Origin: a virus
Strand: one strand, 5' to 3'
DNA: 42,364 nucleotides
Virus record (IMG/VR): IMGVR_UViG_3300038302_000128
Coordinates: 1 to 42,364 of that record
Positions within the stretch are counted from its first letter, which is position 1; each line of letters starts with the position of its first letter. A model generated the notes under the pieces. The model saw nothing but the letters and a program-made list of their open reading frames with translations, was not told the origin of the DNA and did not search any database. Positions 1 to 42,364 of this stretch are shown here, piece by piece. The position numbers were made by a program, and so were the translations under genes.

Positions 1-1602
1 CAAACTAGGAGACTTTGGCCATTTTTCGCGGATTTCGTCCGCCGAAAACACACCCTGAGCCCAGAACTGTTTAAGTCGACCCCCAATTTTCACTCTATTG
101 CCCATCGCCTGGTACCCCAAGCGCTTCAAAATCGCTGCGCGCCGATTAGTATGAACCATCAAATCAGGGTGTTCAAACTTCAATTTATCGAAAACATCCG
201 CCGAACTCAGCACCTCTTTACAGATCAGATATCCGCCCTCTTCGATGATATCCATGACCTCGGTGAGGCCCTCGAAGCTGGCCTCTTCAGTTGCCACCAT
301 GAGCGATTTGGCCTGCGTCATGGGTGCCTGCTTCATGCTCATAAAGGCATCTGTGAGCGGGTATTCGCGCAGCCACAGGCAGACCTCACTGGCGTGTTCC
401 AGCAGCCCGCTGAAGAGTTTCGGGAAGTAATTTTCGAAGTCTGGCACCTCTGAATAGTGGCTCAGCCCACACTGTATGACCCACCAGCGCCGATCCGCCG
501 CGCCCAGCGGCAGGGCGTCCATCGAGTTGGTGAAGGCGACGTAGTTGGTGGTGTTGGGCGTCATATACGCAGACACCCCCTTCGGATTGACCTGGATGTA
601 GTCGTCGGTGATCAGGGGTTTGACCGCGTTCAGCGCCTCGTGCCTGTTATGCCCGGCGATCTTCAGTTCCTCCAGAACATTGACGCAGACGCCGGAGGCC
701 CAGTTGTTGAACGACGATGTGAGCTGCTCCGGGTTGACCACGCCGACGTTTTCAGCGCCGAGGCCGCAACGTAGTAGCCGGGAGAAGAAAGATTTGCCGA
801 CACCCTCGACCGACTGCACCAGAGGGGCCCAGAGAATTTTCCGGCCGGGAAACTGGACCTGATGCGCCAGCCACTGCGTCATGATCAGGGCGTTGGCAGG
901 TGTCCCGCAGATCATCTTGATGTGGGCCTCGACCATGTCGATATAGGCGCTGCCGTCGTCGCTGTAATCGTCAGCCATCGCTGGCAGCGAGGATTGACTG
1001 AACGTATTGACGCAGAGGTGCCCGTCGACCCAGACCAGCTTGTCAGGCTCGGTGGGCAGATATGTGGGGGAATGCACCAGCGGTACCAGCGCGTATTGAG
1101 AGACGAACAACGTGGCCTTCGGACGCGGGGTGATCGGAGGTACGTCAGAGTTGTGAGCCATGTCGAACGTCTGGGGACTGGCCATGGTGTCCCGGTCGGT
1201 GTTGTAGAAGCAGTTGTGGTTCGACACCCAGACCCACGGCTTCGTCCAGTCAGGTTTGCGCTGGGCGGTTTGCGGCGTGTCCATGCGGGAAGGCCCGGCC
1301 ATGTCCCGGCGCAGGCTGCCCACCGGCACCTTGACGCCTGTCAGGTCGTCCAGACGTGTTTGCGCGGACTTGATCATGCGCTCCCGATCAGGCAGGTCCA
1401 GTGACGTCACGCGCAGGCGCTTGGTGATCGCTACAAGGCCGTCCTCGTCGCAGCCGCTGATAGCATCGAGCAGGCTGTCTCGCATGGTTTTGTAAGCGTC
1501 CTCGGTTTCGGCCTCAGCCACGCCCGGGTCGCAGTCGTTGTCAGGCATCTTGATGTCGCCGAAGTTCGGCAGGTTTGTGATGTCGATCTCGGCAGTGCTC
1601 AT
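1..1602 (-). CDS. SF3-type helicase/NTPase (DUF5906-like), C-terminus cut by window edge
   Basis: The reverse complement of 1602 to 1 is one open frame of 534 codons from ATG at 1602, with no stop before the window edge, so the gene is partial. Seen: a Walker A loop EGVGKS (residues about 266-271) in the context LVQSVEGVGKSFFSR, a Walker B-like VNVLEE (307-312), and a sensor/arginine-finger region with TNSMDALPLGAADRRWW (358-374). This order is that of the superfamily 3 helicase of phage and plasmid primase-helicases (D5/DUF5906 type). It is expected to be a hexameric replicative helicase that loads with the primase. The start overlaps the stop of the upstream primase gene as ATGA (1599-1602), so the two are translationally coupled and probably form a split primase-helicase. 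Family level is secure; the exact subfamily is an inference. Confidence 0.85.
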   Translation of the reverse strand, partial: MSTAEIDITNLPNFGDIKMPDNDCDPGVAEAETEDAYKTMRDSLLDAISGCDEDGLVAITKRLRVTSLDLPDRERMIKSAQTRLDDLTGVKVPVGSLRRDMAGPSRMDTPQTAQRKPDWTKPWVWVSNHNCFYNTDRDTMASPQTFDMAHNSDVPPITPRPKATLFVSQYALVPLVHSPTYLPTEPDKLVWVDGHLCVNTFSQSSLPAMADDYSDDGSAYIDMVEAHIKMICGTPANALIMTQWLAHQVQFPGRKILWAPLVQSVEGVGKSFFSRLLRCGLGAENVGVVNPEQLTSSFNNWASGVCVNVLEELKIAGHNRHEALNAVKPLITDDYIQVNPKGVSAYMTPNTTNYVAFTNSMDALPLGAADRRWWVIQCGLSHYSEVPDFENYFPKLFSGLLEHASEVCLWLREYPLTDAFMSMKQAPMTQAKSLMVATEEASFEGLTEVMDIIEEGGYLICKEVLSSADVFDKLKFEHPDLMVHTNRRAAILKRLGYQAMGNRVKIGGRLKQFWAQGVFSADEIREKWPKSPSL

Positions 1603-2657
1603 GTCCCGTCCCTCATAGCTATTAGTTCGTTCGCCAAATCTGCGGTTTCTTTTTGCTCGGCGGCAGCGCGTGCGGTCTTGGCCGCGGCCTCGACAGCGAC
1701 GACGTCAACGCCGTATTTTGTCGCAAGTGTCGCCCGGAACTCTTTGGCGCGACGGCTTATACAGTGGCCGTGATTGCAGACGCTCGTGCCGCCGCCCAAA
1801 ATGTAGACCGCACCTTCATCAACGCGGTCGGTGTGGCTCTCGTGGTTTACGCAGCGAATATCAACCATCTGAAACTCCCCGCCAGATCGTATCTCGCCCG
1901 TCAGGATCAAGCCGAGCCGCGACAGCTCAGCCAGCCATGGATCATCAGTAGCAGTCAGCTTCACGCCGGGGCGGAACTTTTGCTCAGGCCTCGGCGGTTC
2001 AAGGTCCAGATGATAGGCCTGCACGATGTCGTCAACGGTGTACAGAAGATCGGGCTGCCAGTGCCAGCAGACATGGCTGTGCGGCGGGTTATATTTCGTC
2101 TTGTTGTTGATGCCCACCGGCAACCGCACCAGCCGCGTCAATCCGATCATGCCGGGGTCCGCCTCGGCGGCGAGGCCCTGGAAGATCATGGCGTTGACGG
2201 TGCGGTTGAAGAGGCCGCTGTCTTCAGGCCCGAGCGAGCTGCGAAAGATGTAGCCCACCTGGTCGTTGAAAGGGCTCGTCTCGACCACGAACGACGGCGG
2301 CAGTTTGATCCGCGACCATGGGATTTTTGCGGATGCGCCATCTCCGATGTCGTCCAGCGTCAGGACATGCGTGGCCGCCACCTGCGCCTTGCGCCTGCGG
2401 ACTTTGCCTTCCTCGTCGGGGTAGAAAGAGCTCACAGTATAGAAGGTGTTATGCTGACCCCCGTTGAAGGCGCGCGTGCGACGCAGGGCCTTGTCAGTCA
2501 GCTCTCGCGCAAACCAGACGCCGTGTCCTGACTGGTCAGGAGGCGTATCGAACGCGACGCCCATCACATGGGCACCTTCAGGAAGATCGTGGAAAACGCC
2601 TTTGACAAACTCGGCGTTGGTGACGGTGACGGGGGTGTAGCCTGCGGGGCGGGTCAC
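1599..2657 (-). CDS. AEP/RepB-like DNA primase, split partner of the helicase
   Basis: A 352-residue protein read from a GTG start at 2657, which overlaps the upstream stop as GTGA. Seen: an acidic strand LTLDDIGD (about 99-106) that may hold catalytic acidic residues, the stretch TRLVRLPVGINNKTKY (174-189) typical of archaeo-eukaryotic/RepB primases of mobile elements, and a zinc-binding pattern near the end with C269, H272, H275 and C294, H296, C299 (CNHGHC). This cysteine-histidine cluster commonly sits between primase and helicase parts of D5-type proteins. Here the protein ends soon after it, in an alanine/lysine-rich helix. Role: RNA or DNA primer synthesis at the phage replication fork. 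It sits directly upstream of and overlapping the helicase gene, so the pair is probably a fission of a primase-helicase. The primase fold is inferred, not tested. Confidence 0.65.
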   Translation of the reverse strand: MTRPAGYTPVTVTNAEFVKGVFHDLPEGAHVMGVAFDTPPDQSGHGVWFARELTDKALRRTRAFNGGQHNTFYTVSSFYPDEEGKVRRRKAQVAATHVLTLDDIGDGASAKIPWSRIKLPPSFVVETSPFNDQVGYIFRSSLGPEDSGLFNRTVNAMIFQGLAAEADPGMIGLTRLVRLPVGINNKTKYNPPHSHVCWHWQPDLLYTVDDIVQAYHLDLEPPRPEQKFRPGVKLTATDDPWLAELSRLGLILTGEIRSGGEFQMVDIRCVNHESHTDRVDEGAVYILGGGTSVCNHGHCISRRAKEFRATLATKYGVDVVAVEAAAKTARAAAEQKETADLANELIAMRDGT

Positions 2658-3310
2658 GTCTTGGCCCCGTGGTGCGCAGCCATATGCTCTTCAGGGGTCA
2701 TGGCGGTTAAGGTGCTACGGTGCGCGTGGAACGCGATCCAGCTAAGCTCCAGGTCCTCATCTTCCAACAGCCAGCCGTCGTCGATGTAGTGCGTGATATC
2801 CAGCGCTTCCAGGGGCGCGCCTATAAGCGCGAGCCACTCCGTAACCAGCTTTGCGAACGGGGGGTTATGATGGATATGTACGTTGCCCACAGCGTTGTCG
2901 CGCACGGCATCGAGCTGTGGGCGGATGGCGCGGCGCAGTATGGTCAGGCGCAGCGCCCGGGTCGCGTCGCGCTCGAAGATGTGCCGATAGGCGAACTGTT
3001 CAGGACCTGAGTGCGGGAAATCCCACTCAGGCTCGTATCCGAAGTGCGGCCAGTGCCCGGTGTCGCCGCCACCACGCTCTTGCAGGTAGAACCTGTGGGG
3101 CAGCTCTTCAGGGTAGTCGGCGCGATCAGGACTGCACTCCAGCGCTTCGCAGAGAAACGCGTAGATGTCATCGCCGGGGGAGGGGGCGAAGCCCTTGAGG
3201 CGTTCAGGACTGTTTGGTTTGGCCCACGCCTTCACGGCAGCGAGCGTTGGAAAGCAGCTGTTACCGAAGTGGTATTTGCAGCCGGATTTTTCGCATGGAT
3301 TTTTTAGCAT
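2654..3310 (-). CDS. Unknown phage protein with HH...W..FHxH pattern
   Basis: A 218-residue protein from ATG at 3310, first gene after a good promoter, its stop overlapping the primase start. The N-terminus has a possible zinc site (C6, C11, H14, C19). The C-terminal third has VHIHHNPPFAKLV (144-156), then W191, FHAH (194-197) and EEHMAAHH (207-214). Similar spacing of histidines occurs in phage proteins annotated as DUF3223-like or HNH-like, but I could not confirm membership. Its position at the head of the primase-helicase operon suggests a role in replication or nucleic-acid binding. That is an inference. The start is fixed by the first ATG, 7 bases downstream of the recurring TTAACCGGGA sequence. 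Confidence 0.75.
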   Translation of the reverse strand: MLKNPCEKSGCKYHFGNSCFPTLAAVKAWAKPNSPERLKGFAPSPGDDIYAFLCEALECSPDRADYPEELPHRFYLQERGGGDTGHWPHFGYEPEWDFPHSGPEQFAYRHIFERDATRALRLTILRRAIRPQLDAVRDNAVGNVHIHHNPPFAKLVTEWLALIGAPLEALDITHYIDDGWLLEDEDLELSWIAFHAHRSTLTAMTPEEHMAAHHGAKT

Positions 3311-3317
3311 ATTTCTA

Positions 3318-3327
3318 TCCCGGTTAA
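3318..3327 (-). promoter_or_regulatory. Recurring leader sequence TTAACCGGGA
   Basis: TTAACCGGGA lies 7 bases before the ATG at 3310. The same 10-mer lies before the genes at 13654 and 17892, and a 9/10 copy (CTAACCGGGA, minus strand) is at 3408-3417. It may include the ribosome binding site (GGGA) plus a conserved upstream context. Confidence 0.4.
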
Positions 3328-3337
3328 TAAGGGTTGC

Positions 3338-3366
3338 AACGTAGGCGGTTTTTCGAGTATTGTCAA
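3338..3366 (-). promoter_or_regulatory. Sigma70-like promoter for the primase operon
   Basis: On the minus strand, TTGACA (3366-3361) is followed after exactly 17 bases by TACGTT (3343-3338). The -35 is consensus; the -10 is weak (3 of 6). It lies between a terminator-like hairpin (3433-3468) and the ATG at 3310, so it would restart leftward transcription for the 3310-to-1 operon. Confidence 0.55.
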
Positions 3367-3432
3367 AAACAGTTCCTCCCCTGGAACCCTCTGTGATGGT
3401 TTTGACTTCCCGGTTAGCCCATCAGGTGAATG

Positions 3433-3468
3433 AAAGCGCCCCGGTATCCTCAGGTCTCGGGGCGTTTT
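3433..3468. terminator. Bidirectional terminator-like hairpin
   Basis: The arms CGCCCCG (3437-3443) and CGGGGCG (3458-3464) pair perfectly across a 14-base loop. A G.U pair and three A-T pairs extend the stem (AAAG / TTTT). The plus strand ends in TTTT; the minus strand ends in CTTTC. It lies downstream of the small-gene operon ending at 3474 and upstream of the promoter at 3338-3366, so it separates two leftward transcription units. The loop contains the recurring GAGACCTGAG sequence (minus strand, 3458-3449). Confidence 0.55.
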
Positions 3469-3473
3469 CTATT

Positions 3474-3644
3474 TCAGGGCTTGGTCAGGTAAGGTTTTAT
3501 TTTGCGGTTGAAAACCTTCTTCTTCCGCAGCCCGCACTTCACAGATTTTTTCTTCCTGAACTGGAACCTGTGGGCGGCACGGCCCTCCTCGCTACCAGCT
3601 GGACGGTGGGCCGAGTTGTTGCGCTTCATGGACTTGTCGATCAT
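3474..3644 (-). CDS. Small basic protein, unknown
   Basis: A 56-residue, very lysine/arginine-rich protein (RKKKSVKCGLRKKKVFNRK). I chose ATG at 3644 rather than the GTG at 3662 because it overlaps the upstream stop as ATGA (3641-3644) and has GGGGAGG a short distance upstream. The strong positive charge suggests nucleic-acid or ribosome binding, but no family is recognised. It is the last gene of the operon before the terminator-like hairpin. Confidence 0.5.
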   Translation of the reverse strand: MIDKSMKRNNSAHRPAGSEEGRAAHRFQFRKKKSVKCGLRKKKVFNRKIKPYLTKP

Positions 3645-3862
3645 CTCCTGCTCCCTCCCCACGCAACTTTGCCCATGTAGCCGGTGCGCGGCAACGACGT
3701 GTTCTTTGCCGGTGCAGGCTTATAGCAGGCCGCATAGTGAACATCGCAATAGGATTGTTTGGTCACCGGCTTGTCACAGCCGCTGCTGTGCTGGCAGGTG
3801 CGGAACTTGTGGTTGCTGGAGGCGAACCCGCCCTCGGTTGGTCGGTTGCTGAAGCTTCCCAT
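3641..3862 (-). CDS. Small zinc-finger-like protein
   Basis: A 73-residue protein from ATG at 3862. It has a probable zinc site, C23-x5-C29-x9-C39-x2-H42 (CQHSSGCDKP...YCDVHY), a pattern common in small phage and HNH-associated proteins. The rest is basic and low in predicted structure. Its start shares one base with the upstream stop (TGATG), and its stop overlaps the next start, so it is tightly coupled in the operon. Function is unknown; DNA or RNA binding is the natural guess. Confidence 0.65.
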   Translation of the reverse strand: MGSFSNRPTEGGFASSNHKFRTCQHSSGCDKPVTKQSYCDVHYAACYKPAPAKNTSLPRTGYMGKVAWGGSRR

Positions 3863-4206
3863 CAGCTTTTCCCCACCACGTACATCGCTTCGATCAGGCC
3901 CTCTCGCAGGGTGGTGCCGTTGGGCAGCACGACCTGGAAGGCGTCGTCGCCGTGGCCACCGTGCGGGATAACCCCAAGCACCTTGTGCATGACCCGGCCT
4001 TCAGCATCGACCGGCTTGGTGCCGACGGTGGCGACGTTGGTGTCGGGCTCCTCGACGAGGGCCTGCAGGACATGCCGGGCGGTGTCGCGCTCTTTTATAA
4101 GCTTCTCCAGGTGCGGCGTGATCTTCGGGTCGATCACCACGTTGTTGGCCAGGTGGACGGTGGTGTCGATCAGGTTCACGATCGCTGCGTATTCTGCTTT
4201 GTTCAT
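3862..4206 (-). CDS. Conserved-looking phage protein, unknown
   Basis: A 114-residue protein from ATG at 4206, immediately preceded by GGGGAGACCTGAG. The N-terminal half is helical (MNKAEYAAIVNLIDTTVHLA). The C-terminal half has a short beta-rich stretch (DDAFQVVLPNGTTLREGLIEAMYVVGK) that could pack as a small domain. No cysteines, membrane segment or known motif were recognised. It is coupled to the downstream zinc-finger-like gene by a one-base stop/start overlap. Confidence 0.65.
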   Translation of the reverse strand: MNKAEYAAIVNLIDTTVHLANNVVIDPKITPHLEKLIKERDTARHVLQALVEEPDTNVATVGTKPVDAEGRVMHKVLGVIPHGGHGDDAFQVVLPNGTTLREGLIEAMYVVGKS

Positions 4207-4216
4207 CTCAGGTCTC
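4207..4216 (-). promoter_or_regulatory. Recurring ribosome-binding context GAGACCTGAG
   Basis: GGGGAGACCTGAG abuts the ATG at 4206. The same GAGACCTGAG abuts the ATG at 4447 (4448-4457), lies before the gene at 10524 (10501-10510), and occurs in the terminator loop (3449-3458). A 9/10 copy abuts the ATG at 18561. The GGAG inside it is the likely Shine-Dalgarno sequence. Confidence 0.5.
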
Positions 4217-4447
4217 CCCTTTAAGTATTTTAATTACTTTCTGCACGAAGGGTGAAGGGTTGTCTTGCAGGTAGCCGATCACGAACTGCAGTGCCCCCGG
4301 GTCCACCGACGTCATCATGCTCATGCGGGCGGCTTGGTTCTCTCGCTGCGCGCGCAGCTCTTCGATCTCGGTCCACGCCTTCTCCAGCGCCTCCATCAGG
4401 TCGTCGCGCGTGCCTTCCTCGCGCAGTGCATTGTGGTAAGCTCCCAT
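4208..4447 (-). CDS. Small helical protein, unknown
   Basis: A 79-residue protein. The longer open frame reaches 4483, but ATG at 4447 is preferred because it directly follows CCTGAGGAGACCTGAG, a strong Shine-Dalgarno context shared with the next gene downstream. The sequence is a charged helix (LEKAWTEIEELRAQRENQAARM) followed by a short hydrophobic C-terminus. It resembles small coiled-coil proteins of phage early regions. The gap to the next start is one base (4207). Confidence 0.6.
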   Translation of the reverse strand: MGAYHNALREEGTRDDLMEALEKAWTEIEELRAQRENQAARMSMMTSVDPGALQFVIGYLQDNPSPFVQKVIKILKGET

Positions 4448-4458
4448 CTCAGGTCTCC

Positions 4459-4656
4459 TCAGGTTAAATATTGAGCAACACATCTGACGTATTGCAGGTA
4501 GTCGGAATTAAACAGGTGAAACATTTGTCGAAACTCGGTCACGGTAGCATGGCCTGCGATGGCGTCACGAAGCACTTGCTCTGCTGCCGGGTGTAGTTCT
4601 CGCGGCATATTACATAACTCAATAATCAGGTTCACGGCCTCGCCTGTTGTGTCCAT
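4459..4656 (-). CDS. Small acidic/helical protein, unknown
   Basis: A 65-residue protein from ATG at 4656, sharing one base with the stop of the 47-residue gene upstream (TAATG). It is predicted all-helical (AVNLIIELCNMPRELHPAAEQVLRDAIAG) and has two cysteines, but shows no known motif. Coding is supported mainly by the coupled start and by its place in a continuous leftward operon. Function unknown. Confidence 0.55.
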   Translation of the reverse strand: MDTTGEAVNLIIELCNMPRELHPAAEQVLRDAIAGHATVTEFRQMFHLFNSDYLQYVRCVAQYLT

Positions 4657-4799
4657 TAGTAAAGGTCCGGCCTACAGCCAATACATTTGCATGGCTCTGG
4701 CCATTTATCCAGTTCAAGTTTCTTTAGCCGTTCTTCCATAAGCTCAACCTTGCGCTCAAGCTGTGCCACTCTGGTTTGTGTCTCGGGTACGTTTGCCAT
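4656..4799 (-). CDS. 47-residue coiled-coil plus CxCxxC protein
   Basis: A small gene found by direct translation of the minus strand: ATG at 4799, stop TAA at 4658-4656, 47 residues. Its stop overlaps the next start as TAATG. The upstream sequence CGAGGCG gives a plausible ribosome binding site. Residues 8-32 form a charged heptad-like helix (TRVAQLERKVELMEERLKKL). The C-terminus has CKCIGC (37-42), a compact metal-binding or redox motif. The leucine/valine heptads suggest an oligomer that presents metal-binding tips. Similar short coiled-coil/CxC proteins occur in phage early regions, but no family is recognised. Confidence 0.55.
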   Translation of the reverse strand: MANVPETQTRVAQLERKVELMEERLKKLELDKWPEPCKCIGCRPDLY

Positions 4800-4816
4800 G
4801 TTTACGCCTCGCTGGT

Positions 4817-5215
4817 CTAAGTAGACACTTGATCAAGTGTGTCTATGATTTCGGCATACAGTTTTGCAATGGCGGCTTTGTATTTAGCCACTGCGTCTGC
4901 CTCTTGCGGGTAATCCTCAATAATTGTGATAAAACTTTCAGCAGCAACAAGCACAATCTCCAGCGCCTCTTTGTCTGGCACCAGGTCGCGACGGCCGTAG
5001 CCTTGCTGGTCCATGCGGAACAGGATCGCTTCTAACGGGTCGGGTGTGTCTATCGGGAAGTGTTTGGTTTCGTAAGCATCCACGAGGGTCAGGAGAACAT
5101 CGAGGGTTTGCCCATCTTTGGAACTGGACTTGGCACCCCAAAGTCTCTCGATTTGCTTCACAGCCGCTGCGTGGTCCTTGTCGGTTTTAATAACGGGTAC
5201 GGTTACAGTTTTCAT
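4817..5215 (-). CDS. HigA-like antitoxin N-domain with replaced C-terminus
   Basis: A 132-residue protein from ATG at 5215. Residues 5-80 match the N-terminal part of HigA antitoxins: KTDKDHAAAVKQIERLWG, DGQTLDVLLTLVDAYETKH, FPIDTPDPLEAILFRMDQQG and GRRDLVP. In typical HigA the next 50 or so residues form a DNA-binding HTH (for example a KDLEPYIGSRARVSEVLN-type segment). Here they are replaced by a different helical region (EALEIVLVAAESFITIIEDYPQEADAVAKYKAAIAKLYAEII). The protein lies 38 bases downstream of the HigB-like gene, the normal toxin-first higBA order. Inference: it may still bind a HigB toxin but not operator DNA, as a stand-alone antitoxin or toxin-sequestering protein. Homology of the first half is clear by eye; the function is not shown. 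Confidence 0.7.
   Translation of the reverse strand: MKTVTVPVIKTDKDHAAAVKQIERLWGAKSSSKDGQTLDVLLTLVDAYETKHFPIDTPDPLEAILFRMDQQGYGRRDLVPDKEALEIVLVAAESFITIIEDYPQEADAVAKYKAAIAKLYAEIIDTLDQVST
4825..4840. repeat. 16-bp perfect palindrome
   Basis: ACACTTGATCAAGTGT is a perfect 16-bp palindrome. It lies inside the last codons of the HigA-like gene and about 26 bases upstream of the start of the 47-residue gene. It contains CTTG/CAAG half sites like the operator-like elements elsewhere in the window. It could be an operator or an RNA hairpin at the gene end. There is no T-run, so a terminator is less likely. Confidence 0.5.
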
Positions 5216-5253
5216 GGTTTATCGCCTTGAGTGTATAAATACGTGTTTATCGC

Positions 5254-5505
5254 TTAAGTCGTCGCTACGTCTATTCTGTCATACTCCTTGTGGGTTCCTA
5301 CAAACCTGATTAAGACACCGTGCAGTTCATAATCTATTAAGGCGACGAGCCGATATTTGTTGCCGCCGATATTGAAAACGGTCCGTTCACCAACAATATC
5401 GGCGGCAACAAATATCGGCTCGTCGCACCACCAACGACTGCGTGGGTCTTCCAGTTGTGTGGTTTCTCGACAACGTGGGTTCTGACAACTAGCTGGATAA
5501 CTCAT
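5254..5505 (-). CDS. HigB-like toxin (RelE superfamily) with rearranged N-terminus
   Basis: An 83-residue protein from ATG at 5505, coupled to the upstream DUF551 gene by ATGA. Residues about 34-83 match the HigB toxin core and tail (ADIVGERTVFNIGGNKYRL, then VLIRFVGTHKEYDRIDVATT). HigB toxins are ribosome-dependent mRNA interferases about 95-100 residues long, with N-terminal helices before this core. Those helices are not recognisable here. Instead residues 1-26 are unrelated, and residues 27-38 are encoded by an inverted copy of the DNA for residues 44-55 (33-bp perfect inverted repeat). The toxin is therefore probably inactive or altered. An antitoxin-like gene follows directly. Confidence 0.7.
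   Translation of the reverse strand: MSYPASCQNPRCRETTQLEDPRSRWWCDEPIFVAADIVGERTVFNIGGNKYRLVALIDYELHGVLIRFVGTHKEYDRIDVATT
5342..5426. repeat. 33-bp perfect inverted repeat with 19-base loop
   Basis: Left arm 5342-5374 and right arm 5394-5426 are perfect reverse complements; the loop is 5375-5393. Both arms lie inside the HigB-like gene. As RNA it would form a very stable hairpin around codons 27-55. The left arm encodes the conserved NIGGNKYRLVA on the minus strand. The right arm encodes its antisense counterpart DEPIFVAADI, which suggests a fold-back or template-switch event. Confidence 0.95.
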
Positions 5506-5831
5506 GTCGTGCCGCCTTCCGTGGATTTAAGGGACGGCGGCTCTGGTAGCGGCATCCAGTGGGTAGGCTTGTTGTTCCAACCCCATGACAGGAGACCTTT
5601 ACCGATCGCATACATGAGACTACCAACCCAAACCCTTCCGGCATCATCGACCAAGAGCACTTTTTCACTTTCACCAATAACCGGATCGTCGCTGTATTCC
5701 AACGTCTCAATTGGTTGCCACAGTGCGGCCTCGTAGGCTGTGATGGCTACTGCCACAGCAGCACAAGCGTCGGGCGCGTGGCAGTCACGCATGGCCTCAA
5801 CAGCAGCTTCCAATGCTTTCTGGTTAATCAT
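5502..5831 (-). CDS. DUF551-domain phage protein
   Basis: A 109-residue protein from ATG at 5831. The C-terminal two thirds fit the DUF551 pattern: WQPIETL near 39, a strand EKVLLVDDAGRVWVGSL, then W(G)W and the closing PTHWMPLPEPP (88-98). DUF551 proteins are common in phage accessory regions and have no known activity. The N-terminal 40 residues (MINQKALEAA...AYEAALWQP) are a separate module shared with the next gene upstream (5835-6143). Its stop overlaps the HigB-like start by ATGA. Confidence 0.8.
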   Translation of the reverse strand: MINQKALEAAVEAMRDCHAPDACAAVAVAITAYEAALWQPIETLEYSDDPVIGESEKVLLVDDAGRVWVGSLMYAIGKGLLSWGWNNKPTHWMPLPEPPSLKSTEGGTT

Positions 5832-5834
5832 AAT

Positions 5835-6143
5835 TCATTCCCCATCGGTGCCAGTTATAAATGCAGACAGCTTGTCTCTGGCTATCGCAATAGTTTGCGG
5901 GGATGTTTTGCTGTCCATCGTCAACATGGGAACTGTAGTCCCAACAGCATCCATAATGCGGTTATAGCTACACGCGGCATCGTACAGAACACTGATACAC
6001 GCCCATAACTCTTTGATGTCTGGCTGTGGCTTTGCGGCCTCGTATGCTTCGATGGCTTTCTCAAAACCGGGGAACATATTGAAGTCAGAGTTATCAAGCA
6101 GGACTTCATAAGCAGCTTCCAATGCTTTCTGGTCAATCATCAT
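5835..6143 (-). CDS. Small phage protein with the N-module of the DUF551 gene
   Basis: A 102-residue protein from ATG at 6143 (a second ATG at 6140 is also possible; GGAG lies just upstream). It starts MMIDQKALEAAYEVL and contains AIEAYEAAKPQP near 30-42, closely matching MINQKALEAAVEAM and AITAYEAALWQP of the neighbouring DUF551 protein, while the rest differs. The DNA around both starts is nearly identical (AGCAGCTTCCAATGCTTTCTGG on the plus strand), so the module was duplicated recently. Function unknown. Confidence 0.7.
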   Translation of the reverse strand: MMIDQKALEAAYEVLLDNSDFNMFPGFEKAIEAYEAAKPQPDIKELWACISVLYDAACSYNRIMDAVGTTVPMLTMDSKTSPQTIAIARDKLSAFITGTDGE

Positions 6144-6153
6144 TCAATCTCCA

Positions 6154-6215
6154 TAAAAAAGAACCGCCAGTGTCGCAGGTGCCGGGTCCAATCGGATCAC
6201 GAGGCCACTGACGGT
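6154..6215 (-). terminator. Rho-independent-like terminator, leftward
   Basis: On the minus strand the arms ACCGTCAGTG (6215-6206) and CACTGGCGGT (6172-6163) pair with one mismatch, followed by TTCTTTTTT (6162-6154). The loop is long (about 33 bases). It lies in the 101-base gap between the genes ending at 6245 and starting at 6143, the only sizeable gap in this stretch of the operon. It may act as a partial terminator or attenuator. Confidence 0.5.
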
Positions 6216-6244
6216 CAGTCTACCCGGCTTGGGGTTGCCGGGGG

Positions 6245-6586
6245 TCATACTTCGTCCGCGCATTGTTGCTGGCAGTAAGGACAGCAGTTGCAGCCCACGA
6301 CCAGATTGTGGATGTCAGAGGAGTACGGGCATTCGGTCGTGCCGTGATCCTTCTCGTCACAGGTGCAGTGTGTCGGCTCGTCCGGGTCTATGAAAAAGAA
6401 GCTCGACGAGCGCGAGTAGAAGCCCAACCAGCCTTTGAATATGTGGAAGCCCTGGAAGTCGATGTCACCATCATACTCGGACAGCAACTTGCGGCGATCC
6501 TTGGCATGTTGGTAGACCAGGAAGTACTCGCCGTTTACGTCGAACCACAAGTACCCGCGCAGAAAGACTTTGAGCGACCTATTCAT
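6245..6586 (-). CDS. Cysteine-rich phage protein, unknown
   Basis: A 113-residue protein from ATG at 6586. The N-terminal 65 residues are aromatic-rich and beta-like (VFLRGYLWFDVNGEYFLVYQH, GFHIFKGWLGFYSRSSSFFF). The C-terminal 45 residues hold nine cysteines and histidines (HCTC, ECPY, GCNCCPYCQQQC), likely one or two zinc sites. The gene overlaps the upstream gene by 8 bases. No family is recognised. Confidence 0.65.
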   Translation of the reverse strand: MNRSLKVFLRGYLWFDVNGEYFLVYQHAKDRRKLLSEYDGDIDFQGFHIFKGWLGFYSRSSSFFFIDPDEPTHCTCDEKDHGTTECPYSSDIHNLVVGCNCCPYCQQQCADEV

Positions 6587-6908
6587 CTTCAGGCACGATC
6601 GATCCGTTGAGCACGCCGTTGATAAGGTCGTGCATCCGGTCGAGCATTCTGACGTTGTCGCCGTTGGCGTGGCCGCCCGCGACCACCGCCCGCAGGAGGC
6701 CCTCCTGCATGAACCGCTCCTTGCACATGGGCGGGGCGATCTCGATGCTGCTGTCCAGCTGGTCTTCCAGCCTGGTCAGCTCTTCCTGCAGCCAGACGAA
6801 CCGGCGCACGATAGTGTTAAAGGCATCGACGGCAATGGCCGCCTCGCTGCGCGACTGGCGCTGGAAGTGTTCCAGCACAGTGGCGGTCTCGTCGGATATA
6901 TCTTTCAC
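6579..6908 (-). CDS. Helical phage protein, unknown
   Basis: A 109-residue protein read from GTG at 6908, which overlaps the upstream stop as GTGA (6905-6908). It is mostly helical, with a probable coiled coil at residues 34-52 (RRFVWLQEELTRLEDQLD), then a glycine-containing turn and a second helix. No catalytic or metal motif was seen. It sits in a run of three small overlapping genes. Confidence 0.6.
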   Translation of the reverse strand: MKDISDETATVLEHFQRQSRSEAAIAVDAFNTIVRRFVWLQEELTRLEDQLDSSIEIAPPMCKERFMQEGLLRAVVAGGHANGDNVRMLDRMHDLINGVLNGSIVPEDE

Positions 6909-7093
6909 AGGTCATTCCTTTTTGGTCGGCTTGCCAGCACGTCATTGTACAGGCGTTTGGTGTGGGCGTGGCTGTCTCTCTCCCAGGCCAGTTTTCTGTC
7001 CAGGTGCTCGATGGCCGTGGCTGCCTCCCAGGCCTCTGACGTGGGGCCGTAAGCGCGCAGCCGTTTGACGAGGTCGGTCATTCCGGGGGTCAT
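6905..7093 (-). CDS. Small coiled-coil phage protein (Ea22-like start)
   Basis: A 62-residue protein from ATG at 7093, overlapping the upstream stop as ATGA and with GGAG 8 bases before it. An internal ATG at 7081 (MTDLVKRLR) lacks a ribosome binding site. The pattern MTDLVKRLRAYG...EAATAIEHLDRKLAWER is typical of small phage proteins annotated as Ead/Ea22-like or without a name. Function unknown. Confidence 0.6.
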   Translation of the reverse strand: MTPGMTDLVKRLRAYGPTSEAWEAATAIEHLDRKLAWERDSHAHTKRLYNDVLASRPKRNDL

Positions 7094-7410
7094 CGCTTGA
7101 ACTCCCCGTCAAGTCCCTGCTGAGCGAGCATGACGTAAAATTCCACACCCTCGCTGACAGCTGCGACGTCGCGGATTTCGGTGAGGCAGGCTTCGAGCAT
7201 GTCGACCTTGTCGCCTAGCTCGCTGGCACGTTCAGTCCACATCTTGCGCGAGGCCTTGGTCTCGGCGTGGGCGTCGGCGCGATCTTTAAGGCGCTGGTCG
7301 AGCTCTTTGATCCGCACCTGCGCCCCGCTGTCTACCATCGTAGCCAGGTTGACGAGCACGGCGTTGTTGCGCCGCAACATTTCAAGTTCTGCTTTTGGTA
7401 TCTGTGCCAT
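7090..7410 (-). CDS. Coiled-coil protein, unknown
   Basis: A 106-residue protein. ATG at 7410 is chosen over an in-frame TTG at 7413 because GGAGAAG lies 4 bases upstream of the ATG. It is long-helical: residues 2-80 carry heptad-like leucines and charged residues (AELEMLRRNNAVLVNLATMV, KELDQRLKDRADAHAETKA, ASELGDKVDMLEACLTEI). It could be a structural or regulatory adaptor. The stop overlaps the next start by ATGA. Confidence 0.65.
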   Translation of the reverse strand: MAQIPKAELEMLRRNNAVLVNLATMVDSGAQVRIKELDQRLKDRADAHAETKASRKMWTERASELGDKVDMLEACLTEIRDVAAVSEGVEFYVMLAQQGLDGEFKR

Positions 7411-7437
7411 CAATCTTCTCCATTTCTCTTTTTAATG

Positions 7438-8058
7438 TCAGTCACGCCAGGTTCCTGCTCTCATTTTGGCCAGAGCGTCTTCTACGTAGTCATTGTTAAG
7501 TTTGATTTGCGCGTCGGATGCAACACGTCGGGCAGCCAGGCGCGCAGCCCTGTCGGTCTGCTCTACGGAAGGCCGACGCCTGCGCGCCTCTTCTGCTACG
7601 CGCTGAGCCTCTCTAGCTCGGGCTTCCACGGCTTCTACGTGGCGTTTCGCCGCTGCAATATCGAACTCCTCGAAGGGGTCATACCCGTCGAACATAAGTT
7701 TAAGCTGCGCCTTGATGTGGCTGGGCCGGTAGCCCCGCTCCTCCATGTAGGCGACGTAGTTACGGACCTTGACGCTGGTTGCGGCGCTGGCCGCGCGAGC
7801 TCTGGTCGCAGCGTCGAGTTCACGTTTGCGAAGCTCTTTAGCTTCGCGCTCGAATTTAAGGTGGGCCTCGTAGTTTGACAGCCGCTTCGGCTCTCTCGAC
7901 GCCACTGTTAAAAGCGGCCCTCCGACCAGTCGGCCTGACGCTACCGCGAGGTCGTCCAGGTACTCATCGGCGTCGAGCGGTAGCAGCTGCGACCGGAAGG
8001 TGACCTCGAACATCGACCGCGGCGCGGGCTGCATCTTGAGCTCCTTCGTTTTTGACAT
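7438..8058 (-). CDS. Long-helical charged protein, unknown
   Basis: A 206-residue protein when started at ATG 8058 (MSKTKELKM), which has AAAGG 8 bases upstream. In-frame upstream starts exist: ATG at 8109 (MSKMRVNV) and TTG at 8115. The upstream ATG sits inside an operator-like palindrome (8101-8116), so the 5' part may be a leader. Residues 70-120 and 150-200 are alanine/arginine/glutamate-rich helices (EREAKELRKRELDAATRARA, EARAREAQRVAEEARRRR). A middle segment, YMEERGYRPSHIKAQLKLMF, could be a small folded domain. No family is recognised. It follows the SNF2-like helicase gene. Confidence 0.6.
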   Translation of the reverse strand: MSKTKELKMQPAPRSMFEVTFRSQLLPLDADEYLDDLAVASGRLVGGPLLTVASREPKRLSNYEAHLKFEREAKELRKRELDAATRARAASAATSVKVRNYVAYMEERGYRPSHIKAQLKLMFDGYDPFEEFDIAAAKRHVEAVEARAREAQRVAEEARRRRPSVEQTDRAARLAARRVASDAQIKLNNDYVEDALAKMRAGTWRD

Positions 8059-8100
8059 CTCGGTAACCTTTCTTTGTTGCGAATTTACATTGACACGCAT

Positions 8101-8116
8101 CTTGCTCATGCGCAAG
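8101..8116. promoter_or_regulatory. Operator-like palindrome CTTGCTCATGCGCAAG
   Basis: An imperfect palindrome with arms CTTGC and GCAAG, between the helicase stop (8119) and the next gene. It matches the element at 10465-10480 in 14 of 16 bases and the palindrome at 17826-17841 in 12 of 16. All three sit at gene starts or in divergent control regions, so a shared regulator is possible. Confidence 0.4.
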
Positions 8117-8118
8117 TT

Positions 8119-9756
8119 TTATTTTCGTTTTAAATTACGCATGCGAATGCCGCCTTGAACGGCACTCTCCACATCCGCTTTGTCAGCTACGGCCTGTAGC
8201 AGGTCTTCATCGACAGTGTCGTTGCACACCAGGTGGTGCGCGCGAATTTGTGAGGCGGTCTGGCCCCGCCGCCGGATGCGTGCGGTCAGCTGGTCGTATT
8301 CTTCCAGCGACCACGTCATGGCGTACCAGCATATTGTCTGGCAGGTACCGTACTGCAGGTTCAGTCCGTGACCGGCCGATGCAGGGTGAACGTACATCAG
8401 GGGGAGTTCGGAGTTATTCCATGCGCGCTCAGTCTCCGCTGCCTGCTTCGCGTTGATACCTGACCCGAGGTGCGGTGCCGGAAAGCGCTCCTGCAGCAGC
8501 TCGAACTCGGCGTTGAACTTGTAGGCTACCAGCAGGGGTGAACCATGCAGACTGCTGATCAGCTCGTCCAGCGCGTCCAGCTTCTGCTCATGCACGAGGT
8601 CGAAACCCTTCTTCGGCTGGCCATTATATAAGAAGCCGTTGGCGATCTCCTGCAGCTTGCCGACCAGCACCCCGCCGTTGGCGATCATCTGCAGGTTCTC
8701 GTCGAGGATGGCGTCGAAGGCTTCGCGGATGGTGTTGAGTGCTTGCGAGGCGTGAAAGCCCATCTCTGGAAATTCGTCGAGCATGTCGGAGACCGCGCCA
8801 GTGTTCTCCAGGTTTAAAGCGCCATCAGCCAACATGTCTTCGTAAAGTCTGACCAGCGGCTCGACGGCATCTTCAACAAGATGCGCCGGAGCCAAGTCAG
8901 AAAAAGTTGAAAAATTTTGCAGCAAATCTGTGGCGTCCTGGAGGCCTCCGTCACCTCCGCCTAATGAGCAATACTCGTCCTCCAGCTCTTCGTACAGCTT
9001 TCTTGCTTTTGCTGGTAATGCTACCACGATGTTGTTCGGGATCAGGGGCGGCAGGCTGTCCACGTAGGCGCTGTCCGGCATCTGCACGGTGATCGGTGCG
9101 ATGGCCTCGATAATTTTTTCAAGCGCACCCTCGACCGGCTCCTCCTGCCACGGCATCGGGCCGGTGCTCTGGAAGAAGCGGTTCTTGAAGGCTTCCTTGG
9201 TGCGACCGAGTGACGCACCCTTGTCCACGCACATGACCTGCCCGAAAACATCCTTGATGCCGTTGGGTGTGAACAGTCCGGTCATGCCGATGCGGACCTT
9301 GAACTTGGTCAGGTGCCGGTTGATGGCCTTGTAGCCCTTGCCGCTGGACGACTTCAGCTTCGTCAGCTCGTCGATGATCAAGGCATCGAAGTTATAGACG
9401 CCGTTGTACGTCTTGATGAACCATGCCACGTTTTCATAGTTAAGGAACACGAAGGTGGCATCGCTCTCGATGGCAGCACTGCGCTGCTTCGGCGTGCCAC
9501 AGGCCACAGCCCACGTCTGACCCTGCAGGTGCTCCCAACCCGGGAACTCCTTCGGCCAGACCAGCTCGCAGATGCGCTTGGTCCCGAGGATCAGCCAGCG
9601 ACTGGTGAAGCCGGTGGCGTTGAGCTCGACCGCGGCAGTCGCGCTGCAGACAGTCTTGCCGCCGCCCATGGGGACGAGGGCCAGGGTGTGGTCGTGCTCG
9701 AACATGTGGTCGATGACGATGTTCTGGGCAGGGTCGAGATCAGATTTTTTGTGCAT
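8119..9756 (-). CDS. SNF2-like superfamily 2 helicase
   Basis: A 545-residue protein. ATG at 9756 (MHKKSDLDPAQ) is chosen; the frame stays open upstream to 9972 but that part has no homology-like pattern and overlaps the next gene. Motif I is MGGGKT (30-35), motif II IIDELTK (126-132), motif III MTGL, and motif VI is in LTARIRRRGQTASQIRAHHL near the C-terminus. The RxxRxGQ form is characteristic of SNF2/Rad54-type DNA translocases. In phages such genes sit next to VRR-NUC and DNA polymerase genes and are thought to act in replication or recombination. The start overlaps the upstream winged-helix gene by 17 bases. Confidence 0.9.
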   Translation of the reverse strand: MHKKSDLDPAQNIVIDHMFEHDHTLALVPMGGGKTVCSATAAVELNATGFTSRWLILGTKRICELVWPKEFPGWEHLQGQTWAVACGTPKQRSAAIESDATFVFLNYENVAWFIKTYNGVYNFDALIIDELTKLKSSSGKGYKAINRHLTKFKVRIGMTGLFTPNGIKDVFGQVMCVDKGASLGRTKEAFKNRFFQSTGPMPWQEEPVEGALEKIIEAIAPITVQMPDSAYVDSLPPLIPNNIVVALPAKARKLYEELEDEYCSLGGGDGGLQDATDLLQNFSTFSDLAPAHLVEDAVEPLVRLYEDMLADGALNLENTGAVSDMLDEFPEMGFHASQALNTIREAFDAILDENLQMIANGGVLVGKLQEIANGFLYNGQPKKGFDLVHEQKLDALDELISSLHGSPLLVAYKFNAEFELLQERFPAPHLGSGINAKQAAETERAWNNSELPLMYVHPASAGHGLNLQYGTCQTICWYAMTWSLEEYDQLTARIRRRGQTASQIRAHHLVCNDTVDEDLLQAVADKADVESAVQGGIRMRNLKRK

Positions 9757-10090
9757 GGGGTGCTCCTGTCCGCCTGCGCACGCCACGCCGACCGGCGCTG
9801 CGATAGCACTGGCCGCGCCGCGTTTTTGGAGGCAGGTATTTAATGATGACCATGACGTCAGCAGACACGCCGCTGATGTTCGGGCGCTTCCCGCCGGAGC
9901 AGACAACAGCCCCGGCTTTCTTAAGCTCGGTGATGCGGGGGCGGATCGCCAGTACCGTCTCGCCCAGCGCACGCGCCACCTCGTCAGCAGTCATACCGTG
10001 AAACTGGCTGCGCGCGATCGCCGAGAACGCCATGTTGCGTAGCGTCTCCGCCCGAGGGGCGATGTGCGAGGCTCCGGCAGAGCTGGGCAT
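9740..10090 (-). CDS. Winged-helix DNA-binding protein
   Basis: A 116-residue protein from ATG at 10090. Residues about 20-75 fit a winged-helix fold: a helix, then MTADEVARALGE, then a recognition-like helix LAIRPRITELKKAGAV followed by a beta wing. The C-terminal 25 residues are basic and cysteine-poor (PPKTRRGQCYRSAGRRGVRRR). It lies between the VRR-NUC and SNF2 genes, 3 bases after the former, so it may help target these enzymes or regulate the operon. No strong ribosome binding site is visible, so translation may be coupled to the upstream gene. Confidence 0.75.
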   Translation of the reverse strand: MPSSAGASHIAPRAETLRNMAFSAIARSQFHGMTADEVARALGETVLAIRPRITELKKAGAVVCSGGKRPNISGVSADVMVIIKYLPPKTRRGQCYRSAGRRGVRRRTGAPHAQKI

Positions 10091-10093
10091 CGG

Positions 10094-10414
10094 TCACTGA
10101 CCATCCAGCGCACGGGCGCGGGTCTCGAAGTCGAACTGTTTGAAGGGGTCTTCCAGCAGGCGGAGGAATGCGTCGTAGTCGTCTATGACGCAGGCGGACC
10201 CGCCGCGGAGGTTGATCTGCTTTATGTGTGATTGCTGCAGCTTGGTGGCCTTGGCCCCCGGCCGCTTCATCTCAATGAAGATGACCTCGCCACCCTCCTT
10301 GATCAGGATGCGATCCGGCACGCCGCGCACAGAGGGTGAGCTCCACTTATAGAACAGGGCTCCAGCCTTCTTTGCTGCAGCGCCGCATTTCTTTTCGAGA
10401 GTTTTTTCAAGCAT
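10094..10414 (-). CDS. VRR-NUC domain nuclease
   Basis: A 106-residue single-domain protein from ATG at 10414. It shows the VRR-NUC (PD-(D/E)XK) pattern: RGVPDRILI with D34, IFIEMKRPG with E48 and K50, and Q60 in KLQQSHI. Such stand-alone phage VRR-NUC proteins cut branched DNA, as in the FAN1 family, and are found with SNF2-like helicases and phage polymerases. It is the first gene of the leftward replication operon, facing the rightward operon across a 109-base control region. Confidence 0.92.
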   Translation of the reverse strand: MLEKTLEKKCGAAAKKAGALFYKWSSPSVRGVPDRILIKEGGEVIFIEMKRPGAKATKLQQSHIKQINLRGGSACVIDDYDAFLRLLEDPFKQFDFETRARALDGQ

Positions 10415-10428
10415 TGGTCATTTTCCTG

Positions 10429-10456
10429 TTGACGCTTTGGAACAAGTCGGTATATT
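10429..10456 (+). promoter_or_regulatory. Sigma70-like promoter for the rightward replication operon
   Basis: TTGACG (10429-10434) and TATATT (10451-10456) are separated by 16 bases, a good match to sigma70 promoters. It lies in the divergent region between 10414 and 10524. A second TTGACG faces left at 10491-10486, with only a weak -10 (CTAGTG or TAGTGT), so both operons may start here. Confidence 0.6.
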
Positions 10457-10464
10457 AATGCACA

Positions 10465-10480
10465 CTAGCGCATGAGCAAA
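10465..10480. promoter_or_regulatory. Operator-like element, 14/16 match to 8101-8116
   Basis: Read on the minus strand the element is TTTGCTCATGCGCTAG, identical to CTTGCTCATGCGCAAG (8101-8116) at 14 of 16 positions. It lies just downstream of the rightward -10 (10451-10456) and inside the region of a possible leftward promoter. A protein bound here could repress both directions. Confidence 0.4.
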
Positions 10481-10523
10481 GTTTGCGTCAAGACAATTTT
10501 GAGACCTGAGGAGAAATTTATGA

Positions 10524-11306
10524 ATGGCTACGGACTTCAACACTTCCACCGTGATGGCGAAGGCGCACCAGCGTCACGCCATAGCTGTGGCGGCCTGGCG
10601 GGACATGTACTCGAACGTGTCAGCGACCTACGTAAAATCACTGGCCCGGTCGATGGGCGTGAGCTCGGACATCTTCGCCTCGATAGAGGACGAGCCCATG
10701 GCAGGTAAAACCTTGCGCGGCATCTACACCGGCAACCACCCTTTAATGAACGGCAAGACCGCACTGCTTCGCAACGCCGAAGACGACGACTATTACGAGG
10801 CCCAGTTCGACGCGATGGAGCACGGCCTTGGCCATGGCTGGCACAAGCTGCTGAAGTCTACGTTCGCGCTGATCCCCGAGCTGGATGAAGATACCGTCAC
10901 GTCAGAGACGAAGTCGGCCGTGATCGAGAAGTTCATGGTGCAGCCCGGCGAGCGCATGACGACCCAGGCTGGTGAGTACACCAACATGCTTGACTGCGTC
11001 GTCAAGGTCTCGGTCGAGCGGGTGCCGGGGCCTTCTGACTTCGGTCAGTCGCGCGTCGTCGGAGGCTTCACCACAGGCAGCGGCAGCACTGTAACCCCCG
11101 AGCAGATGCAGGCGAAAGCCGCCAGAGCACGGGTAGCCATGCAGGGAAACCTGACCCAGAACATGTACGCCCCCAAGCCAGGCGAGATCATAGGGGTTGC
11201 CGGAGATACGGTCCTCGCCAAAATGTTCTGGGAAGAAGGCCCGCCAAAAACCAAAGGCCTTATTGGCAAACTCTTTTCAGACCTCCGTAAAATAGCAGGG
11301 AAATAA
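10524..11306 (+). CDS. Unknown phage replication-operon protein
   Basis: A 260-residue protein from ATG at 10524, with GAGGAG 8-13 bases upstream inside the recurring GAGACCTGAGGAGA leader. Residues 1-110 are helical with a histidine-rich start (AKAHQRHAIAVAAW). Residues 110-200 include PGERMTTQAGEYTNMLDCVVKVSVERVPGP, a possible beta domain. The C-terminus is PKTKGLIGKLFSDLRKIAGK, an amphipathic helix that could bind partners or membranes. No catalytic motif is recognised. Being first in the operon before a DUF2800 nuclease, it probably serves replication or recombination (inference). Confidence 0.75.
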   Translation: MATDFNTSTVMAKAHQRHAIAVAAWRDMYSNVSATYVKSLARSMGVSSDIFASIEDEPMAGKTLRGIYTGNHPLMNGKTALLRNAEDDDYYEAQFDAMEHGLGHGWHKLLKSTFALIPELDEDTVTSETKSAVIEKFMVQPGERMTTQAGEYTNMLDCVVKVSVERVPGPSDFGQSRVVGGFTTGSGSTVTPEQMQAKAARARVAMQGNLTQNMYAPKPGEIIGVAGDTVLAKMFWEEGPPKTKGLIGKLFSDLRKIAGK

Positions 11307-11309
11307 CTA

Positions 11310-12566
11310 ATGTCAGAACATTCCGACGTCATCGGCGGCAGCGAGAGCGAACGTGCTATCGCCTGTCCGCTCAGCGTGAAGCTCAAGAGCACGGTGCCGA
11401 AGAAACCGTCTTCTAAATTCGCAGCTGAAGGCACCATGCTGCACGAGGCTATGGCCAAGCACCTGCTTGAGGACACGCCGCTCGACCAGATGATCGGCTA
11501 CGAGTTCGAAGGCCACACTCTCACCGAGGAGCTGATGAATGAACTCTTCAAGCCAGCGCTTGACTGCTTCGACGACGTCTGCCGTATGGTCGGTGCTATG
11601 GATATCGATATTGAAGAACGGGTCGCGTGGCCCGGAGCCCTTGAAGGTTGTTTCGGTACGGCAGACATCATTGGCTGGAACGACGAGTGGGTTGTCATCC
11701 TCGACTGGAAGTTCGGGCGCGGCGTGCCAGTATCCGCTGCCGGATCGGCGGGCGACGGAAACACTCAGCTAATGTATTACGCCGGTGCGGCTCGCAAGAC
11801 CCCCGGCTTTGCCGAACTGTTCGAGGAAGGTAACGGCAAGCGCCGCATCCTGATCGCCATCGTGCAGCCAGCCATGGACACGCCGTGGACCTCGCACGAG
11901 ATCACCCGCGACGACCTTGACGGCCTGCAGCTGGACCTCGAAGACGCGCTGGCCAACAGCGCCACAGAAAACCCCGACAGCGAGACCGGTGACCATTGCC
12001 GCTGGTGCCCTGCGTCTGCGGTCTGTCCGACCCAGAAGAACGCAGCCATCGCTGTGATGGACCTCGGCCTGCCGGTGACGACGGGCGACCTTGAAGTCGT
12101 CAACTACAAGGCAGGCAACGACTATGACCTGCCCACCCTGTTGGAGATGGCCGACGCGATCGGGCCGTGGTGCAAGGCGGTGCAAAGCTTCGCGCACCAG
12201 CAGCTGGAGGAAGGCTTCAACGTCGACGGCTGGAAGCTGGTGGACAAGCGCAAGACTCGCCAGTGGGATGACGAGGTCGAGGCCAAGCGGCGGCTGCGGG
12301 CGCTGAAAGTTAAGGTGAAAGAGCTCGAAATAACGACCTTTATCACTCCCGCTGCAGCCGAAAAGCTGCTAAAATCCAAGGGTATTAAAGCGACCGTCAG
12401 AGTGGACGGCAAAGAGATTGGCGTGGTAGACGATCTGTCCACTGGACACTCGTCAGGCACGACCATGGCGCGGACGTCAGACCCTCGGGCGGCGCTCAGC
12501 GTGGTAGCGGCAGACGATGATCTCGGCCTGCCTAAGGTTGAAGTTACGAATGAAGACGAAGGTTAA
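11310..12566 (+). CDS. DUF2800 family PD-(D/E)XK nuclease, likely Fe-S
   Basis: A 418-residue protein, 3 bases after the previous stop. The DUF2800 pattern is clear: N-terminal SESERAIACPLS, AEGTMLHEAMAKHLLE (39-54), catalytic core GTADIIGW...VVILDWKFGRG (D119, D132, K134) and Q153 in NTQLMYYA. This is a RecB/Cas4-type nuclease core. Four cysteines are placed as in iron-sulphur nucleases of that type: C19 near the start and C230, C233, C239 (HCRWCPASAVC) near the middle. The C-terminal 170 residues are helical and charged. DUF2800 genes occur next to phage DNA polymerases and ssDNA-binding-like genes. Probably a recombination exonuclease. The Fe-S site is an inference. Confidence 0.88.
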   Translation: MSEHSDVIGGSESERAIACPLSVKLKSTVPKKPSSKFAAEGTMLHEAMAKHLLEDTPLDQMIGYEFEGHTLTEELMNELFKPALDCFDDVCRMVGAMDIDIEERVAWPGALEGCFGTADIIGWNDEWVVILDWKFGRGVPVSAAGSAGDGNTQLMYYAGAARKTPGFAELFEEGNGKRRILIAIVQPAMDTPWTSHEITRDDLDGLQLDLEDALANSATENPDSETGDHCRWCPASAVCPTQKNAAIAVMDLGLPVTTGDLEVVNYKAGNDYDLPTLLEMADAIGPWCKAVQSFAHQQLEEGFNVDGWKLVDKRKTRQWDDEVEAKRRLRALKVKVKELEITTFITPAAAEKLLKSKGIKATVRVDGKEIGVVDDLSTGHSSGTTMARTSDPRAALSVVAADDDLGLPKVEVTNEDEG

Positions 12567-12630
12567 AGTTAAGCAGAAAACCGAAAGATTAGCTTGAGGT
12601 TACGGTTAACTTTGAAGAAGGAGATGACGA

Positions 12631-13437
12631 ATGAGTACTGATATCGCGAACTTCGCTGCCTCGGCAGCGGTGAACTCCGTAGAAGACCTTGACGCCGCAA
12701 TGGCTGAAGGTGATGCGCACGCCCCGACCAGCACGTCCGGCGAAACCTATATGCGTATGGGTAAGGACGGCATCTGGGTCTACGGTGCGGACAACGTTGA
12801 AGTACAGGAAAACAGCAACTGGGCGATCAATATTTTTGAGCTCGCTCATGGTTGGGTTGCCTGGGGTAAAGATGGTTCGCCTCAGGCCGGTACGAAACTC
12901 GGTGAGACCATGGGTCCGGCTAACAAGCCTGCCCCTCCGTATGGTAACCCCGACTTTCCGTGGACGACCCAGGTTGGTTTCCCGATGGTCTGCCTGAACG
13001 GCGAAGACGTGGGTGTGCAGACTGCATACTACGCCTCCTCCAAGGGCGGCATCAATGCGTACAATGAAGTCCGCAAGGAAGTCAAGAACCGCCCGTCACA
13101 CCAGCACCCGGTTCCGATCGTCGTGTTGGAAAGTGACAGCTACACCCACAAGCAGTACGGCAAACAGTACACGCCGATCTTCAAGATTGTGGACTGGGCG
13201 GACCTCCAGAACGGTTTGCTGAGTGCAGTCAAAGGTGCGATCGCAGCACCCCCTGCCGATGCCAAACCTGCAGGCAGGGCTGCGGTTGCTGAGGCTGCTC
13301 CGGCGGAGGCAGCACCTGTTGAAACTGCTCCGGCGGAAGAAGTTGCTGAAGCTGCCCCGGCAGAAGAAGCTGCTCCGGCAGAAGCTGCTCCGGCAGAAGC
13401 TGCTGGTGGTCGCCGCCGTCGTCGCGGCGCGGCATAA
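12631..13437 (+). CDS. Probable ssDNA-binding-like replication protein with AP-rich linker and Arg tail
   Basis: A 268-residue protein from ATG at 12631 with a strong site GAAGGAGATGACGA upstream. Residues 38-200 are beta-rich and aromatic (GETYMRMGKDGIWVYGADNV, AINIFELAHGWVAWGKDG, WTTQVGFPMVCLNG, YTPIFKIVDWADL), compatible with an OB-type fold. Residues 213-258 are an AEAAPAEE-type low-complexity linker, and the protein ends GGRRRRRGAA. Position after DUF2800 and before the polymerase is where phage DUF2815-type ssDNA-binding proteins are found, but the sequence is not obviously DUF2815. The basic tip differs from the acidic tip of classic SSB. The function is inferred from context. Confidence 0.6.
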   Translation: MSTDIANFAASAAVNSVEDLDAAMAEGDAHAPTSTSGETYMRMGKDGIWVYGADNVEVQENSNWAINIFELAHGWVAWGKDGSPQAGTKLGETMGPANKPAPPYGNPDFPWTTQVGFPMVCLNGEDVGVQTAYYASSKGGINAYNEVRKEVKNRPSHQHPVPIVVLESDSYTHKQYGKQYTPIFKIVDWADLQNGLLSAVKGAIAAPPADAKPAGRAAVAEAAPAEAAPVETAPAEEVAEAAPAEEAAPAEAAPAEAAGGRRRRRGAA

Positions 13438-13440
13438 GAG

Positions 13441-13653
13441 ACCTCGGTCGGGCGAGCTGAGCCCTTCGGGGCTGAGGTACCCCGCTCGACCGGATAGGAG
13501 CCGTCGCGGTACTGGTGGCGCTTTGAAACAGAAGCGCCCTTGATCCCAGTTAGGCCGCGGCCTCTCCGAAACGTGGTGGCGGCATGGCTATGGCTTAGCG
13601 GCTGGACGCTGAGCCGTCACCACGCACTAACTTTAACCGGGAAGGTTTTTGCT
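13441..13653 (+). ncRNA. Candidate structured RNA or 5' leader with several hairpins
   Basis: A 216-base gap with at least three separate strong hairpins. (a) 13445-13492: outer CGGTCG/CGACCG (or alternatively CGAGC/GCTCG), and inner AGCCC-TTCG-GGGCT (13460-13473) with a UUCG tetraloop. (b) 13517-13538: GGCGCTT/AAGCGCC, 8-base loop. (c) 13572-13624: a 12-pair stem CGTGGTGGCGGC/GCCGTCACCACG with one G.U. A 12-bp palindrome (AGGCCGCGGCCT) lies at 13552-13563. None is followed by a T-run, so simple termination is unlikely. The last hairpin ends just before the ribosome binding site of the gene at 13654. Not a tRNA and not matched to a known riboswitch. Confidence 0.45.
13633..13642 (+). promoter_or_regulatory. 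Recurring leader sequence TTAACCGGGA
   Basis: An exact copy of the 10-mer, 11 bases before the ATG at 13654, continuing as GGGAAGG, which is the likely ribosome binding site. Other exact copies are at 17876-17885 and 3318-3327 (minus). Confidence 0.4.
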
Positions 13654-13911
13654 ATGACAACACTCAACTATAATTTACGGGGTCGTCGCACCCCTAGCGA
13701 TAACGATCTGTTCCGCATGGAGATGACGACGGCCAAGAAACTGCCGTGGTTGCATGACGTGCTGGCCGAGATACAGTTCCTGCGCGACAGTGAAGTGAAC
13801 AGCGATGAAGAGATCGAGCAGGAGATTGAAACTTCCGCGACCGCAGACCACGCCCGCATCAAGTACCTGGAGAGCGTGCTCGACGGGGTCGGCGCGGAGT
13901 ACGACAAGTGA
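13654..13911 (+). CDS. Small acidic protein, unknown
   Basis: An 85-residue protein. ATG at 13654 is chosen over an upstream in-frame start at 13540 because GGGAAGG lies just before it and the upstream segment is the structured leader. The protein is helical and acidic (LRDSEVNSDEEIEQEIETSA), with a final helix RIKYLESVLDGV. It overlaps the methyltransferase start (GTGA, 13908-13911). Function unknown; a small partner of the methyltransferase or a replication accessory is possible. Confidence 0.65.
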   Translation: MTTLNYNLRGRRTPSDNDLFRMEMTTAKKLPWLHDVLAEIQFLRDSEVNSDEEIEQEIETSATADHARIKYLESVLDGVGAEYDK

Positions 13912-14528
13912 GGGTCCTCGTCGCATGTGAATTTTCCGGCGTCGTGCGCGATGCGTTCAGGGCCAAAGGGCATGTTGCCTGGTCGTGTGATATTCTACCA
14001 AGTGATGATCCAGAATACCACATTCAAGGGGATGTTCTTGATCACTTGGACCGGCATAAGTGGGACTTAATAATCGCGCACCCGCCCTGCACTTATCTTT
14101 CAAACTCCGGGGTTTGCCACTTGTACAAGGACAAACGCAAAGAGAACGGCGTCAACGTCAAGCGTTGGGCTGACATGGTGGACGGTGCCCGGTTCTTTGA
14201 AGCGATGCTCAACGCACCTGCTGATAAAATCTGCGTCGAAAATCCTGTGATGCACGGCTATGCCAAGGAACTAATCGGCGTCAAGCAGACGCAGGTAGTC
14301 CAACCGTGGATGTTCGGTCACATGGAAAAGAAGGCAACTTGCCTGTGGCTCAAGAACCTGCCGCCGTTGGTGCCGACGAACAACGTCAAGACCGAGACAG
14401 ATGCACTGCCCAAGAACATTCAACAGCGGCTGCACTACCTGCCGCCGTCAGAAGATCGTCAAATGTTGCGGTCGATAACTTATCAGGGCCTGGCGGATGC
14501 TATGGCCGATCAATGGGGAGACTTGTAA
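13908..14528 (+). CDS. Dcm-like DNA cytosine methyltransferase family protein
   Basis: A 206-residue protein from GTG at 13908, overlapping the previous stop as GTGA. The Rossmann start is VLVACEFSGVVRDAF, then an acidic residue in SCDIL, the catalytic-type loop AHPPCTYLSNSG with PPC at 59-61, and VENP at 110-113, equivalent to the ENV motif of C5 methyltransferases. It is shorter than typical C5 enzymes (300-400 residues) and shows no target-recognition domain, like many phage proteins annotated as Dcm-like. Phages often use such enzymes to mark DNA against restriction. The specificity cannot be read from the sequence. Confidence 0.72.
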   Translation: MRVLVACEFSGVVRDAFRAKGHVAWSCDILPSDDPEYHIQGDVLDHLDRHKWDLIIAHPPCTYLSNSGVCHLYKDKRKENGVNVKRWADMVDGARFFEAMLNAPADKICVENPVMHGYAKELIGVKQTQVVQPWMFGHMEKKATCLWLKNLPPLVPTNNVKTETDALPKNIQQRLHYLPPSEDRQMLRSITYQGLADAMADQWGDL

Positions 14529-15151
14529 TGGAGTGGAGACAGAGCATTCACCCTGAGTACGAGGTGTCCGAATATGGCCAGCTACGCAGCCTCGTTGACC
14601 GCTACCAGCTCCTGGACGGTTCGTACAGGTACCCTGCCGGAAAAATTATGACGGGGACTTCCGACCCCCAGGGGTATGTTAAATATAAACTGCGTGACGC
14701 CGGTATGGCGGGGCGCAACGCACCGTCGAAAACCGTTCAGGCGCATACTCTGGTGCTCCACGCTTTCGTAGGGCCGAAACCTTCCGACGATCACCAGTGC
14801 GCCCACTACGACGGGAACCCCTCGAACAACCACTACACCAACCTGCGCTGGGCGACTGCCGCCGAGAACGCTGCGGATAAAGTGCGGCACGGAAACCACA
14901 GGTTGGGTAACCGCGTCTATGAAGAGACCGACATCATTGACATGCGCGCGCGTCGCAAACTTGGTGATAGCTACGCGGACATAATAGAGGTTTACCCAAT
15001 GTCGAAAGGGAACCTCAGTCCCATCATTAACCGCAAGACCTGGGGCTACCTTGACGACGAGCAGCAGATCGCTGGCAGGATCGAAGAGCTTAAAGCCGAG
15101 CGCACCGCAGAGAACGCGGAGCGTCTGGCTAAGCAGTGGGAGGATTTATAA
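14528..15151 (+). CDS. HNH endonuclease with NUMOD4 motif
   Basis: A 207-residue protein from ATG at 14528, overlapping the methyltransferase stop as TAATG. It begins WRQSIHPEYEVSEYGQLRSL, the NUMOD4 DNA-binding motif. It continues with VQAHTLVLHAFVG, the HNH core HQCAHYDGNPSNNHYTNLRWATAAENAADK (H, N, N-type residues), and a C-terminal helix-turn-helix-like segment ETDIIDMRARRKLGDSYADI. This is the arrangement of free-standing phage homing endonucleases. It sits between the methyltransferase and DNA polymerase genes and interrupts neither. The C-terminal 40 residues are charged helix. Confidence 0.9.
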   Translation: MEWRQSIHPEYEVSEYGQLRSLVDRYQLLDGSYRYPAGKIMTGTSDPQGYVKYKLRDAGMAGRNAPSKTVQAHTLVLHAFVGPKPSDDHQCAHYDGNPSNNHYTNLRWATAAENAADKVRHGNHRLGNRVYEETDIIDMRARRKLGDSYADIIEVYPMSKGNLSPIINRKTWGYLDDEQQIAGRIEELKAERTAENAERLAKQWEDL

Positions 15152-15152
15152 C

Positions 15153-17237
15153 ATGCAGATACCTGAACTGCACATCGACTTCGAGACCCGGAGCCGGGTC
15201 AACCTGATCAAGGAAGGCGCGTACAACTACGCTGTCCACCCCTCCACCAGCCTGATCTGTTTGAGCTACGGCTTCGGCGACGACAAGCCGACCAGCTGGA
15301 ACCCGCTCAGCGGTGAGCCGTTCCCCCAGGTTATCATCGACCATATCAAAGCCGGTCACGATCGCAGCATACACGCTCACAACGCAGCGTTCGAGCGGGT
15401 GATCTTCTGGTATGTGGTCTGCCCTGACTACGACGTGCCCGAGCCGCCGCTCGAAATGTTCTACTGCACCATGGCGCAGGCCCGTGCCCGCGCACTGCCT
15501 GGTGGCCTCGACGATCTAGGTGCCTGCCTCGGACTGCGGACCCAGAAAGACCGCCGCGGCAAGGAGCTGATCAAGCTGCTCTCCATACCCGGGCCGCCCG
15601 ATCTGGACACCGGCGTCTTCAACATGGACCCCGACCTGCTGGAGGAGATGTACCGCTACTGTGACACCGACGTCATCGTCGAGCGCACCGCTGCCAAGAT
15701 GACCCCGCCCCTGACCGACGAGGAGTGGCAGGACTATATCGTCAACGAGCGCATCAACGACCGCGGCCTCAAGGTGGATCGCGAGTTCGCCGAGGCGGCC
15801 ATCAAGTACGCCGACGCCGAGGTCTATGAGATCAGCGTCGAGCTGAACCGCATTACCAACGGCCAGATCGACAGCCCCCGCCAGTTCGCCCGCCATAAAG
15901 AGTGGATGGAAATCTACATGGACGGCGACGACGACATCCGCAAGGCCATGACCCGCGTCACCACCGATCGCCAGACCCGTGAAGAGACCCGCAAGATCAC
16001 CCTCGACAAGACCGCACGGGCTGACATCCTGAAGCTGGAGACTATGAGCCCCGGGCGGATCGCACCGATCTGCCTTGAGTTTGTGCAGCTGCTGGAGGAT
16101 GCCGGGCGGTCATCGATCTCCAAGTACAAGGCCATGTGCCTGCGCTCTGACCCTGACGACGATCGCGTACGGGGTGCGTTCAGCTTCGCAGGGGCTGGCC
16201 AGACGCTCAGGGCTTCGTCTCAAGGCCTTCAGGTACACAACTTCACCAGAGACTGCTCGAAGGAGCCAGAGGTCCTCAGGGCCTCCCTGATGGCCCACAC
16301 GCCGATCGCTGAAGGCGAGGTTATGAACACGCTGGCGTCCATGCTCAGGCCCTCCCTGATCGCTCAGGAGGGATACTCCTACGTCTGCAGTGACTGGGCT
16401 GGCATTGAGGCCCGGGTGCTGCCGTGGCTGACCGACAGTGCAGGCGGGCGCAAGATGCTCAAGGTCTTCAAGGACGTGGACGAGAACCCCGCCCGGCCTG
16501 ACGTCTATATGGTGGCCGCTTCAGGCATCTATAACGTTCCGGCCGATGCGATCACAAAGCCGGAGCGCCAGATCGGCAAGGTCACCGTGCTGTCCATGGG
16601 CTACCAGGGTGGCGTCAAGGCCTTCCAGTCCATGGCGAGAAATTACGGGGTCCACATTGAAGACAGTGAGGCCGACAAGATCAAAAAGGCATGGCGTGCG
16701 TCGAACCCGTGGGCCGTGGACTACTGGGCCGACCTCGACTTCGCTGCCACCAACGCGGTATCGAACCCCGGCAAGAGCTACAAGGTGGGGTTCGTGACAT
16801 ACATGTGCCCCGAGAACATGCAGGCCCTGTACTGCATGTTGCCGAGCGGGCAGGTGCTGTCGTACCCCAAGCCCCGGATCGAGACGGTCGAGGGCCGCTG
16901 GGGCTTTCAGGACCGGCTGACAGCTGTCAAAGCTGGCTGGAAACCCAAGCGCGGCGAGACTGAGTGGGGCAGGGTCCAGCTCTACGGCGGGCTGCTGGCC
17001 GAGAACAACACGCAGGCAGTGTCGGCGTCGATCCTCAAGCGCGGGCTGCGCATGATGGACGAGCTGGACTGGCCCATCGTTGGTCACGTCCACGATGAAA
17101 TATTGCTGGAGGTTCTCGACGCTGAAGTCGGCGATGCCTGGGGCACCCTTGAGGACGTCATGAAAGACGTGCCGCTATGGGCCCCCGGCCTGCCGCTTGA
17201 GGTCGAGCTCTGGCACGGCAAGAGGTACAAGAAATGA
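15153..17237 (+). CDS. Family A DNA polymerase with 3'-5' exonuclease
   Basis: A 694-residue protein. ATG at 15153 follows GGGAGGA by 8 bases and one base after the HNH stop; upstream in-frame sequence is HNH shadow. Exonuclease motifs: LHIDFETRS (D9, E11), HNAAFERVIF, and YCDTDVIVE. Polymerase motifs: motif A SDWAGIEARV (D414), motif B K476 in KVTVLSMGYQG (483-484 GY), motif C HVHDEI (H647, D648, E649). No 5'-3' exonuclease domain is present, as is usual for phage replicative Pol A. It is the last gene of the rightward replication operon and converges with the leftward gene ending at 17250. Confidence 0.97.
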   Translation: MQIPELHIDFETRSRVNLIKEGAYNYAVHPSTSLICLSYGFGDDKPTSWNPLSGEPFPQVIIDHIKAGHDRSIHAHNAAFERVIFWYVVCPDYDVPEPPLEMFYCTMAQARARALPGGLDDLGACLGLRTQKDRRGKELIKLLSIPGPPDLDTGVFNMDPDLLEEMYRYCDTDVIVERTAAKMTPPLTDEEWQDYIVNERINDRGLKVDREFAEAAIKYADAEVYEISVELNRITNGQIDSPRQFARHKEWMEIYMDGDDDIRKAMTRVTTDRQTREETRKITLDKTARADILKLETMSPGRIAPICLEFVQLLEDAGRSSISKYKAMCLRSDPDDDRVRGAFSFAGAGQTLRASSQGLQVHNFTRDCSKEPEVLRASLMAHTPIAEGEVMNTLASMLRPSLIAQEGYSYVCSDWAGIEARVLPWLTDSAGGRKMLKVFKDVDENPARPDVYMVAASGIYNVPADAITKPERQIGKVTVLSMGYQGGVKAFQSMARNYGVHIEDSEADKIKKAWRASNPWAVDYWADLDFAATNAVSNPGKSYKVGFVTYMCPENMQALYCMLPSGQVLSYPKPRIETVEGRWGFQDRLTAVKAGWKPKRGETEWGRVQLYGGLLAENNTQAVSASILKRGLRMMDELDWPIVGHVHDEILLEVLDAEVGDAWGTLEDVMKDVPLWAPGLPLEVELWHGKRYKK

Positions 17238-17249
17238 ACGTCACCTTTG

Positions 17250-17534
17250 TCAAAGCAACTTACGCCGTGCTCGCTCGTCGTGTATCATGGGGATGGTGCG
17301 GGCATAGCCTGCAATATCAATGACGCTGTCCGGGTGGGTCGGCGTTTTGCAGAGCCTGGCCATTTTGACCCCGATCATTTCCAGCGCGTGCCGGACTTCC
17401 TTGTCCGGGCAGGACGCCACCGCCTCCTTGATAGCGGCTGCGATGGCGAAGTCGTCCAGCGGGTGGCCGTAGTCTACGCCGCGGTCCTGGGTGATCGTCT
17501 CGAAGGTCTCGTCGAAATCTTTTAACGTACTCAC
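17250..17534 (-). CDS. DUF6378-domain protein
   Basis: A 94-residue protein read from GTG at 17534, which overlaps the upstream stop as GTGA (17531-17534). The DUF6378 pattern is visible: TQDRGVDYGHPLDDFAIAAAI (15-35), then GVKMARLCKTPTHPDSVIDIAGYARTI (53-79). The family is phage-borne and MazG-like in appearance (helical, acidic), but no activity has been shown. The frame is open much further upstream (to 18500), but that part is the antisense of the gene at 17892. It forms a two-gene leftward operon with the HTH-like regulator. Confidence 0.8.
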   Translation of the reverse strand: MSTLKDFDETFETITQDRGVDYGHPLDDFAIAAAIKEAVASCPDKEVRHALEMIGVKMARLCKTPTHPDSVIDIAGYARTIPMIHDERARRKLL

Positions 17535-17815
17535 ACGGCAGCCCTCCAGCTCGAACCCTTGCGCCGGGCAGGGGTAGGTGGACCTGCACGCCGGGCGATC
17601 TCCACGGGCTTGGCTGCGTCGTCCTTGTCGTCGTGCTTCTTGATGTACGCCCGCACCTTGTCGATGGTGGCGTCGGTGACACGGCCATCCACGTTGCGCA
17701 GGCGCTCCATGAACGCGGTGTTGTTCATGCAGTCGCGACCGAACGATGTCGGGGCGATCTCGTAGTATTTCAGGAAGGCGTCGATCTCGGCGATCAACTC
17801 TTTTTTGATACCCAT
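17531..17815 (-). CDS. Small HTH regulator, likely autoregulated
   Basis: A 94-residue protein from ATG at 17815, ribosome site AAGGAG 8 bases upstream. Residues 5-60 match a small alphaproteobacterial/phage HTH family: LIAEIDAFLKYYEIAPTSFGRDCMNNTAFMERLRNVDGRVTDATIDKVRAYI. Features include an FGR-x-(A/C)-x-N-type turn and a likely recognition helix. The C-terminal 35 residues are basic and proline-rich. Two operator-like palindromes (17826-17841 and 17859-17870) overlap its own promoter and ribosome binding site, which suggests autoregulation and control of the divergent operon. Confidence 0.75.
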   Translation of the reverse strand: MGIKKELIAEIDAFLKYYEIAPTSFGRDCMNNTAFMERLRNVDGRVTDATIDKVRAYIKKHDDKDDAAKPVEIARRAGPPTPARRKGSSWRAAV

Positions 17816-17825
17816 TAAATTTCTC

Positions 17826-17841
17826 CTTGTGTATGCACAAG
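17826..17841. promoter_or_regulatory. Operator-like palindrome CTTGTGTATGCACAAG
   Basis: The arms CTTGTG and CACAAG flank TATG. It overlaps the ribosome binding site of the gene at 17815, and matches 12 of 16 bases with the element at 8101-8116. Confidence 0.5.
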
Positions 17842-17869
17842 CTATACGATACGGTGCTCTTGTTTACAA
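17841..17869 (-). promoter_or_regulatory. Leftward promoter of the HTH regulator
   Basis: On the minus strand, TTGTAA (17869-17864) is followed after 17 bases by TATAGC (17846-17841). Each box matches consensus at 4 of 6. The -35 lies inside the palindrome 17859-17870, so a bound protein would block it. Confidence 0.5.
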
Positions 17870-17870
17870 G
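17859..17870. promoter_or_regulatory. Operator-like palindrome CTTGTTTACAAG
   Basis: The arms CTTGT and ACAAG flank TT. It carries the same half site as 17826-17841, with centres 31 bases apart (about three helix turns), compatible with cooperative binding in a divergent control region. Confidence 0.5.
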
Positions 17871-17875
17871 CAATA

Positions 17876-17885
17876 TTAACCGGGA
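17876..17885 (+). promoter_or_regulatory. Recurring leader sequence TTAACCGGGA
   Basis: An exact copy of the 10-mer, 6 bases before the ATG at 17892. The GGGAG at its end is the likely ribosome binding site. Confidence 0.4.
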
Positions 17886-17891
17886 GCCCTG

Positions 17892-18548
17892 ATGTTTTTT
17901 CTTATAACCCGCAACCGGATCGGTGCAGCCCGGCAGACTGTCGAACACTGCGAAGCCACCGGCATGACCGCCCCCGCTGTCGCTGTGAACGACGGCGGCG
18001 ACGAACTCGTCCTGATCGAGCCAGACAACTGGTCGACCTGGAACCTTGAGCCGCACCGTGAGCTGGCCCAGACCATGAACCACTGTTTCGACACATCCCC
18101 TGATCGACCATACTACGGCTTCCTGACGGATGGCTGCCGCCCTGTGACGCAGGGCTGGGACCAGACCCTGATCGAGGCTGCCGGTGACTGGGGCATCGCC
18201 TGGGGGGACGACGGCTGGAAGCATGGCCATCGTGTCGCTGGCGGTGTGGTGTTCGGGGGCAAGCTGCTCAGAGCTATAGGCTACTGGGTGCCCCGCACCC
18301 TGATCCACTGGTTCGTGGATGATTACTGGGAACTGCTGGTCAAGGAGCTGGGCGTCCGGTGCTACCGCCCGGGCGTCAAGTTCGAGTACCACCACCATCT
18401 GCTCGGCAACGCGCCCGAGGATGAAAACACCGCACGCGTCTTCAATGGCGTGGCGTACCCGGCGAGCGATCAGAATGCGTTCGAGGAGTGGAAGCGCCAC
18501 CGCGCTGGCGACGTGATCGACAGGGTGCGGCGGGAGATGTTGAAATGA
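17892..18548 (+). CDS. Glycosyltransferase-like protein (GT-A fold)
   Basis: A 218-residue protein from ATG at 17892. It starts FFLITRNRIGAARQTVEHC, as in GT-A family 2-like phage proteins. It has acidic clusters that could bind nucleotide sugar and metal (YYGFLTDGCRPVTQGWDQTL at 74-93, WGDDGW near 104). Later come GGVVFGGKLLRAIGYWVPRTLIHWFVDDYWELL and EYHHHLLGNAPEDENTA. The order TDG...WD...GDD...VDD...EYHHH resembles phage glycosyltransferases, though the classic DxD is not obvious. Possible roles are modification of phage DNA, virion or host surface. It is the first gene of the rightward arm of the divergent locus. Confidence 0.65.
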   Translation: MFFLITRNRIGAARQTVEHCEATGMTAPAVAVNDGGDELVLIEPDNWSTWNLEPHRELAQTMNHCFDTSPDRPYYGFLTDGCRPVTQGWDQTLIEAAGDWGIAWGDDGWKHGHRVAGGVVFGGKLLRAIGYWVPRTLIHWFVDDYWELLVKELGVRCYRPGVKFEYHHHLLGNAPEDENTARVFNGVAYPASDQNAFEEWKRHRAGDVIDRVRREMLK

Positions 18549-18560
18549 AAGGGACCTGAG

Positions 18561-19370
18561 ATGTTACACGCACATAAGCTTATGGAAGACCTCACCACGT
18601 TGATTAATATGTGGGGGGCGACGTCTGGCTCAAACATGAAACCCAGAAGGGACTACTTCATTACGTGCCAAGCGCAACTAGCCATCGCAGGTAAGTTTAA
18701 CCTGGGCGATTTTACCTTTGACGACGTCAAACAGCTGGGCGCAACAGGCCAAAACATGTTCGAGGAAGGCTTAGGGCAGCTGCCTTTTGACATCTCGTAC
18801 TTTGAGTGCTCCATGAACGGGCAGCTTGCTGCAGCGATCGTTTGGAACGATGGCGCGGGGGCCATCAGCGCCACTCCGTTTATCTGCGGGGCAAAAATTC
18901 CAGAGTACGGCCTTGGTAACGTGCCCATCCTGTACAAGGTCACGCTAACTGTCGAAGACGGCGAGCTCGCCTACCGCCGCTCGGGGCTCGTAGGAGAGCC
19001 AGAGCCCGACGAGGCAATCAATAACTTGATTGATAAATCCGTATACCTGGTACTTGTCGCGATGGCGCTTCTGGCTTCTGACGCCGTCGAAGTCGCGGAG
19101 GTAGCCGCCCCGAAAAGGCTCAACAAGCGCCGCCTGAAAAAGGGGAAGGTCCCGCTGTACGACCACCACGTCGTCAAGATTAAAGGCGTCAGCAAATCAG
19201 GCGGCATTATCCCGCTGGGCGGCACCCACGCCAGCCCCCGCCAGCACTGGCGGCGAGGGCACATCCGCACCTTGCACAGGGACACGCTGGAAGAAAAGAA
19301 AATTATGATCCCGGCGACGCTGATCGGCGGGCGGGGGTTCGTGTCGAAAGACTACGAGGTGGTTACGTAG
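18561..19370 (+). CDS. Unknown phage protein with C-terminal RRGHIRTLH motif
   Basis: A 269-residue protein from ATG at 18561, directly preceded by GGGACCTGAG, a near copy of the recurring ribosome-binding context. Residues 1-160 are mixed alpha/beta (MLHAHKLMEDLTTLINMWGA, AAAIVWNDGAGAISATPF). Residues 165-185 are hydrophobic (SVYLVLVAMALLASDAVEV) and may be a helix rather than a membrane span. The C-terminus, RQHWRRGHIRTLH...IMIPATLIGGRGFVSKDYEVV, is a pattern seen in unnamed phage and plasmid proteins. It ends 8 bases inside the convergent gene 19363-19554. No function is recognised. Confidence 0.7.
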   Translation: MLHAHKLMEDLTTLINMWGATSGSNMKPRRDYFITCQAQLAIAGKFNLGDFTFDDVKQLGATGQNMFEEGLGQLPFDISYFECSMNGQLAAAIVWNDGAGAISATPFICGAKIPEYGLGNVPILYKVTLTVEDGELAYRRSGLVGEPEPDEAINNLIDKSVYLVLVAMALLASDAVEVAEVAAPKRLNKRRLKKGKVPLYDHHVVKIKGVSKSGGIIPLGGTHASPRQHWRRGHIRTLHRDTLEEKKIMIPATLIGGRGFVSKDYEVVT

Positions 19371-19554
19371 GATAGCTGGTGCCGACGACGCAGTAGGCGT
19401 CGAACTCAAACGCACCCTCTTGCATGGCGCGGTTGATCGCGAGGGGCTTGGCTCTATAGCACTGGCCGAGGGTCAGGTCTGGTATCTCCATCCTCACACA
19501 GAAGGGCACCGGCTGTGCGATGCACCACATGGCTACGAGGAGCCAGATGCTCAT
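19363..19554 (-). CDS. Small secreted/membrane-anchored cysteine protein, unknown
   Basis: A 63-residue protein from ATG at 19554, coupled to the upstream o-spanin candidate by ATGA. Residues 1-18 (MSIWLLVAMWCIAQPVPF) look like a signal peptide or membrane anchor. The remaining 45 residues have cysteines at 19, 32 and 54, fit for a disulphide. It is the last gene of the leftward lysis/virion block and ends convergently with the gene at 19370. A role in lysis is possible by position only. Confidence 0.55.
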   Translation of the reverse strand: MSIWLLVAMWCIAQPVPFCVRMEIPDLTLGQCYRAKPLAINRAMQEGAFEFDAYCVVGTSYPT

Positions 19555-19775
19555 TCATTTAGCGCTTTGCACTCAGTGCCGTGGCGGGCCAGGTCGCGCC
19601 ACCAGAGAGCAACAGCGGTATCCTTAGCCGCCTCTGCCTTCATAACCTTTATGACCTTTGACGGTGGCCATGTGAAGGTGGGACAGCTAGTTATCAGGAG
19701 CGGAGTTGCCTGACACGCGGTCAGGAGCATTGCGCTCAAAAGCATCATTGGCATCGTCAAGCGTCTGGATTTCAT
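19551..19775 (-). CDS. Rz1-like outer-membrane spanin lipoprotein
   Basis: A 74-residue protein. ATG at 19775 is preferred (GGGAGAAGG upstream), although the frame is open to 19856. The signal peptide MKSRRLTMPMMLLSAMLLTAC ends in a lipobox LLTAC with lipidated C21. The mature part, CQATPLLITSCPTFTWPPSKVI...DTAVALWWRDLARHGTEC, matches Rz1-like proteins of marine and alphaproteobacterial phages, with prolines and two more cysteines. Its start lies inside the upstream gene (19687-19926) in another frame, as in classical overlapping Rz/Rz1 pairs. Role: disrupting the outer membrane at the end of lysis. Confidence 0.7.
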   Translation of the reverse strand: MKSRRLTMPMMLLSAMLLTACQATPLLITSCPTFTWPPSKVIKVMKAEAAKDTAVALWWRDLARHGTECKALNE

Positions 19776-19926
19776 CAGCCTTCTCCCTTGCCTTTTCAGC
19801 CACGACAGCATTGTCTGCCGCGAGTTCGTTCTTGCCGTCCCGACGAAGCCGGGCATCCCTGACCATTCCCATGATCAGGTTACCCAGCTTCAGGACGTTA
19901 GCAATTATTGACGCCCAGGTGAACAT
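19687..19926 (-). CDS. Candidate i-spanin (Rz-like) membrane protein
   Basis: A 79-residue protein from ATG at 19926, sharing one base with the holin-like stop (TGATG). Residues 1-22 (MFTWASIIANVLKLGNLIMGMV) are an N-terminal membrane anchor. Residues 30-65 are a charged helix (NELAADNAVVAEKAREKADEI) that would lie in the periplasm. Size and the overlap with a lipoprotein gene in another frame fit an inner-membrane spanin. Direct sequence homology is too weak to be sure; a second holin or antiholin is the alternative. Confidence 0.5.
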   Translation of the reverse strand: MFTWASIIANVLKLGNLIMGMVRDARLRRDGKNELAADNAVVAEKAREKADEIQTLDDANDAFERNAPDRVSGNSAPDN

Positions 19927-20111
19927 CAGCCTGCGGCTTTATCAACACCGGCACGCAGCGCCATCAGGCCAGCGCCATTAAGCAGGACCATCGCGTTGTC
20001 CATGACCATCTGCGTGCCACTGGCATCGCCGGTCAGCATGTTGACGACGCCGACGGCGAGCATCAGGATCGCAACGATGTAGGACTTCTTACCTTTAAGC
20101 ATGGTTTCCAT
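19926..20111 (-). CDS. Holin-like small membrane protein
   Basis: A 61-residue protein from ATG at 20111, with GAGGAGA upstream. One clear membrane segment is SYIVAILMLAVGVVNMLTG (10-28), and a second hydrophobic stretch is NAMVLLNGAGLMALRAGV (39-56). The pattern KGKKSYIVAI...GLMALRAGVDKA is common in small phage membrane proteins next to endolysins, annotated as holin. It sits between the endolysin and spanin candidates, so a holin role is likely. Confidence 0.6.
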   Translation of the reverse strand: METMLKGKKSYIVAILMLAVGVVNMLTGDASGTQMVMDNAMVLLNGAGLMALRAGVDKAAG

Positions 20112-20141
20112 TGTCTTCTCCTCGCGACTGGGGGTGAGTGG

Positions 20142-20597
20142 TTACGCCAGGGCTAGTCGCACACCTTCGGCGATGACTTCCTCGGAGTACGGCTGCTGGC
20201 CGTTCTCGTGAGCAATGATCGAGGTGACCAGGTCTTCCAGCACGTCCACGTCAGTGATGTCCACGAGCTCACCCTCTTCGAGATCGAGCTGTGCGCGGAC
20301 GTGACGGGCGTAGGACGTGGTGTCGTTCTCGTGGGGCGGGGCCCAGCGGTTGAGAATTTCCTGCACCGTGTCGATCGGACTACCGTCAGCGGCTTTGCGC
20401 AGGCGGCAGTAAGTTAGCAGCACCTTGGACAGGGCACGGATGCCATGCTCGGGGCTGTCGAAAGTCGTAAAGCGACCCTCTCGCCCGGTGCTTAAAGTCT
20501 CGGGTCCGGCTTCACCAACCCAGGGGTCGCGACCGAAAGCCGCCTTGTTGAAGTCAAGGTTGCCCGGGTTGTTGTTCCGGATTCCACGAGGGGTCAT
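20142..20597 (-). CDS. Endolysin/transglycosylase-like muramidase
   Basis: A 151-residue protein. ATG at 20597 overlaps the upstream stop as ATGA; the open frame runs to 20654 but that part is antisense-like and unneeded. It begins TPRGIRNNNPGNL, then WVGEAGPETLSTGREGRFTTFDSPEHGIRALSKVL and EILNRWAPPHENDTTSYARHV. This GIRNNNPGN...F..F.....GIRA...WAP..EN.T..Y pattern is characteristic of phage lytic-transglycosylase-like proteins (PRD1 P7/virion muramidase type). It lacks a signal peptide. It acts on peptidoglycan at lysis or entry. Confidence 0.8.
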   Translation of the reverse strand: MTPRGIRNNNPGNLDFNKAAFGRDPWVGEAGPETLSTGREGRFTTFDSPEHGIRALSKVLLTYCRLRKAADGSPIDTVQEILNRWAPPHENDTTSYARHVRAQLDLEEGELVDITDVDVLEDLVTSIIAHENGQQPYSEEVIAEGVRLALA

Positions 20598-20842
20598 TGC
20601 ACCAGCACCCAGTCCTTGGCCAGCAAATCTGTCTGGCTGGCCAGCCACGGGCACCGAGCGCCGGGGGTGTTGTCGGCATCCGCGGGGTAGTTGATGTAGA
20701 CGTATGGCAGCGTCATCTTCGAATGCTCGTCAGGAACCTGCAGCTCAAGCCACATGCCCTTCCCGTTCCACCCGATGCGCGCAACCTTCTCGCCGGTCTC
20801 CATCGCAGCGACAGCGTCGCCGATATTCATTACAGCAGACAT
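20594..20842 (-). CDS. Tad2-like (DUF2829) anti-Thoeris protein
   Basis: An 82-residue protein. Two in-frame ATGs precede (20848 and 20842); 20842 has better spacing from AGGGA. It fits DUF2829 closely: MNIGDAVAAMETGEKVARIGWNGKGMWLEL, then SKMTLPYVYINYP and the closing CPWLASQTDLLAKDWVLVQ. DUF2829 proteins include Tad2, a sponge that binds the Thoeris signal 1''-3' gcADPR and blocks the defence. Whether this member binds the signal is not shown. It is coupled to the endolysin gene (ATGA) and lies directly after the giant virion gene. Confidence 0.85.
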   Translation of the reverse strand: MSAVMNIGDAVAAMETGEKVARIGWNGKGMWLELQVPDEHSKMTLPYVYINYPADADNTPGARCPWLASQTDLLAKDWVLVQ

Positions 20843-20856
20843 GATCATTTCCCTGA

Positions 20857-23800
20857 TTAACGTTCCATCGCCGCGTAGTATAGGCGGTTTGTCCGGTTAA
20901 TTACAACGTCCATCTGGTCCTTGATCTTCTGTTCTCTCTTAAGACGTGCGCTGAGATCGCCCTTCTGCCTGCGTACCCGGGCCAGCTGCTGGCGCAGGTT
21001 GTTGAGGCGGCGATCGGCAGACCGGAACACGCCCACCAGCCGGAGCTGCCGGGGGTACTCCTTGCGGACCTGACGCATGGCGTCGTAGTTCTGGTTCTTG
21101 CGGTAGGCATCGACCTCCATCTTGGCGGCCATGACGTCTTTGCCGTTCTCGTAGTAGGCCGAGGTGTTCTCGCGGTTCGTAACCGAGCCCACGACCTTGC
21201 GCAGGAAAGGTATCTGCCCGACCTCGATGTCGCTGAAGTCATCCTTGATCATGCCGGTGGTCACGCTCTCGCCCAGGCTGTAGGTCCGCATGACGAACTT
21301 GCCAACGCCGCCGAGGAAGTAGTCCCAGACATACTCGTAGTGCTCAGGGCTGAAGTCGATGCCGCCCTCGCGACCCTTCGACCCGCCGGTGAGTTCTGCG
21401 ACGCCGGTGGCCAGGGTCTTCCATGCCGTGCTGGTGCTGTTCCAGTAAAGTTCATGTGGTGGTGGAGCAGGACGTGTTCCCATGGCGATCCGCTCCGGCA
21501 CGATGTTGCGCCCGGAGAAATCTTCGTTCACCGCGAGGTCGACGACCGGGTCGAGGATGGTTGGCGTGACCAGGTTGATGAAGGAGTTCGTGCCGCCCAT
21601 CGGGTTGAAGGCGTCGACTGCTGACATGACGATGCTCTTCGCTGTCTCGCCGCCCTTCTTGCCGCCGTTGGCGTAGGCGCTGAGCGCCCGGCCTGTGTTG
21701 TAGAAGGCGTTGAACCCGTAGGGCAGGGGGATTTTCTTATAGCCCTTGGGGTCGGTGTCCCACGGGATGATGATGTTATGCTCAAGGATGTGGTCGGGGA
21801 TTTTGTCGTAGATCAGCTTGCCGTCTTCATCCTCGTCGTCCCACATCATGCGCGCCATCATGTCCATCATGAAGCCGGTGGCGACGATGCCGCCGACGAA
21901 CTTCTGGACGCGCTTGTTGCGCAGGCCGCGGGCCAGTACGAAGGTGCCCTGCAGACTGGCGTTGTAGAACAGGTACAGGCTGTTGGCCAGGGTCTTGGCC
22001 TCGCCGCCCTTGTTGAAGTTGACGGTCAGGTTCTTGGCTGCGAAGGCTGCCTGCTTCGGCGAGACGCCTGCGTCACGCAGAGCCTTGAAGACCGCCAGAC
22101 GTGCCGCGTTCTCAACCACCCTGTTGTAGTCGTTGACGAAACTGGCGAGCGAGTTGAACGCCGCCTTGGCTTTCTTGGCCGGGGTGCGCGGGCCGATATC
22201 GCTGAGCTCGCTCTCGATGCGGCTCATGACAGACTGCAGGTTGCGGATGCCGAGGAACTCGGTCGTGCCGCCCAGCTTCTGGAACTCAAGGAAACTTTTC
22301 TCCCAGGCGTCACCCTTCTCACCGCCACGCAGAATGCGCTTCACGGCCCCGAGGGATTTGGCAATGCTCTTCGGGTTCACGGCGGTGGCCTTGAAGCCGT
22401 CGACGTCGTTGACGTACTGCTGCAGCACGACGCCTGCAGTCTGCATGTCACGGGCGAAGTTGGAGATCAGGAACTCAGGGTTCCACGATGTGTTGACCGA
22501 GGCGAGGAAGCGGTTGACCTGCGACAGGACCTGCACCAGCGTGCCGCCGCCACTGTCGAACTCCCGCTTCATAGCCCGGCGTACGCGCGGGTCCTTGATG
22601 CGTATCTTGACTTCCTTGCCGTCCACCTTGGTGATGAAGATGTCGTCGCCGACGCGGTGGGCGAGGCTGTCCGGCGCGTAGTAGATACGACCGGTGCGGC
22701 CATCGATCTTGGCGCGGACGGGGACAGTCTCTTCGATGGTGGCGTACTGGGCCGCCACGGCAGGGTCTTGCGCTGCGACTTCCTTGATGAACCTCAGGAA
22801 GGCGTTGCCGACGTTGTTCTTGGTCGCGCGCACAGAGGACTCTTCGGCCTGCAGGATCAGCGTGGCGAGGATGTCCTTGGCCTCCGTATGGCGACCAGTT
22901 GGCGACCGGCTCTCGCGGCCACGTACGTCCATGCCGAGGCCGAGGCGGGCCCGGATGTCTTGCGTATCCAGATCGGGATCAGCGTTCTCGTCGACGTAGC
23001 CGCGCAGCGGTACGTAGTTGGGGTAGAGCCTGCGGCCTTCGTCAGCCATCTCCTGACTGATCAGTCCGCTCTCGACCCGCATGCGGGTGCTCTCCTCACG
23101 GATGCCCTTGACGAACGCGTTCATGGTTTGGAGCGTTCCAAGTTTACCTTCCTGGCGCAGCCGGGCGATGTGCGCAGCCGCGTCGGCGTTGCTCATGCCG
23201 GACGGATGATCCTCGGCCGAGCCCTGTTCCTTAAGCCGAGCGTTCCGCTCCGGCGCGTGCAGGGCGTAGAGGTAGTCTTCGAGGTCACCGAGCTGGACGT
23301 CGTTGGTGTTGCTCTTGAGCATCTCGGTGAGCGGCTGGATGAAATCTTTATCGACGTTGCGGATCAGGTCCATGGCGGCACTGCCGTGCAGCTGCTCTTC
23401 GAGGTAGGTGTTCATCCAATCCTCGATGCGGATGCCGTGGCTGCCGACCTCCTCCTGCATCAGCTTGACGCCAAGCATGTAGTCTTCCAGCTTGATGCGC
23501 CAGTCGACGACCTTGCTGTTGCGTCCTGCCTGGTGCAGACGTGAGGCGATGATGCCCTCGGTCTGGCTGCGCGTGAAGTCGACATGCATCTGAGCCTCGG
23601 CCTGCTGGCCGGTCTCGATATCTTGCTGCGACAGGCGCTCGCCCGGGTTGGTGTCGCGGATGGAGTATTTAAGCCCTGGGGCATCGCTTAGCAAAAGCCC
23701 GGGGCCGCGCCCCCAGCTACCGCCGTCGTACTGGCCCGCGTCTACGGCGAGCGTAAAGGCCTCGGCGCGGTCAACGAAACCCCCACCGTACTCACGGGTC

Positions 23801-26800
23801 ACGATGAACCCTTCGGTCAAAGTGTTACCGTCTGCGTCGCGCCCGAACCATATCATACCGTTATCAATTTCAGACGACTGCTGAACGATGTCGCTATGTT
23901 GCTGCCTCGGCTCGCCCCGATAAATCTTACCTTTATATTTGATGGCGGGGCGCTCGATCGCCTTGACGTTCGCCGCGTCTTCATCACGCAACGAGTAGGC
24001 TACGTCTTGATCCGACCACGGCGTGGCTGACCGGTAGCGATCGCCAACGTTGTCTGCCTCAGTATACCCGCTGATCATCAGCAAGACGTCAGGCTCGCCG
24101 TTAGGTGTTAGCGTGTGGTCGAACGCCATGCGTGCGGTGACCGGGACACCGTCGACCTTGAACGAAGGCTCGTCCCAGAAGAAGGCGTAGCGATCAGGCT
24201 TGCCTTCCTTACCGCGCGGTATCCGCTGCACCTTGAGCACGCCAGACGTAAGTCTGGTGACGCCCTCGCGGAAGTGGAATGGTGCGTTGATGCGGATGTG
24301 CTCGGAGAAAGCCAGGGCGTATTCACCGATGCTCTCGAAGCCCACCGCAGTGATGTCCTTGCCATGTTTGCGGGCCATCTTGCGCACGCCGAAGCCGCGC
24401 ATCTCGCCGTCTTTATCTCTGTACCACTCGCCGCGCGGCATCATGATCGCGGTGTCCCTGCCGTTCAGCTTGAAGCGCGCCCAGAGCATGTCGCCGTTCG
24501 GGTTCGGCACGGGATCGTAAGCGTCCTTCGGACGCATGCTGAACATCTCGCCCTCGATACCGTGGTCGCGCAGCAGGACCTTGAAGTCGATGCCCGCCTT
24601 GGTGGACAGCGGCTCGCCATCGTCGTTCGTCGTGCGCCCCAGCGCCTTGTCGGAGGCGAACTCGTAGGGTGCGCGGGCCTGTGCCTGCTCAGGGGCGGCT
24701 GAAGTATCCCGCATGCTGAACATGGGGAAGCCGTTCTCCTTGATCTCGGCGGCGACCGCGTCAGGGATTTCTGCGATGTAGTAGCCCTTGTCGCCTTCGT
24801 TACTGCCCGTGTATGCAGGCGTGTCAGGCGCATCGGGCCTGCCCTTCTTGCCCTTCTTGCCTTGCTTGAACGGTGTCGAGCGATCGTAGGTCTCGCCGTC
24901 CAGCGTGAACTCGTGGACCTTCGTACCCAGCAGACCGCTGATGAGGCTGCGGATTTTCTGATCGTACTCATACTCATAGGCTTTGCGGTATGTCGCCGAC
25001 CAGCGTTTCTCCATCACGACTGCGTTCGGCCAGCCGAAGGCCTTGTAGCCGTTCGCCACGGCGTCGATCAGGGCGCGTTTGACGGCCAGGTCGATCCATG
25101 CGTTGTCCTTGAACGGCGCGTCGGGCGGGCCGCTGACTTCTGCGTACTCTGCGTCGGCGGCTTTTTTCCACGCCTTGATAAGCGGCAGTACTTTCTTTTT
25201 CGCGCCCGGCAAAGTAAGCAGTAGGTCAGCGGTTTTGCCGTCTGCTTTATCGAAGGAGTATGCGCTACGGTCCTCCACCAAACCTTGCATGGCGTGGTAC
25301 CACACCGCCCCTTTCAGACGCCCTGTCGCATTCCCGTAACCGTCAACCGCAGTTTTCATTTTCAGATACGTGCTGTACTGACGAGGGTCTCTTTGCGCAT
25401 CTCGCACCGCAGCACCTACCGCGGCACGCAAAGCTGCCGTTGCGTCCAGGTTAACCCGACGCAACTCAGCCACGTCAGCGCCGGTCTTGTACCCGCGCTT
25501 GCCAGACTGGTGCAGATCGGACTGAGCCTCGTCCAGGAAGTACGTCCTGATGAACGCGTTCATGTCCGGGTTCTGCATGTTCCAGCGTGCCAGCTCTGCG
25601 TGCGCCTTACCCTGCAGTTTGTCGTGCGCTTCTTTGGCCTCTTCAAACTTCTTCTGCGACAGGGCGTAGCCCATGTCAGTGCGACGCCGCGCCTGCACCT
25701 TCTCCACAATTTCTGTCTGCCACGCAATGCCGTCTGCGCCGCGCCGCTGCACTTCTTCCTGCACCATGGCAGCGTCACCGAAGCCGCTGACCTCTGAGAT
25801 GATCTCGTTCGACCGGCGCTCCCACACTTCCTTGCGGGCGGCCTCTTCTTCCGCGGCTGCTTTCAGCTGCTCTTTAAGCTGAAGGTATGTCTCGCCGTCC
25901 ACCGTCACGAACGCGTCGATCGCACCGCGGGTGTCTTCGCCCTTCGGGCGGTAGCGCAGCTCGCGCGTCGTCACCCGGTTGAAGGCGATGATCTTGTTGT
26001 CGGGATGGTGCGAGGTCTTGTAGTAGTCATGCTCCAGACCGGGCATGATGATTTTTATCTCGCGGTAGTTTGTGTGACTACCCTCCATGACGTACTGCCC
26101 CCACTGGGCAACGTCAGCCTCGACGGGGCGCTCGCTAGCATCTACTTCGGCATCCGTACCTTCGTTGTCGTCGTTGATATCTTCGTCAAGCGCGTACCCG
26201 ATGCGGTCGTTATCCGTTAGATGCTGCAAGGCGTTCGTCTCTGCCTCTGGCAGATCGTAGGCCATGTCGCCGCTGTCGTGGTTGTACCAGCCCTGATCGT
26301 TATTACCCGTGATCCTTACGTTGTGGGTGCTGTCGTACATCTCGATAACGGGGTTGTCGTAATAGTTCTCCGATGCCATCTCGCTGATGGCGTCCTCCAG
26401 GCTATCGACGATTTCGTCTTTGTGGTTCTCGTCAACGTATTCCTCTACGGCGTCGTCGAACTCGCTCTGCTCCACGACGTCCCCGCCGAGGTCGCCCACT
26501 GCAAAATCAAAACGCCGCTGCCCGACGATAGGTACGTTGTCGCCGAAAACCTCTTGCAGAATGCGCTCGCGGTTTTCCTGTATGAAGTTGTGCCGCGCAA
26601 TGTCGTAGATATAGTACTCTTCAATGTTCTCGGTGATGCTCTCGGCGTGGTAGTTGATCTCGTCGTAGTCATCGATAACGCTCTCGGACCAGTTCCAGCC
26701 GTTGAAGTAAGGCCGACCTTCACCGTCGAAACCCTCTTCGCCGTCGCCATGTGTGTTTGCGTTAAACTGACTGCGTGACAGATCGGCGACGCGCTCTTCC

Positions 26801-29800
26801 AGCACCAGACCGTTGCTGCGCAGGAAGCCCAGCACCTCGTCACGGGTGAAGGCATCTTCCGTCTTCAGGAAGTCCTCAATGCCGGTCCACTTGATTTCTT
26901 CTTTCTTGATGCCGAGCGTCTTGATCTTGTCCCAGATTTCTTTGCTCTTCGCCATGGGCAGGGCGTTCTGGCCCTTCTTCTGACGCCAGCCCGGAAGGTC
27001 TACCGTCTCGACCTGCTGCTCCAGCTTGCTGTGGAAGCCGACAGACGCCGGGCGCAGCGAGAACATCGGGCCGTTCTGGTACTCGTCCACCATCTCGAAC
27101 GTCGGCGTCTCGCCTACATGCTTGCGCTTCATCCACCGCTGGAAGTGGATGTTGGTAGTGGCGCGTGTGAACGTGGCTTCCTTCGGCGTCTGGTTCTTGA
27201 AGGGCTCGTCGCGCATGCTGAACATCTGCAGGCCTTCGCCCTTGACGATGCCCTGCAGCTTGTCAGTGATCGGCAGTTCCCAGACGGAAGTGGTTTCGTT
27301 GTAGCTCTCCACATGTAACGGCTGTTCCGCATCCGAGTACGATTTGACGTAGTCCAGAGCGTTGTCGTAAGAGCGGAACTCCTGGAGTATGTTCCCCGAA
27401 TTATCCTTCACAACGAACGGCGAGGTAACTTCATCCTCACCCGCGTACAGCAGTTCCGCCACACGGGTTTTCGCGCCAACCTTCTTGCCGATAGTGTTGG
27501 CGTTCTTGCCGACGATCTTGTCGTAGTACGACCGCATGCCGTCGCCGCGGCCACGCAGGAACGCGCCTTCGATATTCTCGATAGCCGCGCCTTCAAAGCC
27601 CTCAAGGTCGGCGGGCTTGCCTTCGTCCTTCACGATCTGCTCGGCCAGTTCAGGGCCGAAGATTTTCGCCATCTCGTCGCGGGACATGCTGGCCTGATCG
27701 AACACCTCGACCGTACCTGACGCGCCAAACTCCGGGTTTCTGTGCGCGACCACGTCGTAGAGGCCGTTGCCTCTATCGGTGTAGTAGATGTCGGTAAGCT
27801 TCTCTTCGAGAGTATACCGCTCACTTTGCATATCGCCCGTCGTCCAGCCGATACTTTCATAACCCTCATGCACGGCCTGTATCAGCACGCGCTTGAGAGC
27901 GAGCGACGTCCAGTCATCGGTCTTGGCGAAGGGGATATGGCCGACGCCGGAACCTTTCGCCTCGCGGGTCTGCCGCTCGACCAGCATGGAGAGTTCGTTC
28001 ACGTAGTCGCGGTAGTCGTCCAGTACCTTCCTGTCGGGTCGCGACATGTCGCTGGCGTCCCAGATGTTGCTCCAATGCACTTCTTCTATGACCGCGCCCA
28101 GCGCCTCTGCCACTGTGTCGAAGCCGAGGTTGTCAACGCTCCTGAGAACGTCTCGGGCGTCTCGGCGCAGCTCTCGCACCTTCGCCCGGGTCTTGGTCAC
28201 CCTGCGATCTGTTTCAGTTGTGACTGCGCTGTCCCGCGCGCGCTGCTCGCTGACAACATTTATGGTCAGGACGCTGTCGTCGCGCTTGTCCGTGGCAACC
28301 CACACTCGGTCGCCCGGCACTTCACCCGGCGCTGTGAACCGCTCCCGTGCGCCTGACAGAAAATGCTCGTCAAACAGGCTGGAGCTTATGCCTGCAGTTG
28401 GGTGCCCCGGTGGAGCATTCTCAACTTCTGTTTTTGTATACATCGTGACTTCGACATCGTCTGCCGTTAGCTGCGGCTTGCGCCACCCCTCCTCACGCGC
28501 TGCCTGCTGACGGTCGCCCTGCATCTCTTCGATGAACAGCATCAGCGCGCCGTCGGCGCGTGTGCGGTCGGACGTGCGGATGCGGACGACGAGCCGGTTG
28601 TCAGCTACGCTATCGCCAATGCGGTGGGCACGGGGTACGAGCCAGTCTTCCACCAGCTGGTTGGCAGGTGACTTGTCTTTCGGGACGGTCAGGTACCACT
28701 CGCGGATGTTCTCGGCGTTGCCCTCGCCCAAGGTGTACTGGGCGAACTTCGGTATCGTCAGGTCTTCATGGCTCTGACCTTGCAGTTGATGCGCGTACTC
28801 GCTCGCGACCACCATGTCACTGGCGGCGTCGAGAAACTCTTCGGGCAGCGAGGCTTGCTCTGCCTGGAGCGGATCGCGTTCGCCGTAGGCTTCCAACACT
28901 GCGGACACGTCGTCGGGGTCTATGTCGTATGTGCGTACCGCAGCACGGAAGGCGAGGTTGGCTTCCAGACTTTCGCTGACCGCATCGTTAATTGCGTCGC
29001 GGACGTTTTTGTACTCTTCAAAGCCCCGCGTCTCCTCGTCCAGCGCCACGCCGTTCTGGTCGATGAAAGCTGCGAGGTCTTCGCCGTTGACGGACTTGGC
29101 AGACTTCAGGAACTCGTCGAGGCCGACGACCCAGTCCAGCTCAGCCTTCTTGACGTTGTTCTTCTCGAAGTGTTTGTACCACTGCTGCGCGGTGCGCTTG
29201 CCGGGGTCAGTGCGGGCGGCTCTGGAGGCCTGACTGTACAGCCCGTTCGGCTCGCGCATGCTGAACATCTCGCCGCCCCGAACGCTCTGCATCTCAGGAC
29301 CCGCGCGTGCAGCGCCACTCCCACCCAGCTCGCCGCGTGCGATCCGACCGAGCACTGCCTCGCCACCGGCGACCGCTGATACGCTCTCGCTGACGCCACG
29401 GAAGAAGTTGAGCATGCGCTTGAAGAGCGACAGCGGCTTGCCCGCCACGCCCTTCTGGCCGTTGGCCATCCAGTAGCGGAATGCGTCAGCGATCGCTTCC
29501 TCTGCGATCACGGGCAGGTTGGGCGACCCGTCTTCGTTGGCGTAGGATGGGTGGGTAGGCACGCCGCCGGGGGCGTACAGGCGCATGGCGCGCTGCATGT
29601 AGGTCTCGCCGGTGCCTTTGAACTTGGCGTTGGCCACGTACTTGGTCAGCGCTTTCCAGTCCGCGTCACTAAACACGCCCAGAGCCTTCAGGGCGTGAAT
29701 AGCTTCATGATCCAGTATCTGCGACAGGCTGGCCAGCTTCTGCTCGAACGACAGCTCGGTCACGGGATCGCTGCCGAAGATTTCCTTGCGCATCGCTGTC

Positions 29801-31827
29801 GTCAGGTGCTCAGGGGCCCAGACGTTCTGCGCCAATTGGATGACGCCGTCGAGGTATGAGCCTTCCGTGCCGCTGTAGCGCTTGCGTTTGCCTTCACTGC
29901 CGGTGGCTTTACCGCGCAGGTAGTCGACCAGCTTTACGATCGGGTCGGTGATGCCGTACTTCTTCGCCCGTGCGTTCAGCTCGTCGGTGAGCTTGACGAA
30001 CTCGGGGTTGGCTTCGTAGGGCATTGCCCCCTCGACCATACCCTCGTCGATAGCTCGCGCTTCAATCTCGCGGGACCGGGGGTTATTGCTGACAGCTTCG
30101 TTGTCCTCGACGCTTTTCTGACGCTGTTCCTGGAGCTCGTCGTACTCGCGTTTCAGTGCGTCCTTGGGCGTGGCGGCGATAGCTGCCTTGCGTGCTGCCT
30201 GCTCCACACGAATAGCGGCGTCGACTTCACTTTCCTTTCCGTCAGGCGTGACTGGCAGGACCTCTGTTGGCGTGCGGGTGACTTTACCGTTCGGAAAAAC
30301 TTCTTCCTTGACGACGGCGTATGACTTCACGCCCTCGGGCGATACTGCCTGTACGGTGTCGTAACGTACGTCGACAGGTTTGACGACGGCGCGCTCGTAG
30401 CGCTTGCCTTTTTTGACGAGGAATTTCCGCGCGACCATGGCCTCGCGGATCGCCTTGGCGGTTTCTTTCCCGACACCAGCGCGGCGCTGGATACCTGCAA
30501 GACTGAAGTCGGCCACCATCTCTTGCCCGTGGCGGTCTGCGGGCACGGTAACGGCAGCGGCGTAATGAGCCTCGAAGAATTTCCCGTGGTAGGCTTCTGC
30601 GAAAGCTGTAGGGTCGTCGGTGCTCGTGAGCTCCTGCTCGACCATCTGGTTGCGTGCGACCTGTGCCTCGACAGCGGTATCGAACTGCTCGCTGATAGCG
30701 ATGCCGTCACGATAAATCTGGAAGCCCTGGGCGTCGTCCGTAGGCTGGATATTCATGTCATGGGTCGGCTGGTTCTCGGTGACGTCCAGAACCTCTGACT
30801 GCATGGTCTCGAACTTGGCGTACAGGTCAGCCTCAGGCGTGCGCTGATCCGTCAGCTGAAGCAGCGCCGGGCGCTCCTCGATCGTAGAGGTGCTGCCGTC
30901 GTTCTTTTTCTTAGCGTCCGCCTGCTTCTTGGGCAGGGCTTCCACTGCAGCGGATATGCCGCCGCCCATCAGCATGCCTGCAGCCATGGCCTCGATCATC
31001 TGGTGGCGCATGCCTTCCCAGTCAATGTCTGTGTCGGTGCCGATCGAAGCGGATATCTCGCCGATGGCTTCCTGGATCGCTTCCGTCACGCCCTCAACGG
31101 CCATACCTTTGGCACCTGCAGCTGCGACAGCCATGCGTTTTGTCAGGACCTTGGTGGCGACAGTCTCTGCAGCCTCTTCACCAACCTCCTTGCCGAACTT
31201 CTTGGTCAGGAAGGCGACGATATCTCCGCCAACCTTGCCGGGTAGCGCGCTGTCGAGTGCAGCGATCGCGGTGCCGCCGATGAAAGCTGCACCGGGTGCG
31301 GTGCCGCCTTTCTCTTTAATGATGCCCTGCGTCTCGCCGACGCCAAGGAAGAATGAAGGTACGAACGCGCCGAGCGCGCCGCCGATAAAGGTGCCCAGAC
31401 CGGGCGCGATCGCGGTGCCGATAGCTGCACCAGCTACGCCGCCTGCCATTGAAGGAGCCATCAGCGGCACCTGCTCGGCGACAGTCTCTGCAACCCATGA
31501 AGCTGCGTCGCCTACACCTCTGATGTCTTGCACGCCGCCTGACCGCTGGACAGCTTCCGCCTCTGCGCGGTTGCGCTCACGGCCTTCGCCGCCCCACTCG
31601 GTCAGCGCGTCAACGCCGAGTAGCTCGCCTGCAGCTTCGACAGTGCCGTAGGCCATGCCCTGTCCAAGATCAACGCCACGTCCGAAGATGTCGCCCAGTC
31701 CAGCTTCTTCAGGGGGTGCTACGGGCTCAGTCTCTCGCGCGTCGAGGAGGTCGTTGGCCTCGTCTTCGCTTACGTCGTCGTTAAAATAGTGAGGAACACC
31801 GCCCGCATCCCGAATAAAATACGACAC
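20857..31827 (-). CDS. Giant polyvalent protein (3656 aa) with zincin motif, duplicated modules and LPD38-like C-terminus
   Basis: Read from GTG at 31827 (AGGAG 7 bases upstream). Seen in order: N-terminus MSYFIRDAGG; glycine-zipper hydrophobic segment about 121-165; helix-turn-helix-like FSLAGIQRRAGVGKETAKAI (440-459); metallopeptidase motif HEAIH (707-711) with EE at 776-777; FSxR-type junctions at about 854, 1535, 1588, 2369, 2428, 2611 and 2721; two copies of a module with W(V/T)G(L/I)xxFLK, (E)xQxDxxQ and PFxxxxWxxLAxKR; a segment YKGKIYRGEPRQQHSDI; and C-terminal VNTSWNPEFLISNFARDM (about 3110) through about 3450, matching LPD38. This is the architecture of large polyvalent proteins that phages inject with their DNA. 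Enzyme activities other than the metallopeptidase motif cannot be assigned by eye. Confidence 0.9.
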   Translation of the reverse strand: MSYFIRDAGGVPHYFNDDVSEDEANDLLDARETEPVAPPEEAGLGDIFGRGVDLGQGMAYGTVEAAGELLGVDALTEWGGEGRERNRAEAEAVQRSGGVQDIRGVGDAASWVAETVAEQVPLMAPSMAGGVAGAAIGTAIAPGLGTFIGGALGAFVPSFFLGVGETQGIIKEKGGTAPGAAFIGGTAIAALDSALPGKVGGDIVAFLTKKFGKEVGEEAAETVATKVLTKRMAVAAAGAKGMAVEGVTEAIQEAIGEISASIGTDTDIDWEGMRHQMIEAMAAGMLMGGGISAAVEALPKKQADAKKKNDGSTSTIEERPALLQLTDQRTPEADLYAKFETMQSEVLDVTENQPTHDMNIQPTDDAQGFQIYRDGIAISEQFDTAVEAQVARNQMVEQELTSTDDPTAFAEAYHGKFFEAHYAAAVTVPADRHGQEMVADFSLAGIQRRAGVGKETAKAIREAMVARKFLVKKGKRYERAVVKPVDVRYDTVQAVSPEGVKSYAVVKEEVFPNGKVTRTPTEVLPVTPDGKESEVDAAIRVEQAARKAAIAATPKDALKREYDELQEQRQKSVEDNEAVSNNPRSREIEARAIDEGMVEGAMPYEANPEFVKLTDELNARAKKYGITDPIVKLVDYLRGKATGSEGKRKRYSGTEGSYLDGVIQLAQNVWAPEHLTTAMRKEIFGSDPVTELSFEQKLASLSQILDHEAIHALKALGVFSDADWKALTKYVANAKFKGTGETYMQRAMRLYAPGGVPTHPSYANEDGSPNLPVIAEEAIADAFRYWMANGQKGVAGKPLSLFKRMLNFFRGVSESVSAVAGGEAVLGRIARGELGGSGAARAGPEMQSVRGGEMFSMREPNGLYSQASRAARTDPGKRTAQQWYKHFEKNNVKKAELDWVVGLDEFLKSAKSVNGEDLAAFIDQNGVALDEETRGFEEYKNVRDAINDAVSESLEANLAFRAAVRTYDIDPDDVSAVLEAYGERDPLQAEQASLPEEFLDAASDMVVASEYAHQLQGQSHEDLTIPKFAQYTLGEGNAENIREWYLTVPKDKSPANQLVEDWLVPRAHRIGDSVADNRLVVRIRTSDRTRADGALMLFIEEMQGDRQQAAREEGWRKPQLTADDVEVTMYTKTEVENAPPGHPTAGISSSLFDEHFLSGARERFTAPGEVPGDRVWVATDKRDDSVLTINVVSEQRARDSAVTTETDRRVTKTRAKVRELRRDARDVLRSVDNLGFDTVAEALGAVIEEVHWSNIWDASDMSRPDRKVLDDYRDYVNELSMLVERQTREAKGSGVGHIPFAKTDDWTSLALKRVLIQAVHEGYESIGWTTGDMQSERYTLEEKLTDIYYTDRGNGLYDVVAHRNPEFGASGTVEVFDQASMSRDEMAKIFGPELAEQIVKDEGKPADLEGFEGAAIENIEGAFLRGRGDGMRSYYDKIVGKNANTIGKKVGAKTRVAELLYAGEDEVTSPFVVKDNSGNILQEFRSYDNALDYVKSYSDAEQPLHVESYNETTSVWELPITDKLQGIVKGEGLQMFSMRDEPFKNQTPKEATFTRATTNIHFQRWMKRKHVGETPTFEMVDEYQNGPMFSLRPASVGFHSKLEQQVETVDLPGWRQKKGQNALPMAKSKEIWDKIKTLGIKKEEIKWTGIEDFLKTEDAFTRDEVLGFLRSNGLVLEERVADLSRSQFNANTHGDGEEGFDGEGRPYFNGWNWSESVIDDYDEINYHAESITENIEEYYIYDIARHNFIQENRERILQEVFGDNVPIVGQRRFDFAVGDLGGDVVEQSEFDDAVEEYVDENHKDEIVDSLEDAISEMASENYYDNPVIEMYDSTHNVRITGNNDQGWYNHDSGDMAYDLPEAETNALQHLTDNDRIGYALDEDINDDNEGTDAEVDASERPVEADVAQWGQYVMEGSHTNYREIKIIMPGLEHDYYKTSHHPDNKIIAFNRVTTRELRYRPKGEDTRGAIDAFVTVDGETYLQLKEQLKAAAEEEAARKEVWERRSNEIISEVSGFGDAAMVQEEVQRRGADGIAWQTEIVEKVQARRRTDMGYALSQKKFEEAKEAHDKLQGKAHAELARWNMQNPDMNAFIRTYFLDEAQSDLHQSGKRGYKTGADVAELRRVNLDATAALRAAVGAAVRDAQRDPRQYSTYLKMKTAVDGYGNATGRLKGAVWYHAMQGLVEDRSAYSFDKADGKTADLLLTLPGAKKKVLPLIKAWKKAADAEYAEVSGPPDAPFKDNAWIDLAVKRALIDAVANGYKAFGWPNAVVMEKRWSATYRKAYEYEYDQKIRSLISGLLGTKVHEFTLDGETYDRSTPFKQGKKGKKGRPDAPDTPAYTGSNEGDKGYYIAEIPDAVAAEIKENGFPMFSMRDTSAAPEQAQARAPYEFASDKALGRTTNDDGEPLSTKAGIDFKVLLRDHGIEGEMFSMRPKDAYDPVPNPNGDMLWARFKLNGRDTAIMMPRGEWYRDKDGEMRGFGVRKMARKHGKDITAVGFESIGEYALAFSEHIRINAPFHFREGVTRLTSGVLKVQRIPRGKEGKPDRYAFFWDEPSFKVDGVPVTARMAFDHTLTPNGEPDVLLMISGYTEADNVGDRYRSATPWSDQDVAYSLRDEDAANVKAIERPAIKYKGKIYRGEPRQQHSDIVQQSSEIDNGMIWFGRDADGNTLTEGFIVTREYGGGFVDRAEAFTLAVDAGQYDGGSWGRGPGLLLSDAPGLKYSIRDTNPGERLSQQDIETGQQAEAQMHVDFTRSQTEGIIASRLHQAGRNSKVVDWRIKLEDYMLGVKLMQEEVGSHGIRIEDWMNTYLEEQLHGSAAMDLIRNVDKDFIQPLTEMLKSNTNDVQLGDLEDYLYALHAPERNARLKEQGSAEDHPSGMSNADAAAHIARLRQEGKLGTLQTMNAFVKGIREESTRMRVESGLISQEMADEGRRLYPNYVPLRGYVDENADPDLDTQDIRARLGLGMDVRGRESRSPTGRHTEAKDILATLILQAEESSVRATKNNVGNAFLRFIKEVAAQDPAVAAQYATIEETVPVRAKIDGRTGRIYYAPDSLAHRVGDDIFITKVDGKEVKIRIKDPRVRRAMKREFDSGGGTLVQVLSQVNRFLASVNTSWNPEFLISNFARDMQTAGVVLQQYVNDVDGFKATAVNPKSIAKSLGAVKRILRGGEKGDAWEKSFLEFQKLGGTTEFLGIRNLQSVMSRIESELSDIGPRTPAKKAKAAFNSLASFVNDYNRVVENAARLAVFKALRDAGVSPKQAAFAAKNLTVNFNKGGEAKTLANSLYLFYNASLQGTFVLARGLRNKRVQKFVGGIVATGFMMDMMARMMWDDEDEDGKLIYDKIPDHILEHNIIIPWDTDPKGYKKIPLPYGFNAFYNTGRALSAYANGGKKGGETAKSIVMSAVDAFNPMGGTNSFINLVTPTILDPVVDLAVNEDFSGRNIVPERIAMGTRPAPPPHELYWNSTSTAWKTLATGVAELTGGSKGREGGIDFSPEHYEYVWDYFLGGVGKFVMRTYSLGESVTTGMIKDDFSDIEVGQIPFLRKVVGSVTNRENTSAYYENGKDVMAAKMEVDAYRKNQNYDAMRQVRKEYPRQLRLVGVFRSADRRLNNLRQQLARVRRQKGDLSARLKREQKIKDQMDVVINRTNRLYYAAMER

Positions 31828-31830
31828 CGC

Positions 31831-33825
31831 TTACTCCTGTTTTGCCCTGCGAGGCCGCTCATCGCCGCCACCTTTACCGGTATGGTGCGCATACTGGATG
31901 ATGCCGTCGAGGCTTAGTTTTTTCATGGCGTCGGTTACGTTTGTGGCGAGCCCGTCCACCACCATCTGCTTCGCTATCGGCATGGCAGAGGTGATTATGC
32001 GAGAGATCGCGGTCTTGTCCGTCTTGGACATGCCGCCTGCCTGTGCGGCCTTGGCCGTGAGCATGCGCGCTTGTGCGCTGAGCTTTTGCGCTCCGGCGGT
32101 CATCTCCTGAATGGACAGCCGCTCGCGGCCCTGCAATTCATTGACGAGGTTCGAGCGTTCGACTTCATCCTGCTTGCGTTGCGCCGCAGCCGCCTGACCC
32201 TTAGCCGCGTCACGCTGTGTCAGCGCTCCGGCCAGTCCAGTCTCCATACCCATGACGGCACGCTCGTCAGCCCGGATGCCCTGCATCTCGCGCTCGTTGG
32301 CGTCCATGGCAGGCAGCACGCCCTTGCGCAGAGCCTCGCCGAAGCTGCCGCGCTGGCCCATCATGCCGAGACCGGCGCGCATCATCAGGTTGGCTCCGGC
32401 CCGCTTGCGCGCCTTGCCGATACCTGCTTCGTAGTCCTTGATCTTCTGCTTGATCGCAGTGTAGCGATTGACGTCGCCGTCGGCCTTCGCCTGCTCCATG
32501 TCCACGCCCATCTGGGCGATAGCGTCCCGGGCTTTCGCCTTGGCTGCAGCGCCGAGACCAGTCTCTGTGTCGCCGATGCCGCCGGGGTGTGAGCTGTCCG
32601 CAGCCTGAGCGGGCTTGTTCTTCGGCAGCGGCACAGTTTTCTTCTGGCCTGCCGGAGATGCTGCGGATGCTGGGGATGCTGAGGTGCCGCGGTCGTCGAA
32701 CTTGCGCGGGTCGCCGCGCATGTGGCCTTCCATGGCCTCCGCGTCCCGTGTGCGTTGCTGAGCTGCTGCGTACCCGGTGGTGTCTGGGCCCGCTGCTCGC
32801 TTCACCCAGTCATGGCTGTCTACCCACTTGTCCCACGACCCATCCACGAGGGGTGCTGGATTGACGCGGTCCATGCTTGGGCGCGCGCTACCTGAAAAAT
32901 GTGCTGCCTCTTCAGGCGTGAGCGGACCCGCGCCTCGCTCCCGAGGGAAATTTGGAGCCGCGCCGCCGCCTGAAGTCGTCGGCTTGCCTTGCCCGGTGTT
33001 GGCGTAGTCGACCTTGCCCATGCTGTCGGTCAGCATTTTGCGCAGTGCGCTGGCCTTGTTAGCCGACCCGCGCTGGATGGACTGCACGCCTTTTTTCGCA
33101 GCGTCGATGCCTGCGATGCCTGCGTCTCGGGCTACGTCAGACACAGCACCTTTGGTGTCGCGGACGAAGTTGTCTATGCCGTCGTCGCCGATGTTGTTTT
33201 CAGCCCACTCGACGACGCCGTTGCCGAAATTCTGAACGCCCTGCACGCCCTGCTTCGCGTACTTGAGAGCGTCGATACCCAGCCCGCGCCAGTTGTCGCC
33301 TGCAGACTGCTGGGGTTGCAGCCAGCTTGGGACTTGCATGCCGTTTGATTGGTACGCTCCCCGCTTCTGCTTCAGGTCCCAGGCTTCGTTCTGCGCTTTT
33401 ACCTTTGCCCGGACTGCTGGCGACAGGGGTCTCGGAGCAGGCGCGTGCGGAGCGTGAGGCGCTATGGAGCCCCCCGAGTGAAACCCGCGGGCACCAGCGT
33501 TAGCCACAGGCCCTTGCGGACCCTGAGGCACGACGCTCCCCAAACCTTGCTGCATCTGCTGTCCGCCACCCGGGCCGGTGGGGGCAGGGACACCTCCGCC
33601 ACCCTGAGCGGCGGACCCCAGAAGCTCTTGTGGGATTGTCTCCGACAGAGGGGCTTCGGGAAGTTGTCCATTAGGGGCGTCAGCTTCACGCCGCATGTCG
33701 CGCCGTCGGGTCATCTCCGACAGAATAAGATATTGGGGTGCCAGTCCGTCCGGCGTCTGCATGCGACCGTACAACTGCTTGTCGCTGAGGTCCTTCAGCT
33801 TGTCCTGGACTTCAAGAATATTCAT
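31831..33825 (-). CDS. Internal virion/tail-associated protein
   Basis: A 664-residue protein from ATG at 33825, sharing one base with the upstream stop (TGATG) and ending 3 bases before the giant gene. N-terminus: VQDKLKDLSDKQLYGRMQ...GLAPQYLILSEMTRRRDMR, a pattern found at the start of virion proteins encoded next to polyvalent proteins in podovirus-like phages. Residues 55-140 and 270-400 are glycine/proline-rich and disordered. Residues 430-620 are helical, with long alanine-rich helices (ALTQRDAAKGQAAAAQRKQDE). Likely part of the ejected internal core or tail channel. Confidence 0.7.
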   Translation of the reverse strand: MNILEVQDKLKDLSDKQLYGRMQTPDGLAPQYLILSEMTRRRDMRREADAPNGQLPEAPLSETIPQELLGSAAQGGGGVPAPTGPGGGQQMQQGLGSVVPQGPQGPVANAGARGFHSGGSIAPHAPHAPAPRPLSPAVRAKVKAQNEAWDLKQKRGAYQSNGMQVPSWLQPQQSAGDNWRGLGIDALKYAKQGVQGVQNFGNGVVEWAENNIGDDGIDNFVRDTKGAVSDVARDAGIAGIDAAKKGVQSIQRGSANKASALRKMLTDSMGKVDYANTGQGKPTTSGGGAAPNFPRERGAGPLTPEEAAHFSGSARPSMDRVNPAPLVDGSWDKWVDSHDWVKRAAGPDTTGYAAAQQRTRDAEAMEGHMRGDPRKFDDRGTSASPASAASPAGQKKTVPLPKNKPAQAADSSHPGGIGDTETGLGAAAKAKARDAIAQMGVDMEQAKADGDVNRYTAIKQKIKDYEAGIGKARKRAGANLMMRAGLGMMGQRGSFGEALRKGVLPAMDANEREMQGIRADERAVMGMETGLAGALTQRDAAKGQAAAAQRKQDEVERSNLVNELQGRERLSIQEMTAGAQKLSAQARMLTAKAAQAGGMSKTDKTAISRIITSAMPIAKQMVVDGLATNVTDAMKKLSLDGIIQYAHHTGKGGGDERPRRAKQE

Positions 33826-34856
33826 CAGCTATACCCCTGCTGCAGGTTTTGATACTGCTGCGCCATGCCGAGCCCGGCGATGCCCGCGCCCATCATGTTG
33901 CTGAGCGGATTGACCGGCGGCTGGTAGCTCGCCACGTCCGACACTGGCGTCACCGGCGTGCCGCGTAGCGCGCCGCCCATGAAGTTCAGCTGGGCACGCT
34001 CGAAGTCGCGCTGGTTGATGAAGTCGGTGTGGGCGATGTCCAGCTGAGCCTGCTTCTGCTGCTGCTGCATCTGACCGATGTTGCCCAGCGCACCGATGCG
34101 GGCGAGGTCTGCGGCCTGACGTGCCTGACCCAGACCTGCCAGCTGCCCTGCGGCACCGAGACCAAGGGTCTCCGCTTCCCGCCGGGCGCTCTCCTGAGCC
34201 ACCTGTGCCGCCGTATCCATCTGCCCCTGTTGTACCTGACCTTGTTCTGACATGCCCTCGGCCTGCAGACGTGCTGCACGGTCGGCCTCGAACTGACCCT
34301 GCGCGCTCTGATAAGCCTGCGACATCTGGGTCGCCTCGGTATCAGCCAGCTGCTGGTTCAAGTCTTTCTGCGCGATGCGGTTGGCGACGGCTCGGCGATC
34401 GTTGCCGAAGGCCCCGGCCTGAATGGCCAGTGCGTCGCGATCTGCACGCTGCTCACCGAAGCGCTGGCGGGATCGTTCCTGCAGCCGGTCGAGCACGTTG
34501 TTGGTGTACGGGTTCATGTACTTCTGGGCTGCGGCATTGTCGAACTCGCCGCCGCTGAAACTCGCAGCGTTATAATTGTTGTTGATCCCGCCCGCCTCGT
34601 ACATCGTGCCGAGCCCTTGACGCAGACCGGCAATGTTGAACTCCTGAGGAGAGCCCATGCCACGCGTCTGGTCGAATGCTGACACAGTGTCCGGCGCGAA
34701 GTCCGCGACCCGGGGGGCGTTGTACTGCGTGTAGGGCTGATTGCTTTCAGCCTCGGTGCGCTGGAGCAGCCGATCATAGTAAGGGGCTACGTATGAAGGC
34801 AGGCCCGTGTTCGTTGTCGTCTGGCTCTGCGCGCTGCCGCCACTGTCTTTACCCAT
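33825..34856 (-). CDS. Virion protein, internal/ejection type
   Basis: A 343-residue protein. ATG at 34856 (MGKDSGGSAQSQTTTNTGLP) is chosen because AAGGAG lies upstream; the open frame to 35060 is antisense-like. It begins with a serine/threonine-rich tail, then SYVAPYYDRLLQRTEAESNQ. The rest is long glutamine/alanine-rich helix (DRLQERSRQRFGEQRADRDA, AQVAQESARREAETLGLGAA), ending in a hydrophobic glycine-rich C-terminus. This composition is typical of phage internal or DNA-ejection proteins. It overlaps the GNAT-like gene by 8 bases. Confidence 0.7.
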   Translation of the reverse strand: MGKDSGGSAQSQTTTNTGLPSYVAPYYDRLLQRTEAESNQPYTQYNAPRVADFAPDTVSAFDQTRGMGSPQEFNIAGLRQGLGTMYEAGGINNNYNAASFSGGEFDNAAAQKYMNPYTNNVLDRLQERSRQRFGEQRADRDALAIQAGAFGNDRRAVANRIAQKDLNQQLADTEATQMSQAYQSAQGQFEADRAARLQAEGMSEQGQVQQGQMDTAAQVAQESARREAETLGLGAAGQLAGLGQARQAADLARIGALGNIGQMQQQQKQAQLDIAHTDFINQRDFERAQLNFMGGALRGTPVTPVSDVASYQPPVNPLSNMMGAGIAGLGMAQQYQNLQQGYS

Positions 34857-35322
34857 GAGCTGCACTCCTTTCAACAGGGGCTTTGCGGCCACCTGATAGT
34901 TCTTTTCTACCGACACTTTGGGGGAACGTCCAGCCGGAACTTGCCAGCGTGCGCTCCCAGCCGCGCCTGCCGACCATCTCAAGGACGGCGCAACCGGCAT
35001 CACGGCCATAATTTTCGAGCGTGGACAGCAGCGGATCAAGCCACTCGTCCATCCGCTCACCGCCGCAGTACGCTACGTACAGCACCCTTCGGGAGGTATA
35101 GGTATGCACCTTCGTGACGCATGCACCCATAACGCCCAGCTGGCCGCCGTCCAGCACCGAGTGATCCAGCATGACCCAGAGTGTGGCGTGGTCGTCCAGA
35201 AGCTCCTGAAGGACCTCCTCGACCGACCGGTTTCCGTCCAGCGCACCCTCGACGTGCGTTGCGGCCTCTTCCCACACGACAGGGACGTGTTGCAGGGGGA
35301 TCATGGAGATGTTGATGCTCAT
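34849..35322 (-). CDS. GNAT-like phage protein (gp13-type)
   Basis: A 157-residue protein from ATG at 35322, overlapping the upstream stop as ATGA. The central part fits an acetyltransferase-like fold: strand VLDGGQLGVMGACVTKVHTY, RRVLYVAYCGGERMDEWLDPLLSTLENYGRDAGCAVLEMVGR and RGWERTLASSGW. Similar proteins lie between internal virion genes in T7-like phages. A clear acetyl-CoA loop (R/Q-x-x-G-x-G/A) is not evident, so it may be a structural or assembly factor with this fold. Confidence 0.6.
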   Translation of the reverse strand: MSINISMIPLQHVPVVWEEAATHVEGALDGNRSVEEVLQELLDDHATLWVMLDHSVLDGGQLGVMGACVTKVHTYTSRRVLYVAYCGGERMDEWLDPLLSTLENYGRDAGCAVLEMVGRRGWERTLASSGWTFPQSVGRKELSGGRKAPVERSAAHG

Positions 35323-38300
35323 CGTGGCAGCACCCCTGCCTGACGAGGTGGCGCGACCAACGGAGGTTGAGATTGCACCGGCTGCTGTGGCGACGCCTGA
35401 CGCACCTGACCCATCATGCCGCGCAGTCCGGCTGCGCCCTGCTCGTTGGAGCCGCCGCCCAGCCCGGAGACAACATCCTCGGGGATGACGAACTCGCCAT
35501 TGCTGAGGTTGATGTTTTCTTTGCCGTCGATCGTAGCGGGGACGCTATCGCTCCTGCCGGTGCCGGGACCTTTGACGTGACCGCCGTCACCACCTTGGCC
35601 GCCCTCGCTGAGGACCTGTGCCTTGAGGCGCTGGAAAGCATCCTGACCGAAGACCTGAATGAATGTCTCTATCGCCTGCTCAGGCTGTGGGTGATGTCCG
35701 CGGATCGCCATCTTGGCAGCCTCGTAGACCTGCATCTCCTGCGGGCCTTCGGGTGCTGAGGTTATGGAGCCGCCTTCGGCGTAACCGCCGCCAGCCCACT
35801 CGCCGCCAGTGACGCCGCCATAGCCGCCGCCCATGCCGTACCCGGCCCCTGCGCTGCCTGCAGTGCCTACGTTGCCGCCGGAGTGGCCGCCTGAAACGTT
35901 GCCGTGGCCGTCGCCTGAGTAGCCCTTCCCGCCTTGCTGCGCGGCCAGCGCCGCAGCGGCGATGGCCATAGCTTCTTTTTCCGCCGCAGCTTGTGCTGCT
36001 GCAGCTGCTTGCTGATTTCCGTTCAAAGCGTAGCTGCGTGTCGCCTTGCCGGTCTTGGCTGCCTGCGCAGCGGCGCGATCCTGCTCCGCTTGCGAGAAGT
36101 TGGTGCCGATCGACTGGTTGGCCACGTTCGGATCGTTGGTGTGCCCTGTAACGCTCGCGTCGAATATGGACACAGGGCCTGCGTTTACTGTCGGTGCGGG
36201 CACGCCGAGGTTCACGGTGGCGTAGCCCGCAGAAGGTGCGGATATCGGTGTCGCTGTCGTGGCTGCGGGAGTGGCGAGCGTACCTTGGTCGCCCCACGTA
36301 GCGCCGAAGCCCGGGGTGCCCATAGGGCCTCCCATGCCGACACTTAGTGACGGAGCGCCGTCGTCAGATGACAGTGACACCCCGTCGTCGATGTCGATGT
36401 CGTTGATCCCTGCTACGCTGCCCGGGTTCGACAAGCCCATGCCGATATTGGCCCCCGCGGGCGCGCCGAAAGCCCTCGCCTCGCTCATAGTCATGCCGGT
36501 CTCCGGCCCGTACGCGCCTATGTTTTGAGCCCGTCCCATGGCCACGTCGCCGGTGCTGGCTATTGAAAGACCGTCGTCGTCAGCGATGTCGAGGCCCGTG
36601 CCCGACGACGTTGCGATGTTGCCGTAACCGTTCATGGCGTTACCCATGTGGGCGGAACTGGCCATGGCGTGACTTACTGCGTTTTCTGCGGCAGCGGCTG
36701 CCGTGCCGTTAGGGTCGGTAGAAGGCGTTGCCGTTCCGGGGCCGACGTCAGGCATCAGGTCGAAGCTGAACGCTGCAGGTGCGTCGGTGGAAGGCGTCGT
36801 GTGGCCCCAGCTGTTCGGGGCGCGGCCTGTGCCGTTGTACGCCGCTACCGAGGACATTGCGTTGTCGTGGTTTGCTACAGGGTCGGCAATACCGCTTCTA
36901 GCCATGGTAAAGTCATACACCTCCTGCTCCCCTGGGGTCAGGTCTGCAGGAGTTTGCGAGCCGCTCATAAGCCCGCTGAAATCTGCGACATTGTCGGGGA
37001 TGCTACGCTCTTGGTCAAAGGCCCCCATGTGAGCGCCATGGCCGCCTAAACTTCCGACGCCCGGCGTAGTGGCCCCGCCGGAATGCCCGGAGTGGCCAAA
37101 ACCATATCCCGAAACACTTTGTCCCGCGGTGGTCGGCGAAACCGCTGCAGCCATGCCTGCGTTCACGTCAGGTGCGTCGTAGCTATGGAAAGTGGGCGAG
37201 GTGTTCTGGTTTGCGCCTACGGCTGGGGTGCTGTCAGGGTCGAACACGAAGCCTGCTTCGATAGCGCCGGGGACTGGAGCCCCCGCGTTGGCCATTGCGC
37301 GTTGGCCTGCGTCGTCGGCGCTTTCACCCATGCCCAAAAAGCCGGTGAAGCCGTGCGACATAAAGTCGTTTGCCCAGCTGGTGTCGACGGGGCCGTAGCC
37401 CATGTTGCCGTACGTTTCGTCTGCCGCATAGGTGTCTGCAAGCGAGCCGAGGGCCTGAGCCCCCATTCCAACCACAGGAGAACCTGCCAGCACCCCTGCG
37501 ACAGCGCCCGCGCCGCCCCACGACATGTCGGGCATGCCCAGATCAAAGCCCCAGTCGAAGCCGTCACCGTCACCGCCGCCTTGGCCGTAGCCGGTATCGC
37601 CGTCATATCCGTTGTCGCCGCCCTGCTGCACGTACTGGTTCGCCCCGCCGGTGGCGTCAGGGCCATCGGTGAAACCTGCGCCGCCGTCATCGAGCGTGCT
37701 GTCGCCAGGGTTTTTGATCGTGGGGTGGTCGATGCCAAAGCCGTAGTCGAGCTCGTTATGTGCGAGGCCGCCGGGCAGCATCACGCCGGTGCCGCTTGCG
37801 GGGTTGTTCGGCGAGCCGAACCCGAAGCCGAGGCGTGCCTGTAGCAGGGCCTCAATGCCGGACATGTTCTGGTCGTAGCCTGTCGTGCCGCCTTCAGCGT
37901 AGCCTGAGACTGTGCCGCCTTCAGCGTAGCCCTGCTGCGGGAAATAGTTGTGCTCGGGATCGACGCCCGGGCGATAGTTCGCAGGAGGCTGAACCATCAC
38001 GCGCGGCTCAGGGAAGCTTTCTTCCTTGGCGTGCTCAGCCATCAAGGCTGTCTCGGCGTTGATCGTGGGGTCCTGCAGCTCAAGCTCCGGGCCCGGCACT
38101 GCTGCACCGGCCATCATCATAGCCGGAAGCATCATGTTCATGCTGTTGCCGCCGCTGCCAAACATGCTGCCGAGACCGCCACTGCCTGAGACTGTGGAGC
38201 CTGCACCGCCTGCTGCTGCGGCTGTCGTGCCTGCTACTGCTGGAGCTGCGCTGCTGCCATAACCCAGAAGAGGACCGAGGGCTTCCCCGCCGCCGAACGC

Positions 38301-38615
38301 GCCGATAGCTGCGCCGCCAAGGCCAGCGAACGCACTCTCCTTCGGAGACGCGCCAGTGGCGTATGCGCCTAGGCCTGCGCCGATGCCCATCGCCAGGGCG
38401 CTACCGCCGCCGAGATACGCCCCTGCGAGACCGCCGACGACAGAGCCCAGCCCGTTGGACAGGCTGAACGCTTCCGGCAGGCCGGTGTCAGGGTTCGTGG
38501 TGAGCGCTCCGGGTGCGTATTCCTCGATCGCAGCCAGCTCGTCTGTGCTGACATGCATGAGGTGCGTGTCGCCGTGGCGACCCTGTGCGGCCATCTGGGA
38601 TGCGAGTTTTTTCAT
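35319..38615 (-). CDS. Large glycine/alanine-rich virion protein
   Basis: A 1098-residue protein from ATG at 38615, overlapping the upstream stop as ATGA. N-terminus: HLMHVSTDELAAIEEYAPGALTTNPDTGLPEAF, as in virion proteins that precede internal-core genes in podovirus-like phages. Residues 50-130 are glycine-rich and hydrophobic (SVVGGLAGAYLGGGSALAMG). Residues 140-950 are low-complexity, glycine/serine/asparagine-rich. YAEGG(T/S) motifs recur at about 230-245 and near 965. The C-terminus has DSVPATIDGKENINLSNGEFVIPEDVVSGLG, a pattern widespread at the end of phage tail/virion proteins. Likely a tail or internal-core protein. Confidence 0.7.
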   Translation of the reverse strand: MKKLASQMAAQGRHGDTHLMHVSTDELAAIEEYAPGALTTNPDTGLPEAFSLSNGLGSVVGGLAGAYLGGGSALAMGIGAGLGAYATGASPKESAFAGLGGAAIGAFGGGEALGPLLGYGSSAAPAVAGTTAAAAGGAGSTVSGSGGLGSMFGSGGNSMNMMLPAMMMAGAAVPGPELELQDPTINAETALMAEHAKEESFPEPRVMVQPPANYRPGVDPEHNYFPQQGYAEGGTVSGYAEGGTTGYDQNMSGIEALLQARLGFGFGSPNNPASGTGVMLPGGLAHNELDYGFGIDHPTIKNPGDSTLDDGGAGFTDGPDATGGANQYVQQGGDNGYDGDTGYGQGGGDGDGFDWGFDLGMPDMSWGGAGAVAGVLAGSPVVGMGAQALGSLADTYAADETYGNMGYGPVDTSWANDFMSHGFTGFLGMGESADDAGQRAMANAGAPVPGAIEAGFVFDPDSTPAVGANQNTSPTFHSYDAPDVNAGMAAAVSPTTAGQSVSGYGFGHSGHSGGATTPGVGSLGGHGAHMGAFDQERSIPDNVADFSGLMSGSQTPADLTPGEQEVYDFTMARSGIADPVANHDNAMSSVAAYNGTGRAPNSWGHTTPSTDAPAAFSFDLMPDVGPGTATPSTDPNGTAAAAAENAVSHAMASSAHMGNAMNGYGNIATSSGTGLDIADDDGLSIASTGDVAMGRAQNIGAYGPETGMTMSEARAFGAPAGANIGMGLSNPGSVAGINDIDIDDGVSLSSDDGAPSLSVGMGGPMGTPGFGATWGDQGTLATPAATTATPISAPSAGYATVNLGVPAPTVNAGPVSIFDASVTGHTNDPNVANQSIGTNFSQAEQDRAAAQAAKTGKATRSYALNGNQQAAAAAQAAAEKEAMAIAAAALAAQQGGKGYSGDGHGNVSGGHSGGNVGTAGSAGAGYGMGGGYGGVTGGEWAGGGYAEGGSITSAPEGPQEMQVYEAAKMAIRGHHPQPEQAIETFIQVFGQDAFQRLKAQVLSEGGQGGDGGHVKGPGTGRSDSVPATIDGKENINLSNGEFVIPEDVVSGLGGGSNEQGAAGLRGMMGQVRQASPQQPVQSQPPLVAPPRQAGVLPR

Positions 38616-38914
38616 GGCGTCAATACCGTCACTGTGCCGACGGCTCCTGTTGCTGCGAACGATGCTGCGTACGCCCTGTTGGCAACGGCGATGCTCAGCA
38701 CGCCGTCGTCGGAGAACACGTCTCCATCTCTAAGCCCGCTGCCGTTCGTTGGCAGATTGCTTACGTTAAGTGTCGAACCTCGCAAAGGCCCCGGGTTCTC
38801 GATGTAGCTCATGAACTGCTCGATCGATCGGATCAAGTTGTTCATGTGCAGAGGGTCGTAATCTGCCGGGGGGAGTGGCAAGGCAGTCCTCGAAAGTTTT
38901 GTGCCTGCGGTCAT
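38612..38914 (-). CDS. Small virion protein, unknown
   Basis: A 100-residue protein from ATG at 38914, coupled at both ends by ATGA overlaps. It has a helix LHMNNLIRSIEQFMSYI, then a beta-rich part (LRGSTLNVSNLPTNGSGLRDGDVFSDDGVLSIAV) and a hydrophobic C-terminus. Small proteins with the LPTSxxGLxxGDVYxDxG-type pattern sit after the large neck/tail protein in many marine phages, presumably as virion parts. Confidence 0.65.
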   Translation of the reverse strand: MTAGTKLSRTALPLPPADYDPLHMNNLIRSIEQFMSYIENPGPLRGSTLNVSNLPTNGSGLRDGDVFSDDGVLSIAVANRAYAASFAATGAVGTVTVLTP

Positions 38915-40776
38915 TGGCGGCCATCCATTCTTACGTCGAGCGAGGGTTTGCCGTCGCGCCAGAAAACCCCGACCGTGTTGCTGGATACCTTATACTTCAA
39001 GGCTCTGCCGCGCACGCGGATATGGGCCTGTTTTGTGTATTGCTCCACGGGCGTTTCGGACGACCTTGTGATCGCTGACGCGTCCGCAGTGTCGTAGTCT
39101 GCGCCCTGGAAGGCGCGCGGCGTCACCGTCAGAGTTACGACCGGCGAGGCGGCTGTCGACCCTGCGAAAGTTACGTCGGGCAAGATGCGGCGCGCGAACA
39201 TGAACCGCGAGCCATCGGTCAGCTCGAAGTCGTTGCTCTCGATGTAGGCGTTCATGGCGGACACCGGTGTGGTGCTGCCGTCGTCGCAGCCATGCTCCTG
39301 GTAATACAGTACGCCGTCCGTGCCAGCGGCCAGCGGGTAGTCGTCGAAGTTTCTGTCGATCCACAGCGTCCGCGTCAGCGTGCCGAAGTACCACAGGTTC
39401 TCCAGGTAGTTATGAACGACATAGCTATCCGGCACGGTGGAGGTGCCTGAAGGGTAGAACCATATGCACTCGAAGTGGCTGCGGTTGATACCGGCAACGA
39501 CCTGCTCTTCCTGGCTGCGATTGATGCGGTTGAAAACGTACTCCCGCACCGTGCTGGGCAGCGGGATGACGCGACCGTCGTAGGCGAAGAAGTTGTCGCG
39601 GCCCATCCACTCTGTGGTGTTGTCATGCACCGCCATGGCGTTCGGGGAGATGATGCTGGTGTTCGTCGCGATCAGCGTCTGGCCGAACGTGAACGGGGGC
39701 CCGAGGAAGCGGATCGCGTAGAGCGCGTTGTCCGTCCAGACCAGATTTTCCTGCTGCGTCCGCACGCCGGTGATGATCTCGGAGCCGTCACTCAGGCGCA
39801 AGCTGCCTGCTGAGTTCGAGGTGTCGGTCGTCCAGTTGACGATGCTCTCGGTGTCGGGCCAGCGGATCAGCATAGGGTCCTGCACAGCGGAACCCGCGGG
39901 GTTACAGCCCAGCGCCAGCATGTGGCGATCCTCGGCCGACATGATGACGTGACGGCACACAGTCGGGGTGTCCGAGGCGCTCGCCAGAGTGCTGATGTCG
40001 ACCATACGCGTGGTGACGTCTGAGGACGTGTCGTAGTAGTAGATGCTGCCGTCACGAGGGTTGGTGACAAGGTCCTCGCCGAAGTTATCCTGCGACCACA
40101 GCCGTAGCCGGTCGCCCTCGACGAGCGATGTGGAGGGGTCACCGTAACCGTCAGCGCCATACTCGCCTGCGCCGTAGCCTGTGCCCGTGAACGATGTCGA
40201 CAGGCCGATGTTGATCTGGTAGGCCGCGGACACGGAAGAGCCGCCACCGGCGACGCTGCCGGACGTGGCGTTTGTTGTCAGGGTGATCTTGTACGCGTTG
40301 GCGCTCGTCACTGAGGTGACCGCGTGCTCTGCGTTAAACTCTGATGCCGGGATGCCGTCGATAGGCCCTGTGGTCGCGCTGTAGGTGACGTAGCTCCCTG
40401 CGGTGACGCCGTGAGACGTGTGAGCGACGCTCACCACTGCCGACCCTGAAGCGTCCGTCGTGAACGGGTCAGTGCCAAGAGTAGCGGTCAGCCGGATCGG
40501 GGTCACGTCGTGGAAGGCAAAGCCTCGAACGATATAGTATTTGACGTTGGTGCCCATGCCGTACAGGTTCGTGCCGTCGAGCGCGGTCCACGGCTTCAGC
40601 GACCGGGCGGTGCCGAGAAAGGTGTTGGACTGTGACGTCTTGATCCAGCCGCCCATGATCTCGGGGTGGCCGCTCTGAAAGCGCACGAGGCTGCCGTCGT
40701 ACCACCCGCCTGAGTTCGTCAGGTTGGTGCCCTGGCGATCTATTCCGGGCTTCAGGTCCAGCGGCATTAACGGCAT
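38911..40776 (-). CDS. Neck/tail virion protein (podovirus-type, possibly gp10-like)
   Basis: A 621-residue protein from ATG at 40776. N-terminus: LDLKPGIDRQGTNLTNSGGWYDGSLVRFQSGHPEIMGGWIK, a hallmark of a virion protein common in marine and alphaproteobacterial phages. The body is beta-rich with repeated strands and aromatic pairs (GTNLYGMGTNVKYYIVRGFAFHDVTP, DRLRLWSQDNFGEDLVTNPRDGSIYYYD, FECIWFYPSGTS). This suggests a propeller-like fold, as in packaged-DNA stabilisation or tail-accessory proteins. Assignment to a specific structural role is tentative. Confidence 0.7.
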   Translation of the reverse strand: MPLMPLDLKPGIDRQGTNLTNSGGWYDGSLVRFQSGHPEIMGGWIKTSQSNTFLGTARSLKPWTALDGTNLYGMGTNVKYYIVRGFAFHDVTPIRLTATLGTDPFTTDASGSAVVSVAHTSHGVTAGSYVTYSATTGPIDGIPASEFNAEHAVTSVTSANAYKITLTTNATSGSVAGGGSSVSAAYQINIGLSTSFTGTGYGAGEYGADGYGDPSTSLVEGDRLRLWSQDNFGEDLVTNPRDGSIYYYDTSSDVTTRMVDISTLASASDTPTVCRHVIMSAEDRHMLALGCNPAGSAVQDPMLIRWPDTESIVNWTTDTSNSAGSLRLSDGSEIITGVRTQQENLVWTDNALYAIRFLGPPFTFGQTLIATNTSIISPNAMAVHDNTTEWMGRDNFFAYDGRVIPLPSTVREYVFNRINRSQEEQVVAGINRSHFECIWFYPSGTSTVPDSYVVHNYLENLWYFGTLTRTLWIDRNFDDYPLAAGTDGVLYYQEHGCDDGSTTPVSAMNAYIESNDFELTDGSRFMFARRILPDVTFAGSTAASPVVTLTVTPRAFQGADYDTADASAITRSSETPVEQYTKQAHIRVRGRALKYKVSSNTVGVFWRDGKPSLDVRMDGRQ

Positions 40777-40779
40777 CGT

Positions 40780-41058
40780 CTACCCTCTCAACTTATCTAT
40801 CTGGGCTTCCGCCCTATCCAGGTCTCGGCGCAACCACTCAAGGCCTACGAAGTCTCGCTGCTGCCTTCCTGACAGCCCGTCCAGTTTTGTCCATTGGGCG
40901 CTGATCTGGTCTGCGAGATTTTCGACCCGCTTCGCCAACTCTTTAATCGCCTTCGCATTCTCGGCCTGCCCGTATTTTACTGCAAACCAGCCAGAGGCAG
41001 CAGCCACCAGGACCCCGCCTCCGCCAGATAACAGCATGTCCAGGCTAAAACCTTCCAT
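40780..41058 (-). CDS. Membrane-anchored coiled-coil protein
   Basis: A 92-residue protein from ATG at 41058. The N-terminal glycine-rich hydrophobic segment LLSGGGGVLVAAASGWFAV (9-27) is followed by helices with a heptad pattern (AKAIKELAKRVENLADQI, LEWLRRDLDRAEAQIDKL). This is the layout of i-spanin or holin-associated proteins, but it lies 20 kb from the lysis genes, between neck and fibre genes. A virion-associated membrane protein is equally possible. Confidence 0.55.
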   Translation of the reverse strand: MEGFSLDMLLSGGGGVLVAAASGWFAVKYGQAENAKAIKELAKRVENLADQISAQWTKLDGLSGRQQRDFVGLEWLRRDLDRAEAQIDKLRG

Positions 41059-41062
41059 AACA

Positions 41063-41362
41063 TTACTTATTGAGCGCGTTCAAAATACGATCAAGAGCCT
41101 TCGCTGTGTCGCGCCTGAACTCCTTGGACCGTTGTTGCTCTGCGTCCAGCTTGGTTTGGATCACAGCTTGCCGCACCGCGATCTGGTTGACCGCCTTGGT
41201 CAACTGTGTCGTGACTTTCTTCTCTGCCGCAACAGCAGATTGCAGTCCGCCAATATCGCCCGTGATCACCATGTAGGTGACGCCAGCGGAGAACGCAACG
41301 ACGATCATCACCAGTAACATTCTGACGATAGGGGCCGCTTCATTGATCAGTTTTACTGGCAC
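41063..41362 (-). CDS. Membrane-anchored coiled-coil protein
   Basis: A 99-residue protein read from GTG at 41362, with GGAG about 7 bases upstream. The transmembrane segment IVRMLLVMIVVAFSAGVTYMVI (12-33) is followed by a long helix (AVAAEKKVTTQLTKAVNQIAVRQAVIQTKLDAEQQ). It ends 4 bases before the next gene of similar layout. Together they look like a two-component membrane pair. Confidence 0.55.
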   Translation of the reverse strand: MPVKLINEAAPIVRMLLVMIVVAFSAGVTYMVITGDIGGLQSAVAAEKKVTTQLTKAVNQIAVRQAVIQTKLDAEQQRSKEFRRDTAKALDRILNALNK

Positions 41363-41374
41363 AGGTTCGCTCCG

Positions 41375-41680
41375 TTATTTTGGGTTAGCGGCTTTGACCG
41401 CAGCGATATGATCAGCCCAAGTCGTCGTACCGTTCAGAGCGTCTTTGTATTGCATATCAAGCTGATCACCGATTGGTCCGTAAGCTGCGATGCGTAGTTC
41501 ATCGACTGTTGGGGCAGAGCGAGTAGGCCTTGGCCCAAAGTTCGTACCGTCAAATGTCTGGTAACGCTGCGTACCGTCAGGCACTTCCACATACGCCAAG
41601 TCAGGGTGCATGGGCGGAAGGGCATCACGCACTAACAGTTGGGTGACAACACCATCTTCGATTATTGCAAATGTAGTCAT
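41375..41680 (-). CDS. Tail-fibre assembly/chaperone-like protein
   Basis: A 101-residue protein. ATG at 41680 overlaps the fibre stop as TAATG, and it begins MTTFAIIEDGVVTQLLVRDALPP. It continues DLAYVEVPDGTQRYQTFDGTNF and ends IGDQLDMQYKDALNGTTTWADHIAAVKAANPK. This N-terminal strand plus C-terminal QLDMQYKD...W..HI..VK pattern is common to small proteins directly after phage tail-fibre genes. They are thought to help fibre folding or attachment. Confidence 0.7.
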   Translation of the reverse strand: MTTFAIIEDGVVTQLLVRDALPPMHPDLAYVEVPDGTQRYQTFDGTNFGPRPTRSAPTVDELRIAAYGPIGDQLDMQYKDALNGTTTWADHIAAVKAANPK

Positions 41681-42342
41681 TACGTGTACTCCCAAACTAT
41701 GACAATTCCGTCGCCACCATCACCACCGTCGTAGCCAGTAGCGCTATAACAACCGCCGCCGCCACTTCCATTTACTCCATCTTGTCCAGCATTTTGGTGT
41801 CCGCCAGAACCTCCGGGACCACGAGTACTGTCCCCACCAGCACCTCCCATATCATAGGAGTGACTGCTGTCAATTTGGTGTCCGCTATCACTGGCACCAC
41901 CTCTGATGTTAATATCTCCACCAGTTCCTGTCCCACCAGCTTGTCTTTGTGTAGCTGTGGCATCAACTCCGGGAGTGGCGGAGCAATGTGCGCCAAACGA
42001 ACTACTTTCAGCTGCTTGACCTACTCCCGGCTCTGTAGACGAACTACTTATTCCGCCAGAGCCACCAAGACCTACTGTGACAGTTTCAGACGAGATAGCA
42101 GATACGTCGATTGTCTCAATAGCTGTACCACCAGCACCACCACCAGCAGAAGGCCAAGCCGTTAGGCCATAGCCACCACCGCCACCACCGCCAACAACTT
42201 CAACTACGATCAGGTTGATCCCGGCTGGCTTAGTCCATGTTCCGTCTGCTGTGAATACTTGAATAGAAGTATAGCCAGTACTCGCAGTAGGCACCGTCGT
42301 AGCATCATCAGCCAGATCAGCTAAGTCTCTTGCGTTACTCAT
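41680..42342 (-). CDS. Glycine-rich tail fibre/receptor-binding protein
   Basis: A 220-residue protein from ATG at 42342. It begins MSNARDLADLADDATT, typical of marine phage fibre N-termini. It continues GYTSIQVFTADGTWTKPAGINLIVVEVVGGGGGGGYG, the start of the glycine-rich adhesin domain. The remainder is glycine/serine loops (GGAGGTAIET, GGASDSGHQIDSSHSYDMGG) ending WEYT. Such domains bind host receptors at the fibre tip, and the glycine loops vary between phages. The DNA is visibly richer in A/T than its neighbours, consistent with exchange of host-range genes. Confidence 0.8.
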   Translation of the reverse strand: MSNARDLADLADDATTVPTASTGYTSIQVFTADGTWTKPAGINLIVVEVVGGGGGGGYGLTAWPSAGGGAGGTAIETIDVSAISSETVTVGLGGSGGISSSSTEPGVGQAAESSSFGAHCSATPGVDATATQRQAGGTGTGGDINIRGGASDSGHQIDSSHSYDMGGAGGDSTRGPGGSGGHQNAGQDGVNGSGGGGCYSATGYDGGDGGDGIVIVWEYT

Positions 42343-42364
42343 TAGCCAGCACTCCTGAGTTGCT

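Follow-up and report, generated by a model that had tools for sequence, protein, structure and literature searches.

A giant LPD38 polyvalent phage protein carries repeated MFSMR-type junction tags that may be read by a single phage-specific factor

The locus and its giant polyvalent protein

The window analyzed here is a virus record taken whole (42,364 bases), and the stop-free ORF at 20857–31827 encodes the giant protein that we call W (Table 1). W joins several distinct modules in a single very large polypeptide, seen as separate homology blocks in PHROGs and BLAST comparisons: PHROGs match its C-terminal 900 residues together with an N-terminal virion-structural module, and LPD38 (PF18857, E = 2.5e-40), near the C terminus, is its sole Pfam match above cut-off. 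W thereby resembles the polyvalent proteins of phages and conjugative elements described in 2017 by Iyer, Burroughs, Aravind, and co-authors (PMC5512222) in being a giant multidomain virion-type protein with LPD38 and an embedded zincin-like metallopeptidase (MPTase). On this footing it is filed as a polyvalent protein, not as a demonstrated polyprotein.

Judged by sequence, the W gene sits in what reads as a podovirus-like internal/ejection-protein operon, with a DNA ejection protein homologue upstream, a virion structural protein gene on the same strand, and a peptidoglycan-degrading protein downstream. Terminase, portal, and major capsid genes were not recognized among the window ORFs scanned, and the record is probably a fragment; the phage collection held no close match to it, and a single-protein viral scan found no relatives. 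The C-terminal module has homologues in phages of Vibrio, Ruegeria, Burkholderia, and enterobacteria and in a Methanosarcina virus. The homologue in Methanosarcina virus MetMV (L004, 5416–14424) is 3002 residues long, with HELTH and with MFSR at residue 1980.

Other features of the window include a Tad2-like (Thoeris anti-defence 2-like) protein of 84 residues (20594–20848, minus strand; PF11195, E = 2.2e-21) encoded just past the W gene on its downstream side; a perfect 33-nt inverted repeat with a 19-nt loop (5342–5426), possibly a terminator, attachment, or replication element; a 61-nt direct repeat (5785–5845 and 6094–6154; 84% identity, spacing 309 nt) that suggests duplicated small genes; and a DNA methyltransferase homologue (13908–15151, plus strand) that adjoins an HNH/NUMOD4 endonuclease.

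Table 1. Features of the W gene and its surroundings, with positions in the window
Feature	Residues of W	Position	Strand	Evidence and remarks
Giant LPD38 polyvalent protein W, 3656 aa		20857..31827	−	Stop-free ORF, GTG start; PF18857 E = 2.5e-40; PHROGs 14770/616/10691
N-terminal module, virion structural protein-like	33–320	30868..31731	−	PHROGs match (phrog_6958); Gly-rich membrane-like stretch
Zincin-like metallopeptidase module	655–835	29323..29865	−	Matched in ~64 related ORFs; AlphaFold2 core pLDDT ~95
HEAIH	707–711	29695..29709	−	Read in translation
EE, candidate third zinc ligand	776–777	29497..29502	−	Translation; EEA[IV]AEMFR conserved in many relatives
Tag 1, MFSMRE	854–859	29251..29268	−	Motif search, blind motif finder; disordered linker, pLDDT 30–48
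Domain A, copy 1	863–936	29020..29241	−	Homology blocks begin at 862/863; folded in AlphaFold2
Domain B, copy 1	1287–1531	27235..27969	−	Alignments with relatives; AlphaFold2
Tag 2, MFSMRD, end of B fold	1535–1540	27208..27225	−	Motif search, blind finder, AlphaFold2
Tag 3, MFSLRP	1588–1593	27049..27066	−	Motif search, blind finder; low-confidence coil in AlphaFold2
Domain A, copy 2	1596–1690	26758..27042	−	Homology blocks begin at 1596/1598; alignment
Domain B, copy 2, C-terminal part	2236–2368	24724..25122	−	Alignment
Tag 4, MFSMRD	2369–2374	24706..24723	−	Motif search, blind finder, domain B alignment
Tag 5, MFSMRP, candidate border	2428–2433	24529..24546	−	Motif search, blind finder
Tag 6, AYSLRD, candidate border	2610–2615	23983..24000	−	Motif search, blind finder
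Tag 7, KYSIRD, N-terminal to the common C-terminal module	2720–2725	23653..23670	−	Motif search, blind finder, BLAST
Common C-terminal module (LPD38 at 3340–3541)	2787–3650	20878..23469	−	Pfam, BLAST
DNA ejection protein homologue, upstream of the W gene		33825..35060	−	phrog_4287, E = 1.8e-15
Virion structural protein		38911..40776	−	PHROGs
Peptidoglycan-degrading (transglycosylase/endolysin-like, lysozyme-like) protein, downstream of the W gene		20142..20654	−	phrog_873/7182

Seven junction tags and the modules around them

The first-pass annotation had read seven short junctions in W. A motif search places seven [MAK][FY]S[MLI]R[DEP] sites within one residue of those positions, starting at residues 854, 1535, 1588, 2369, 2428, 2610, and 2720, and a blind motif finder returns exactly these seven as the best repeat in W (score 44.3, against 22.5 for the top shuffled control). 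The strict pattern [MY][FS]S[MLI]R[DPE] occurs five times against 0.001 expected, and S[MLI]R[DPE] seven times against 0.6 expected, with a maximum of four in 1000 shuffles. The N terminus, for which the annotation also gave SYFIRDAGG, reads YFIRD, without the serine, and was left out of the count. In IMG/VR the exact string MFSMRD is not enriched: it has four matches, none in a recognizable polyvalent protein, and a permuted string has 17. The exact wording seen in W is thus not widespread.

Codons within the tags of W vary synonymously (Ser as AGC, TCG, or TCC; Arg as CGC, CGG, or CGT), which indicates selection on the protein sequence. Methionine stands first in five of the tags, as it would if these residues were internal translation starts giving shorter products; in relatives, however, the first residue of a tag is mostly K, R, L, or Q, with no start codon, and we find this account hardly credible.

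The junctions had been described as each lying between apparent domains. Homology supports this at 854, 1535, 1588, and 2369 and, more loosely, at 2720; the borders at 2428 and 2610 lack such support because BLAST against related loci found no relatives for residues ~2375–2720. Regions 863–1535 and 1596–2369 are two diverged copies of an A–B module, with tags on both sides of each. In the BLAST comparisons with related loci, homology blocks begin immediately past tags 854 and 1588, most matches to the zincin module end at ~812–842, ahead of tag 854, and the common C-terminal module starts at ~2775–2787, after tag 2720.

Two AlphaFold2 models take in three of the seven tags (854, 1535, and 1588, one model ending soon after the last). 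In the model of residues 610–950, tag 854 lies at pLDDT 30–48 between the zincin core (~95) and domain A (~89); in that of residues 1280–1620, tag 1535 falls in coil right after the last B helix, with confidence dropping there. Placement within folded cores, named in the first-pass annotation as an observation that would count against it, is thus not seen for these three sites in the two models. Domain B itself has hundreds of relatives in phage contigs and a confident AlphaFold2 fold; it has no Pfam match in W, and Foldseek of its model against PDB returned nothing significant.

The zincin pattern is present in the translation as first described: HEAIH, with EE downstream. HExxH is kept in 78 of 82 HMM matches to the module. 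Pfam on W gave no match for the putative zincin, and Foldseek of the whole AlphaFold2 model containing it gave nothing significant against PDB. A ZOOPS motif search downstream of the zincin recovered the domain's own helix instead of the tag.

B domains generally end in GxP[LM]F, and at tags 1535 and 2369 the M-F overlaps this conserved end, so that M-F is there partly domain sequence; S-M-R-D is not. One might accordingly read the tags as ordinary conserved domain ends repeated through domain duplication, an account that fits the closing GxP[LM]F of B domains in many proteins and the two tag-flanked A–B copies of W. Against it, the two copies have no self-BLAST match at E < 1 yet still keep MFSMR, and zincin and ART-like domains also precede tags. 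Together with the tag variation among relatives described below, these points make this reading improbable.

Tags in related proteins and their matching within one protein

Relatives carry equivalent tags at equivalent borders, but with a sequence that differs by protein. In 86 dereplicated LPD38 proteins, [KRM][FY]S occurs 157 times against 84 expected, other common third-place residues reaching at most ~1.1 times expectation. The same pattern lies 120–160 residues past HExxH in 12 cases against ~2 expected, several of the 12 sharing ancestry. The looser pattern [LMFYIVRKQT][FY]S.?[RK] gave 105 against 80 in relatives and was set aside as too loose.

Tag types in other giant polyvalent proteins include FMPAE, FQRE, MFQQ, FSPR, and MFSRR. 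Single proteins repeat their own form: there are five copies of [FY]MP in each of L176 and L218, which with W rank highest in an unbiased scan, taking its first three places; five of [FY]M[SA]E in L367; four of FSR in L113; and three each of MFQQ in L224, [IL][FY]QGE in L265, and MFSRR in L148. Some Q-type tags—IFQGE, LYQGE, and LFQGE in L265, LYQAP and LFQGP in L277—look like picornavirus 3C sites (LFQG), which we take to be resemblance only. ART-like domains likewise end in a tag, as in NVDIRFSVPD and DPRIRFSIAD. A 2387-residue protein of Dolichospermum phage Dfl-JY45 (L249, 10091–17254) has four ART-like segments (VVYHGT ... QIKSAIGN), a zincin-like HEVVGH domain, AFSRTE, and domain A; despite AFSRTE between the HEVVGH domain and A, the large proteins of this phage showed no tag common to them.

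The differing tags allow a covariation test, in which the tag ahead of domain A and the one that follows domain B, at non-homologous places, are compared within and between proteins. Proteins with A–B modules were taken from IMG/VR; they come mostly from metagenomic contigs with some truncated ORFs, and the sample leaves out Shiga-toxin phage relatives seen among the matches. Tags of relatives were located partly by mutual fit, and the permutation applies the same rule. With W excluded, tags match within proteins in a first sample of 36 modules (p = 5e-4) and in an enlarged sample of 83 (z = 7.8, p ≤ 5e-5; 0 of 20,000 permutations reach the observed value). The match is similarly strong for 57 modules from proteins no shorter than 1,400 residues, again without W (z = 6.7, p ≤ 5e-5), and weak for short proteins (z = 2.2). 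In six control comparisons, with windows placed farther ahead of A or beyond the tag, z was 2.25 once and otherwise lay between −0.4 and 1.4; of four control windows ahead of A, one had p = 0.015. With pre-A tags assigned independently of the post-B tags, both carry the same residue behind the aromatic in 18 of 46 cases, against 6.4 expected.

Inheritance does not explain this matching: the B-domain tree shows 28 changes of the tag residue, against 31.0 after shuffling, and at the pre-A border a protein's own tag fits better than that of its nearest relative (30 against 12, p = 0.004). The same 28 changes count against conserved domain ends, as do the residues after the aromatic, which differ from one protein to the next and agree, within each, with the unrelated pre-A tag.

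A DNA-level origin, with the tags as scars or microhomologies of module recombination or as products of gene conversion, would suit the strongly mosaic character of these proteins and the 17 bases that tags 854 and 1535 have in common. Identical codons at matched residues number 44 of 81 against 37.9 expected from codon usage (28 against 26.2 in W); with codon identity so near this expectation, DNA copying is not the explanation. Both Ser codon boxes are used as well, and we hold such an origin very improbable. Taken together, the within-protein matching, the changes on the tree, and the codons favor one recognizer per protein over domain homology, inheritance, or DNA scars. We infer that a single factor probably reads all tags of one protein, bearing in mind that the permutation tests leave some relatedness in.

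Candidate readers of the tags and known systems

A protease would account most simply for tags placed where modules meet, and we regard it as the likeliest recognizer, one that would cut at these sites. The chief alternative in which nothing is cut has one factor reading the tags as docking or handling signals, for head packaging, for binding of a portal or ejection partner, or for unfolding and translocation at injection. All covariation results need recognition only, and the presence of a zincin shows no link to the tags: HExxH presence and matched tags are not significantly associated (20 of 37 against 8 of 20). Docking, however, needs no particular place, whereas border position and a tag in a disordered linker beside the zincin form a cleavage-site arrangement; we consider uncut signals rather unlikely.

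The first-pass reading of W as a possible self-processing polyprotein is thereby supported in part. Should the tags be cut, the HEAIH zincin is a hypothetical cutter of W. At constant B similarity, zincin similarity tracks the tag residue (partial r = 0.40, p = 0.0002, n = 30), and in many of these proteins the tag used adjoins the zincin module. When the far-side tag, away from the zincin, is used instead, the association is gone (partial r = 0.05, p = 0.19, n = 26), and the coupling of zincin clade to tag, strong at first, was dropped after this control. The same HELWHHIE-type zincin accompanies both Q and S tags.

A different cutter, either a phage head protease or a host protease, with the zincin as an effector or structural element, would account for the negative far-tag test and for tag-bearing proteins, such as L113, in which zincin or HExxH was found neither in the protein nor in its locus; phage P1, moreover, has a separate predicted prohead protease, Pro (PMC9024508). 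Several points run the other way. None of 28 related virus records yielded an S78/S49 head protease (the window itself is without the terminase–portal–capsid part), tags particular to each phage are not easily put down to a host protease, and the zincin often adjoins the tag. We judge cutting by another protease to be about as unlikely as docking.

Known systems bear on cleavage in both directions. Zincins are the commonest polyvalent-protein domain, autoprocessing by the embedded MPTase has been predicted, and P1 DdrB is described as processed before packaging; the N4 virion RNA polymerase, by contrast, bears an MPTase and is packaged unprocessed (PMC5512222), which speaks against cutting of the tags. 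P1 DdrB shares a zincin motif with W, though C-terminal (HELGHH), and shows no repeated tag, only a single RFSYNP at residue 756. The DarB-like/LPD38 giant virion proteins of Bcep22-like phages (JC1 gp69, BcepMigl) have a C-terminal module homologous to that of W; unlike W, they carry methylase, helicase, and lytic transglycosylase domains upstream and only weak tags such as RFSVGA. Burkholderia phage JC1 gp69 has been detected in virions with 51 unique peptides (PMC9144972); this and the ejection-protein operon are indirect signs that W may enter the host along with the DNA. Iyer et al. drew the analogy to RNA-virus polyproteins (PMC5512222), and W would resemble picornavirus-like polyproteins as a linear polyprotein with repeated short sites; its enzymes and domains are unrelated to theirs. 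Neither an FSxR nor a YSLR motif was found in the text of PMC5512222, and the open-access literature held no earlier description of the junction tags, subscription papers lying outside the scope of that search. To our knowledge, then, neither a tag code particular to each protein nor its covariation has been described before; processing by zincins had already been predicted (PMC5512222).

The explanation we favor, at about an even chance, is that the seven MFSMR-type sites are junction tags read by one phage-specific factor, most likely a protease that separates the modules. The tags would be short linear recognition sites, under protein-level selection, where the modules of a giant virion protein meet; a single factor, with a specificity that varies among phages, would read every tag of a given protein. 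A protease in this role would free the N-terminal structural part, the zincin, the A–B effector modules, and the LPD38 part, either while the head matures or once the protein has been injected. For this protease the leading candidate would be the embedded HEAIH zincin, with another phage or a host protease also possible. That polyvalent phage proteins in general are true polyproteins, each phage having its own cleavage code that coevolves with an embedded or phage-encoded protease and so stays matched at every module border, is an extension we find plausible at somewhat less than even chance.

Ever since polyvalent proteins were described, it has been a question if they work in one piece or are split into individual effectors, and the tags make a direct test possible: they mark where new ends might appear in virion and infection proteomes, allow module borders to be predicted from sequence, and supply peptide substrates for zincin assays. 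A fast-changing code matched within each protein would explain how mosaic proteins accept new modules. If true, polyproteins with such a code of their own could take in unrelated effector modules by adopting the local tag.
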